A stretch of DNA of 64,000 nucleotides, taken from the NCBI GenBank assembly GCA_014871385.1, contig CM026428.1, positions 15,158,476-15,222,475 on the forward strand, in the 5' to 3' direction. Under the pieces are notes generated by a model. The model was not told where the DNA came from. It saw nothing but the letters and a program-made list of their open reading frames with translations, and ran no database searches. Source of the DNA: Ceratodon purpureus. Lineage: Eukaryota; Streptophyta; Bryopsida; Pseudoditrichales; Ditrichaceae. The position numbers and the translations under genes are program-made. Shown here in pieces: positions 1-64,000 of the stretch (its first letter is position 1; every line of letters begins with the position of its first letter).

Positions 1-109
1 GATGATAAAAAGCTATAGGACAAACCACTAGTCAATAAAAAAGAATTATGTATTGAAACAAGCAATAGTAGTGGACATTTTTGTAGAATTTATTACTTCA
101 TGCAATTAA

Positions 110-1857
110 CCCCTAAAGTTCCTTGACTATGTTTCACCAAAAAACACTCCAAAACTGCAATTTCCAATGTAAAAAGCATGAAATTTTAAAACAAACTTTT
201 TTGACAAGATTTTCGACTAGGTTGATACACTCTACCTTTTTTTTTTTTTTTTTCCGTTTTTTGCATTATGGATTTTAAAGGTTTTGATGCATATCAAAGA
301 AGACTAAGTTAGCTAACTGTATTAAAATAATTACACTCGAAAGTAAAGTGTAGCATGTTGAAAACAATATTTTTATTAACCCCTAAGTGCCCAGGAAAGC
401 CAAAATGGCTATCTGTTGTTTCGAGCAACCTAGATGAAGGGGTTAAAATTGATATTTTTGCCTAAGATTTTTACTATATGCTCCTGTACTGCAAAGTGTA
501 TGTGGTAAAATTTGCAAAGCCAAATTCCAATTTTAAGACCTTCATTTAGAAATTCTAGGTTTCAAGTCCAAAACGGACATCTTAAAATTAGGTTTTTTTT
601 TTAAAAAAAAAAATCTTGAAATATGTTCATGACCAAACCACCACTTAGATTCCAAAGAGACCCAAGTCAAAAAATATACCAACTTTACAAGGGCAGCCTC
701 TAAAAATTACAAAGACAAGCTTCAATGTTTTCATTAATTTTTTAATTACTTCTTTTAGAATTCGTCAAAATTTGAGATTTTGAAATTTTTCAAAAATAAT
801 TTCGCTCAGAAATCAAAAACTTATAAAGGCACCTAACCATCGTTTAGATTTTTTTAAAACCAATTATACGTAACCCAATTATGCATGTTTTACTATATCA
901 AAGGTTTCAGATCTACTTCTAGAAAACAATATTTATGAGAGCCAAACAAAGGAATGAATCTCTCAAATTTTCCACGGAGGTACTCAACTTGATTACCTAC
1001 ATGAAAAAAAATATGGGCAAAATGTTTGGAGTAACAATCTTCAACTCCCCCTTTGCACCATTTTCACTATGTCATTCAGCCAATGCCCAAAAAAAGTTTT
1101 GCTGCAACTTTGAATATTATAATCTCTAAGTTGGTAAACATCCAACGGCTCAAAAGTTTATCAGTACTTCTAAAGAAGGTTTAGTACAAGATCTTATGGC
1201 TGGATGTCTAAAAAAAGTAATTTTAAAAAATTAAAATCGTCGTTTCTACAAGGTGGTCAAAAATCATGTGTGCAGGTTTTGAGATCCAAAACATGCTTGG
1301 GCACTTAGGGGTTAAGTTGAATACACGAGAACGCTAAATCTTGTTTCTTTCCTAAAAATTCCAATATTCAATAAGGTCCCAATCCAAACCGTCAAGGTAA
1401 TGATTGATGTCCACATTTTCACTGAAAAAAAGAAAAAACCTATACTAATATTTCTTGTAAATTTTATGAAGGAAAGAAGATTTTTTTTTTGGTACACTGC
1501 CCGAAATGGTGAGAAAATTTTAATATTTTGTAGAGTGAATATTATGCACTCAAAGTCCTTTTTTTTTGGAAACCTCAAAGATGACATCATGAAGTATTTA
1601 TAGAAATATTTTTAGAGGTAATTGATGTATTTAACACGGCTGCCCAAATTGCCCATCGAACAACTTTTTCCACTTCAGGTACCATAACTGTTTTTATAAA
1701 TGTCCAATCAAAAGAAAAATAAATAAAAAAATCCCTCAAAGTTCTTGATATGGCCTACATTCACAAAAAGTTTCAAAAAATCTCGACTTCAATTGAAGTC
1801 ACAGGTACATGCCCGAATTCTAAAAAAGCCCATTCTAGGACAATTGTCCTTTAGGGG
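110..1857. mobile_element. TTAA-flanked non-autonomous element (copy T1), interrupted
   Basis: The left end reads CCCCTAAAGTTCC and the right end, read inverted, CCCCTAAAGGACAATTG. Both ends are bordered by TTAA (106-109 and 1858-1861). Removing the nested copy at 380-1311 and one TTAA leaves about 812 bp. The right terminal 80 bp closely match the right end of the element at 42541-43402. There is no long ORF; short ORFs inside are AT-rich noise. A non-autonomous DNA transposon is inferred. Confidence 0.75.
380..1311 (-). mobile_element. TTAA-flanked non-autonomous element (copy T2), nested in T1
   Basis: A 932-bp element with 14-bp perfect inverted ends (CCCCTAAGTGCCCA) and TTAA on both sides (376-379, 1312-1315). 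Its interior is the reverse complement of the element at 12251-13179; for example, the segment at 500-560 is the inverted counterpart of 13010-13075. The box AAGATCTTATGG lies 112 bp from its right end. It sits inside T1, so it is the younger insertion. Confidence 0.8.
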
Positions 1858-1861
1858 TTAA

Positions 1862-3434
1862 TGACAAAATATTGATCATTGTACACCTCTATTATTTTAG
1901 ATGCAACTTATGATTTTTATAAAACCTCAAATATTCACTTATTATATACACAGAATTTTTAAGTATGGTGACTTTAAAAATCACTTCTATTTTTTATTTT
2001 TTTAAAACAATGAATTTAAAAATTCAAACGTATGATCCTAAAGATCATGGTAATATGGTCTTGCTTAGAATTTTGTAGTCCTTGGATGCATGTGTTTTTA
2101 AGATTATAACTTACAGACATTTTAAAAAGTTTTGTTCATCTTATGAAAAAGTTGTGACGTCACCATCAAACTTTTTTAAACTTTTTTTTATTCATTCCAA
2201 AAACCTACACTTCAACATTCCTCATGTACTTGTTTATATTATGAACAACCTCTAAAAGAATAGATCAAAAACTGTTGGGAACCATCTTAAATCGAGTCTA
2301 CAATGAGCAGGGGCTTGCTTTACATACAATTAGGAAGGCGATTTTAGAAGGCCAATGTAACATTCAAAAAAATATACATGTTAAAAGTGAATGGTCAGAT
2401 TTTGGTAATGGTGTCACTTGAAATGTTAAATGATAAAAAAATCATAATTATTGATTTGACGCAAAAGTTATTGGTTACAAATCAAAATCAAAATCAAAAT
2501 TTTAGAGAGTATTTCTTGGGGCAATTGAAAATAAAGAATTATCCATTTTCAAGCATTGGATGGAGTAAACTTGGATCATGCAAACTTATGAAGGCAACAC
2601 CTTCCAAAAATTCTAGATGTTTTATCTGTTTTATATGTAGCTCTAGTAGGCTACATACTACATTGGGCAAAATAAACTCTACAATATGGAGTTTGTGGGC
2701 CATAATTTTTACATACAAAGTAAGATCCATCAGGGTTCGAATCCGGACTAGTTATACGAGACAAACGCTCACCATCAACCAACAATGAGCTTGTGTTTTG
2801 GTGACCAAACTTATATAAAAACGAAACTTAAAAGCTAACTATTATAGTTTCTGGTTACTTGTGACGAGAGTGTCTACTCTCGAAAAAGGAGAGTAGATTT
2901 TTATTTCAATACCTTTGTTGTATGGGCATTGGATTGGGGGTAGATTGAATAAACACCTAATTCACGTCAATCTCCTCCGCAAACCAAAGTTTCTCTCTCT
3001 ACAAAGTAGAAAAAACTTTCTAAAAAATAAAAATCTGTAGAAATGAAAATCTTCAAGGATAAGAAATTCATTTAAAAAATAAATAAATTAAAATCTGGCC
3101 TAAGCCGCCTATAAAGAGCCACGACCGACTTTGAGCTCCTTACTCATGAAGGGTTAAGAATGCAATGCAACATTATCTCTAAACAAACATGTACATATTT
3201 TTAATGAAGGAAGACTAAACCCTCTGAAATCAATTTAATCTATTTTTGGAGAACCAAAAACAACCAATATTATCTGCTTTTCCATAAATTTCTTTTAAGA
3301 AAATTTGTTATGCGTCTACGCTACTTGAGCAGTGTGGCCAGCATGACAGACACAAATGAGTAAAATAGTGGAGAGCTAATGAGCAAAGGGCATCAGAGCA
3401 AACAAGGTTACTGTATTTAATTAAGAGGGAATTA
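1862..3434. other. AT-rich intergenic DNA, no gene seen
   Basis: The stretch contains homopolymer runs and short chance ORFs, such as the 136-codon ORF at 2378-2788 (repetitive NQNQNQN, no recognisable domain). No splice-linked coding signal was recognised on either strand. Confidence 0.5.
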
Positions 3435-3790
3435 GTAAAGGAGGCTGGCATGATGACCCTCCACGACCCCGGCTGACCACTGAACCAGCTGGCACCCCAC
3501 TGCCCAATGGCAGCGCCGCTACGTACACGTCACTGGGCCCTGGGCAGTGGGCAGGCAGATCCACTACCTACCTACCTGCCACCCACACGAGTGCGTGCAT
3601 TGGGTTCCATTCCTTGTTCCATCCTCCGGCGTGCATCCTTCATCCATCCTACTTCGAGTGACGGCGCTGGATGATGGTAATCATTCGTCGTGCTTTGGGA
3701 GACGAGCTCTGTTCGTCAGCTGACGACCGTTACGAGTGTTGGGCTCGGGCCAAATGAATTCCCAGCTCGTGAACCCCATTGCAGACCAGT
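3435..3790. other. GC-rich island without ORF
   Basis: An abrupt rise in GC content against AT-rich flanks, with ACGT-type and CAGCTGACG-type short motifs and CTAC repeats (CTACCTACCTACCTGCC near 3564). No open frame of useful length is present. It could be an orphan promoter or a noncoding exon; direction is unknown. Confidence 0.3.
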
Positions 3791-6700
3791 CTTCCCTTTT
3801 TGATTTATTTTATTTTATTTTTGAGTAATGGAGTCCATGAAAGTTACTCCATGTAGTAGGTCAATGTTGCCCTTGACTTACTCCCACTATGAGAACAAAT
3901 AGAAGCTGAGAAAGCATAGAGATGTGGCAAGGAGTTAGCCTATTTTCAATTTAAATCCTAATCCTATATTTTTGCTTCATATATATTGTTACTGTGAACA
4001 TAATACAATTTTTAGTCTTATCTTCTCCAAAAAAATAATTATTGAATTGAGGTAGGGAAGAAACAAAGAAGGAATATTGAAGAGTTTTAGTTCTTTAAAC
4101 ATTTAAGAATGCTAAGTTTTGTAACTATCTTTGATATGTAGTTTTTTTATTAGATTAAAATAAAGAATACATGTCTTAGACATGTTCTGAGTTTCTTAGC
4201 ATGCCATCATTGTGTTGTTGGTAGTCTTCACCAATTCATCTACTATCGGATACTGGAAAGAAGTCCTAAAAACTCTTTGAGAACTCCACAACATTTCAAG
4301 AACATGATAATTTTTGTAATCCAAAAGGGACCTTCTTAGACCAATCAATTCAGTGTTGACATTTTATGGTGGTAACAACAGTATTACAGTTTACAATTAG
4401 TATTGAACATTAAGATTTTGTAACACTAATTATCAATTCTAGTGCAGTGTGAAGTAATTTGGCCTTGTGCGTAGGCTCAGGGCTGTGTTGATCTTGTGCA
4501 GATTTGGGAGGTGTTCGTTGGGATGGTTCTGTCGCTGAGGCTGGTGGAATGGATGATGGACAAGGCAGCAAGGCAACCTGTCTCATACAATGGTGATGAA
4601 TGCTGAGTCATTCAATTGCTCCATTTCATTATTTATGATATATCTAGAATCTCAGACCTCTTCGTTATTTTAGCATAATGGAATCAAACTATTAATACCT
4701 ATGTTTTATTATGGATCATGTGGTTATCTGATGGAACGACATCTGTTAATTGTTTTTTAATATTGTGTCAGGCACTACTTCACTATAATGAGAGGCTTTC
4801 TGGGTAGAAATTGTCACATAACTTAGTTTACTTCCCTACGCCATCATAACCAGTAATTCACCACTTCATTGTGGGTGACTCACATGAAGTGACCCAATGC
4901 TCCAAACGAGAGCCACTGTTATTTTCTTGTTCCGTATTAGCTCTTTTTCGGTACTTTTTCATCAATGTCCTAAATGGACAAGATCATGGTCTTTTTTTAG
5001 ACATCAAATTTATTGATAACTATTTCCAAACTGTACTGAATCATTAGTTACCACCCAGGGAATTCCTGGGGGTCTGCAAAGATTGCTAATCCAGTTACCC
5101 ATGTCAACTTATGATACACCTAACTTGACACACCATCAAGGTGCAACACCTACTAATCATCTCAAGGGCCCATGGTAATTAAAGGGAACTGTTCTTCAAT
5201 AAAGATGTGAGTTGGAAATCCATTTACATGAAAGAAAGCTCTTCATATTTTGCAGATCTTGGAGCCTACAGTATTGTGAAGCAACACTTCAAGCCCAGAA
5301 CTGTGTACTAGATTTCTGGAACATCCCATTGGTAATCAGGACTCACAGAAAGAATTCTCCTCACTCACACTTGGTGACAACTGAAGGCCATACACAAGTA
5401 CCTAGAAGGTAATCAAATCACTCCCAACTTGCCAGTGGGACCACTCATGTGATTATAGAGACGTTGAGACTTTGAAGGACTTCCCAGCGTTGAAGGCTTG
5501 ACATGTTTTGGGTGTGCTCACTGGTGGAAATGGCCATCTTTGGATGGACTAGAAATAGAGGTGGGACTAAAGAGTGCACTGGCTGGCGGGAATAGAGACT
5601 GCTCTCTCCTGAGAACTGTTAAAAGCCCTACTCCGTTAAATTTCTAATTTTCTTTCGAGTTAACAAAAGAACGAGGAGAAACAGTCCACTCCACTCAAGC
5701 TATTTAGAGGAAAGATGTGCGACCCACCTTTAAGAAAAATCAGTGGGAGAACTGGCAACCTATCACGATTCTCTACATTGGGAAAAAAATTTGAAAAACC
5801 AGTATTGGTACTTCTCAACACTTTTCAAATGAACCTACGTAACCGAACAACACAACAACACCAGCATCCGTGAGAGAGCTGGTCAACACGGTTTGGTTAC
5901 CAGAAAGCATGCAAACACTGCTAGCTCAATTAATGGTAGAATACTTCAGCATAGAGAGCACTGAAGCCCCAAATGCCGTGAAATGAATTAACAGGCTGGA
6001 TGTCTAGCAGCCGATAAAAAATAGACGGGCACCCCTTAACCTATACATTGCTTTCGCCTACTTCCTTACACATCTGCTTGAAACTGGAGTAAAAAGCTAA
6101 TTGGCTACAACTGACATTAGCTTCTAAAAAGTGCTAGAAGAATTATTATACATTTTCAGGAGAATCAATGAGGCACACGAAGAGGCACCACAGACTTCAA
6201 CTACGAGTCGAACATTCAGTTTCAGTAACTGAATGTCATCCCGGTTCTGCCTTGTACATCATGTTGCAAATACTTCTGGAATCGAACCTCAAACTCGCCC
6301 AGCTCCACAGAATTACAAACCGGAGCATATTTCAATACTGAAACACACCCCTGGTAGTAATTCTTGAAAGAAAAAACAATATATTTCCACAAGTTTGGGT
6401 ATACTCAACCAAAAGCTCACGTGAGGTTGACATACAAGACCCGTATCTGTTGGTAGCGGTCGAACCTGAATACCACAATACTCTGACCTCAAGCTGTCAT
6501 CCTTGACCATGTCTCATCTTCCCCAGTACACCCGGCATCCATTTCTCCTTCATTTTGAGTCATCCTCTTCTTCAAACCCATCGCCCAAAACAAATTTATC
6601 GTCGAAGAAGAACACGCAGCATATCACTCCAAGGTGTCTTGGGGCGACGAATGCTATTGGATTCCTGCCCTCGTCAACAGTTTGAACTCTTGGGCCGTCA

Positions 6701-6831
6701 TAAAGCCAGTTGACTTGTGGGCACATTTGCACACCTCATCTGGTTCCCTCCTCATCTAAGCTGCTAGGGTTGAAGATTCATCCGAATAAAAAATTGCTCG
6801 CAAGACTTCTCAACTCAATAGACTAGTCCTG
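3791..6831. other. Intergenic region and 3' flank of the syntaxin gene
   Basis: Sequence of moderate composition with small ORFs of 60-66 codons that show no family resemblance. The part nearest 6831 (about 6300-6831) is the likely 3' UTR and downstream flank of the minus-strand syntaxin gene. I see no other gene. Confidence 0.4.
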
Positions 6832-9800
6832 TCAAAGTCCCATGATCTTTTTCAGGATGTAAATAATCAGCATAGCCGCACATAGGACAATAAGCACCAA
6901 TATACACGTCACCATGCCTCCTCGTTTCTGAGTTTCTTCTGCCTGCAATCATCCATAAAAAAACAGATCCATCATGACACTTTTCACAAGTTTAGGAAAA
7001 TGCTAGACTGCAGTAGAATCAAATTATAGAATGTAGAAAGGTGAAAATCCTTACCTTCACAAGCTCCTTCACTCCTTGCTCTACAGAGGTTGCAACATTG
7101 GTGATGTTGTAGTCAATGCGGTCAACTATCGTTCCCTGTTAATCAGGAGCACACAGGTTCAGAGCCAAGCAGAAACTACAGACGCAATATTAGGATGATG
7201 ACGATACAGGGATAACGATTTTAAAACAAGTCCGAAAGGAAAGTGGAATAGTGGGAGTATGATCCACTACAAGTCACTTGCAATTGTATCATACCTGATC
7301 AATAACGAGAACAGAGAGGTCCTTCATGATTTGTGCTAGGTCGTTCACAGACTCCACAATCTGATGATCACAAGCAAAGCATATTAAGCGTCAGAAACAC
7401 TCGTTCTGGAAAAAGTACACAATGCCAAGTCACCATTTTCTCATTCAAACATTAAGCACAATGGTTTAATAAGTCCCACAAAATATAAGCTATCATAGAA
7501 ATGGATGTATAACATGAGTGTACAGCTAAGGATGATCAAAGCCACATCAATACCACAGCGACAAGGTCGAATCCAAGAGAGCCAACTTGCCTGATTGATT
7601 TCTTGTTCTCGTTCAACAGAGAGAGCCTCATTCTGCCTTAGCTGTTGAAGATGTTGATTTGTAAAACTCTGTGAAAAGCAGGTGAAGTATAAGTAACTAT
7701 ACAAGGCATGTAATCCCCATTTAACCAGCACTGCCCCATGTTCAAGTTTGTATCTTCAAAAATCAATCGGATCAGCTCCCCGATAGTTGCATTAATCCCC
7801 GCTCAAGACCTATGAACTCAGGATCAAAAGGGAGATCCAACCTGAGACAACTACACAGATAGATTACCAGGCGTACTTCTAAATTTCGTTTCAGTGATTT
7901 ACGGCACGTCCTAATAAATCCGAAATTACTATTTCAAATACAAACATGAATGAACTGCGTTGGAAGTCCTTGATGGTCCCGCTCGGTTTTACTTATGCAT
8001 CCTACTTTCATGCAATCATGGCATTAGACTGTAAAGAAAGATATTTGCATGGGGTCGCTCAAACAAGCGTTAGTTTAGAATAGGTAGAGACCTGAGAGAA
8101 GTCATCATCTTCGCTCGTTTTTGGCTGCTTTCTTAATCCAATTCCATCATCCACAGCCTGTCCCTGAACAAGAGACAACCGATACAGAACAGTTTTAGCC
8201 ATATTCCGCTCGTGCTCTTAGCGAAGTAGATGTGAATAAAAAAGATTCTCAAGCAACAAAAAGTAATTAAACCTGCCGCATCAATAATAAGGTACCATGT
8301 CTCGATTTGCTGACTAATAAGCATCTCTATCGATCAATAATCTCAATTACTAACACGAGCACCACCTAAAATACTACTTCCACAGATTGCTTCGATAGAA
8401 TAAATGCAGAGAGTGCAGAAGTCAGAGATGCAAAAGGGAATAAAAGGCACCTCTTGCTGCCGTTGCAATCTATTCAAATACCCTTTCTGCTGCTTCCGAA
8501 AATCCATGGACAAGGTTTGCAGATCCGTAGCTAGTGATCTCTGAATGAATAAGGTAAAAAGCAAGAACGTATATTCATTAGCACATCCTGATGTAAAAAA
8601 TAAATAATAATAGAGATAACGGTTATGCACAACACCAATTCTTTTCTTTACCAAGAGTACAAAAACACTTCCGACTTGAGTAGCTGCGCTCTCTAAAAAT
8701 GTCATAGTGAAAATCGACTGTACTCTCGCAGCTGACTACATCGACACATGGGCAGCAAAGCTTTATCGCCAAAATCCCCAGAAGCCAGATTGGTACATAC
8801 CCACACAAATCAAGCTCCAATGCGCAAGGTTGAATACTTACTTGTACATTTTTGCGAATGTTAGCATCTTGTTCGCTTGCACCAGTTGGTCTTGAGAGCT
8901 GCTGGAGCCTCTGCTCACACTTCTTTAACAACTTCGTGATTTGCTGGGACAACAACTCAATAGTATGCTCCTCCTTGGACGTGTCGTCAAATGTAGGCAT
9001 TAACGCGCGACTGTGTGCTTTCGCTAGCTCCGCCATTTTTGAACGTGCCCGCTGCATATCTGCAGAGACTTGATCCGAAATATCCACCCAACCTGGTGGC
9101 AAATTCAACGTTGATGATCCCGCACTGCAAACCAAAAGGCCGTTTGAAACAAGTCAGTCCACTACCTAGAAGCAATTGTTCGAGTCTAAAAAACTTCATA
9201 TGCAATGTCAGAAACCTCTAGAAGCACTTAAAACGAAGGCACACAACAAAAATTACAAATTTGATAAACTCCATTCTTTCACTTCGATCTTCTCAGTAAT
9301 AAGAGCCATTCAGCTCATTGGATATAGCAAAGTGACCATTACGGCCACGGGAGGGGGCAATATGAATGGCAGACTCGATCCCATATGTTGCCTGCCAATG
9401 ATACTTAGAAAAATGACCTTTCCAGAATCAAAAGACAATTGGTCTACAGAAATGGTAAGATGCCTTGCGAAACCCTAATCCATTTTATTACACATTTGAC
9501 GCTATCGATTTGACCGACAGAGGAAGTGAATCCGGACGATCTTCACTTGAAGACACATTAAACAATATTCTCAGTTGCCCGAGGGTTCTGAGCAGCAATC
9601 ATATCAGATTAAGTACACTTGACAGAGAGTACAAGCCATGCTGTCCCCGGTTATAATCCAATGATTTCCAAGTCTAGATAACTGAACAACAGACAGGTCA
9701 CTGCACTACCACCCAACAAACACTGTAACTCATCTTTCTGAGAATTTGTACGCAGATTTCACAGTTCACTCTCCACACATTAGCTGCCAATTGATTGAGA

Positions 9801-10380
9801 AATCAGAGCGCGTCCACCATGGACTGTAGTACCCTCACAACGCAGTGATATTCACAATTCATCTAACGCATATCTCTACTCTCCCTTTCTCCGAATGTGA
9901 GGCCCCCTGATGCTTGATTTCTGCACTTCCAGGCTAGTACGTAACAAGGAAGCGAGGCTGCACGAGCTCATCTAAAAGGCATGTGTTAAAAAAAACCCTA
10001 ATCGAAGAGCGAGTCAACCAAGCCAATCCCGAGATACTGACATTCCTGTGTAGCCCCGCTTCCATATGAATGGTTCGATTGACACAGAAATCAAATGCTC
10101 TGTTTACCCGCAGCTCTCTCACAGAGAGAATTTCAACAACTCCCAATTGTGGGAATTGATAGGGTTAGAGGACTAAGAGTGCTCACTTGAGGTTGTTGGC
10201 CGCATCCAGATCTTCGCTACCGACGGCATTGTACCCTCGAGGCCCGCCTTTCAGCAGAGGCGCCTCCACGAGCTCGATCGCCCCGCCCCGACCCCCGGAC
10301 GATGTCGTCGCATACGGGCGAACACTGCGCAGCGCTTCCCTGTACTTGCGAAACAGCGCAGTCTGATTCCTCGTCGCCAT
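6832..10380 (-). CDS. SYP4: SYP4-type syntaxin (trans-Golgi Qa-SNARE, SYP41/42/43 family)
   Basis: The gene was rebuilt from eight exons: 10380-10187, 9124-8842, 8540-8451, 8163-8092, 7668-7591, 7360-7295, 7135-7055 and 6942-6832. Together they give 975 nt, or 324 aa plus stop, close to the family's usual 320-330. The N-terminus MATRNQTALFRKYREALR is the conserved SYP4 start, a peptide that in this family (Tlg2/syntaxin-16) binds the Vps45-type SM protein. A helical Habc region follows (about residues 70-190), then the Qa SNARE motif (about 231-288) with the zero-layer glutamine at Q261 (VLVIDQ), and a C-terminal membrane anchor (about 298-318) ending in KKIMGL. The family drives vesicle fusion at the trans-Golgi network. 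All junctions keep frame. Introns use GT-AG except intron 5, which starts GC (7590-7589). The first intron is about 1.06 kb. Family call is very secure; SYP41, 42 and 43 cannot be told apart. Confidence 0.95.
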
Positions 10381-10509
10381 ATTCTCCTCCTCCCGATCAA
10401 ATCCCCACAACCAAATCCAACCCAACCCAGCCCAACTCAAAAAAATAAGATCCCACACCCGCCCAGTTGCTCTCCCTCTGCGACCTACATATTACTACCC
10501 TGAATCCTG

Positions 10510-10990
10510 AAACTGTGACGTTCCTCCACCTCGTCCACCATCCTCCCCACCAGAGCTCCTTCTCGCCACACCCACATCGAAACCCTCCCTCTGCCTCCCA
10601 CCCAATGGAGCCCTCCCCTGACCAAGGTTTTGATTGCAAAACGTTGGGTAAAAAAACTACAACAACATCATCATCATCAAATCATATCCACCATTCCAGA
10701 GCTCACATCCTCCTCCCACATGGAAACCCTGATGTAAGTGTTGATTGGAAAACAGACCATCAACTACAACATCATCATCATCAAACTATCCACCATCCTC
10801 CTGCCCACATCCTCTCACATGGAAACCCTGCCTTTGCCTTCCCCTTCCCCTTCCCCTTCCCCTCCCACCAATACAAACCCTGATGGGCAGTAAAACCAAA
10901 ATGGTTACCCAAACAACTACAACATCATCATCAAACCATCCACCATCCTCCCCACTGAAGAGCTTCTCCTGACCACATCCACATAGAAAC
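10510..10990. repeat. Imperfect tandem repeat (about 110-130 bp unit, three copies)
   Basis: Three successive copies share CTACAACATCATCATCA, a segment like CCATCCACCATCCTCC, and a CACATGGAAACCCTG-type segment: around 10657-10735, 10764-10835 and 10916-10990. Unit ends are eroded. It contains short ATC and CCTTCC microsatellites. The array lies directly upstream of the syntaxin start codon on the minus strand, so it occupies its promoter or 5' UTR region. The long His/Pro-rich ORF on the plus strand here is a by-product of the repeat. Confidence 0.65.
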
Positions 10991-11124
10991 TCTCTCTCTC
11001 TTTCAACAACACAATCTCTGAGGGCAGTGAAAAAAGGCTTTGATTGAAAAAGGTTTGTAGAACTAGAACAGGAACTTGCAACTTGGAAGGTGAGCCTGGG
11101 TTTAGCATGAAGTGGAGATATGGC

Positions 11125-11520
11125 CTAGATCTGATGTGTGATAGTAAGATATAGTGGATATAAGAAATGGAAAAAAGAACTGTGTGAGTGTGTGAATGAT
11201 ACTAAGTAACTTAACATGTGGGAGACTGACTGAGGGTGTGTGGATGAGTGGGAGGCAGTCAAGTTGAGTTGAGATGGGTGAGATGGTGTTGGCAAGGGGC
11301 TGTTGTGGTGGTGTTGGTGAGAAGAGGAGCTGCTAAGAGCTGCTGCTGGGACTCCATTTCCAGGCATTGGTGTTGGAGTTGGTCAGTTGGTGACTTGGGG
11401 AGAGAGTGTGAGTGTGTGTGTTTCTGGGTTTGGGGATGGCCACCTACTCCGGAGACATCAGAAGTTGACCAGGCACCCAACAACCATGGAGTCATTGCAA
11501 GCGTTTTCATTGGGTGAGTG
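11125..11520. repeat. GT/GAG-rich low-complexity region
   Basis: The plus strand is rich in GTGTGAG, GGTGTTGGTG and GCTGCTG runs. This creates overlapping long ORFs on both strands whose products are only Ser/His/Pro or Trp/Gly-rich. No protein family is seen. Confidence 0.4.
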
Positions 11521-11738
11521 ATTTGATTGAGTTAACTTAACACACTGACCATTGACGGACCATAGACTGAACTAACAGACGTCTTTAAGTTGATAGGCCA
11601 AATTTCTACAGTTTAAAACTTCTTTTCTATTTGCAAATTAGTGGATTCAGGAAGCGCAGTGGGCATGGCATCTGCTTCCGCCTACGGAACTTGGCAGGAC
11701 CTCCACCAAACCATATCCCAATAATGGATTCTACACTA

Positions 11739-12047
11739 TGGTGAAACCACCTATAAGTGGGCATTTAAGGATTATGTAAGGAATCTATATTCTTGGGTGA
11801 TGAAATGAGTGGGTTACTATTTTTTAGGGATAAGGAATAGGAGAAGATAAGTTTTCCGTATTTTTTTGATATTTTAAAGCACACACATAATTAAATACAA
11901 ATTTTCAAAGCCTTAAGAAGTGGAAACCTATAAGCGGGCACCCTATTTATGTACCCATGAGGTACATGTAAGGGAGGTTATATCTTTATAAAGGCAAGAA
12001 TCTTAGGGTACGCCCATGGGTGGTGCCCGCTGATAGTGGTTTCACCT
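11739..12047. mobile_element. Small MITE with GGTGAAACCAC ends
   Basis: The left end TGGTGAAACCACC and the inverted right end AGGTGAAACCACT flank 309 bp. TA dinucleotides border both ends (11737-11738, 12048-12049). An internal partial copy of the end motif (GGAAACCTATAAGCGGGC near 11922) resembles the left terminus (ACCTATAAGTGGGC). It has no coding capacity. TA duplication suggests Tc1/mariner-type mobilisation (inference). Confidence 0.6.
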
Positions 12048-12250
12048 TAGTAGAAAAGTCCCTCAACTACACCTGGATGAACACCGAAAAGAGGTCTAAT
12101 TTTAATTTTTCCAAATGGTGTAGTGAGATTGCAATTGGGCACCACTCAGGTCTATTTCAGGGCGTCTAAAGAGGAGCGTTTACTGTTTGCATGGATCCAC
12201 TTGTATAATAAATGGCTTCCCCACCCATGTGACTCACGCCCTATATTTAA

Positions 12251-13179
12251 CCCCTAAAGGTTCAAGCCGTTTTTGGGCCTCCAAAACCAGAAACTGTGAT
12301 TTTTGACAACCTTGTAGAAGTTGAAGTATGATTCTCAAATTTTTACCTTTTTGATACATCCAACCGTAAGATCTTAAACCTTGCTACCTGCACTAATACC
12401 ATGTCAAATTTCAACGGTTGGATCTTTACCATTTGTGAGATTATAACGTTCAAAGTTTACTGTGTTTTTTTTTTTGGCTTTGCGCAAAAGACATACTCTA
12501 AATGGTGCCAAGGGAGACTTGATTATTGTTACCTCAAACATTTTGCTCATATTTTTTTCCACGTAGGTAACTAAGTTGGGCACCTCCATGCAAAATTTTA
12601 GAGTCTCATTACACTTTTTTGGCCTTCATGCAAATTATTTTCAAGAAGAAGGTACAAAAACCACAATCTGGTAAAACTTAAATGACGTGAAATGCTTTTG
12701 GTTTTTCAAAAAAGTAAACGGTCAAAAGTTACTTCCATGAGTTTTTGAATTTTCAGAAAAAAAAAATTTGAAAAATTCCTAAATCTCAAATTTTGACAAA
12801 TTTTGAAAGAAAAAATTGTAAAATTACCAAAAACTGTGAAGGTTGTTTCTGTGATTTTTGGAGGCTGCCCTTGTAAAATTGGTAAGCTTTTTGACTTAGG
12901 CCACTTTGGATTTTGAGTAGTGAATCGGTTATGAACACATTTCCAAAAAAACAATTCTAAAAAAACCTAATTTTAAACTGCCCGTTTTGGACTTGAAACC
13001 TAAAATTTCTAGATGAAGGTTCTAAAAGTGAAATTTGGCTTTGAAAATTTTACCACATACACTTTGCGGTATAAGGAGCATCCAGTAAAATTATTAGGCA
13101 AAAATATTACTTTTAACCCCTTCATCTAGGCTGCCCGAAACAGCTGAGAGCCATTTTGGATTTCCAGAACCTTTAGGGG
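12251..13179 (+). mobile_element. TTAA-flanked non-autonomous element (copy T3)
   Basis: A 929-bp element with 13-bp inverted ends (CCCCTAAAGGTTC) and TTAA on both sides (12247-12250, 13180-13183). It is nearly colinear with 59890-60817 and is the inverse of 380-1311. The box CCGTAAGATCTT is at 12364 (113 bp from the end), followed by ATAACGTTCAAAG near 12443. There is no transposase ORF. Confidence 0.85.
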
Positions 13180-13183
13180 TTAA

Positions 13184-16100
13184 GTGATGTGGTGACCAAT
13201 TGTTGTAGAGAATTTATGGGCGAGTAAAATAATATTGAGTGACACATAATAGATGATTTGTATTTTTGTGCGTTCTTATTATAATAGCTCGGTTGATAGG
13301 ACGTCAGCTGTACTTCTAGCACTTTCCTGTCACAACACCACCAAATTCCTTTGCAAACTTGCACAAACCTTCTTGCAAGATTCAACTGCAACACCACTCA
13401 AACACCCACCTGCGAGATTCAACTGCAACACCATCCAAACACCCACCTTCAGCCACAATCCAAACTAAATTCAGACATCACCAAACACCACAATCACCAT
13501 CGTAGACATCACAACAGAACTCTTTCATCGTCTAGCATTGATTAGCATTCTGATGAGTGCTTGCATTTGCCATGATGGTGGTGATCCATGTACTGGGCTT
13601 TGTTCTATACAAGTGCATGTCTTCGAAACAAGGAGAGACTAGCCGCAGAAGAGCCGCACTCCACCACAATACAAATGCAACGAGCACCACAGCTGCTGCA
13701 ACTACCACCACCACCACCACCTCTGCACTTTGAGTTGCAATGGCCACACTCCTCTGCACCTTCTCCTCCTTCACTCCCCACACCCTTGTGCACCTTCTCC
13801 TCCTTCCTTCACTCATAAGATAAGATCCTATGCGAAAAGGGGTGGCAGAGTTACGGGCCCCACGCATCCAAAGTCTAAATAATTGAACAGTCAAAAAAAA
13901 AATCGCGATGTCATTGGTAGCAGTAAGTGCTGTTAATAGTAAAAAAATTACTTGGGACTATTCTCACAGGAACCCAGATGATGAACCAAACCCTTCCCTC
14001 CGCCAATTAGTTGCCACTCCCCCCTTTTTATGAACATCATTTCATTTTTTTGGTGTAAACACTCGTTGTAACTAAGGCCCCTTTCTATTATCGCTGTAAA
14101 ATTCATGTCAAACTATCGGCATCCACCAAACTATTCCCGGTCTCAGTAAATTTTGTCCATTTTTCGTGAAAAAATGTCCTCACAATATGCCGAGTCCATG
14201 GCACATTCTAACTAAGGAAGAAGAAGTTGGTAGATCTGAGATCCACAGGATGTTATATTCAAATGATGTGGTCTATTCCCAAAACGCTTCAAATCCGAGA
14301 TCCTCTGACTTGAGCCACTTGGACCTCTGTCCCGACATGCGTTTTAAGCTCCTGGTAAGTGTTTGGGGTCTTGTCAAGCTCCCATGCCTGGACCTTATAA
14401 TGATGGGAGAGTGCCTTCACGATTCCACCTCACAAATCAAAACAACTACTCTCTAGCTCAAAGTTCTTGCATTTAGACTTTTGGTTCCTTTAAAATCCCT
14501 CCTATTGTAAGTTAGTTATGTGAGTACTAACGCAAGCAATTATAAAGAAAAGTTATTACGCTTGCAATAAAGGAAACACCATCAATATTTCATTTCTAAA
14601 GCAAGTTTTTATACCTACTACACATCCTTTAAAATTGATGCATTTAGACTTATGTGACGAATTGCTTGTAGAATCCATGAAAGGTTTGCGTAATTTGTTA
14701 GTATTGATTAGCAACTTTTCAAGAAGACCATGGATTTATTTCTTGGGACAAAAAACGAAATAACAAAGAAAAACCTTTTATATTGTAATAGAATTCAAAC
14801 ATATATATGAGAAAGAGACCAAGAAAATGATCTCATGCTTAAGAACCAATTTTGGTAGAGAATTTCCATTAAATTGGAACATGGAGTGTAAATATTAATA
14901 TTTATGTGAAACTACAAAGAGTCTAATATTTGGAGCTCAAGTGTTATTTGCCTTTGAAAAAAATTGTTTACATTGCCAACTACATTTCAAACCGCATACC
15001 TCATTAGGCTTTTTATCAAATCTCACCACTTGAACTTTTCGCATATCACAAGCCCAACATTTTTCATCTTGTATTTTTAGATTTTTGTTCTACATTCATT
15101 TGCTAAGTTTTTAAAAAGCTAAAGTTTGAGGCAAATATACTATTTTAATTGGATACAATGATTAAATTAAAGCATGTAGATGTTTCAACTATCACAACCA
15201 AAAAACAGTTATTTCTATGACATTCAACTTAATGAGACAAGGGTTAGTATCCTTGGAAGGATAATTTTTTTTCTTGAATGTGATATACGCAGGCTTTCTT
15301 TGACTCAAACTCTACTTTTACGTTCTTAATTCCTTATCATTCTTGTATAGTTAATAACTTAAACACCCATCAAAATTATTATCTTTTCTAATAGATTCTC
15401 TTTCATTTGGGCTTAGTATTCCATTACATTATATATATAATTAAATTTACACACTTAATTCAAATCTCTTCATACTTTTATAAAAAATTAGATAATTTTT
15501 TCAGGTAAACATTTGATTGGATGTTTGTATTCTATCCGTTGGTTCCAAAAACTTTGACATTTTCCATGAGGAGGCTTCTTCTAATTTACCAAAAAATATT
15601 GATACTCTTTAAAAGGCACTAGCTAATCTAAAGTTGGAACATGCCATAATTGACAAACTTGTTTCCATAAAAAAATAAAAAATTGAAAACTATTATAGTA
15701 CGTGCAAGAATATAGACAATTAACATAACTTGGTATTTGAAACCAAGTCATGCCTGATTGAACTACATCAACTTAAAAAAAAAAACTCAACTAGTAACTT
15801 ATTGCTTTAAAGAAAAATATACCATAGATTTTGATGACGTTTTGGCAATTGTTGTCAAAAGGTTGACCATTAAACCTTTGATGTTTGGAAAAAAATAAAA
15901 GCTCATTCCTTACATATTTAAGATTTTAAGGTTTTATTATTTGTTATTGGCATTTAAAAAAATATTTAATTATTACAAAGTACTTCACAACGAGCCGCCT
16001 TACACTTCTACAATATATCAATCCTTTGGATCTTACACCAAACAATCTCAAACAACTTCAATTAGCGACATGCTATTATCAATTCCTAGGAGTTCAAACC

Positions 16101-16689
16101 ATGTATGTACAAGTGCTTCAAGATCAATATTGTCAACCAAAAGAACAAATATGGTGCCTCAATTTTTGTCATGTTAATAAGTAAAATTTTTATTAATAGC
16201 CAGACTTAGCTACCAACTTTAGTTGCCATTTGTAATTTGGCATTTGGTGATTGCATTTGATTTTTTAACAAATGTTTTTGAAGGTGGGGGTCATTTATCT
16301 CATCCACCTCCTTCAATGGCATAGTTGCTTTGTTTATGAGACAATATTTTGTAATTGAAAGTTGTCACTTGGATTCTTTATTAGATTGTGCTTTGATCAT
16401 TTGATCTAAGTTTGACCTAAATTGCACTTTCATCCTATGACCGTGGAAAGAGTTTTGAACAAATTTAAATATGGCGCAAACATTGCAAAAGATATACAAA
16501 ATAGTGTTTGGCGCCTACCTTCAAATTTGGATAACCATCTCTAATGGTCTAGAATGTTTATACTTGTTTTAACAAAAACTTATTTGTCACCATGCCTCAA
16601 AAAAACAAAAAAAAAACAAAAAAACTACCATCCATTTTGTTGAAAATGTGTACAAGAATACTTTGAGCAAGTTTTATTTCATTACACAA
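13184..16689. other. Intergenic DNA; short tandem repeats, no supported gene
   Basis: A unit of about 35 bp (GATTCAACTGCAACACCA...CAAACACCCACC) is repeated twice at about 13379-13447. A CAC/CTC microsatellite at 13700-13800 creates artificial ORFs (poly-Pro on one strand, poly-Val/Gly on the other). The 96-codon ORF at 14166-14456 has no recognisable domain. From 14500 to 16690 the DNA is very AT-rich with no coding signal. Confidence 0.45.
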
Positions 16690-16935
16690 TAATCCTCATG
16701 ACTTCACAATTATGGAAAATGGTACTCTTATTCATCAAAGTAAGTTGCTAAAGAATCAGAGACTAGTTCATAGTAGAAATAAGTTGGTTTGGCCTCCAAA
16801 TTCACATGATCTAAATTCCATTGAAAACCTGTGGAAGATACTTTAAAATTCCCTTCGTCACCACATGTCAAAGAAAAAACAAGCAATGATACAAACCATT
16901 CAAGAATAACACAAATACTTGAATTTTTTTGAGGG
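16690..16935 (+). pseudogene. Tc1/mariner transposase relic (C-terminal catalytic part)
   Basis: Plus-strand translation gives a broken frame containing LVWPPNSHDLNSIENLWK, which matches the WPxxSPDLNPIENLW signature around the last catalytic acid of Tc1-type DDE transposases. Upstream MENGTLIHQSKLLKNQ resembles the segment after the second Asp. In-frame stops (for example after NLWKIL and IQE) show it is dead. Ends of the original element are not visible. Confidence 0.7.
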
Positions 16936-17584
16936 TTACATATAAATAACTTTTTAGATATTAAACACACTTCATCAAGAATCCAACATAATTTAAAATT
17001 CCAAAATCCATTCGTTTCTTGAGAAGTTCTTGCACTTGAAAGTCTGTCGATTTTTTCAACACACGCCTTCCGAGTCCCGACTAGAATCGTAAGCAATTCG
17101 GACCTGACTCCACAGACAAAAGCCTCGGAGTCCCCACCAGCACCCAAGTGGACATATTCCATAGTAAATATACCCAAACATAGACTAGTGTCATGTACCC
17201 CATCACTACATTTCAACAAAGCACCCCCCAGTTTTAGATGACAACCTGTTCTCGAAACGTGCAGACTCGTCTGCAGACACTTTGCACAATCATGTCCTTG
17301 AGCCCTGCCTCCAAAGTCGAGACTCTCGAGCACGCGCTCCCGACAAATCGAGGCAGCAGCCACATACTCAGCAGACGAGCTTCATCAGGACTAGATATAA
17401 TGCCCGCTAGGACGCGATTGCCCATACAGACATCTTGAGTCGGATCACATTCCAGCTTGTTCCACTACATCTGAGTAGTACTATTTATCAAGTTGCAGCT
17501 GGTTATCAAGTTGTTGGTTATCAGGTGGTTGCAAGTTTGGCTTCGAGACCACTTTGCTTTTTTGTGTAGTTTGATTGAGTTAAG

Positions 17585-17968
17585 ATGATGGATACCAAGG
17601 TAACGACTGTGATCGTGAACGCCACCAAGCACGGGCTGACGATGAAAGTGGGCAATCGCCAGTGTTATGCTAAGCTTACCAGCTTCAAAGTGGGTGGCGA
17701 ATACAAGATGCAATTAGATGTGAATTGGACGTACCAGGAGTTTCTGGTGCAGGATAAGTCCCATTCTCACAACCGGGTCTTCATCAACTCCGACGACTGC
17801 TGCGACTACGAGCGCATCACCATCATGGAAACTGCCGACGGCAAATTTGATGTGCAAAGGGAGCTTCGGGAACAGTTCCGAACCAGCTGCACTCCCATTG
17901 AAGATGAGAGCGGCGGACTTATTCCCAGCACCTGGAAGTCATGGCTGTACAAGTTTATCTATGTATAG
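17585..17968 (+). CDS. Small plant-specific protein with SDDCCDY motif (DUF7748-like)
   Basis: An uninterrupted 127-aa ORF whose composition differs clearly from the AT-rich surroundings. It has no signal peptide or membrane segment. The N-terminal half looks like a beta-rich small domain (TTVIVNATKHGLTMKVG, then KVGGEYKMQLDVNWTYQEF), followed by SDDCCDY at residues 69-75 and a polar C-terminal tail ending WKSWLYKF. From memory this resembles small uncharacterised plant proteins of DUF7748 type, which share an SSDDCCDY-like motif; function is unknown. Two adjacent ATGs (17585 and 17588) could start it. The preceding 150 bp contain a short GGTTATCA(A/G)GT duplication and are the likely leader. 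Gene reality is fairly sure; family assignment is tentative. Confidence 0.75.
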   Translation: MMDTKVTTVIVNATKHGLTMKVGNRQCYAKLTSFKVGGEYKMQLDVNWTYQEFLVQDKSHSHNRVFINSDDCCDYERITIMETADGKFDVQRELREQFRTSCTPIEDESGGLIPSTWKSWLYKFIYV

Positions 17969-18839
17969 TACTTTTGGAAGATCAACTTAGATTGAAAAAT
18001 ATTGATAGGAGAATGCCGCTCCCGAAGCGACGGATGCAATGTATATTTTCATTAACTGTACAGAATTTTTTGTCACGGAACGGATTATTTTGGAGCACCA
18101 TTTCTAAAGAAAGCAATCTGTGAAATATCATGGTACAGCTCAATTAACCTCACTGCCTGATCCTGTTCACACAATACACCCGCATCCAGATTCCAGAACT
18201 TCAACCCTGCCTCACAATTTGAATCTTGATGCATGGCAGGGGATTCAATAGCATTAGGCACGGAGCTCAATAGTTTTAGGCACGTGGCTCACTAATCAAT
18301 CCCCTATTCAGTGAGGTGCACGTGGTTTGTCGCTTAAAGAAAATCATTGAGAAGTTGAATCATTTAGAGAAACAGTGTCAAAAAGAAAGTCGCTGTAATC
18401 AGAGAACACCTCTTTTGTGTTAGAAAGGTCGTGCTTTGAAGTCACCAGTTTGTGCCGGATTTATTATCCAGTAAAAAACACAACTGCATGTGGGCCTCTG
18501 AATTCGAGTTATAGGCAACATAGATTAAGTTTGCCAGAAGGAACTAATTAGGATGATGAAACGTGTTACATATTGCATTAAAATAACTTCTCCTTGCATA
18601 CAACTTAGGTACCATGTAGAGTTTCAAGGAGGAAATAGAAGAGTGAATCGTTGTTACAGATTTCGCAAGTTTGAGGCTTCTCCCCATTAGTGGAGCTCAC
18701 GAACTATTACTGTAACACTGTTGGAACTGCTCAGTTAAGGGACTTGTAAGAGGAACTACAGTAGCTAGTGTGCCAGAGAGGATGAAGTTATCGTCGCATC
18801 GGAACTTTAGGGGATAAACAAGCTCTGCTGAATTTTAAA

Positions 18840-19850
18840 AACCAGCTCATTGACAATAGCAGTAGCTTGGCACCGTGGACTTCAACCTTCAATTGTTAAC
18901 GTTGGCCTGCAATTGAAAAGATTTCTTCTTGTTGGCTACTCCTTGGCATCTGTTATGGAACAATGTGGTCAGTGAACATTGAATAAGATGATTGTAACTG
19001 AGCGACCAGACGGTGACTATTATTACCAGAGAACCAAGTGATGCAGAAGCAAGAGTTGGTAGTACTAATCTACTGGACTAGCATTTTGACTACATTGTGA
19101 CTTTCCAGATGTTGACATTAGCACATAAAAGCCAAAGGCATCCGCAGCCCTGAGGCTTCTCTCTGCACGTCTGGAATGTTTACTTTGGATTTGCACATCT
19201 CAAGAATCTAGCCGAAATCCGCTTGATTCACACCCACTTCATTGGTGGCATTCCTTCGACTGGTTTGGGCGTCTCATGAAGCTTGAAATTGTGGTTATCA
19301 ATGGAAATTGCCTCAATGGTGGCATTCCGGTAGAGGACCTCAAAATTTACATTTTCTTTGAAGAATTAACATCCATGCCTGCCCAGGTGATGTTTGAATA
19401 ACTTCAATTGGTTGAGTTCCCGCCAATTTGCTGAATCTAACTAGTTGGTGAAGTCCTGTAAAAGTTTGATGCATGTTATAGGTCAGTTTCAAGGCAGTTG
19501 ATCAGAAGGGTGCAGTAACTTATATAGCAGTCGCTGACTTGAATTGTGTCTGAATTGCATGCGGCATGTTGACTAGAGACATTTGGATACTTCAAGGCTC
19601 GGCAAAAAATTCTATAAAACCCATTGGTTTGAAGTGCGTTACCATCCAAAGGAAGTCACGACCTTATCCTCAGCAAAATAAACTCTCTGGCCACATTCTA
19701 ATTTCCAAAGTGGCTTTAGTAAAATAACAGTCGTCCAAGACTTTATCATGGAAACACTTTATCATGGAAACAACCTCTTCACTGGGACCATTCCAGGGCC
19801 GCTTTGCAAAACCACTGGAATAACATTGTCACTTGTGTACCTTACTTTCA
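18840..19850 (+). pseudogene. Decayed leucine-rich-repeat protein gene
   Basis: Plus-strand frames contain separated LRR pieces: HLKNLAEIRLIHTHFIGGIP (about 19195-19255), MKLEIVVINGNCLNGGIP after a frameshift near 19268 (to about 19330), and NNLFTGTIPGPLCKTTG (about 19766-19820). These match the plant extracellular consensus LxxLxxLxLxxNxLxGxIP. Stops and frameshifts between pieces rule out a working gene. It probably derives from an LRR receptor kinase or receptor-like protein; no kinase part was found. Limits are approximate. Confidence 0.7.
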
Positions 19851-20060
19851 CACTACGTCTGCTTTCCACTTCTTAGAACATCGAGTTGAAACAAAAGGAC
19901 AGCTCCCGCCGTAACATATCAGTGCAAAGAAAGCCACATACGATGAAGATATGATACATTGTCGCTCTGCAAATATTAACTGAATCACTAAACCTGAAAT
20001 TAAGCAACAAGTGGGATTGTTTGACTAATGCATGGTGAAGGCGATAGGAACATGCTGAAT

Positions 20061-20144
20061 GCTAGCTTGCCCGAGTGGTCTAAGGGGGGCGACTTAAGAT
20101 CGCCTCTGCGTAGGCATGCGTAGGTTCAAACCCCACAGCCAGCA
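20061..20144 (+). tRNA. tRNA-Leu (anticodon UAA)
   Basis: An 84-base type II tRNA. The acceptor arm is GCTAGCT/AGCCAGC with one A-C mismatch, discriminator A; D-arm CCCGAGTGGTCTAAGGG; anticodon stem GGCGA/TCGCC with loop CTTAAGA, so the anticodon is TAA and decodes UUA. There is a long variable arm and T-arm GTAGG-TTCAAAC-CCCAC, also with one A-C mismatch. No intron is visible. The two mismatches leave open that this copy is weakened or a pseudogene. Confidence 0.85.
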
Positions 20145-21001
20145 ATAAATGTCTCCCGACGTTTTCGAAAACGTCCATTGGAATTAAATTCACGGAATGA
20201 ATTGCAGTACAGTAAACCTTTTCGTTGACAAACTCTGGACATTTAATCCACGCCGGCCCGCTCCCTAAAAGGAACCGGAGCTTTTTAACTTATTCAAGTG
20301 TTTGTACAAACTGATTCTGATAATGTACTGCATTTTATTTCAAGTGATCAGTCACTTGCAGAGAGTACAATACTATTGGATACACTCCACACAAACAAGC
20401 TAAGGACGATCAAACCTTATTAAAAGAGTAAGATACAACATGGTTCTACGAAAAGGCGCCATCGTTATTTATGTGTGCACGGGGCAGCCTCGGATACTGG
20501 AAACACCTGATGCACAGTACAGTGTCCACATCGGAAAGCTAATCTCTTCGAGTTGAAAAAACTTATCACTATTGTATCTACTATCATTTTTGTAAACCTT
20601 TTGCTTCAGTCTATGCAGATACATATATGTTATTGTACATTTTGATGATGTCCGGAGGCTTCAACCTGGCAGCTCAAAGAGCCTAAAACGTGCCAGGAAA
20701 TGCTCGGCATGGAGCATGTTGTTAATGAGTACTCCATTTGGCAGAATGCCGCTGTTCATCCTACATAAAAGGACTCTGAAGAAATCTACATGGATCTAAA
20801 GTCATAGAACCTTTTCTAAAGTATGGCTAAAGCAAAATCAAAATTTGTACAAGATCATCAGTGAAGCAATAGGGCCATGGCTGTGACCACTCGCTCTGTC
20901 TAAAATGAGAGCTAGTGAAATGCTTGATCTTCGTCGTTCAAAGAACCGACTGCAAAAGACCAATGGAAACAGAAAGCCAGACCATGACGCAAAACTGAAA
21001 A
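20145..21001. other. Intergenic DNA and 3' UTR of the AP2/ERF gene
   Basis: No coding signal. The portion next to 21001 is the expected 3' UTR of the minus-strand AP2/ERF gene. The rest separates it from the tRNA. Confidence 0.4.
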
Positions 21002-22309
21002 TCAGTTCAGCACATCTCGCCATTGGTAGACGCGATGGTTGGGTGCTGGTGAATAGCTCACCGGGGATGTTGCAGGTGAACCACCGTCCTCAGAAGAAGA
21101 GGACGCATGATCCAGGGTGTTGATGAAGCGGAGAGCCTCATCAAGCTCCGAGGACGGAACATGGAGGAGTCCATCGAGGTCGAAACTTTCGCCGGTGTTC
21201 CAAAAATAGGAATCCGAGAAGTCGCTGACATATCTCGCCTCCTCGGCTGATGATGAAGATGAGGGACTGGAGCATGGGCTTGTCGACGCTGACGTATCGT
21301 TGCCAATTTCTCTAAAACTGAATTGATCAACACTCGCACTACTTGCAGAACAAATCGCACTCGTGAGGTCTGTTGTCTTCGGGTGAAGCTTCGTCAGAAA
21401 ACCAGTTTCATTATTAGCCTCTACAATCTGGGAGTGAACGCTGTCGCCCCCGGTTGTGGCCAAAATAGTTTTCTGGTAATCAGTCTGAGTCTTCGCCTCG
21501 AGAGTTGGACTCGAGTGAGGTCTGTTGATGGGAAGTGCTGGAGTGACGTCGTTGTCGGTGTCGCTTGCCGCTTGTCCTTCGTGGTCTTCATTACGTGGCC
21601 GAGGGAAGTTGAGATTCGCCTGATCTCCGCGAAGCCTATATGCGGCCTCGTCGTATGCCTTGGCAGCCTCCACGGCCGTCTCGAAAGTTCCTAGCCATAG
21701 TCGTGTGCGCTTGCGGGGGAGCCGAATCTCGGCGACCCATTTCCCCCAGTGGCGCTGACGGACGCCACGGAATGGCTTGCTGAGTCGGGCCGTCTTCTTC
21801 ATCGCCTGAGAACGTGGAAATAGCGAGGAGTTAAAGGCCCCAGGATTTGTGAACTTTGCTTGGAACTGGACTTGAAGTTGGTGGAGACTTTCCTCTAAAG
21901 TTCTCGGTAGAGCCGCAAACTGCATGCTCCCCAGAAACTGCATCTCCGCAGGTGCCTCCACCAGAACAAACTGCTGGTCTCCTTGGTAACCCGCACCAGG
22001 GGCTCGCGTATGTGGGACAGCATTTGGGACGAAGACACCAAAATGCTGCCCTTCTGCTACGTTGAATGACAGAGGAGGCAGTGGTAGTGTGGGAAGTGAT
22101 GGCCGGGGATCCGAGATATGTACATATGGACCGGTAAATACCGGCATGTTGCCTGGATGATCCTCGTTGTTCCAAATTCCATCAGTCCCCCCGCTTGACG
22201 GGCAGGTGGGGAGACCACTGAAAGATGTGCCAACGAGGAAATTTGGCTCTCCACCAGGGAAAACAGATCCAGGCAACATGCCGGACACGGGACAATCACC
22301 CACAAACAT
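21002..22309 (-). CDS. AP2/ERF-family transcription factor (DREB A-6 / RAP2.4-like)
   Basis: A single-exon reading frame of 435 aa from the Met at 22309. One AP2/ERF DNA-binding domain lies at about residues 180-237: it begins [20 protein letters not shown], continues [14 protein letters not shown], and ends [11 protein letters not shown]. Val in WVAEIR and Leu before PRKRTR are typical of the A-6 (RAP2.4-type) DREB group, which acts in abiotic-stress and light-related transcription. N-terminal of the domain is a Pro/Gln-rich region. The C-terminus is Ser-rich, then acidic and hydrophobic ([18 protein letters not shown]), a plausible activation segment. The frame stays open up to a Met at 22420, but those 37 extra residues are hydrophobic (Phe/Leu/Cys-rich) and unlike a transcription factor, so I treat them as leader. 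A start at the next Met (about 22279) is also possible. Family is very sure; start is uncertain. Confidence 0.92.
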
Positions 22310-23639
22310 GCACAAAGGAAAGCCCACCAAGGAAAAAGATAAACAAAAACAAGGAAATGGAAATCCAAAAACACAAAGACTCGACAAGACAAGATTCAGA
22401 AACGGAATGAAACGTAGCACTGAATTGAACGAACACTATCTGACAGTCAACACACACAATCCCAAGGAAGAACCCGTATGTACATGAGTAGTGGAACGCA
22501 GGAAAGGCTACAACAAGAGAAGGATTTGCACGACGTGCCTAGCCTATCGAGTGAGTGCACAAAACAAAACTGAGGGCTTCACCCTCGCATCACCTCAATG
22601 AAACTCCATGACGGTGATGATCCCTCAGCTAACGAGCACAAAGCACAAAAAGCCACAACAGCAGGATACACAAAAACTAGCATGAACAGACAGAATGAAC
22701 GCAGAAAAAAAGCAAAAAGCAAAAACACAAAGTGAACTTACAAGGGTGATTTCATGACCAAGTGTACACCCTCACCCAGCCACCACTGCCGAAACTCAAA
22801 AGCCGATGCACCACCATCCACTACCATACACCACCATACATTCTCGTCATGTGCATGCGTCGGACTTGCGCTAAGTGTAAGTGACTAACCCCAGTGCCTA
22901 GCCTGGCGCGTGCAAAGTGCGTGCAAACTGCCGTGCTTCTAACCCCGAAGTGCCTAACCTACGAAGTGAGTGAGTGGAGCCTGCACACATGTCACTAGCC
23001 GAAGAATCTCCCCAGCACGGCTGATCCGAACCGATTCGAGAACACCAAACCGGCTCAGATCAATGCAACCCACATCAGACGAGAGATCTCCGTGACTAGC
23101 AACCAGTCCAACAAGCCCACTATCCTAACCCAGTGCCTAAGTGCAAGAAACGATCTCCCCAAACACCAGTCAGTGCAGCGGATGGCTCCAGAGAGACGCA
23201 GCGTCAGGAAAGAGAAAGAGATGAGTGCGACAAGAGACCCGCTTTGAGAGCTCTTATGAGAGGATCAGAATACACCACTACTAGCTAGGCTTGTCGCGAC
23301 GAGAACAGTAATCCTCCGACAGACTTCCTGAGGGGAATATCCACTGAGCCCTTGACTCACGTAAGTTAAGTCTTGTGTGCATGGATGGCCCATGCCGACT
23401 GATGACGTGCCCCATGTGGAAGCCCAAGCAAGGCACTTGCTGTGGTTGGTTGGGAGGGAAAATGGTAGAGACTGTAGACTACATGCACTATAGTAGTCGC
23501 AATATACTGTGACCGATCGAACACACTGGGGGAGTGATTACTGTGGTGATTCTCATCGGTGTATATTCTTCCTTTTTGAGCATGTTTCATGTTTTTATTT
23601 TATTTTACTCACAGTAGTTCTGTCTGTGTATCGGCCTGG
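22310..23639. promoter_or_regulatory. Leader and promoter region of the AP2/ERF gene
   Basis: GC is higher than the wider background and there is no convincing ORF. The motif GTGCCTA(A/G)CCT or a close variant recurs on the plus strand near 22536, 22892, 22948 and 23128, some copies followed by GAGTGAGTG. This probably holds a long 5' UTR and the promoter of the minus-strand gene. The transcription start cannot be fixed by eye. Confidence 0.4.
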
Positions 23640-23960
23640 GCCACAGTTGTTGTGGTGTTATTGGAGTGGCGTATTGATGATGGATGCGCGATGTGAGGCA
23701 TGGTGCAGGTTGGGGGCCGTGACTCGCTCGCGAGTGGCGATGAGGGGGATGCTTTTTGGCATCGAGTCGGGCGCCCTGCGCGCCGCTTTCACGTTTGTCT
23801 GTCTGTTTGTCTGCTCAAGAGCCCGCTGTGGGAGCTTGGCAGCGTTGGGATTGTTGCTGTTGCTGCGCCAGTGCGCTCCTTCGGGTGAGAGGCTGAATGC
23901 TTTGGTTCTGGGGGGTTCATACCGCTTGGGGCAAATGTGATCGGTGCTTTCCATGTGCTC
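23640..23960. other. GC-rich patch with overlapping ORFs on both strands
   Basis: CpG-rich sequence keeps frames open on both strands, but products are low-complexity (Thr/Asp/Arg repeats such as SRQTDRQT) without a family match. It is best read as a distal promoter or CpG-rich element rather than a gene. Confidence 0.3.
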
Positions 23961-26900
23961 TCAGATTGCTGCACCAGAAACCGCCACTTTCTGGGGCCTT
24001 TTTACTTGTTAAATGGCACAATCGGTGTGGGGAAAAATACACCCAAATTGGACAATCATAGAGGATATGGACCCAAAAAAATTCAATTTTTTGGAGTTGT
24101 ATTGAATTTGTTGTGAATTTTTATAGGTCTAAATACTAAGATTTTAGTAATTGATACAAGGAGGTTATCAAAATTAATTATAGGTGTATCAAAAATCAAT
24201 AAGTCTAAATCATGTTGGTTTGAGTTTTTTTTATGCTTACACTAGCCATTCTTAATTACTAGTGCACTTAGGCACCAATGCATAGTAGTTGGTCCTACAT
24301 AGTTTTTGATGCTTCTACCTTAGACTAACATGATCTAGTAACAACTTCATCTCTAAATTCACTTTAATTTTTTATTTGATTTTTAAAATTAAATTAAAAA
24401 CAAAGAAGTATAGATCAAAATTGAAATCAAGATGTGTCAAAGAATGTGAAGTTATATGTCTTTATGTCCGTTATATGAGTACTTTGATTTGTTTATGGTA
24501 TATCTGTATTTGGTGTTCATTTTCTTTTACTGTAGAAAATAGGAGTTATCGGGAATATTTTTATTTATGATTTTGTATAAAATTTCAAATTAATATTGAA
24601 TATCAAAGTTAAAGTACTTCTATAATAGAATATATAAAGATTATTCCTTGTTCGTATCATGTGGTGCTAATTTTCAATCATGACAATACATTAAATCACC
24701 ACCTTCTTCTTGCCAAAATTTGGAATGTTACTATTGGATTTGTTCTTTTTGAAATAGTGACTTGTGGTGATTTTGAACTTCATGGTAAGAAGTGCCAAAA
24801 TTGGTTTGTAGTTTACTTCCTTCAAAGTTGGGTGGTGCTCATAGAAAATACTAACTAATGTACTAAAACTTAGACAAAAATAACCTATAGGAAAAAATTT
24901 TAAGCATGATGTTTAGAAGGTAGTCACACATTCAAATTTGTAAGTGAATTTAAAGTTTTTTAATTTTGAAATTCATCTAAATTAGGATCTCAACATGTCA
25001 AATTAGACATGTTTCTAATATCACTAAGATAATGTTAAAAATGTCCTACCTTTAAAAAATATCTAAAAATATTTTACTTTTATTAGCATAATTATGGTAA
25101 GTAGCCATGATTTCTTTCTATAGTGATATTTTATATTTTGAAAAAATATATTACATAAAAAGTGTAGCTACTAGAAAATGGTCACTTTTAAACTTTGTAA
25201 TTAACTTCTAAAGAACCATTTACAATTTGGATAAGCTTCTATGATGTTATTTTAGGATGTGGTTTTTCAAAACTTTTTTAAGAGGTAGAAAATTGTAAAA
25301 GAATCGTAAATGTCAAAATTATTTTCCTACACGTTGGAAAAGTAATTATGTTGCTCAAAATAGTTTTTTTGTTCAGCAGGTAGCTAAGGCAAGTGTATTA
25401 CATCCTTCTATGACTTATGCACTAAATACATGAAAGTTTATAGAAATAAAGAAATGTTTAACCCCTAATCTGCCATAGTCCTAGAGAGAGTTTCTTGAAA
25501 TTTTGAGCAGGTTCCAAAGATGTCATTGTGATATGAAGACATATGGAATCACAAGAGCTTCACGGGATTTTTTTTTTTAAACACTAGACATTGGCATCAA
25601 AACTCATTGAAAAATATTCTTATGTATACACTTTGGAAGTGATGGACTTTGGGCTATGACTTCAAGCATGAAGATTGCCATGTCAAACTTGCAACCTTAG
25701 AATCACTTTACATCAAGGGGCCGAGCCAATCAATAGAGTGAGAAGTTTAAATTCCTCACTTGTGCTTGGCTAAAAGGCAGAAATTTCCCCAATTCCTTTA
25801 AATTTAGAGTCAGGGCTAATTTTGGTGGTATGAATTTTTTAATAAAAAAATTCAAGTTCTGACATGGCATGCGCTTCATAAATAGGGTGCACCAAAAATG
25901 GAAGGCCAATTCTTTGTCTTGGAGCCAATGTCAAAGTTGAATATGAAAACTTTTTCAATTAAAAAAAATATTTCAGCCAACAAGGTTGATTTGCAAGGCA
26001 ACAAAGATTTGATACCTTCACAGTGTAGGCATGAGGAGAAAGTTTCCATAGATTTGGTCTACCTCTTTCTTCCTTCTTCCTTCATGTCTATCCAACCCAA
26101 TTCTTGTCCCGAGACCATTGCAGTAATTTTCAACGCAAACACCAATTGCTATTGAAATGAAATCCAAATTACCTCTTTGCTATGTTTTTGGTCGATGTAT
26201 GTGATGTACGTGTGTAGATACTTTTTTGAGGCTACATGCTCATTTGATTCTGGTGATTCTTGGACTTAATTACAATAACCACCACAACATGTTGCACAAC
26301 TATGAAGAACACAAGAGCAACTAAAATCTTATGTCTTTGTTCATCCATTTTGTACAAATGGCTATAAAGAGAGAGAGGGAAAAAAATGAAGCTATTTCTT
26401 TTTAAAGATTTTTTAGATTGGCCAAGTTTCTTGGCCGCAAGGTCTTACATATGGGAAATTCGGCCCAATTATACTCTTCTTATAATGGTTAATTGAGACC
26501 AACCTCCACCCCAAAATGGACTAAAATTTCATGTAATTTATATTTAGGCAAATTGCATTAAAGGAAATCTAGGGTCTCTAAAAGGCCTTTGAGTTTTCCA
26601 CGTGCATGAAATTTTGGTGAAACCCATGCACTTTATCCTGCTGGCACCAATGGTGCCACGAGGTCGCCAACAGTAAATTTTGTACGTCTAGCCAATCACC
26701 GACAGTGCCGGCGTGTGCCAAAACTATCAGCGCACAAACAGTGCGAGCACTAATGACATTGCCAGCACTGTGGCTATTGACGCTCTTAGCGAGCATGACA
26801 TCCATCAATGGGATTATATAGAGAGGTATGCGTGGGCAGCACGTTCACCTACTTTGGGTTGTCTTACAAGGCCTTTTGAAGACCCCACATTTCTCCTAAT

Positions 26901-28782
26901 GGGTCCAACCTCTATGTGTAAAGCGACCCTTATTACTAAATTCGACGGGCTACATGACTTTGGCTATAGTATGAACTGCTATGCACTTCACTGAATTAAA
27001 ATTTTCCAGTTCACTCAGGAATTTCTACAGCCCTCAAAATTCTAGCATGGTGGTCCGGAATGACCTTAAACTACCAGATGATGGACTTGGGTACCCTCGG
27101 TTATTGCCGAGGTGCTAGGGGGTTGGCGGTTTGATTCCAATCGGCTGTAAAATCTCACTTGTATCAGATGGATAACCTCGGCAATGGGTTGCTAAAAGCA
27201 ACTCGTCCGCTTAGCCGCGGATTGCAAAAAGTAATCCGTGTGTTCCAAAACATAAAAAATAATAACATTCTGGCATGGTGACTTCCTGGTCCAATTTTAC
27301 CCATGTTCATTTTGTAGGAGTGACCTTGTTGACAGAGATGAATCCAGCGCATCTGCTAAACTAATTGTGGTGGTAACTTAATGTCAGTTGAAAAGACAGG
27401 AGACTACACTGTAGTGGTGGTAATAATTTCAGCTGAGATTGAGTTTCTGCCATGAATAATCACTCCTCCAGCAGGAATTGTTAACCTATGGTGAAATACA
27501 CAATGACCTAAGTCACTCCTACTTGAACCAATCACATGTCCTCAGGGACATAGAACAATCTCGAAGCAACATTTTTAATTCATGGTGGTCGTATAAGATA
27601 GTAGGTCCCTCTGTTATGAGACTTCTAGGCTAGCATATCCTCGGTGGGAGAAGTTGGTGGCCAAAATCAAGATGACAATGAACTAATCTGACTCATCAAC
27701 AATATACAATACTACTTACGTCAGCTTCCTTTTGAACAGGGATTGCTGTACGAGCACACTAACTTATGCTTGTGGCATCTCCAAAGGAAGTAGAACTCCG
27801 GCCCAAAAATTCTCAGTCTGTTCTGATTTCTCCAAATTGAGGCATTCAGTAACTTCTTCACAATCAAATGAAATACTCCTTCCTTTACATGAAATTTAGA
27901 CTAGTAAAGATTTAATTCCTAAAGCCTTTAGGCTTTTTTTCCCAATAAGAATACATCATTGCTTCTAAAGTGCCATGGATGTAAATGAAAGTGAGATATG
28001 AAATTCTCAATTGTGAAATTTTGAAGTAGATCCATTATAGATGATGTGGATTGATATATTCTGTCTACATAAAGTTGTTAAAACCATCTCAAATATTCAT
28101 TTGTATTGAGAAAATAAATCATGAAAAGAATAAATGTATCAAAATAGCCTTGCAATATCCAAAACATCTCAGATTTTACAAAGCACAAAAATTCAAAATT
28201 AGACCACCCCCTCCTATACTAAAATGATTACCAAATTTTGACATTGTCTTGGATTTGGTTGTAATTTTCACTACAAAATCTACGCTTGAATTGAAATCAA
28301 ATTCAACAAATTTCATTACAATCAAGCTCTAGATAACAAAATGACTCCTCAATGTGATTTGTCCAAAATTTGAATGCTACAACTATTAGAGATTATTTGG
28401 GGAATCTAATTTAAAGGCTATAAGACCTTGGTCCACCTTTTTATTAATATTATTTCAATGGCCTAATTATTCTTTGTAAACTGAATCTCATGTTTACATC
28501 ACAATAATGTAGCTATATTCAGTAGATGCATAGGAAAGAAGTAAAGTATAAAAAAAATAAAAAATTGTAATAATATTTATTAACATTTTATTTGTTTTTA
28601 CATTTTTCTATTTTTTTACTTCATTCTCTTCCTATTCATCCCACTGTCTAAATTTGGAGCCTGATCTACCTTATAATCAATGTTATGGAAAAGTTCTAAG
28701 TCAATGCACGCGGATAACTAGCAGCTAGTTACAAATGAGTCAACTGAAATTGATGTTTAGCGGGTAGAACTTAAATGTCTTA
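23961..28782. other. Long intergenic region, mostly AT-rich
   Basis: No supported gene. A single TTAA-bordered end like the TTAA family (CCCCTAATCTGCC) occurs at 25462, but no matching second end was found. ORFs at 24376-24858, 25898-26155 and 26578-26994 show no domain. A local hairpin-forming stretch (CCTCGGTTATTGCCGAGG) is at about 27096. From 27900 on, the DNA is very AT-rich. Confidence 0.4.
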
Positions 28783-30568
28783 TGCCCCCTTCCCACCAGT
28801 AGATTGCTATCTACGGTGGTAAAGGGCTTAACTATGTTGGTTACAAAATATCCCAAATGCGTTCACATGAACACACAGGGTTGGTGGTTTTCTCGGATTG
28901 GAAGTTGTGTAGAGATGGGAGGTATGGAACCTGCTGTTCACATCAGGAGTGGCCAATGCCACTCCGTTGCCACTAAGGACTGATGGATGACGAGACATAT
29001 CCGGGAGATTTCCCATCACACTTGAGTGCCTGCCCGGGTAGTGCTGTCGGGCAGTACGGGCAGCGCTCCGGGGGCATGGGCAGCTTCAGAGGGGGAGTCC
29101 ATCTTCCTCGATTTCTCTTTCCTGTCTTCTCATGCACGCTGCCTCTCCCCGCGAGTACTTCACTTTTTTTGCAGCTGAATCGTGTGTTGCAGAAGGGGAG
29201 AAGGGCCATCTAGGTGTGATTCGCATTTGGAATGAGATTCGGAGGCCATGTGAAGCAGTCGGATATGAGAGTGAGGTTTTGAGGTAGGAATCTGGACTGG
29301 TGCTGGTTGTGTCTTGTAACTTGGTGGTTCCGGAGCTTTGTGAGTTGTGGATGGGGAGTGGTTGTGAGTTCAGGTCTGGGAATGTGCGAGGATTTGAACA
29401 TCCTGGATTATGGTTGAAGGTGGCAGGTTCAGTGTTGAGTGACGATTCTTCGAAGTCCATGGTTTCACTTGGGTTTTGTCAGGGTTTCTGGTTGTCCAAG
29501 TACCCTTGAATCATTTTTTTGAATTTGTGAGTAGGCAGAGATTTAATGTACTTGTGAGATTGATGAGGCTGGGTTGGATTTAGAGTTGGTTTTTGGAGAA
29601 GTTTTGAATTTCAGAAGATTCTACCAAGTTCCCTAAATAATCTGATATGGGCTAAAGCTTACTCCACAATGTATACTTTTAATGACGTTATGGCTTGAAA
29701 TATCAGGGCCTGCAGATTGGCGTAGGAGCCAGAGGCTAGAAGGATTGTGACGAAAGATGGCAAGCGAGGGCTATGGGGTGGGCATGTGGGTAGGAATTAT
29801 GCTCATATTGGAAGGCATTGTAAGCGTACACGGTGTGCAAGATGAGTGTACTGTTGAGCTTTACGACATGATATTCAGGCCGACCCTGAGCCAAATTAAG
29901 ATCCGACATGCAATCGTGGAGTTTTATGCCTCTTGGTAAGCCTGTTGTCTGGTCTGTCTGAATGCTTCCTGAAACCACATCGTTTATTAATAATTCAGGT
30001 TTAGCTTCTGCATACGATTGATCTATAGTCTCGGAGAGGAGTTCAGCTAAAATGCCATTTCAGCATACATCATGTTGCAGCAATCGCAAGCTGCTAATCG
30101 CTCCAGCAGCCAACTGAGGAGCAGAGTTCCACAAACATGTGCTCAAAGCAGAAATGTTTTCCACGTACCGACAAGAGTATAATTTATGTATCGTGAAAGC
30201 TGAATTGGGCAGCCGTTCAGGGCAGAGGAACTGGGCACCGAGAGAAGGGCCGTGAAAATGTAGAAAATCCCGCTTTTAACTGAAAGGCCAGTGGGGACTT
30301 AACTGCTGGGCCAAATGCATTCTCCATACCTCCATGTATTTGCGAGATTTCTTACTTAAAAAGGAAAATTTCTTCAATATTTATCACTGCGGTGCCACCA
30401 CCGTGACACTGCACTACCACCATGGACAAAGTCTACCACACCCCCTCACTCCGAAGCTACATACCAGGTTCGGGACTAAACAACGCTTTGCAGTGTGAAA
30501 GTCCAGTTCTAGACCACTGCATAAACTTCCCCGCTACCTACTTCCCACCTCCTGGTGGGAAGGGGGCA
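28783..30568. mobile_element. Non-autonomous DNA transposon carrying gene fragment (Pack-type)
   Basis: Perfect 17-bp terminal inverted repeats, TGCCCCCTTCCCACCAG, lie at 28783-28799 and 30552-30568. Both are flanked by TTA (28780-28782 and 30569-30571), a three-base target duplication of the PIF/Harbinger kind. The 1786-bp body has no transposase. Its centre (about 28970-29990) is richer in GC than the ends and contains an exon-like coding segment (29757-29935) with a signal peptide and a thioredoxin-like start. This suggests a transposon that captured host gene sequence. The family assignment rests only on TSD length. Confidence 0.7.
29757..29935 (+). pseudogene. First exon of a QSOX/thioredoxin-fold secretory protein (fragment)
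   Basis: The ATG opens a 59-codon frame. A hydrophobic signal sequence (GMWVGIMLILEGIVSVHG) is followed by CTVELYDMIF and HAIVEFYASW, ending exactly before a GTAAGC donor within the Trp codon. In quiescin-sulfhydryl oxidases and protein disulfide isomerases this strand is directly followed by the CxxC active site (W-C-x-x-C), which would lie in the next exon. The VEL...F...HAIVEF pattern favours QSOX. I found no following exon in the next 6 kb, and the exon lies inside a transposon with intact ends. I therefore call it a captured fragment; a gene with a very long first intron is the alternative. Confidence 0.55.
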
Positions 30569-30571
30569 TTA

Positions 30572-31434
30572 GGATATTTACCAGTTGATAAAATTAAAAA
30601 TCATCCATGTATCGCATGAGTACGTACCAGACATGTGTCACCTAAATATTGTTAAATTATCATCCATGTATCATCTACCTTTATCAAATGACGTCAGAGA
30701 AAAAAGGATATTAACTGGATTAAGTCCAAAATCTCTCCTATAACTGTTTCAAGTACAATGTACCAATTACTTATAATTTTCAATGTTGGAATATATCCAT
30801 TTCAGATTTTCACAATTACATTGTGATAAAAATTGTCTGGTATTACAGTATTTAAAAACCACCAGAGTCTTATTATTGGATTTCCTCCTGAATATCTTGT
30901 ATGGTAAAAAAAGGAATTCCAGCATATCCTATATAGTAAATTCGATTTTGAGCAGTCTCTGGAGAGCCGTGACAATTGCGGTGGTTGTAGCAAAATTGAT
31001 CACCTGTGGAATCATCTGATGTGTTCACATTCACAAACATGTGTAACTTATGTTCATTAACAATTTTCATGTCATGTTTCAAGCCCATATCTACGGTGCA
31101 GGATGTGAATAGGTCTGGGCCACAGCAAGACCTTCAGTGCGTCAGCAAAGTGTATTTCCCCAATAATTTACTGTAATTACCAACAATCACATGTTTTGTT
31201 CTGGACAAGGAAGAGTCCCACAATACCCGGTGTGAAGAGTAGACAATGGAGATACTTGATTATTGAAGAAGAGGAATTTTGGTCCGTTTTTTGAGGGGAT
31301 TGTGTGAACTAAGTATCTATTTGTCAAATATCTAGTATCATTGTTCATATGTCGAAGATGGAGAGGACAAGACTATTGTCTACCTAAAGAGGTAGACAAT
31401 GTGGACATTTAACCATAAAACACACATTGAGGAG
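30572..31434. other. Intergenic DNA between two elements
   Basis: AT-rich with overlapping weak ORFs on both strands (30783-31088) that have no recognisable family. Confidence 0.4.
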
Positions 31435-31552
31435 GGGTCTCTTTAAAAAACCCCGTCAAGCGGTGCGCACGGGCAGCCATCCGGCCGTCCGTCAGGGCCC
31501 TCCACTGTCTGCTCCCCTCCCGCCCTTTTTTGCCTGCTCCATCTCCACCTTT

Positions 31553-31690
31553 CCTCCGCTCCCCTCCGCACCCTCGTACCTTACAGCGACTCCTCCCCTC
31601 CGCACCCTCGACGCACATCGCAGCAACTCCTCCATCCGCACCCTCGCACCTCGTAGCGACTCCTCCCCTCCGCCCATCTGCCGCCCTTCC
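31553..31690. repeat. CT-rich tandem repeat in left arm of the Mutator-like element
   Basis: Three to four imperfect units of about 35-45 bp carry CTCC(C)CTCCGCACCCTCG followed by a CAGCGACTCCTC-type segment. The inverted arm holds the matching copies at about 32935-33035. Repeats inside arms are common in Mutator-like elements. Confidence 0.6.
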
Positions 31691-32340
31691 GTCGCTCACT
31701 ACTCTCCCTTGCATTCGCCCTTGCTATCGCCCTCGCCCTCTACTCGTGATATGCTCGCCTCCGTAGCTGCTGCAGTTGCCGCCGCCTACCAGCACGCCCC
31801 TTCATCCCTTGCCGCTCACCCTCACCCTCCTTGTTGCCTTGCTCGTGATCTTTGTCTTTGTTCTTGTAGTCGTATTTAAGAGTATTTATTTCAAACAAGC
31901 TCAGTTGTATAAATCGCAACCAGGATGCAACTCTCAAAATCCGGTAGCTCACTCTAGCTCACTCATGATTCCACTTGGACATCACAAGTCACTCCCACCG
32001 CACTTTCTCAACAGGGGTAAGGTTGTGTAACATATGTTGGTAACATTGGATCATGTTGGAACCTTGCTTCGCAAGTAAGGTTTCATGGACTTGACAACAA
32101 CTCAAATCACAAACTTATTGATCACATAATTTAATAATGCATTTGCAAGACAAGTTCTTCCAAGTGATGAGTCTGTTCTAGCACTAGAACGATTTCAAGT
32201 ATTTATCAAGGTTCAGACTGGGAGAAGATGTGCATATTGTCAAAAATGTCGGGAATTACTAAAACCCTTCCTTTCACAGTACAATTCAAGGCTATGATAT
32301 TCCAAGCCAAAGGAATGATCAAGTCTCAATCATAGCTATA

Positions 32341-32671
32341 AGGTAGTGGCACCCACTCCCGTGGGTATAAGAGAATTGCACAGTTGTAGAATAAGGAAAC
32401 AATTTGCAACCAGATAGGAAAGAAGGCGAATACAAAACAAATAGGATCGTGAGAAAAAATCCATGAATATCAAAGGGTTTGAGTACAATCTGGTCCCTCA
32501 AATAGGAAAGTGGTGAGGCACCCCTAACCGTGTCAAAGTGGTGCCACTCCTGTGAGCACAGGACACACATTACACGCTACCGGATTGGTGTGCCCACTCA
32601 AAGTAAAACGGGATGGAATGCCGATGTAGTGCACGGCAGTGGGCACACCACGGGAGTGGGTGCCGCTACCT
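32341..32671. mobile_element. MITE, AGGTAGYGRCACCC family (copy F1)
   Basis: 331 bp with inverted ends AGGTAGTGGCACCCACTCCC / AGGTAGCGGCACCCACTCCC and TA on both sides (32339-32340, 32672-32673). It contains an inner related motif (GGTGGCACC-like, around 32535-32550). It shares termini with 42010-42365. No coding capacity. Confidence 0.75.
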
Positions 32672-33627
32672 TACATATTACGTTGTCTTCCTGTTCTGAA
32701 TTTTACAGATCTGTGTGTCTTGAAAAAATTGTCTTGTTGCTCCGGCATTTTGGAGCTGAATGATTGATGTTCTGTTCCTTGTGTATGTATGATACAGATA
32801 GGGGCGAGGGATGAAGGGGCGTGCTGGTAGGAGGCGGCAACTGCAGCAGCCACGGAGGCGAGCAGATTAGGAGTAGAGGGCGAGGGCGATAACGAGGGCA
32901 AACGCAAGGGAGAGCAACGAGCGATGGAAGGGCGGCAGATGGGCGGAGGGGAGGCGTTGCTGCGAGGTGCGAGGGTGCGGAGGGGAGGAGACGCTGCAAA
33001 GTGCAAGGGTGCGGAGGGGAGTGGAGGATGGGCGGAGATGGAGCGGGCGAAAAAGGACGGAAAGGAAGCAGAGAGTGGAGGGTCCCGACGGACGACCTCT
33101 CATTTAGCCGGATGGCTGCCCTTGTGCACCGCTTGACAGGGGTTTTTAGAGAGACCCATCGAGAAGTAAAGTGAGATAGTGGGTAGGTTAAATGTGTATT
33201 TGGTACAAGTTTTGCTTCCAAGCTATGAATCCATATTTAATGGTTGGAATGTGTATGTCTAATGAAATTAGTTTTGTAATATATAGTAGATTGACACTAT
33301 TGGTAAGAAATTTAAAGGCATGTGGAAGTTGGAATGATGAACTTATTTTTGGGATATAACTAAATATTTTCTATATAAATTTACACACCTTTATCTAAGC
33401 TTTTAGAAATTTTTAATCTATTTATTTTTATTTTGTAAAAAATTACAAATATTTAGCTTATAGTCTTGGGCTTTTGGCTTGGTTTTAAGACTTAATACTT
33501 AAACATGCCAAAGAATTCAATTTTTGCATTTTAAAGCATTCTTTTAGCCCAAGAATTTGAACTTTTGCCATAAATCAAGATGAAGACTGATAAAAAGATA
33601 TTAGATTTCAGTATATAAATAATCTAT

Positions 33628-35762
33628 CTTTCTCTAGATTTATATAATTACAAAGATTCATTATAAAATATAAGTAGAAGATAAAACTATAAATTAATGT
33701 TTAAAATAAATATGTAGACCGTGAACTTTAGATTATATATGTAAGGTTAGATCTATGATTGTTATTATTGATGATTATTTTGTAATTTCTAAGACTAATA
33801 TTTAATTTACTTTTACAATCAAATAACAAAAAAAATATTGATAATCTATGGATGAAATTTCTTGTGATGGATTGAAATGTGACACTTTAATAGTGGTTAT
33901 TTTTTCTACATTATTTGATTGATTAATTTTACGAGTATTTTAAGGGCTCTTTGTGGAGTAGAATCTTAGGATTTTTTTGTGAATTACTTTAACATGAAAT
34001 GAAGCATAGAAAATTCACTTATCATTAATTTTTTAAATTTTACATGTACACAAAGCTCATAAACCATAAGATTTTATAATATTTTTTGGAGATTGAATGA
34101 ATGCCATCAAGGAGAACTTTGCCACTATCTAGTAATGTAATTGTCCAAAATTCAGACTTTAACTACATAAAAGATTTGACGAGTGTCAACAAGCCCTTAA
34201 TTTAAATATCAATGCTTCCATCTCTTTTAAAAACAAAGATTTTGTCTTATTTTGAAATCTATATAGTTGTGTCATGTTCTTGTACTAGTACAATAATACC
34301 ATTTCACACTAATTATGGAATATTTACTATTTTTGAACCATTTGAGGTTGTTTGCAGTAATAATTTTTTTCTAAAAATGAAAATTTTAAAAATCACTTTT
34401 TGAGAGACAATTCTTAGTTTGTTAAATAAAATAGGATACTCACTCCATGCTATGACTATTGTCCTATAGTACCACAAGATGTAAACACAAAATGCCCAAG
34501 GAAGCAGCTACTTGGAAGATGTCAAGTACAAGTCAATATATCATCTTCATGCGAGACTCATTTGCCATAAGACTTTCTATTTCACTCTCTATTTTAGGCT
34601 GCTTCTCTCCTCGAGCACCCAAGTTATTAGATAAAATTTATATACTCCATCCATTTGCTCATCTGCTCCCGAGCTGGGCCAAATCCTCCCCTTGCGCCTA
34701 CTCTCGTTAATTCCCCCTCTCTTCTCTCTTCCTTTGTATCACTATCTTCTCTTTTTTCCCACTCTTTTTTAGCTTGTCAACTTCAGTTGCTCGCCATGAT
34801 CACAACTTTGTACATAGATCATAGAAAAACTTTGTTATGCCTATATTGGGTCAAATCCATGATTTTGAGATTCAAATTTCATAACTAAGGTTTGTAATGA
34901 CCAACAAACAAACAATATAGAGGAGCACACAACCAAAATAAACAAAAACTTTGTAGTATAGTACTAAAGGATAGCAACAACACTTGAATCACGGCATAAC
35001 ATCACAAGACGATAAACATCACAAACATCACGATCAAATGTAGGCAATGGAGAAGTGTTAAAGTAAACAAGCTAAAGAAGAGTGAAAAAGAAGAGCGAAG
35101 AGCGAGTTGTAGGAGGAGATGAGTGCGGAGAATGATTGGAAGAAAAAGAGCAAGGAAAGGGTGCGGAGAATGTCTGAGGAGTGAATAAGAGCAGACATAA
35201 GATGAGGATTTGGCATGACCTCGGAGGAGACAGATAGAACACACAAAGCTCATCCAACAACCCTCCATGATGTTAGCATCAATTTTTGTGACATTTGACT
35301 ATCATTTTTACTATCGTTTTGACCACCATAAAGTAGTTGATTTCTTTTAGATGGCATTTATCCAATCTCAAAAAATATTATGATATTCAGTGATTTTTAG
35401 CTTTATGTACATATAAAATTTACATAAAGAAGATGTTAAGTGAATTTTCTATGCTTCATTTCTTATTGAAATGGTTTATATTTTTAAAAAAATAAAAAAT
35501 TTAAAAAAACTTGATTTTTATTTGAGAGTGTGCCGTCAAAAATTTAATTATAAAACATAAATTTATAATGATCAAAAAATGTAAAAATTACCATTATTAA
35601 AGTGTCACATTCTAATCCATTACAATATATTTCACCTACAAATTGCTAATATTCTTTTACTATTGTGATTATATTGATTAATATTTAATTTTCAAAATAT
35701 AAAAATATTGTAAAGTGAAATAAATCTTTGCAATTATACAAATCTAAAGAAGGGTAGGCTCC
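33628..35762. repeat. Large imperfect inverted repeat (fold-back element)
   Basis: The left arm (about 33628-34800) and right arm (about 35040-35762) are reverse complements in colinear blocks. Examples: AGATTTATATAATTACAAAG at 33648 against the inverse of 35725-35744; GAAGCATAGAAAATTCACTT at 34002 against 35433-35452; AATGTGACACTTTAATA at 33877 against 35598-35614; and the CT-rich segments at 34600-34790 against 35050-35260. The left arm has extra sequence. A loop of about 240 bp separates the arms. It is probably a DNA transposon with very long inverted ends; exact termini and target duplication are unclear. Confidence 0.65.
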
Positions 35763-36625
35763 TTTAGGGTTAAGCCTAAATTCAAGCCATGAAGAGTTTT
35801 CCGAAGTGTGAAAGCCGTCCGTGTATCGTCCCCACATGAGATACTGCATTGCAGCGACAGAGAAAAGACGAAACCAGAGGACTATGACAGACTATGAGCA
35901 ATCAGTATCACACAAATTTGTCCATTTACGAAAGAAATTGGCAACCTAGCTGTGGAATGTAAAGCTTTGACAATCATTGGAAAGAGACTTTTCTCTTCTG
36001 TTCGAACTTGTTCCTTCGCCAGATCCAAGCACAGCTAAAGCCTTCAGTGTTAAACATACGTATTTGCAAATCTGAAGGTGACGCCGTCACGAGTCATACA
36101 ACACAACAAGACAGATAGTCATATGAGATCATATAGTACCCAATTCAGGTCTCAGCTTTAATGCACAAGTATGGTCACTTCCATACAACAGAGTCTAAGG
36201 ACATCAGTTGGCATAACAACTTATCTCAACCAGCATCCCAAACATATTAAAATGTTTGGCCTTGCATCACCAGTAATTGGAATTGGTTGACTCACATTTG
36301 CCAGGTTCCTCACTTCTCAGTAGTACGCTACGACACAATACAACAGGCTCACCAAATCAAATATTAATCCGCTCAGAGCAAGTCAAGATTTGAACATCAG
36401 CAATATCTGATTTGTTTCTGGGAGGCACATGGTTTCATCGTTTTCAAGCAGGTACGTTAGCTCAGTATTCAGTTCACCTGTTGCTTCGGTTCACTCTGTA
36501 CATGGAGCTTCTGGGTTGTGATGTCACCAAAGATAAGTTGGCAGAATGAGTCACATCCGTCCAACCTGTGTTTGGACTGAGCCAGTACCCAATGTTGCCT
36601 CAGAGAGCAGAGATTGATTTGATCA
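35763..36625. other. 3' flank of the CxxH...CxxC gene
   Basis: No coding signal. This is the probable 3' UTR and downstream flank of the minus-strand gene ending at 36626. The ORF at 36469-36774 is a shadow of its last exon. Confidence 0.4.
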
Positions 36626-38439
36626 TCACCGTCCTGGAATGGCGCTCGCGACCCTTGAAAGACCCTCTCGCGGTTGTCGTTGAGCAGCTCGGATGAGGAA
36701 TTTTCCGAAGGAAGATACTTCATTGAAATGGTTGGTTGTAGATACCTCATCCTCACTAGACTCGATGTCCTCATGCTCTTCAGCTATCTCATGGAGATGG
36801 CCCACAAGAGTGAGATCTTCACCATATAAATCGTTGTGCCTTGGTTCCACCATGAGGGATGATGGTAGGGAAGGATCTTCTTCCGGTTCACCAATTTGCT
36901 GAAACAACGGGGTGTGGGGGCTTGGCAGATCCTGCAGATAGCGATGCAAAAGTCAGCAATGGTGTCCCTGGTGGTATATTCAACAACGCAATAGACCACA
37001 TCCAATTCAATACTTGAGAGTTCACCTGCTATCCAGATTTTTTTTAAATAGGTTTTCAAGGAGCAAACCCAAAGCATAAGCCTGTTACATGGCAAGGAAT
37101 ATAATGATAACAATATGAGGAATATGAGGTGCCGCACAATACGAAGAGGATAACATAAGATCAAATAATAGAGTAGGTTTTAACCAATGCTAGGGTACTG
37201 AAATTTAAAGATTACGCTGCATAAGCTCCGGCGTGAGCAAGAGATTCTGGAGCATTCGAGTTGTGCATACGAATCTTTCAGAACAAAAATAATCTATCAG
37301 CAACCAACAGAATTAGGGTGAAAACAAGAAGAAGACTTTACCTGAAGCCATGAAAGTACTGTGTTATATGACGTCCTCAAGCGCTGATTCATATCCTCAG
37401 GTTTCAATATTTCCTCAGGCATCCCCTCAATCACCGTCTCTGAGGTGAAACCAGAGTCATACACAACTTGTGCAGTCGGAATTACAGTGGGCTCAAGATT
37501 AAACCTCAGCGCTTTTCGTTGATCCACAGACTTCTTGACCCGAGGATTTTTCAGCCTTGAATCATTCCTTGCAGGGCTACCTAATGCCTGAGATTTCTGC
37601 CCATTCTCAACGGATTTGCTTGGAAATACCTTGCTACTATTGTTTAACGGACTTCCAAGCCCCTTCACCCATTTGGACCGTAACTTGCTATGCCAATGTA
37701 CAGGACTCAAATCAAATGTGCCCTTCTCCTGCTGCTTCACATTCTTTGGTCCCACGTTGTCCTCCCAGATATTGTCTTCAGATTGCCGGTTTGCCGAGCT
37801 CAGGTCCTCCAGAAAATCCTCAACCGAGACGGCATCGTCACCCACTTCTTGGATCACTCTTAAAGCTGTCTCTTTGGCAATTCGATCCACCAAAGGCAAG
37901 CCAGCTCTTGAATACTCCACCATAGGGCTCTCATCTGCAATAATTACACTCTTCTTCTTCCCCTGGCTGCTCCGCCGTTTCGCATGAAGCGCAGTCCAAT
38001 CTTTCATCACACCTTCAATATCCTGAATAGACTGTTTGCGAGGAGCTGCAAATGGTTTTGAGTTGCCAAACGTGTCACCTTCCCCATCTCGGACATCAAA
38101 GGAAGGGTGTGACTTCCTGAAAGGTTTGGCATTATATTCATACCTGCTATGATCCATGCTTGCACCAAACTCCGTGATGTGTCCAGATAATTGCTTTGAG
38201 TGTTGTGTTCGCTTGGCGATGCTGGCTATTGAGCCGATGATGGCAAGAGCCTCCTTTGGGAGAACTGGGTCAACAGTGGGGACTTGGTACGTCGTAGAAG
38301 TAGAGAGTTCTGAATCTGCAAGAACGATATCCAAGTGACTCTCACCACGCCAGACGTGAGTTAACTTTTTCTGTAAGCAGGTGGGGCAGACGCCTTCGCC
38401 AGCGGGTGCACAGTGCGGGTGTTGCTCACACTCTCCCAT
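36626..38439 (-). CDS. Plant-specific protein with N-terminal CxxH...CxxC motif (OCTOPUS/DUF740-like)
   Basis: Two exons, 38439-37342 and 36931-36626, join in phase 0 (CTTCAG/GTAAAG ... CTGCAG/GATCTG) to 467 aa. The N-terminus has C4-x2-H7-P ... G16-V-C18-P-T-C21-L, the CxxHP...GVCPxCLxxKL signature seen in OCTOPUS/DUF740-like and related plant proteins; it could bind zinc. The rest is polar and looks disordered, with basic Ser/Lys-rich stretches and a Glu/Asp-rich segment in exon 2 (HEIAEEHEDIESSEDEVS). There is no membrane segment. OCTOPUS family members are plasma-membrane-associated polarity proteins. Similarity here is confined to the N-terminal motif, so function is not assigned. The start is fixed by the motif directly after the first Met. 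Confidence 0.8.
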
Positions 38440-39021
38440 TGCAATAAAGACATTCCCCTACCTACCTATCCAAATTGTCTCTACCATTAGCATATTGCAA
38501 AGAATTGCTCTCCTATGCAAATCATACTCGCCCTCACGAGTTCAGAAAAGACTATATATGATGTTTGGTAAGAGTAGACCCGCACCAACTTCAGCCCTTA
38601 CTTCAACCGACTCTCCATAATCTCAAAAAAGAGAAAACATCCCAACCCAAACTCCTACCGCCTTCACATGTAGAAGAGCTTTTTAGGTTAGAGAACAAGA
38701 TGGCTTCAGTCCCAGAACCGACCAGCAAAGAAGATGACTACGACGAAAACCTCGCTGCAAGATCAAACTCTAAAGAATTGCGATCGAAGTCATACACCCG
38801 AAAGGACATCCACTTGCTTCACATGAACTGAATCCGCGCCCTGTAACCTGGGAAGCTTCAAACAGCTCATCAGTGACGTCCAGGTAGCACAACAGCAGGG
38901 ATTGGGGGCACAATAGCAAACAGCCCAGCCTGTCTGCTCTCTCAAACTCCCCCCTAAAAACTCCTCATTTACCCCTCAATCCTCAACGCACTAAACCATG
39001 AACCACCCACTGATTCAAACA

Positions 39022-39264
39022 TCAGACGAAGAGATGACCCTCCGACACAGCAACCAGTACCTCCATACCACACACGTACTCCAAAGTGGCTCCTGAGAGA
39101 AAAGTTCCAGGAAATAAGAAGCACAAATTCTTGCAAAGCTGATCATATGCCGAATCAGCAACACCTGGGATTGATATGAGAAGTACCACCACAGCTGAGA
39201 GCACCGAAGTCGCCAGTGATGAGGCGATGGTGATTGCAGCAGCCGGGCCATGGAGAACCAACAT
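39022..39264 (-). CDS. Hypothetical small membrane protein
   Basis: An 80-aa frame beginning MLVLHGPAAAITIASSLATS, with one strong hydrophobic segment (about residues 8-34, ending VVVLLISIPGV). A C-terminal half with four Cys follows (QLCKNLCFLF, EYVCGMEV). Composition is coding-like compared with flanks, and no stop disturbs it. It lies about 580 bp from the divergent side of the 467-aa gene. No family is recognised; it may be an exon of a longer gene, since no other exon was identified. Confidence 0.35.
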   Translation of the reverse strand: MLVLHGPAAAITIASSLATSVLSAVVVLLISIPGVADSAYDQLCKNLCFLFPGTFLSGATLEYVCGMEVLVAVSEGHLFV

Positions 39265-40370
39265 AAATTTATTAACTCAGTTACAGAATTACCAAATCTT
39301 TCCGTCTTTCTCTCGGTCAATCTTCCGCGTGCGCAGCCGAGGACTGACACCGAACTTCGAAGAGTGGTGGTGTACTGTAGAGCGAATCCCACTTGTGGAG
39401 TGGTGTAGCTCCAGATGAGTCCTCTCCCTCAGCTGTTGCCAAATGACGGCTGTAATTTTATATGATTTTATCTGAGTCTGTGTTCTACACGTGTAGAAGG
39501 TATTAGTTCAACTAAAAGATCAATGACACCAGATGTTAAAATTTCCATGAATTCTTTTGAGTGAATTTTCAATGGCAGTAACTTAGAGAACTAGGACCGT
39601 AGTTGATGTTTAGGTGAAAAAATTCATCGTGAACTTTTTAATGACTTTCACTGCCTTGGGCATGTAAAATATGCACGAGATTATTCTAGAATATTGTGAG
39701 TTTGAAATCAGTGTGATCCGATTTAATGAGATGGCTGACTTTATTGACAGGGCCTACAGATGTAGTTTATATCAAAGGAAAAGTACCAAGTGTGACTTCA
39801 TGAAAGTATTACTGTAACTACATGAAAGTGTGGCTTCTGTGAATCGATCTTCAGGAATCACAGCGAGCTGCTTTTCTACTTGAGGGAGTTTGTCAATGCC
39901 AGCCAGTTGAGGATTCAAGGCTCCATTGAGTTTTAGAAAAAGTACACATGCAGCATTCAAGTGATAATAAGTTCAGTGTGCTTCACAAGTAGGTCACATT
40001 TAGCCATAAAATTACTGCTTCCTAATAAATTCCAGTCTAATGGTCGTCGCTAACACTTCGACCCTTTAGGCTTTACATCAATACAAACCGTTTTCATAAT
40101 TCACACATGCAGGAAATAATCCTATAATATTTAGCATAAGTCACCAAAATCACTCAACGAAAACTAAAACCAAAAATGCAAAATCCAGTCAACACCAAAC
40201 TGGGTAGAATTATAATAAAACCATGTCGGTGTCTCTCTCAACATCTCCACAATTTGCTGATCCCCGACCCATCTTCAAAAAAGAAGAAAAAGAGAATACA
40301 GTTATTTCAACAATCTCATCCTCCAGAGGTCGGTCTTCGGCAAGAAAAGCCAGCTAACATACAAATAAGT
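39265..40370. other. Intergenic DNA, no gene supported
   Basis: Contains short ORFs only, including a 62-codon frame at 39772-39960 (minus) without a recognisable domain. Confidence 0.4.
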
Positions 40371-40385
40371 TAATGCACATGATTT

Positions 40386-40470
40386 TTTTTATTTTTTCTT
40401 TTTGACGCAAGGAAAGAAAATTTATTGCCAGAAATAGTGTACAAGCCCTCATCAGACCGAAGGTCCAGGG
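40386..40470 (-). mobile_element. 85-bp retroposed fragment with 15-bp target duplication
   Basis: TAATGCACATGATTT occurs perfectly at 40371-40385 and 40471-40485, on both sides of the insert. Read on the minus strand, the insert ends AATAAATTTTCTTTCC...GTCAAAAAGAAAAAAT followed by A-rich sequence. This is the layout of a strongly 5'-truncated LINE or SINE. The tail resembles those at about 46335-46375 and 48000-48075. Confidence 0.8.
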
Positions 40471-40592
40471 TAATGCACATGATTTCATGATTCCTTCAAC
40501 TCAACAACCAAAAGGTTCTTGGTGGCCCATGTTCATCACCTAATTTTTGCCTCTTCCGAATTTGCGGCGAATATAAATAAATTATTTACAAC

Positions 40593-40796
40593 TCAATTTG
40601 GAATAATCCTTTTAATTTGATAACGTTGGTCCCACCGTCCCACCCAGTCAACAGAGTAGGTGCCAGGCGTATCGATGTCCATTGTCCACTGGCTTTGAGT
40701 ACACTTCACAACGTGACCGAAGTGGCCTCTAAAAACAATGGTGGACGTTCTAAAGTTGGTGATCAGCACTTGCATCTGTTCGGAGTAGCTGTACTT
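40593..40796 (-). pseudogene. Exon-like coding fragment of unknown protein
   Basis: The minus-strand frame SPKYSYSEQMQVLITNF, then TSTIVFRGHFGHVVKC and GTYSVDWVGRWDQRY, reads like a folded beta-rich domain and is open for about 67 codons. Upstream stops lie directly before it and no splice-linked partner exon was found. I do not recognise the family. It could be an isolated exon remnant. Confidence 0.3.
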
Positions 40797-41104
40797 GGGG
40801 GAGTTTCATTATTTTAAGATGCCTGGGCATCAAATGGGGTCCAATGAAGTGCTAAGTTACAGTTTGTAGTGGGGCCGTGTGAATCGGTTACCTGCCAGAA
40901 ACATGCAATGCACTTTAAAGCTAAAGCAAGTCAAGCCGAAAGCCTAATATGCTGGGCAATGCTTCCAGATCCCATCCCTCCAACAGGATAAGTGTTGCAA
41001 CAGTGGAGCTTCAAGGTCTGAAGCTGCACGATGATTTTATTTTTTATTGTTTTGGATCCCTGCACGATGGTTTGAAGGGAAGGGCAAATTGCAATGAGTT
41101 TTAA

Positions 41105-42007
41105 GGGGCGGTTTACACTACGGACCATGAAGATATCCCAAGAGAATTAAAATGATTTCATGGTCACGGCTCTTGGTCTAGAGCTGTGACCATGAAAAAA
41201 AAAATCATTTTTTAAATGTCTTGGTCACTTGTCATGGTGTAAAGTGGATTTGGACCGGGACGACTTTGGGCTAAATTTTTCAGATTTTGGCCAATCATTG
41301 ATTTTGTGCCCAACGGTCCCCTTGTTTTCCGTCGAGTCGACCTCTTTAGGGGCGGTTTACACTATGGACCGTGGACATTGACCATGGCCCTCTAAAATCT
41401 GTGATTGGCCAAGGAAGTTGTCCCGGTCCGACTTCGCTTTACACTACCTTGAAAAAAGAAGATTGACCACAAAGTTTGAGGTTACCAAAATGTGTTATTT
41501 TCTACCTAGTGGATAATGTTTCATGGTCCAACGGGTTTTTAGTCGAGTCGAGGTAAAGAGGTCGACTCGACGGAAAACAAGGGGACCGTTGGGTACAAAA
41601 TCAGTGATTGGCCAAAATCTGAAAAATTCAGCCCAAAGTCGTCCCGGTCCAAATCCGCTTTACACCATGACAAGTGACCAAGACATTTAAAAAATGAGTT
41701 TTTCTTTTTCATGGTCACGGCTCTAGACCAAGAGCCGTGACCATGAAATCATTTTAATTCTCTTGGGATATCTTCATGGTCCATAGTGTAAACCGCCCCT
41801 TACCTCGACTCGACTAAAAACCCGTTGGACCATGAAACATTATCCACTAGGTAGAAAATAACACATTTTGGTAACCTCAAACTTTGTGGTCAATCTCCTT
41901 TTTTCAAGGTAGTGTAAAGCGAAGTCGGACCGGGACAACTTCCTTGGCCAATCACAGATTTTAGAGGGCCATGGTCAATGTCCACGGTCCATAGTGTAAA
42001 CCGCCCC
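41105..42007. mobile_element. MITE E (outer copy), interrupted by its own twin
   Basis: The ends GGGGCGGTTTACACTACGG and (inverted) GGGGCGGTTTACACTATGG are bordered by TAA (41102-41104, 42008-42010). Without the inner copy and one TTA the element is 449 bp. Three-base TAA/TTA duplication and GGGG ends suggest a PIF/Harbinger (Tourist-like) MITE. No coding capacity. Confidence 0.88.
41349..41799. mobile_element. MITE E (inner copy), inverted, inserted in the outer copy
   Basis: A 451-bp copy that is the reverse complement of the outer element. It is inserted at the outer copy's internal CCTCT-TTA-CCTCG site, which is intact within the inner copy itself (about 41546-41560, inverted). TTA is duplicated at 41346-41348 and 41800-41802. 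The four half-elements therefore alternate X-Y-X'-Y', giving two overlapping fold-backs. Confidence 0.9.
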
Positions 42008-42009
42008 TA

Positions 42010-42365
42010 AGGTAGCGACACCCATTCCCGTGACTTTAAGCTAATTATCATACTCCTAAATGAACAATATGAAAAGTAATTATACCGTTGGAAAGGCAAT
42101 TAGATATTAATTTAGAATGTATCGAAAAAGTCATGAAATTATAAATATTGTGTACGTTATCAATAGTCAAAGTCAAAAATTGATTTGCACATGTTGACTG
42201 TGTCTAAATGGCCTTGATTCCGTGACTTGGAGAAGCAATTTCTGCCATGAAAAGTTCTTTATAATAGCAAATTTCTTCAACCACCCAAGATCAGAGTCAC
42301 TCGGATTGAGGTGCCCTGTATGCAAACGGAAACGGGTGCAGTCACGGGAATGGGTGTTGCTACCT
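42010..42365. mobile_element. MITE, AGGTAGYGRCACCC family (copy F2)
   Basis: 356 bp with inverted ends AGGTAGCGACACCCATTCCC / AGGTAGCAACACCCATTCCC, flanked by TA (42008-42009, 42366-42367). It shares termini with 32341-32671. Its left edge abuts the outer MITE E, whose TAA duplication overlaps the first base of F2. Confidence 0.8.
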
Positions 42366-42450
42366 TATAGGTGATGAGGAACTCTCTGAGAGGTTCAGAT
42401 CCATTCGTGGGATTAGGCACTTCATTTTACTGTAAATGAGATAAATTAAA

Positions 42451-44121
42451 CCCCTAAAGTCAAAATGAGCCCTCACAGGGTCAATTTGACTTTGGTCAGG
42501 TCAGGCTCTCAGTTACTAAATATAGATCGTACAAACTTAACCCCTAAAGTTCTGAGGGTATTTTTCTTCAAAACTGCCTCAAAACAGCCCCTCTTCAAAG
42601 CAAGGTGAATTTTGCAAACTTGGGGTCTTTTTTAGTACATCTAACCGTAAGATCTTGTAGCTAACTTCTATGTCTACATGTCCACCAAATCTCACACACT
42701 CATTCCTCACCAATTGCAAGATGATAACGTTCAAAGTAGAAAAACAAGTTTTTTTTTCCCTGCAGAAAAAGAGGACAACAGAGTTTTGAAGGCCCAAAAA
42801 ACCATTTTTTAAAGTAGATATGGAATGAATCTCTTCATTTATTGCTCCTAAGTGAGTTAGGTACATGTCCAAAAAATATTATATTCAAAAAAGTTGTGGA
42901 AGGTTTCCAAAAGAATCATTTTCCGCTAACAGGTATGCTGAAATTCACATACAGAGGCCGTTTTTTGACAATAAAAATAACATATGAAAAATTCTTGGAT
43001 TGAAAATCCAAACAGTGGAAACATGCTCTATTATATTCTCTATAAATATATTTTATTTTTTTTGAAAAATAACAAAATCTCAATTTTTGGTGGAATTTAA
43101 AAGTTTTGCCTTTGGGCAGATTTTGGCAGATTTGGGCAGTTTTGGGCAGAATTTGCTGCATTCACAATGGCTTAGAAAATTTCAGTACCTACCCAACGAG
43201 CAGCGTTTGACACTTAAACCCTCATAACTTTTGCATCGAGTGTTGGAATTGAAAAAAAAAAAAAAAAAAAAAAAACCCACACGTAGCTCTCGTTATGGTA
43301 TACCTTCAATAAAATTTTCATAAAATCTCGATTAAAATTGCAACTGAAGGTACATGCCCAAGTTTCAAAAACGCCCATTCTAGCACAATTGTCCTTTAGG
43401 GGTTAATTTTCTTTTGGAGATTGTGGAATTTTTTCATACGTGTCCAATAAGACCATTCAAGCTCCAAAATTCCTTATACTTTAGGAGATATACGCAGTCA
43501 AAGTTTGAAAGCATCATTAGGACATGCTGAAATCTGCCCAAATCATGCTCATATATCCTTAAAACCTGCCCAAAATCAAATAGATCTCGGAAACTTCAAA
43601 AATTCACCAAAAATTGAGATTATGTTTTTTTCAAGTTTTTCTTTTTTGAACATGTAAATCTAGTTTTAAGGCATGATCTCGCCGCTCGGATTTTTAATCC
43701 AATATTTCTGTATATGCCTTTTTAATTATCAAAGACTTGGCCTTTGTATTTGAATTTCAGCATACGTTCATGTGAAAAGTCAAGCATTTCTTTAGGTTTT
43801 ACAGGTTGTATGAGGCTAAAAAGTGCATGGACATATGCCTATACTCACCTTTACTTTTGAAATTGATTACTTTGGCTTATGAAACACTTCAAATCCATTT
43901 TACAACAAGGATAAAAAACTATTTTCCAACTTTGGATATTGGATCTCAAAAACGGTAAGGATTTTGAATTTATGGCTTAGGGTACACGTACAAATTCAAG
44001 TAAAGTAGTAGATCCTACGATTACATCCCCAAAATACATCAAAACTTGAAAATTTACACATTGTATTGAAAGAGGCCGGTTTGAGAGATTTTGACACTTT
44101 TGAGGCCTTTTGACTTTAAAG
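42451..44121. mobile_element. TTAA-type element (copy T5), interrupted
   Basis: The left end CCCCTAAAGTCAAAA and right end (inverted) CCTTTAAAGTCAAAA form decayed inverted repeats. TTAA follows the right end (44122-44125), while the left border reads TAAA. Without the nested copy at 42541-43402 it is about 805 bp. Next to it, at 44126, GCCCTAAGTGCTCAG looks like the terminus of a further T2-like copy. Older and less certain than the other copies. Confidence 0.5.
42541..43402 (+). mobile_element. TTAA-flanked non-autonomous element (copy T4), nested in T5
   Basis: 862 bp, starting CCCCTAAAGTTCTG and ending ...CAATTGTCCTTTAGGGG, with TTAA at 42537-42540 and 43403-43406. The box CCGTAAGATCTT is at 42645 (104 bp from the end), and ATAACGTTCAAAG at 42724. 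The right 80 bp match T1. Contains a 20-plus A tract near 43252. ORFs inside are chance. Confidence 0.8.
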
Positions 44122-44125
44122 GTTA

Positions 44126-45155
44126 AGCCCTAAGTGCTCAGACAACCATCTTCTGGTTGCTGCCTGAAACCAAAGAATATTTTTTTGGAATATATATATC
44201 TATCAAGTCTGCTTTCCAACACAATTTGAATCAAGTCAATCTAATTTAAACTCTACCCGTGAGAATTTTCCAAGTGAATCACTTCAACATTGTCTAAGTG
44301 ATATCAAATTTTCTATTTGGATAAATTAATGATGGTCCCTCCATCATTTTTTTCTTCTTGAACTTTACAATAGATAAACCAAATTTAATCAATAATGCTA
44401 AATGTGGAACTCAAAATTTGAAAGTATAATTTCTACAAATTTTCAAAGGTTAACAATTATAAATTTACTAAAAAAAGAAGTAGATATGTTTTTGGAATTT
44501 TGATTATACTAATTATTTGTGGAAATGATGCCTACATTTTATTTATTGAATCAAATATCATCAAACATACAAAAGGCACATATTATAGCACATCTGTGTT
44601 TTGTCCAATACCACTCAAGCTTTTAGAGGTTAAACTTTGTATATTTTGTAAATGCATGCACATACCTATTAGAAGATGGAAAAAAAAAATTGAGTTATTT
44701 TGTGAATTTTAAAATGATCCAATAAAAAATCATATAATGGCATAACAAATCATGGAACTTCAAATCTTCTGTCACAAGTGCATATCACAATGAAGGGTAT
44801 TATGGTGAATGCAAACCATCCATTCATCTCAAATTAGAAAATCCACCACCCTATGGTAATAATACCAAACTTGAAATTCAACAAAATATTTGATATTGAC
44901 ATTTTCTAATTGCATACAGTCCTTTGCTTTTGCCACTTCTCCTTCACAATGATTATTTTTTGATAAATGGTCAAATTTTAAATTATTCAAATGTGATCAT
45001 AAATGTGATTTTGATAATAAAAACCTTAAAAATCTATTAAATTAAAATAAAATTCTCCAAGTGGGAAACATGTGTCTTTGGGAAAGGGCTTCCCTGGATG
45101 TATAAACCAATTGTGCACATCTGGTAGCTGCTCCAAGGTGCAACGATGTGGACTA
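44126..45155. other. AT-rich intergenic DNA
   Basis: Apart from the T2-like terminus fragment at its left edge, nothing recognisable. Confidence 0.4.
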
Positions 45156-45578
45156 AGGTAGTAATACCGTAAACCAAGACCCCCCCATAACTTGTGTAGT
45201 AGACTTGTGCTGAAACCGACCAACAGGAATCATGATCCATGATTTTTGGTACAGTTAGTATATACCTTGACAAGCCTTGAGAAGCGTTGATGCACCTTAC
45301 AAGCGTTGAGATCTTATATCGGTTTTGGGTAGAGTTGCTTTTGGAATTAGTGCCTATGCCAGTAGCAGACTTTATGAAGTCTACAACACAAGAAATGGGG
45401 TGGACAAACTTTTCAGCTAAAATATTTCTAGGAAATTGTATTTTCATCAGAAAATTATGAAAACAACTTCTATCATCATGTTTTCAATTTGTCTATGTAC
45501 TTGCAATAATTCCCTGAGAAAATGATAGTTCAAATTGCTCAAAACTCCTTATTCTATCGGTTTATGGTATTACTACCT
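45156..45578. mobile_element. MITE with AGGTAGTAATACC ends (copy F3, related to F family)
   Basis: 423 bp with inverted ends AGGTAGTAATACCGTAAACC / AGGTAGTAATACCATAAACC, flanked by TA (45154-45155, 45579-45580). It shares only the first six to seven terminal bases with F1/F2, so it may be a sister family. The 136-codon ORF inside is not protein-like. Confidence 0.7.
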
Positions 45579-45595
45579 TACTTGGTTGATTTGTA

Positions 45596-45757
45596 ATGAT
45601 AAAAAATTTCAAGACTCAAGTTGGCCCGCTACAGCACGCCCAACAACAAGTCTTGGATTGTCTGCTTGATTGCGGCCAGAGTGCTTTGTTGAAAGCCACC
45701 CATCGTAAGGTATACTCCTATATACCTATAACCGATAGCTTAAGCATTTCAGCATAG
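45596..45757 (+). other. Exon-like short ORF
   Basis: A 53-codon frame begins at an ATG and includes FKTQVGPLQHAQQQVLDC and QSALLKATHRK, the latter followed by a possible donor GTATAC. Composition is coding-like against the AT-rich surroundings. No family is recognised and no partner exon was found. Confidence 0.25.
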
Positions 45758-46073
45758 TATATCTTGGGTTATCAAGGAGTTATTTTTAGTGCGTAGGAAA
45801 GTAAGGTTCATGAAGAATGAGTTTCTTTTCAAAATTAATTACGTAAAATTATAATTACTACAATTTTTTTGTTCGAAAGTTGGTCAGAACCCATAACCAA
45901 CATATAGCTTCACCCATGGCCGACAACAACAAGAGTAGTGAACAAACATAAGACTATTTATTTCCGTAACAGTCACAGAGGCATTCTATTAGAGGACGCA
46001 TCATGAATCTCATGTTCATCAATTATCGGCTTCCGATTTTCCATTGCTCAGCAACCATGAAGTCTATTGATCT

Positions 46074-46375
46074 GTGATGGGTGTGTTCTCAGTTATGGGT
46101 GTGTATACCTTAGTAGCTCACATCCGAGACGCTGCTTCCGCCTTCTTGAGATATTCAAGAAGGAATAAGCGTTTTCGTTCGCCCTTGGTGGATTCTGATA
46201 TAGAGACATGCAGTGGAAACTCCAACCCTCGATGGTTGGGAGTTTTCTTCACACTTAGGCCTCTACTTTGTTTTTGGCTCATTTTTTACCGACCAGTCGA
46301 TTTTCCTTGCTTGGTGTTTGTTTTTGTTTTCCGTAACGGGTAATAAATTATTCTCATTTGTGTCAAAAAAATAAA
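46074..46375 (+). mobile_element. Possible LINE/SINE 3' end
   Basis: The segment ends GGTAATAAATTATTCTC...GTGTCAAAAAAATAAA, like the tails of the insert at 40386-40470 (inverted) and of the LINE at 47375-48075. An 89-codon ORF with a hydrophobic end precedes it and has no recognisable domain. The 5' limit and target duplication were not found. Confidence 0.4.
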
Positions 46376-47380
46376 TGGAAAAAAATAAAACTAGGGCTAT
46401 GCAATACTACGCACAACTGTCGACAAAAATCATAAATTTTTAATTTGAATATAAAAATGAAAGGTGTTCATGTAAAAATAAAATAAAATTTACACAAAAA
46501 TGAATGAAGTCGAGTTCTGCTTTTGCTTTTGAAATATACCAAATGATTTTTAAATATTTTGTTTGAAATAACTTTTGCAATGACGTTTTGAATAGCCATT
46601 TATATAATCTATATAACTTTTCAAATAACTTTTAAGTTTTCCAACTCCAACTTCAATCTCTTTTTCATTTCAATAATACCAAAGGACTTGATGACGACGA
46701 CAACTATGATTTAATTGTGAACCATCCAACAACCAATATTTAATTGCATGGTTGTCAAAAGGCCATTGTACTCTATGAAGAAGTCCACAGGCATGAATTC
46801 TAAAGAATGCTAAAGAATGTAGTGAAGTAATTGGCTAGAAAGGAGACTCTTTTCCAATTAAATTCTACATGTCCATGATGATTTGAGCCCAAAAAAGTGC
46901 CTTTCAATACATCTTTGTTGAGTAATGTTTTTTTTCAATTTCATTACATTCTTTGACAAGTTTTGGAATTTTCATCATTGGAAATTGTAAATTTGAATTC
47001 AAAATGAAGTGTTGGAATTATTTTTCATGAAGGCTTGAATGAATTGCATGTATATTATGACTTCTCGTATTTCTAACCTTACCTCACTTATTGGAATAGA
47101 ATGAATTAAAAATTCATGTGTTAATATGATTATCTACAAAACCATGATATTTTTAGTTATTTCTTAAAAAACGGCTTTGAAATTTTATGTGGTTGGGCAA
47201 GTTGAGTTTCAAAACCTTCCACCACCTACAACTTTTGCATTACGCATTGAAATTTGTATAAAACAAACCATGACATTTTAAAGACCTAGATATTCTACCT
47301 AAAAAAATTAAAAGTTTATAGTATTTTTGATACCTTGCCCAAAATAGCCATAGGTTAATGTTTACACTACAATCCTACTA

Positions 47381-47720
47381 TTGACCAATCTTGTTAGATT
47401 TGTCCAAACAAGTCAGACTAAATCGTACACTCACTATTTTTACAACTGTAAAAATGCCAAGGACGTGTGGAATAACTGCTTCTACCTATTTCATATTATC
47501 CAAAAAGATAGGAATAATTTGACACCTTCCCATAAGTTTTCACTTGGTCATTGTGTCAATAGTCAAACCGTTAGATTTACAAAGGGAGGATTAGTAAAAT
47601 TGTGGTTTGTATTAAGAGGAATTAGTTTATAATGTATATGGAAAAGCATGAATATCAAAATCTTTGAAAACCAGTGTTGGCCTTCTCAACAAATTCAGTT
47701 GTTTGTTTAGGAATCTCTTT
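47381..47720 (+). pseudogene. LINE ORF2 C-terminus (zf-RVT domain remnant)
   Basis: The frame contains SYTHYFYNCKNAKDVWNNCF and LWFVLRGISL, then, after a TAA, CIWKSMNIKIFENQCW. This is the pattern of the zinc-binding reverse-transcriptase domain that closes plant LINE ORF2 (HLFYNCxxAKxVW ... WxIWKxRNxKIFE). The in-frame stop and truncation make it inactive. Confidence 0.75.
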
Positions 47721-48010
47721 TTGACAATGGTTGTATTTAACTAGAAGAAGATCCTCAAGGCCATGTCAAGGACTAATATTGAAGTCGAAATTCAAGACAC
47801 GCTCAAGGCCTTTGACTCAAAATGGATGCTCTATAACATCTTAGGCTCACGAACCAACCTCATTATTAAGTGGAATCTCATTCCATGAGGAGAAATTATT
47901 CCTAGCTAGTGTGATTCCCTTCTCTGTCCATGTCCAATCTCTTGTGTCTTTGCCTTAGACTTTTGTTCTATGAGGGTGCAATTGTCTTTTTGCAATGAAG
48001 TTCATTCATT

Positions 48011-48012
<2 letters not shown>

Positions 48013-48042
<30 letters not shown>
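48013..48042. repeat. Homopolymer of 30 C
   Basis: An uninterrupted C tract within the 3' tail of the LINE copy, on an otherwise AT-rich background. On the opposite strand it is a G run able to form quadruplex DNA. Length is likely to vary and may be inexact in assembly. Confidence 0.95.
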
Positions 48043-48045
<3 letters not shown>

Positions 48046-48088
48046 TCAAAAAAATAAAAAATAAAAAAATAAAAATTACACTACAATC

Positions 48089-51000
48089 AAAACTATTATA
48101 GTGGCGAATTTCAAGCATGGATAATAAATGACATAGTTTTATATATGGCAAGATTGTTTTCAAATAGAATTCATCAACTGTCAAATTTCTTGGGCAACCT
48201 CAAAGCTTAAGACAAGAAACTTAGTCTTTAGAGAACTTTAGTCTTATTAAAAATTACCTTTAATATTTATGTATTTATCTTGTCTCATATGTTGTCATCC
48301 TTTATTTAAAACCATTCTAAAGTGAATTTTCTAATTCTTCTTTCTACATTGGCTAAAATGGTGTTTTTCAATATAGTATTCTATGATGTGATTGATTGAT
48401 AATGTACAACTATGGAGAGCAAAAAAAAAGCTAGATGAGTATAGCATCTTTGTTGCATCATTGTACATGTACCAATCAATCTTACTTTTGAAATATACAA
48501 TTTGCTAACCTTGTTTTATAGAATGTGTCTCATTTGATCAAATTTATTACCATCAATCATATGAAAAAATATAAATATAAATTTAGAATTACTAATATCT
48601 AATTTGATTTTATTATATCTTTCATTTTTAAGAATGTTACATTAACAATGATGTATATAACAAAATTCATGTGCTGAAATTTGATTTTAACATTGAAGAA
48701 TGCTTAAAATATTGGAGTATTCATTTATAACTTGAATTTAAATGTTCTAACTACAAAGTACATTCAAATGTTATCTTACATAAACTGATTCATGTTGATG
48801 TACTATATAAGGTGTTCTCTTTTATCCATATAAGTCAACTTAGCTAACAAATTGAAATAGACTGATTCATGTTGATAAAGCATTATGAGTAGATCAACTT
48901 GCACATGCAAGACTTTTGTTTATGAAACAATATGATGAGAATTTTACATTCTAAAAGTTTTGCAAAATAACAAAATCTTCAATAATGCCTCAAAGAATAA
49001 AATGGTATTAATAAATTATTAATTCATTAAAATAACCTAAATTGCATCAAATATATATAAATATAAATCAAGAATGTGATTATGTTTGGTTTTTGGATTA
49101 TAGAAAGCTCTAAACTTTAAAAATTAATATGATTATAACTCTTCAAACTATACACTTAATTTCTAGCTCAAATAAACTACTTCAATTATGTACAATAATA
49201 ATATATTTTAGATAAAAAGCTAAATTTGATAAGAAGTTGTAATTTGGATTTGAAATTTCAAATGATATCCCTAATATTCTAAAATTTTGATAATTAAGAC
49301 ATAGACTCAATATATGAAAGCAAATATATTTACAACAACTCATGTAAAACATTGTGCATTTATTTTGCACAAAATGTTAGAAGTGTATTCAAACTTTATT
49401 GAAGGATGTTATGCTATATATAAAAATATTGAGGTAGCGGCTAACTCATGAATTAAGAATGGTTTAAATCTATAAATAGTTTGAAGAATTTGATAGTAAT
49501 AAGAGCATCTTCAATGCTTTTAGTGCAACAAATCTTGTTTTAGGGGTTTTTGGGACATGAGGTGGTGTAGTGAATGATTACCAGAGAAGGGTTCAACATG
49601 GCGCTTGCCAATCTGTTGTAGGATAGATTCTTGTTGTCACTTTCTATAAGTGCGTAGAGAGGCCGAAGTGGCCCAATTTACCTTATGCCTCTTGATTGTA
49701 GTTGGAAGTTCACTTTGACTATGTTTACTGTGAGGAAAAGTTCTCACTATAAATGGGGAAATTTGCCAAAACCCGTAATTCTTTAGCGTGGCTCAAAAAA
49801 ATGATACCAGAAATATGGTGGCCATTAAGGGACGTCGATGGCGGAGGGCCCTCTACATGCCATTGGCACGAGTTGTTGTAGTTTGCATTGAAGATGCTTT
49901 TACTAACTTCAAAATCACAATTTCACATGACGTATCAACCTGTCCTATCTGTATAGATATTTTCATTTGAATTTCTAATTAATGATTTCATGCATTCTTT
50001 TTCCCCTTATAAGCTTCTAAAAATCCATGGCTATAAAAAATTTGGATAATTTTTGTATCCGCTACCTAAACATCTAAATATAGAGTTAGGAGCGCTTCAT
50101 GATGTGGCAAAGTTGGAAGGCCGAGTGGTAAAAATTCAAAGCAAACTTAGTTGAGAGCCCCAACTTTTGGACTAAAAATAATACACTGAAGTAGTCAATT
50201 TCAAGCCTTTTGCTGGTCCAAATGGAAGTTCCAAAGTCCAACTCCAAAAGCCATAACTTATGAGCAAAATATTAAAAAAATTATGGACATTGAAAAAAAA
50301 GTAAAAAAAATGGGAAAATTATGGAAGGTGTAAAAACTAATGAAGAATATGTAAATATAATCTTAGCTATAAATTAACTGTTATGACAAAGTTATGACTA
50401 ATTAAATTTTAACTTTTTTTGAACAAGCCTCGGTGAAAATTAGACGGCCTCTTGATGAAAATTTGGATCCAGCAAAAGTTTTATTCAACCAAAATTTTGC
50501 TCAAGAAGCCATCTCCTTGGCGCCATAACTTCCAAAAAATATTGCTATGTAAGGTAGAACCATCTATTTTTGAATACTTAAGAGGGTATCCTTGATGCAA
50601 AGTTGTGCATGAGTTGAATTGTTTTCTACATATTAGCAAATACTGGGATATGAGAATGGAAGTGGAATTTTTATTCATTGAGTAGGGTTGAATTTACAAT
50701 ATTTTGTCAAACAAAAACACCGTAGCTTCCTATTTTCGATCATAGGATACCTCCAAAATCAAGTTGACAATGTGGTATTTTGAGGACCATGCGAGGGTAT
50801 CTCTGTAACGCTTACATGCTCTCATTGAAAATAAAAGCACCCAAAACCGTCCAATATCAGCTCAAAGCTAAGCTACCAGAGATTCGTGGCCCACAAGCTA
50901 TGAAGTGGAAAGCAGACATGTACAACTGGTAGGCAAGTAAAAGAGACATTGGGCAATGAATTTTTGCCTCATCAGGCACAACTTCCACAATGTCCGAGAA

Positions 51001-51149
51001 TAGAAGCGCAACCTCCGGAAGCAGCCTTCACCCTCCATTGCCTTTGTTTGTAAGTTGGAATTGCGGATCTGGTCGATGTACCTATGGAGGGAGAATAACG
51101 TCTGCTACATCGCTGGGATGATTTCCAGCCTTCTTTTCTCGCCGCTTAC
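48089..51149. other. AT-rich intergenic DNA, no gene seen
   Basis: Long AT-rich stretch with only short, domain-free ORFs. Confidence 0.45.
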
Positions 51150-52566
51150 TTAGTCCCAACGCCATGTTCCTTTTGCAGATGGCTGGGAAGGTTTCCAAAA
51201 AGGGCGCAATGTAATTTGTTAGGGTGCGCGGTGGAAAGTTCTTTACGAGTTCCTGCAGCCTTGTTCCTACGGTTCGAATTGCCTCGGTACTTTAGCAAGC
51301 CTTGAATTCCTTGCGTGCTTGTTTGTCTGCCTTGTGTTGCACATTCTCCAACTCTTTTCTTGCCCTCTCCGCTTTCTTTTTCACCTTTCGTTTCTCAGCT
51401 TCATGTCTTCGCTGTTCTGCCTCTTTTCATGCACTGTCGCGCCGGTTCGCCCTCTTTTGCATGGCCGCTATGTACTCTTCAGATGTTAGGAGCAACAATT
51501 TAGAGTAATCTATCAGAGGATCTCCGCCTCACCATACGAGCATCGTAACTAGTATTTCTATTAGCTCCAGGAGCAAGGAGATATTTGGAGGCAGTGGCTC
51601 CCTATCGCCGCAACTTTTAGGGTCGTCTTCTTCCATGCGGTCATCAACATCAACTTAGTCATTTTCCTCCTCTGCGATGCCTGAGCGAGGCACAAAGAAG
51701 TGTTGCCGCTGCTCCTGGAATCTACAATCAAGTCGTCCATGATTTCTTGTAACGCCTTGTCTGTGCAATCTGATCCAAGGTCCGATTCGGTGTCTTTAGA
51801 CACCTACGACTCCATTGTGTCAGTGTGACAGTGCTGTTGCGAGTCATAGCAAGTTGTTCCGCATTGCACTGTGCAAAATTGATGAGATCTCCATCACCGC
51901 ATTGTGCTCTCTGAAATGGCTGCGAAGGCCCTATCTTGAGATCCATAACTTGGGGATTCAAGGAATAAATGCCAGTGGTGCATAAGCCTGAGGTTATATT
52001 TCTTTGTGTAAGTGCCCTCTCTAGTGCCTTCGAAACCCACATTGCTAAGATTTTCTTCGAGGCACCCTTTCCTCTATGTGTTAGTGTCCGCCCATCTCTG
52101 TATTGTTTGAAATATCTCTTGAAGGGACCAACTTTACATTAACATCCAAAGGTTGTAATTCATGGCTTGTATGACTAGGTAGGGTGAGGAGAGGAAGACC
52201 CACATGTTTGCACTTCAGAACCATCTACAAGGTTACGTGCAAGTTGTGTCCATCTACAATCAGTAAGTGGCGCCTCTCTTGCGAAATTCCGCTGTTGTTA
52301 CTTAGAAATATGATGAAATGTGAGATCCAAGGGGCTGGACCCTTTTTCCTTGACAAAATTCTTCCATGCAAATGATCTGATATTGTGCTACAGGGTATGT
52401 TGAAATTTCTAGACACTGATATAAGTTGCTCTCCTCTCTCTACTGCTCGAATGGCTGCCTTCATTTGTGCATCGGTCCATTGTCTCACTTTTTTTTTTTT
52501 GATCTTGCCTAGAAAGGCCTCTGATTTCCTTTTTCCTGCGAACTGCGACATCTGCTTCGTAGCCAT
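51150..52566 (-). pseudogene. pogo/Tigger-like transposase, internally deleted
   Basis: The minus strand starts MATKQMSQFAGKRKSEAF, then an HTH_psq-like region (RQWTDAQMKAAIRAVERGEQ ... VSRNFNIPCSTISDHLHG) as in the pogo/Tigger/Jerky group. The frame jumps directly to HLLIVDGHNLHV (region of the second catalytic Asp of DDE_1), so the central catalytic part is missing. After a stop come LLTLPSHTSHELQPLDV and, after a frameshift, ALERALTQRNITSGL...TGIYSLNP. A charged tail (LTSEEYIAAMQKRANRR, then a Glu/Lys/Arg-rich coiled coil) reaches about 51300. Several stops. Element ends were not found. Confidence 0.8.
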
Positions 52567-52939
52567 TGGCAGGCACTCTCACTATGTACCTGATCTTGTG
52601 CATTTTCTGTTTCCAATTCCTGGAAGTAATCCCTCTCCCTGTTCATTACACGCTCTATGTCCATTCCTTGTGCATGCACAAAAATACTGCTACCTCGACG
52701 CTACTGTGACGCTAGGATTAGCTGGTGAGTTGAAATCTCACCAAGTCCTGCTCAACGTGGCTACGACCGTATGAGCTGTCGCAGCTCAATGGATCGATGT
52801 TGTCGTGATATGTGCTGCCACGATGGAGCTGCACAAGGAAGTCCCTCACTTGCATAAGGATCGGTGAGTATCATCTTAGAAAGATATATTTTGGGTGTCC
52901 TTGAAGCGTACAGAAAGTAGAATTTGGGCAGAAGGTGAA

Positions 52940-53060
52940 CGCGAGGGTTTTTTTCTTTTTTTCTTTTTGAATGCGTGATTCTTATTGCTCAGATGTACAT
53001 AGTCAAAATTAACAGGAAGGTTTATATCTGTAGTACGATCGATCACTGATGCCAACTAAA
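52940..53060 (-). mobile_element. Possible retroposon tail
   Basis: On the minus strand GAGCAATAAGAATCACGC...TTCAAAAAGAAAAAAAG resembles the tails at 40386-40470 and 46335-46375. A target duplication could not be identified, so limits are arbitrary. Confidence 0.3.
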
Positions 53061-54837
53061 AACATCGGACTACCTGGCTCCTTGCTATCTTAATTCGACC
53101 TGCTCTTCATTGTGCTTTCTCAAATTGATGCAGACATTGATCGCCAAATTTCTGAACACGACGATGAGACAACAGTGTTCGACGAATCCAGTATAGAATC
53201 CGGCGAGCACAGTCTAGAAGAATATGCAAATGAAGAGTACATAAAAGTTGAGAATAGAATGAAGAAACGCACCCTACATTCTGTTACATCGGATCCAGGT
53301 AACATGAAAGTTCACTATTCCTAAGCAAACTGCCTTAAGGATTTTAGAAATGAAAGTAGATCGAGCTACAATACTCTAAACAAATCTGCGATCGACTTGA
53401 TAAAGTACCAAAACTACGATTTGTTGTTGTGTGCAGGTTTGCCAGTATATCATTCATGGCAATGTTCAATTAGTTCTACGAAATCTCACCTACTCGATGT
53501 GGATGCGAACGTATGAGCTGACGATGCTCAGTGGATCGTTGCGGTTGTGGTTCAAATGCGCCACTTCCAAGTCAAAGCGATCGCCGCTCCTAGTCATGAC
53601 TATCTGCAGGCCCCGGCAACTGATAGGGCAGTTCACTCTCATGCCGGCCGTGCGCTTCATAAATCTCCAAATCATCATAGCTACTTCCTTACCCTGTGAT
53701 ACTCCAATATATTGCGGTAGACAAACTCAATGGATTCTCCATCGACCGCCTTCCTGTATGGATCCTGTAGTAATTATGTATTTGCACATTGAAATTGGAA
53801 CCTCCTCTCCGGAGGTAGTCACTACTGCTAGGTTTGTATACATTAATACAACACTTACAAATGGACAAAAGTCCCGAATTCCTTGCTAGCAATGCAAGAG
53901 AACGACTTCCAAGTACTCACAATGCAAAAAAGACTCATATATTCATTATAAGTATGAAATACAATGCTCACTATTGTGCAAAACACACCCTTCGGCAAAT
54001 GACTACTAACACTTAATCCATGAGAACGTAATTTTTAAATAGTCATTAGAACACCTAAACCCGATCATAATAAATGCCATTTCCACATGTAAGTCACTAC
54101 TATGCCCACATCCTTGAGCAATCTCTCTAATTATGTTCCATGACTGCTTCGAATAAAAGCAGCCCACAACCAGATGATTTCACCCTAAGTCTGTCCAACT
54201 ACTCATCTATTACTGGCCATCTAGCCCTTTCCACGCCCATGGAATTCAATTGCACGCTTATTACACCACATCTAGGGTACGACTATGGGATGTTGTTCGC
54301 CAATAGGTAGTTTTCCCTTAGGCTCTTTTGGAGGCAACGGCCTCTCAACCCTTGGTCAAAGTGTGAAGCACCCCTTAGGATGGACGCGAGTTCATTAGGT
54401 CCTACAAGTGCATCCTGACAACCCTATTCACACGCATCGCATGAGAAAGGAGACACTTACATTAGAAGTGGCTCTCCTTGGCTCCTCTCAGAAGAGGCAC
54501 GGATGATGGATGGAAGCTCACACACTCAAGCACAGAGTCGGAAACAGCCACCTGGCTAAAACAGCAAGGCAGATGCCAGACGGCAGCACCAGAGCTGCTC
54601 CGGCCCAAGTGGGACATAGCTTAACAGACTCCACAATATGAATCCAAACCCAAGCACAGTCTCTCACAAGTTATTACTAAACAGTCTAAACAGTGACAAC
54701 AGCACATCAACATTCCTCCTCATTTGGAACTCAGTTCGGAGTCTCTCTCCTCGGCCTGCACGCAATATTTTAGCTTCGCTGATCCAGGAGCCCAGCTTCA
54801 GGTACCGTACCCACACTAACCAAATACTGTTCCGGTT
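53061..54837. other. Degenerate, possibly transposon-derived region
   Basis: The minus frame at 53490-53678 (MIWRFMKRTAGMRVNCP..., ending in a HLNHN motif) vaguely recalls the Cys...HxH DNA-binding part of MULE/FAR1-type proteins, but this is weak. Sequence at about 52762-52805 (CGTATGAGCTG...CTCA(A/G)TGGATCG) recurs at about 53508-53545. No intact gene is supported. Confidence 0.3.
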
Positions 54838-55345
54838 GTTGCTGCTTCTAGGATCCATTAGCCAAGTTCGCAATCGGATTCCACCGATCGTTTTGAAGAG
54901 TACTAGCAAAGGCTAGCAGGGCTGCGGACGGGAGTACTATTTAGCTCCAGTATTCGATGTTCATGAGTATGTTTGTGCTCTTTGAAATGTCTTGGGTTTA
55001 GAGGAAGCTGATCAGATATATATAGTTAGCGAGAGAGTTCATGATATTTATGTTGTTGCTGCTTGAAGGATGTTCGTTAGCCTTCGCACTGGTTGAAAGC
55101 GATCGCTTTGGATGGGTAGAAAGGCAGTGGAGGAGAGTGTTGTTTAGCTGGAATTCTTGATGTTTGTATGTGTATAATTTGTGTTCTTAAAATGAGTTAA
55201 TTTAGAGGAAGCTGATCGATTTGATGGTTAGCTAGAGGATTTGTAGTACTCAATACTTTTGCTGGCTTCTTTTAAGGATCGATTAGTTTTTGCGCTAGTT
55301 TTTTAAATGATTTGGATTTAGGAAAAGCTGATCAGGTTTACATTT
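54838..55345. repeat. Three imperfect tandem repeats of about 200 bp
   Basis: Unit 1 (from about 54838), unit 2 (from about 55050) and a shortened unit 3 (from about 55258) share a TTGCTG...GGAT...TTAG start and a GATTTAGGAAAAGCTGATC-like end (TTTAGAGGAAGCTGATCAG near 54999, TTTAGAGGAAGCTGATCGA near 55201, TTTAGGAAAAGCTGATCAG near 55317). Units 1 and 2 also share a TTCGATGTT/TTGATGTT segment. The array lies just upstream of the 126-aa ORF, so it may form its promoter or leader. Confidence 0.7.
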
Positions 55346-55627
55346 CGCAGGAGAACCCGCAGCTTTTATCTTGAACTCTGGTTTATTTGAGTCAGGCGAG
55401 ATTGTGAAGAGTTTGCAGCATTCTACGAGTTCGGTTGGGAACAGAACAACTGCAGTGAAGTGGGAGCAGAACGGTTTAGGGCTTGAGTCAAAGGCAAGGT
55501 TTAGTGGGGGGGTGCAAGTTCAGGCTGCTTGTTGCCCTAAGCACTGGTTGGCAACTGATTCAAGTTTACAGCGGTCTGCAGGGGGGAGTTTTTTTTGCGC
55601 TAGTGTGTGTTTGGGTGACGCAAGTTT

Positions 55628-56008
55628 GTGGTGATGAGGAGGCAACCCGTAGTGTCGCGCAGGAATCGGCAGCAAGTGCAGGAAGTGGTGGGGGGCATTG
55701 TGACCTTGGTGAAGACGATTTTTATGAATGGGGTGATGGTGATGCTGGCACCCGTTCTGGCTCCCATCTCTTTGGCCGTCCAGCTTTGGAACTCGCTTCC
55801 CACCTTGCGTCAGGTGCGCAGGTCAGTGCCCACAAGCTTCGGGGAATTGCGGAGAGTGCCTCGGTCGGTTTGGAACTCCATTCCCAGCGTGGGTCAGGTG
55901 GTGAATATGCTTGTGCGTCTGGTTCAGGCCGCGGCGCGGGACTACATGGACCATTTTAGTACACAAGGAATCGCAAACTCTACAAGACAACCAGTTCAAG
56001 CCTTTTAG
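55628..56008 (+). CDS. Hypothetical 126-aa membrane-associated protein
   Basis: The ORF is compositionally coding-like. A basic N-terminus (RRQPVVSRRNRQQVQE) is followed by a hydrophobic stretch (about residues 20-52, VGGIVTLVKTIFMNG ... LAPVLAPISLAV). Then come two related motifs, WNSLPTLRQV (54-63) and WNSIPSVGQV (82-91), separated by a basic linker, so the domain may be internally duplicated. No family recognised. Overlapping frames on both strands also stay open here because GC is raised, so strand and frame are inferred from the hydrophobic pattern and the upstream leader-like repeats. No intron is needed. Confidence 0.45.
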   Translation: MVMRRQPVVSRRNRQQVQEVVGGIVTLVKTIFMNGVMVMLAPVLAPISLAVQLWNSLPTLRQVRRSVPTSFGELRRVPRSVWNSIPSVGQVVNMLVRLVQAAARDYMDHFSTQGIANSTRQPVQAF

Positions 56009-56680
56009 AAAGAATGGCGGTGAAATGGGACATGGAGCTTCCTGCGGGACTCCTGATGTAAGATTTACCTTGTTTATGTACAATATTGAAGAGCTTTTCA
56101 ACAAGTTTGCCAGGATCTCTTTTCGTACAGTACACAGTGTTGAATTGAATTGAGGAAAAGTCGTGTTCACTCTTTTCAAGAATTCTGATTCAGAATACTC
56201 TTGGAAAGATCCTAGAACAGCAAAAGGCTTCGATGGAGATATTCGTTGTATTGGCAGTTCCTTGCAATTTTGGTCGGTTAGGGAGTTGTCTCTAAAGCTG
56301 AACTGTACATACATGTAGTATTTTTCAGGATTCTGAACCTCATTTTGGCAGTTGGAAAATTGCCATAATAATGAATATCCCTATTTAGGGTTAGGATTAG
56401 TTTTCTCTAGTGCAGTAAACATCGTGAAAGTCCATCACCTAGTGCAGTTAGCTCTTTCAGACTCACGTTGAAACATGATGAACCCAAGGATGTAAAGTAT
56501 GTTTTCTTAATGTAAGATACACGGTAGTTGCATTTCGTGATTCTTAGATGTTTCTGAATGCGATTTAGAAGGACACTACACGGCCGATCTTTGTTTAATT
56601 ATGAATTTGTCATGTAACCAGAAAAAGTTGAATAATCTTCAAACAGAACTGTTATCAATAAATAAATGTGCTATTCTTGT
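56009..56680. other. 3' flank, no gene seen
   Basis: The likely 3' UTR and downstream flank of the 126-aa ORF. The long minus-strand ORF at 55823-56314 is a shadow. Confidence 0.35.
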
Positions 56681-56716
56681 GATTACCAAAACGTCCACTC
56701 AAATGTGAGCACACTC

Positions 56717-57140
56717 ATTTCAATCCCTTATCAGCGCCTCCAGTGAGCGACTCGCCAGTCCCGCCCACTACCTCCACAAGGTCACCAATCTTGTCATGAC
56801 CATCACGCTCTGAATCGGCTGCACTACTACTGGCATCCGTTGAATCTGCCATTCTAACCTTGCCTACCACCATTCTTCAGCTTTTGATCGATTGGAATGT
56901 TCCAAGGCGTCCGAGCCTTAAGTGAAAGCTCAAGTCTGCTTCCCCGCACCACACCGACTGTGGGCACACACAAAGATCTATCGTGACTAGATCTCGCCAT
57001 CGTCAACATCATTTAATGTGAGCACAGAGATCGTTGAGTTCTCTTCTTCCTTGACGACAACGTCATAAGATTCTATCCCTCCATCATGTCTAGTCCTACC
57101 ATTCAGCTTTTCAACCTTCTTCCCTATCACAATTCCCATA
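56717..57140 (-). pseudogene. Coding-like fragments of an unrecognised protein
   Basis: Minus-strand frames give VIDMGIVIGKKVEKLNG...DVVVKEEENSTISVLTLND (about 57140-56985) and, further on, MVVGKVRMADSTDASSSAAD...KIGDLVEVVGG (about 56875-56717), each closed by a stop. They look like decayed exons. No family is recognised; a small real gene with these as exons is not excluded. Confidence 0.3.
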
Positions 57141-57499
57141 TCAATGACTTAAGAACATGTGTTTTTGACATTGTGGCTGGCGAGGCAGCTCTACAGAGTT
57201 GGTGACGTTTGAATTCTTTTGATAGATTTTTTTGCACAGCTTCGAGTTCATTTCATGTACAATCTCATGCGAAAAAGCAGGTGCATTAAAAAACATCCTT
57301 TCTTCTCAGAACGTATATAGGGTGTGTAGTTGGATCTTGCAGGAAGAATTAAGAATTAGCAAAAATGCTCGTTTGGAGAGAACCTCTCAAGGTTGACATT
57401 AAATATCGTCAAACCCCGGAAACTTGCCATTCACATTGATCTTACCTAATATCCTGTCAATAAAAAATACTTCCAACAGTAACTCAATTGTCGTGATCA

Positions 57500-57960
57500 T
57501 TCTTGTGAAAGAGGCTCAATGCCTGCGTAATTGCCCTGCTATACAAGTCCTTCAGCTCGGTTCCATTTCAAACTGCCCCCAACTGTTGATAGCGATGCAC
57601 TTGGATTTCAACAAAATTTAGTCACAAGACCAAACGATTTGTTCTAATACAAATGCATCACCATCAAAAGTAGTGGAAAGCTTGTTTTTAAAATGCTCCA
57701 GGAACATGTTGACGATGATGTTGAAGAACATTAAATATTTCCAGTGGTCTTGTGAGAGAAGCTCAGTGCATGCGTAATTTGCCTGCCAACAAGGCTTCCC
57801 AGCTAGGTTTCGAATCAAACTTTCTTTCCACTGTCTTTGGTGGTGAGGCACCTGAATCATAACAAATAGAAACAAAGATCAAAGTGCATTTTATCTGTCC
57901 GAGACCAGGTGCATCACCATCAAGGAAAGTGGGAAGAAGATTGGTCTTGGACCTGCCTGC
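57500..57960 (-). pseudogene. Duplicated decayed exon pair
   Basis: Two minus-strand segments repeat a common theme: KNKLSTTFDGDAFVLEQI (about 57685-57635) and KTNLLPTFLDGDAPGLGQI (about 57945-57890). The nucleotide similarity extends over about 180 bp (GTGA(A/G)AGA(G/A)GCTCA(A/G)TGC at 57507 and 57751). Frames are broken, so this is a tandem duplication inside a dead gene of unknown family. Confidence 0.4.
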
Positions 57961-59889
57961 GATGGTCCCTGGATTTCACATACTCAGACTTGCTTTCAAA
58001 ATGGGAGTAGAAACTTTTCGAGCTTGAATCCAACCGCATTGGATATGCATATCGTTCACGTCATTGATGGTGTCGATTGCGCTTGATCCCAGCAAACGCC
58101 GCACCCAGCAATCATTTCGGAAGATATTTTTCTTCTTGATGTGATGGATCCCTTGAAGTACTATTGCCCTTTGTGTAGAATTTGGGCTAAATAGTCACAC
58201 CTTGAGTTGGGCCATTGGTCCGAACTTTCTTCAATTGCACGCTTGGTTGTCGTTGGGATTGTGCAGATGACCATGTTGGTTATTTCGCCTCAACTCTGCT
58301 TGTTGCTGACCAAGCTTGATCTAATGTAGCTATTGCTCCACTTGCTCATCCTTCAATAATCAACACATAAAAACATCAGTCCCTCTCTGAGTTGCTCTCC
58401 AGATTACAAGACAGCCCACAGAGTATCGTCAGGACAACCTCTTTTAACAGCCATTGCACAAATCCCCCACTTATTCCTTCACACCACAACAAAGAGAAAC
58501 GAAAAGATTCCTACAAGAATTCAATTAGAAGAAAACAATGAGGACTTGTCACATACATAGCATCGTAAGCAGACCATTACAACGCCATCGATCACTAGCA
58601 AAGCAACACTATGAGGACCCAATCTACTAGCTCCTGTGAAGCTCTGAAATACAAAGCACAACCAAACTACTCACTGCGACACACCAAAGAACGGCAGAAT
58701 GGTGTCAACAGGTTCAAACTTCTAAGAATCAATGGGAACTTGCCTGCAAATCTCACTTGGCCCAGGTGCTGGAATGTGGAATGAGAACTGAGGATTGAAG
58801 TGAAATTCTCCAGATACTTATACTCACAACAACATTGCCCACTCTGTGAAGGATCCCAGCACTATATAAAAATGACTGAAATACACGGTGAACTTGTGGT
58901 CTGTTTGAAAAATAAATTTTAAAAATGAATGCACAGTGGAGGAATCTGGGTGAGAGGGACCGGACGCCCCGACACGACTCAACCTGGTATTAATCTCGTC
59001 GGTAAGAACGCGGGTTCACCTGACCACCGAGACGTGGTAACGCGCTGGACGAGCTGTAATTAGTACGGGTATCTCTCTTTCAACGCGCTTGCTCACAGAT
59101 TATCCTTCCAAGGGAAAATTTAGCTCAGGTGTCGTACCTTCTACTCATTCTGCTTTGGAGTGGCTATATCTCAACTTACCCATGTTAACTTAACGTGTTC
59201 AGTTTATCTTCACATTCAACGTCGATCACATTCAACGTTATTCAGTATGTATTCATGGTCTTCTCCAAATTACTATTGCTGAGGAGGAGCGAGTTACCAA
59301 GTTATGCATTGGTTTGATCGACGCTTGCCATGCTGCCAGCTCTGAATCAGGCTAGGAGACTGCACAATTATTGTTTTCATCGCTCTGAAAGTCGAGGGGT
59401 ATTCTGTGGACTCAGCGTCTGTACACGCTTTGCGCAGTTGTTAGGAAAGGCTTGAGTGGTACAATTGCTCCTTTTGAGCAGCCCCGACCACTTGCATCCG
59501 AAACTAAGGGACTCGTAGATCTGTGCCCTTCACGACAGGAGATGTACGGCAGAGGCAGAGGACACTGTTCCAATTAGCTTAAAACAGGTGTTCAGGTATG
59601 TAGAGCAAAGATTGTTTTTTTTCCTTTTCCATTCGAAGTTCTAATTCTAAGAATCCCTTTGTCTCTCACTTTTCTCGGCGCTTTTTTTCCCACAAATTAT
59701 GAGTCAAACTACATAGACTTAATATATGGAGTAAGTTTCCTAACTCAATTGTCTAAGGGTAAAGAATTACTCGGTTTAATTCCTAAAGAATCAAGTAAAC
59801 TTAAATAGATTTTGGCAATTTTAGTTTGACACAATCCTTACTTGTGTAATCTTTGATTTTCTTGAATTCTTTTTAAGATAGGGATTTAT
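57961..59889. other. Intergenic DNA of mixed composition
   Basis: No supported ORF. The part at 58940-59110 is GC-richer and promoter-like, but no gene start is linked to it. Confidence 0.35.
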
Positions 59890-60817
59890 CCCCTAAAGAT
59901 TCAAGCCGTTTTTGAACCTACAAAACCAAAAACTCTGATTTTTGACAACCTTGTAGAAGTTGAAGTATGATTCTTAATTTTTTAATTTTTTGATACATCC
60001 AGCCGTAAGATCTTAAACCTTGCTACTTGCACCAAAACCAAGTCAAATTTTAACGGTTGGATCTTTACCATTTGTGAGATTATAACGTTCAAAGTTTACT
60101 GTTTTTTTTTTTCTTGACTTTGCGCGAAAGGCATACTCTAAATGGTGCCAAGGGAGACTTGATTATTGCTACCTCAAAAATTTTGCTCATATTTTTTTCC
60201 AGGTAGGTAATTAAGTTGAGCACCTCCATGCAAAATTTTAGAGTCTCATTACGCTTTGTGGCCTTCATGCAAATTATTATCGAGAAGAAGGTACAAAAAC
60301 CACAATCTGGTAAAACTTAAATGACGTGAAATGCTTTTGGTTTTTTTAAAAAGTGAATGGTTAAAAGTTACATCCATGAGTTTTTGAATTATTGGAAAAA
60401 ACAAATTCGAAAAATTCCTAAATCTCAAATTTTGACAAATTTTGAAAGAAAAATTTGTAAAATTACCAAAAACTGTAAAGGTTGTTTTTGTGATTTTTGG
60501 AGGTTGCCCTTGTAAAATTGGTAAGCTTTTTGACTTAGTCCACTTTGGATCTGGAGTAGTGAATTGCTTACGAACACATTTCAAAAAAAAAGTTCTAAAA
60601 AAACCTAATTTTAAAGTGCTCGTTTTGGACTTGAAACCTAAAATTTCTAGATGAAGGTTTTGAAAGTGAAATTTGGCTTTGAAAATTTTGCCACATACAC
60701 TTTGCGGTATAAGGAGCATCCAATAAAATTCTTAGGCAGAAATATTACTTTTAACCCCTTCATCTATACTGCCCGAAACAGCCGAGAGCCATTTTGGATT
60801 TGTATAACCTTTAGGGG
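59890..60817 (+). mobile_element. TTAA-family element with TTAT target duplication (copy T6)
   Basis: 928 bp, colinear with and very similar to 12251-13179. It starts CCCCTAAAGATTCAAGCC and ends ...ACCTTTAGGGG. The four bases outside both ends read TTAT (59886-59889, 60818-60821) in direct orientation, so they are a target duplication and not part of the inverted repeat. The box CCGTAAGATCTT is at 60003 (113 bp from the end). No transposase; the 156-codon minus ORF inside is AT-rich noise also present in broken form in T3. Confidence 0.88.
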
Positions 60818-60821
60818 TTAT

Positions 60822-62969
60822 ACAAGATTTGTGGGATTTAATTTTTTTTGTTTATTTATTTTTGGACAGTGAACATCAAAGCAAAAATTATGCTATCCAA
60901 TGAGATTTTAAAAACTTTTGGACAATTTGGGCAATTATGCAACACCTTTCTATTACCCTTGAGATTCTTTTTACAATAGTTTACATAGACTTCTTGAAGT
61001 TGTCAAAATTACCTTTTGATGATGCATAAATTTCATTCCAAGAGGTACCAAAGTTTTAACATAGTGGTAGAGAAGGTGCAAAAAGACCTTTTCTTCCTCC
61101 ACATTTCTAGACATAAAAATAAGAGATTTTGTATTTTTTTTTAAATCTTAAATTCATATTTGACTACTTAAAGGACAAACTATAATCTTTGTAATAAGCT
61201 TTCAATTAGAATTTTTTAAAGATTGAATTCACAAAAAAATGTAAATGACATAGTTTAAGACCTCTTTCTATTACAAGAATTTTTAACATACTCCAGTTCA
61301 TGTGAAATTTCCAAATCTAATATAAATAGAACCAAACATTAAATGGATTGTGATAGATAAAAATACAAATTTGACAAGTGCAAAAATGTTGTTGTCTTTA
61401 TTTCAATTGCTAAAATTTTCAAAAATAAACTTCCACATTCTTTTTGTTGTTACTAATAAGGTCATATGAATGTAAGTGAAAAGGAAATAATTTTTTTCGT
61501 TTGTGAGCTTAATAAAAATTAAAAGTATTTTTACATAAATATAAGTCAAGAACTTTTAAATGCTAAATATTTGAATTCATCAAAAACTGTGATTTTCATT
61601 TTTGAACAAATATTGACAATGAAATACATGTAATAAGTCAATAAGAATGGCATGACATAGATGTATTTATGTTAAGAAAAAAAACAAACCACAAATACTA
61701 CTACACAATCACATCACATTAAAAGTGATCTAAATAAATAAATAAAAACCATTAACACACAAAAGACACTTAAATTAGATAGAAATACCTATTTCAATTT
61801 TAAAACATAATTTTTACAACCACTTTTAAGGCGTAACACTATTTGCATGACATTTTAGAGATGAAAAATATTCAACAACATTTTTTTCCAAAATTATTTG
61901 GATGAAAAAAATAATTTTGGAAAAAAATGTTGTTGAAGTGAACACCATTAGATTAAACTATTTCAAAAGAAGTTCAACTTGGTCAAGTTTTAATCATATC
62001 TAAATTAAAAAAACAAATCAACATTTTTCTAGTCTAAAAAATCCACTATTTCAAGAAATTAACAATGTTATAAATTTTTTTTTTCATTTTTTTCTTAAAG
62101 ATGTGGCTAATGATATTAACTAATCAAATGAAATTTAAAGTACTAAAGATAGACATTCAAATCTTTGATAAATTTTCTTAAACACAATACATTGAAAATA
62201 ATTAACAAAGATTGAATATAATTTTTGAATTTTCAATCTTTTTGTTAATTTCTAATCATAATGATTTATATTCTTTTTTCTATAACGAACTTCATTGAAA
62301 TTGTAGAAATCATATATTACAAAACATTTAAAAAACCAAGGTTTGCAAGGGTTAATATGCACTCGAAGAAACTAAAATAATTATACATTTTGTACTTCCA
62401 AATCACATGAAAACTCAAAAGCGTATGCACATGACCTTGAAGCATCAACCAATAAAATTAAAGAATTTCAATTATAAATCATCAAATTTGAAAACTTTAA
62501 CAAATAGATGAAAATGGACCTTGTCATTTCCAAATGTGCAATTATTTAAACTCGTAAAACAAATTTAAAAATGACCTTTGAAGCATTATAAGCATTTTAT
62601 CATCCATTAAATAGCATATAAAAAAATTATTTATCTTAGAATACAACTAAGAATATCATTCAAATGGGACCTTTAAATACAAAGTATTAACAAGAAACTT
62701 ATTAATAAAGCAAACAACTACTAGTGTCGCTAGCCATAGAAAGACAAAAAATCAAAGGGGAAAAAATATGATTTGGCTGTATTTGAATCTCTTTCATTGA
62801 AGTATTTATTTTGATGATGCTGAATACCTTAGCTACATCTAAGATTTGGTACAAATATAATTAATATGGTCTTCTTTGAGATAGTGCAATCTCTTCAATA
62901 TAATTTAATTCATTTAAAAATAAAAATAAAGTCTAAAAAGTGTGTTTATGTCACACATCAAGTTCTTAA
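60822..62969. other. Very AT-rich intergenic DNA
   Basis: No ORF of interest. Holds the perfect hairpin at 61871-61937. Confidence 0.5.
61871..61937. repeat. Perfect 29-bp inverted repeat (hairpin)
   Basis: The arms, TTCAACAACATTTTTTTCC continuing to AAAATTATTT (61871-61899) and its exact reverse complement (61909-61937), are separated by a 9-base loop. Could be a tiny fold-back element, a small-RNA precursor-like hairpin, or an inverted duplication from replication slippage. Confidence 0.85.
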
Positions 62970-63487
62970 CCCCTAAAGTTCGTTGATTATGTTTCAAAGA
63001 AGTTAGTCAAAAACTACAATTTCTGGTCCACAATATGTGTAGAAGATGAAAAAGTTATTTTTAGAATTACCACCGTAAGATCTTGAAGTTAGCACCTATT
63101 ATGATGTCATGGAAAAAATTGAACATTTTTTACCGAGCGGATTGCTAGATTATAACATTTGAAGTTCAAAAAATGTTTTTTTCAAAAGGTGCCCAAGAGG
63201 ATCAGCCGTGTTTGACTGCGTGTCGTGTGAGATTCTTACACCAAAGAGGTTGGGATTTTTGGGAATTCCTACTAATCACTATATAATGTACATGCGTTCC
63301 AAATTTGAGAAAGATTGCACAAATATAACCATGCGAAAAAAAGGCTGCAATTAGAACATCCTCCAAGTTTTTGTCCAATTACGTATGTGGTTTTCATTTT
63401 TTTTCTCCCTGTGGTTTTTAGAACAGTTTGCGAATCCCAACGGTCAAATTATGAATCACACAAGCACTTTCTATTTTTTTTTTTTTT
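62970..63487 (+). mobile_element. TTAA-family element, right end missing (copy T7)
   Basis: Starts CCCCTAAAGTTCG after TTAA (62966-62969), with CCGTAAGATCTT at 63073 (103 bp in) and an ATAACATTTGAAG-type box near 63152. No right terminus is seen before the abrupt change to GC-rich DNA at about 63490, so the copy is truncated or interrupted. Confidence 0.6.
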
Positions 63488-64000
63488 AAATTACAAAAAA
63501 AGTAATTCAGTGAGGGGGATCATTGAAAATCCACCAAAAAAAGAAAAAAAAGAAATGGGGAGCAGCGCCACTGCCAGAGTGCACCCCCACTGCCCACCCT
63601 GTCCCATCGAGGGCGGTACAGTGCGTGCCCCCCACTCCCCCCCCACCCCCCCCCCGCTCTTTCCGAATGGACTTCCTGGACCTGACTGCAGTGGCCCGCC
63701 AGGGCAGCCCGGGTCTTGCAGACCCCACACTGTGTACCCCCCGACGCCCATGCACCGCACAAGCACTCGGGTTGGCCCTCGCGCCCCCTCTTGGCGATCC
63801 CGCCCCGCCTCCTCCCCGCCCGACCCGCCCCGCCTAGTCGTCTCCCGACCCCGCCCCGCTGGGGGACGACCCAGCATAGTCGTCTTCCGACCCCGCCTAG
63901 TCACCCATCCCTTTGCCCTTGCATGGGACCACAGTTGGTGGGATGCCATTGGCTACGGGGTGGCCATGTGCTCCTCCCTCCATGTGCCCTTGGTCCGCCT
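63488..64000 (-). mobile_element. GC-rich insert, possible retroelement, runs off the window
   Basis: A sudden change from very AT-rich to very GC-rich at about 63540-63570. Read on the minus strand it ends in A-rich sequence (GTAATTTAAAAAAAA at about 63475-63495), as expected of a retroposed 3' tail. It contains CCGACCCCGCC(C/T) and TAGTCGTCT(C/T)CCGAC repeats (about 63835-63900). Both strands keep ORFs open (Gly/Arg-rich or Pro-rich), which are compositional artefacts. Identity unknown. Confidence 0.4.

Follow-up and report, generated by a model that had tools for sequence, protein, structure and literature searches.

Introduction

The piggyBac superfamily of DNA transposons is well known in animals, has been domesticated into animal genes, supplies one of the leading tools for gene delivery, and has seldom been documented as native to plants; the TTAA targets for which it is noted are not unique to it, being shared with Kolobok and Sola3. 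The closest described systems, piggyBac of Trichoplusia ni (PDB 6x67) and piggyBat of Myotis lucifugus (PDB 9c0f), combine a TTAA target and CCC-type ends with a DDD catalytic core and a C-terminal cysteine-rich domain, and the elements of the moss Ceratodon purpureus described here resemble them in each of these respects. Short, non-coding MITEs have also been classed with piggyBac, both in animals such as corals (PMC2872659) and in angiosperms (PMC10004981); as far as the accessible text of these papers goes, the short moss copies are of the same kind and differ in having transposase-bearing relatives within one and the same plant genome.

With respect to plants, the available portions of the literature name piggyBac for 'plants' in general (PMC10140906), list it for angiosperm MITEs (PMC10004981), include it in a fern repeat table (PMC6890710), and report the T. 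ni element as a tool used in rice and not yet tested in Physcomitrella (PMC5505980). The original prediction, which described piggyBac as little known from land plants, was thus fair, although the superfamily is not unknown there (PMC10140906, PMC10004981), and there is published precedent for piggyBac in plants. In the open-access literature, which does not include the main Ceratodon genome paper, we found no description of a native moss piggyBac in the text available: neither the fern paper (PMC6890710) nor that on the T. ni tool (PMC5505980) describes one, and two further leads, the word 'piggybacking' in PMC10619864 and a reference entry in PMC5253467, were discarded for the same reason.

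Short elements in the window

The window, that is, the whole 64-kb stretch of C. purpureus DNA analysed here, contains five complete elements (106-1861, 376-1315, 12247-13183, 42537-43406, and 59886-60821). The predicted non-autonomous element at 59890..60817 (plus strand, 928 bp) is flanked by TTAT at 59886..59889 and again at 60818..60821 (both plus strand), such that 59886-60821 reads TTAT-CCCCTAAAG...CTTTAGGGG-TTAT, with CCCC...GGGG ends; reading this stretch bears out the directly oriented TTAT flanks on which the proposal of piggyBac-like mobility had been built. Its longest open frame (60249-60731, minus strand) is without a Pfam match. Together with the copy at 12247..13183 (plus strand, 929 bp plus a TTAA at each side), to which it is 92-93% identical in four gap-free blocks, and a diverged copy at 376..1315 (minus strand, TTAA at both sides), it forms what we denote the A family. 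The B family comprises 106..1861 (plus strand, ~816 bp without the A copy at 376-1315 that is nested within it) and 42537..43406 (plus strand), both with TTAA at both sides. The A and B families are related, and the single family originally envisaged therefore has to be replaced by at least two.

At least seven copies had been said to begin with CCCCTAA(A/G) and to sit at TTAA. Those at 110, 380, 12251, and 42541 are indeed ends of complete elements, whereas the one at 42451 is preceded by TAAA. We propose, short of proof, that the sequence at 42451 would best fit the worn left end of an older outer element (42447..44126, plus strand) with ends TAAA-CCCCTAAAGTCAAAA and TTAA-CCTTTAAAGTCAAAA, which was entered and interrupted by 42537-43406; a possible degenerate element (44123..44633, plus strand) abuts this candidate, with one TTAA common to both. 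The copy at 62970 stands as the left end of a related element (62966..63300, plus strand), in which 137 subterminal bp are 70% identical to the transposase-bearing locus L019, but not as a complete element, given that no right end was found up to the end of the window. A single B-like terminal sequence (25458..25520, plus strand) is 80% identical over 60 bp to an end of locus L020, and no partner end for it was found in the window.

Counts of the terminal motif in the window point in the same direction: TTAACCCCTAA with at most one mismatch occurs 16 times versus 1.6 expected, a number reached in 0 of 100 shuffles, and exact CCCCTAA occurs 19 times, preceded by TTAA in 10 cases and by TTAT in two. 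One of the latter is the end at 59890; the other lies at ~18813-18817 on the minus strand, with no partner end found in the window. A blind scan of the window for TTAA pairs 150-3000 bp apart with inverted repeats, which by design does not see the TTAT copy 59886-60821, returned eight pairs, four of them with CCCC starts, versus six pairs and one CC start in a control scan with AATT, TATA, and ATAT.

Several other features of the window were recorded. One protein encoded in it matches proteins of mosses, at 45% for Physcomitrium and 42% for Ceratodon. A Pfam scan of 10 of its 25 open frames gave one match, an AP2/ERF domain in a 477-aa open frame (21002-22435, minus strand). A fold-back element at 41080-42030 consists of long nested inverted repeats, with 211-nt arms that are 100% complementary and others at 94-96%; its ends read ACCG-CCCCTAA, and its site is not TTAA. 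An inverted-repeat pair at 31483-33097 has 185-nt and 128-nt arms that are 90% and 85% complementary, respectively.

Genome-wide distribution of the A family

The assembly to which the window belongs (362.5 Mb, 151 contigs) contains 359 A-family left ends at up to three mismatches, and 476 exact matches to the 17-base A-family end with TTAA, TTAACCCCTAAAGGTTC; the reversed control gave 0 in both searches. Against these 476 exact ends stand only eight ends with a different fourth base (5 TTAT, 3 TTAG) and nine with a different first base (6 ATAA, 3 CTAA), which attests to a TTAA target preference; three of the six ATAA ends belong to TTAT copies, as the opposite ends of L029, L031, and L032. 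In the majority sequence of 20 aligned copies, CCCCTAAAGGTTC forms a perfect terminal inverted repeat of 13 bp, comparable to the 14 bp given for T. ni piggyBac in the accessible text of PMC10140906. These 20 copies diverge from the majority sequence by 2.6-10.2%, and the A family is thus older than the youngest autonomous elements described below. One further contig (C66:40100-41300, L033) carries the A insertion of the window copy with its flanks, 96% identical over 1213 bp, and represents either a segmental duplicate or a redundant contig.

Target-site duplication

The flanks of 50 genomic A copies and two window copies were read. In a first set of 42 copies, the right end was unreadable in three (L034, L041, and L061), and the 39 copies with both ends comprise 31 with TTAA/TTAA, five with TTAT/TTAT, and one each with TTAT/TTAA, TTAG/TTAA, and TTAA/TTAG. 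With L033, one of the five TTAT/TTAT copies, excluded from the test because it counts as the window copy's own locus, TTAT on the left was matched on the right in four of five copies, versus none of the 33 others (Fisher p 6.8e-5), which had been picked by their left end (32 TTAA, 1 TTAG).

A later set consists of 10 copies picked for an odd flank, of which four (L070, L072, L073, and L075) had an unreadable other end. The remaining six read, left/right in element orientation, ATAA/ATAA (L069), TTAA/CTAA (L071), ATAA/TTAA (L074), TTAA/TTAG (L076), CTAA/TTAA (L077), and CTAA/TTGA (L078). Across both sets, both ends could be read in 13 independent copies that have a flank other than TTAA, and the two sides match in five of them: five of the seven with TTAT or its complement ATAA, and none of the six with TTAG, CTAA, or TTGA. 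The eight mismatched copies, namely L030 (TTAT/TTAA), L074, and all six with TTAG, CTAA, or TTGA, are read as later mutations; L030 and L074 in particular look like point mutations of one flank.

The target-site duplication is 4 bp long and normally TTAA. In four independent TTAT copies the two flanks vary together at the fourth base, and in L069 they do so at the first; the duplication thus takes in all four positions. Of the seven independent TTAT/ATAA copies, five have the same four bases at the other end, as the original prediction of a 4-bp duplication would have it. This covariation in the flanks of genomic copies is not predicted by a 2- or 3-bp duplication. Two empty-site comparisons were less informative: L019 versus L020 did not give a clean result, and for the nested pair in the window (376-1315 in 106-1861) the underlying alignment was poor. 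The original prediction was right to mark piggyBac as inference, because one TTAT copy alone could be a point mutation; chance mutation as the cause of TTAT is now rejected on the five matched copies out of seven.

The same data bear on two other superfamilies. PIF/Harbinger MITEs would require a 3-bp TTA/TAA duplication plus one unmatched base; such a duplication is usual for plant Tourist MITEs, according to the available portion of PMC10004981, and TTAA sites taken alone are compatible with it, but the joint variation of the fourth base on both sides of TTAT copies, and of the first base in L069, contradicts it, and the full-length relatives, which were found with the PF13843 profile, carry the PF13843 domain. 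Hence this explanation, which had already been judged to fit less well, appears extremely improbable. Tc1/mariner MITEs with a TA duplication and an ACCCC...GGGGT repeat would fit the TTAT copy at 59886 taken singly, if it had acquired a point mutation, and one-sided changes do occur (L030, L074), but the two-sided match in five of seven independent TTAT/ATAA copies and an outer T that is nearly fixed (476 exact TTAA ends versus nine with another first base) leave them next to no likelihood.

Transposase-bearing relatives

A search of the genome for PF13843 gave 998 candidates, of which 116 were scored, all 116 above the cut-off (best E 5.3e-84). From these 116 places, 20 loci and a further eight short loci were opened; the 20 loci, of 10 kb each, were chosen by score, long frames, and near-identical copies rather than at random. 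At 16 of the 20 (L009-L011, L014-L016, L018-L026, and L028), the transposase frame lies inside a TTAA-flanked CCC-type inverted repeat spanning 3.9-6.8 kb, with an ambiguous partner end in three (L019, L024, and L025); L017 has only a doubtful 8.7-kb end pair, and no end pair was found within the fetched stretch at L012, L013, and L027. Exact TTAACCCCTAA stands at both ends of seven loci (L009, L010, L011, L018, L019, L020, and L028); the ends are CCCTTAA in L014, L015, and L023 and CCCCCTAA in L021 and L022, and those of L016, L024, L025, and L026 are mixed or changed in some other way. Thus, longer elements with the same kind of ends that encode a PF13843 transposase, for which the original prediction had suggested a search, exist at these 16 loci. 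They are larger than the known piggyBac (2472 bp), and their stop-to-stop frames reach 923-1207 aa in 13 of the 14 opened elements, versus 594 aa.

L009 and L010 are 99.1-99.5% identical and L014 and L015 99.1%, and the open frames of these four span 923-1073 aa; such near-identical pairs with long open frames suggest, at the sequence level, recent movement. Some PF13843 copies contain stops, and the frame of L023 is broken. At L018, an element at 1914-7232 and an adjoining copy from 7229 form two transposase-bearing piggyBacs head to tail with one TTAA in common.

The affinity of the proteins is apparent from several comparisons. In a PDB search, a moss transposase matched piggyBat 9c0f at E 3.8e-27 and piggyBac 6x67 at E 4.6e-25, and the catalytic aspartate positions of both align with the moss proteins; counted with a constant offset of six in the alignment, the three aligned aspartates are D237, D309, and D413 of piggyBat, the residues given as its active site in the available part of PMC11707139. 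These three aspartates and five cysteines are invariant in 13 aligned proteins (seven from this genome, six from databases), and the alignment accordingly contains both the DDD catalytic triad and the cysteine-rich C-terminal domain; the Pfam zinc finger PF13842 was seen only below cut-off, in P0019. Taken together, Pfam, PDB, and alignment place the moss proteins in piggyBac.

This placement weighs on the remaining alternatives, another TTAA-targeting superfamily (Kolobok or Sola3) or the superfamily Lanisha. The latter, likewise a cut-and-paste DNA transposon, is said to have been first described from C. purpureus, and two of its three proposers reportedly sequenced Ceratodon. Its proposers were Maumus, McDaniel and Carey (Repbase Reports 2020, cited in PMC12730594), and the accessible text of PMC12730594 assigns it to the EnSpm-like CMCT group, most of whose members have CA..TG ends, with a transposase in which the motifs C(2)C and H(3-4)H lie between the second D and E. 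Lanisha was rejected because it is EnSpm-like (PMC12730594), whereas the transposases here match PF13843. For Kolobok, Sola3, and Lanisha together, the PF13843 and PDB matches, which point to piggyBac, reduce the probability to a vanishing one.

Kinship between the window copies and the transposase-bearing piggyBac elements is seen in their ends. Counting from its TTAA, the A copy at 12247 shows 68-69% identity to one end of L009-L011 across 336 bp; the other end of these elements shares 80% identity with 56 subterminal bp of 376-1315. Among the B copies, 106-1861 resembles L018 at its ends (79% identity over 112 bp and 92% over 25 bp), and 42537-43406 does so at its right end (79% over 139 bp). 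Since the window copies share end sequence with transposase-bearing elements, they can be regarded as non-autonomous piggyBacs. For the A family and L009-L011, 68% over 336 bp would signify kinship and not proof of a partner, and the comparison, which covered 14 elements, yielded no autonomous partner closer to the A family. With end similarities of 68-80%, moss transposases may move both the A and the B families.

An additional N-terminal domain

Unlike piggyBac and piggyBat, 14 of the 20 moss loci have a conserved stretch of ~55 aa (for example, L010:6882-7322, minus strand; L016:2327-3079, plus strand; L015:6828-7034, minus strand) N-terminal to the transposase, inside the transposase frame in L014 and L015 and in an upstream reading frame elsewhere. 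Its pattern, written by eye, is LDExxLxxLPxPKKxxxWPxxPxxxNxRxxFRRQxAxLLGWxER. Of the 20 loci, 12 gave a match in a first round with phmmer (E up to 0.015) and 14 in a second round, for which a profile was made from these 12; L012, L013, L018, L019, L020, and L028 gave none in either round. Six reading frames with the domain gave nothing above cut-off in Pfam, apart from two weak matches at chance level, and the profile gave no match in the PDB. The domain was also absent from 158 scanned database relatives, but many of these are fragments of one reading frame, in which an upstream exon would be missing.

When the genome was searched with the L016 domain, with 150 of 178 candidates scored, at least 96 matches were obtained at E up to 0.001. 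Together with the 116 listed PF13843 matches, these form 25 pairs at distances of no more than 8 kb, versus 0.5 expected by chance; every one of the 25 has the domain 1190-2122 bp upstream of the transposase match and on its strand, and no pair has it downstream or on the opposite strand. We infer that the upstream frame is spliced to the transposase frame. Contig C6 (110.5 Mb), which we take to be the likely sex chromosome, makes up 31% of the length of the 13 large contigs and holds 16% of the 116 listed PF13843 matches and 34% of the 96 listed N-terminal-domain matches, both lists being those of the best-scoring matches.

Relatives of the moss transposases

Database searches with the moss transposases returned 53 and 294 proteins. 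No land-plant name appears among the 53, nor among the best 120 of the 294, although most entries are without an informative name, so that this absence carries little weight with regard to plants, and the closest relatives among the matches listed are unnamed metagenome or sequence-archive proteins. In a FastTree phylogeny of 71 sequences, drawn with a midpoint root, all 12 moss sequences join many unnamed ones with support of 0.987, apart from the named animal sequences (beetle, ant, bee, and a EukProt entry that, judging by its code, is presumably a sponge).

Mechanism and implications

With PF13843 genes found within TTAA-flanked CCC-type ends in the same assembly, and end sequence in common with the window copies, the original assignment to piggyBac has held. 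On the ends, 4-bp duplication, target preference, copy number, transposase relatives, and catalytic and cysteine residues, all of them read directly from sequence, the window copies are almost certainly non-autonomous, MITE-like members of the piggyBac superfamily in C. purpureus, presumably moved by the DDD transposase of longer elements. In such a scheme, a piggyBac-type transposase supplied from elsewhere in the genome would bind the common ends, the element would be excised at the CCCC/GGGG tips with TTAA overhangs, and it would reinsert at another TTAA, or occasionally at TTAT, after which the four target bases would flank it on both sides; the cutting and joining presumably follow known piggyBac chemistry. 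Our verdict on the window copies is that, as non-autonomous piggyBacs, they are ordinary, and that what is unusual is their host.

The new part is the diverse moss clade with its unnamed N-terminal domain; a recently active moss clade with such a ~55-aa domain was not found in the open-access literature. Tentatively, and at somewhat less than even confidence, we suggest that mosses may harbour a piggyBac branch of their own that is deep, diversified, and recently active and that gained a branch-specific N-terminal domain, mostly via a spliced upstream exon, and that this domain could steer target choice, chromatin contact, or transposase regulation. Having long copies that are nearly identical, transposase frames that are intact, and non-coding copies in the hundreds, the moss offers a natural plant host in which the movement, silencing, and domestication of piggyBac, along with the candidate extra domain, can be studied.
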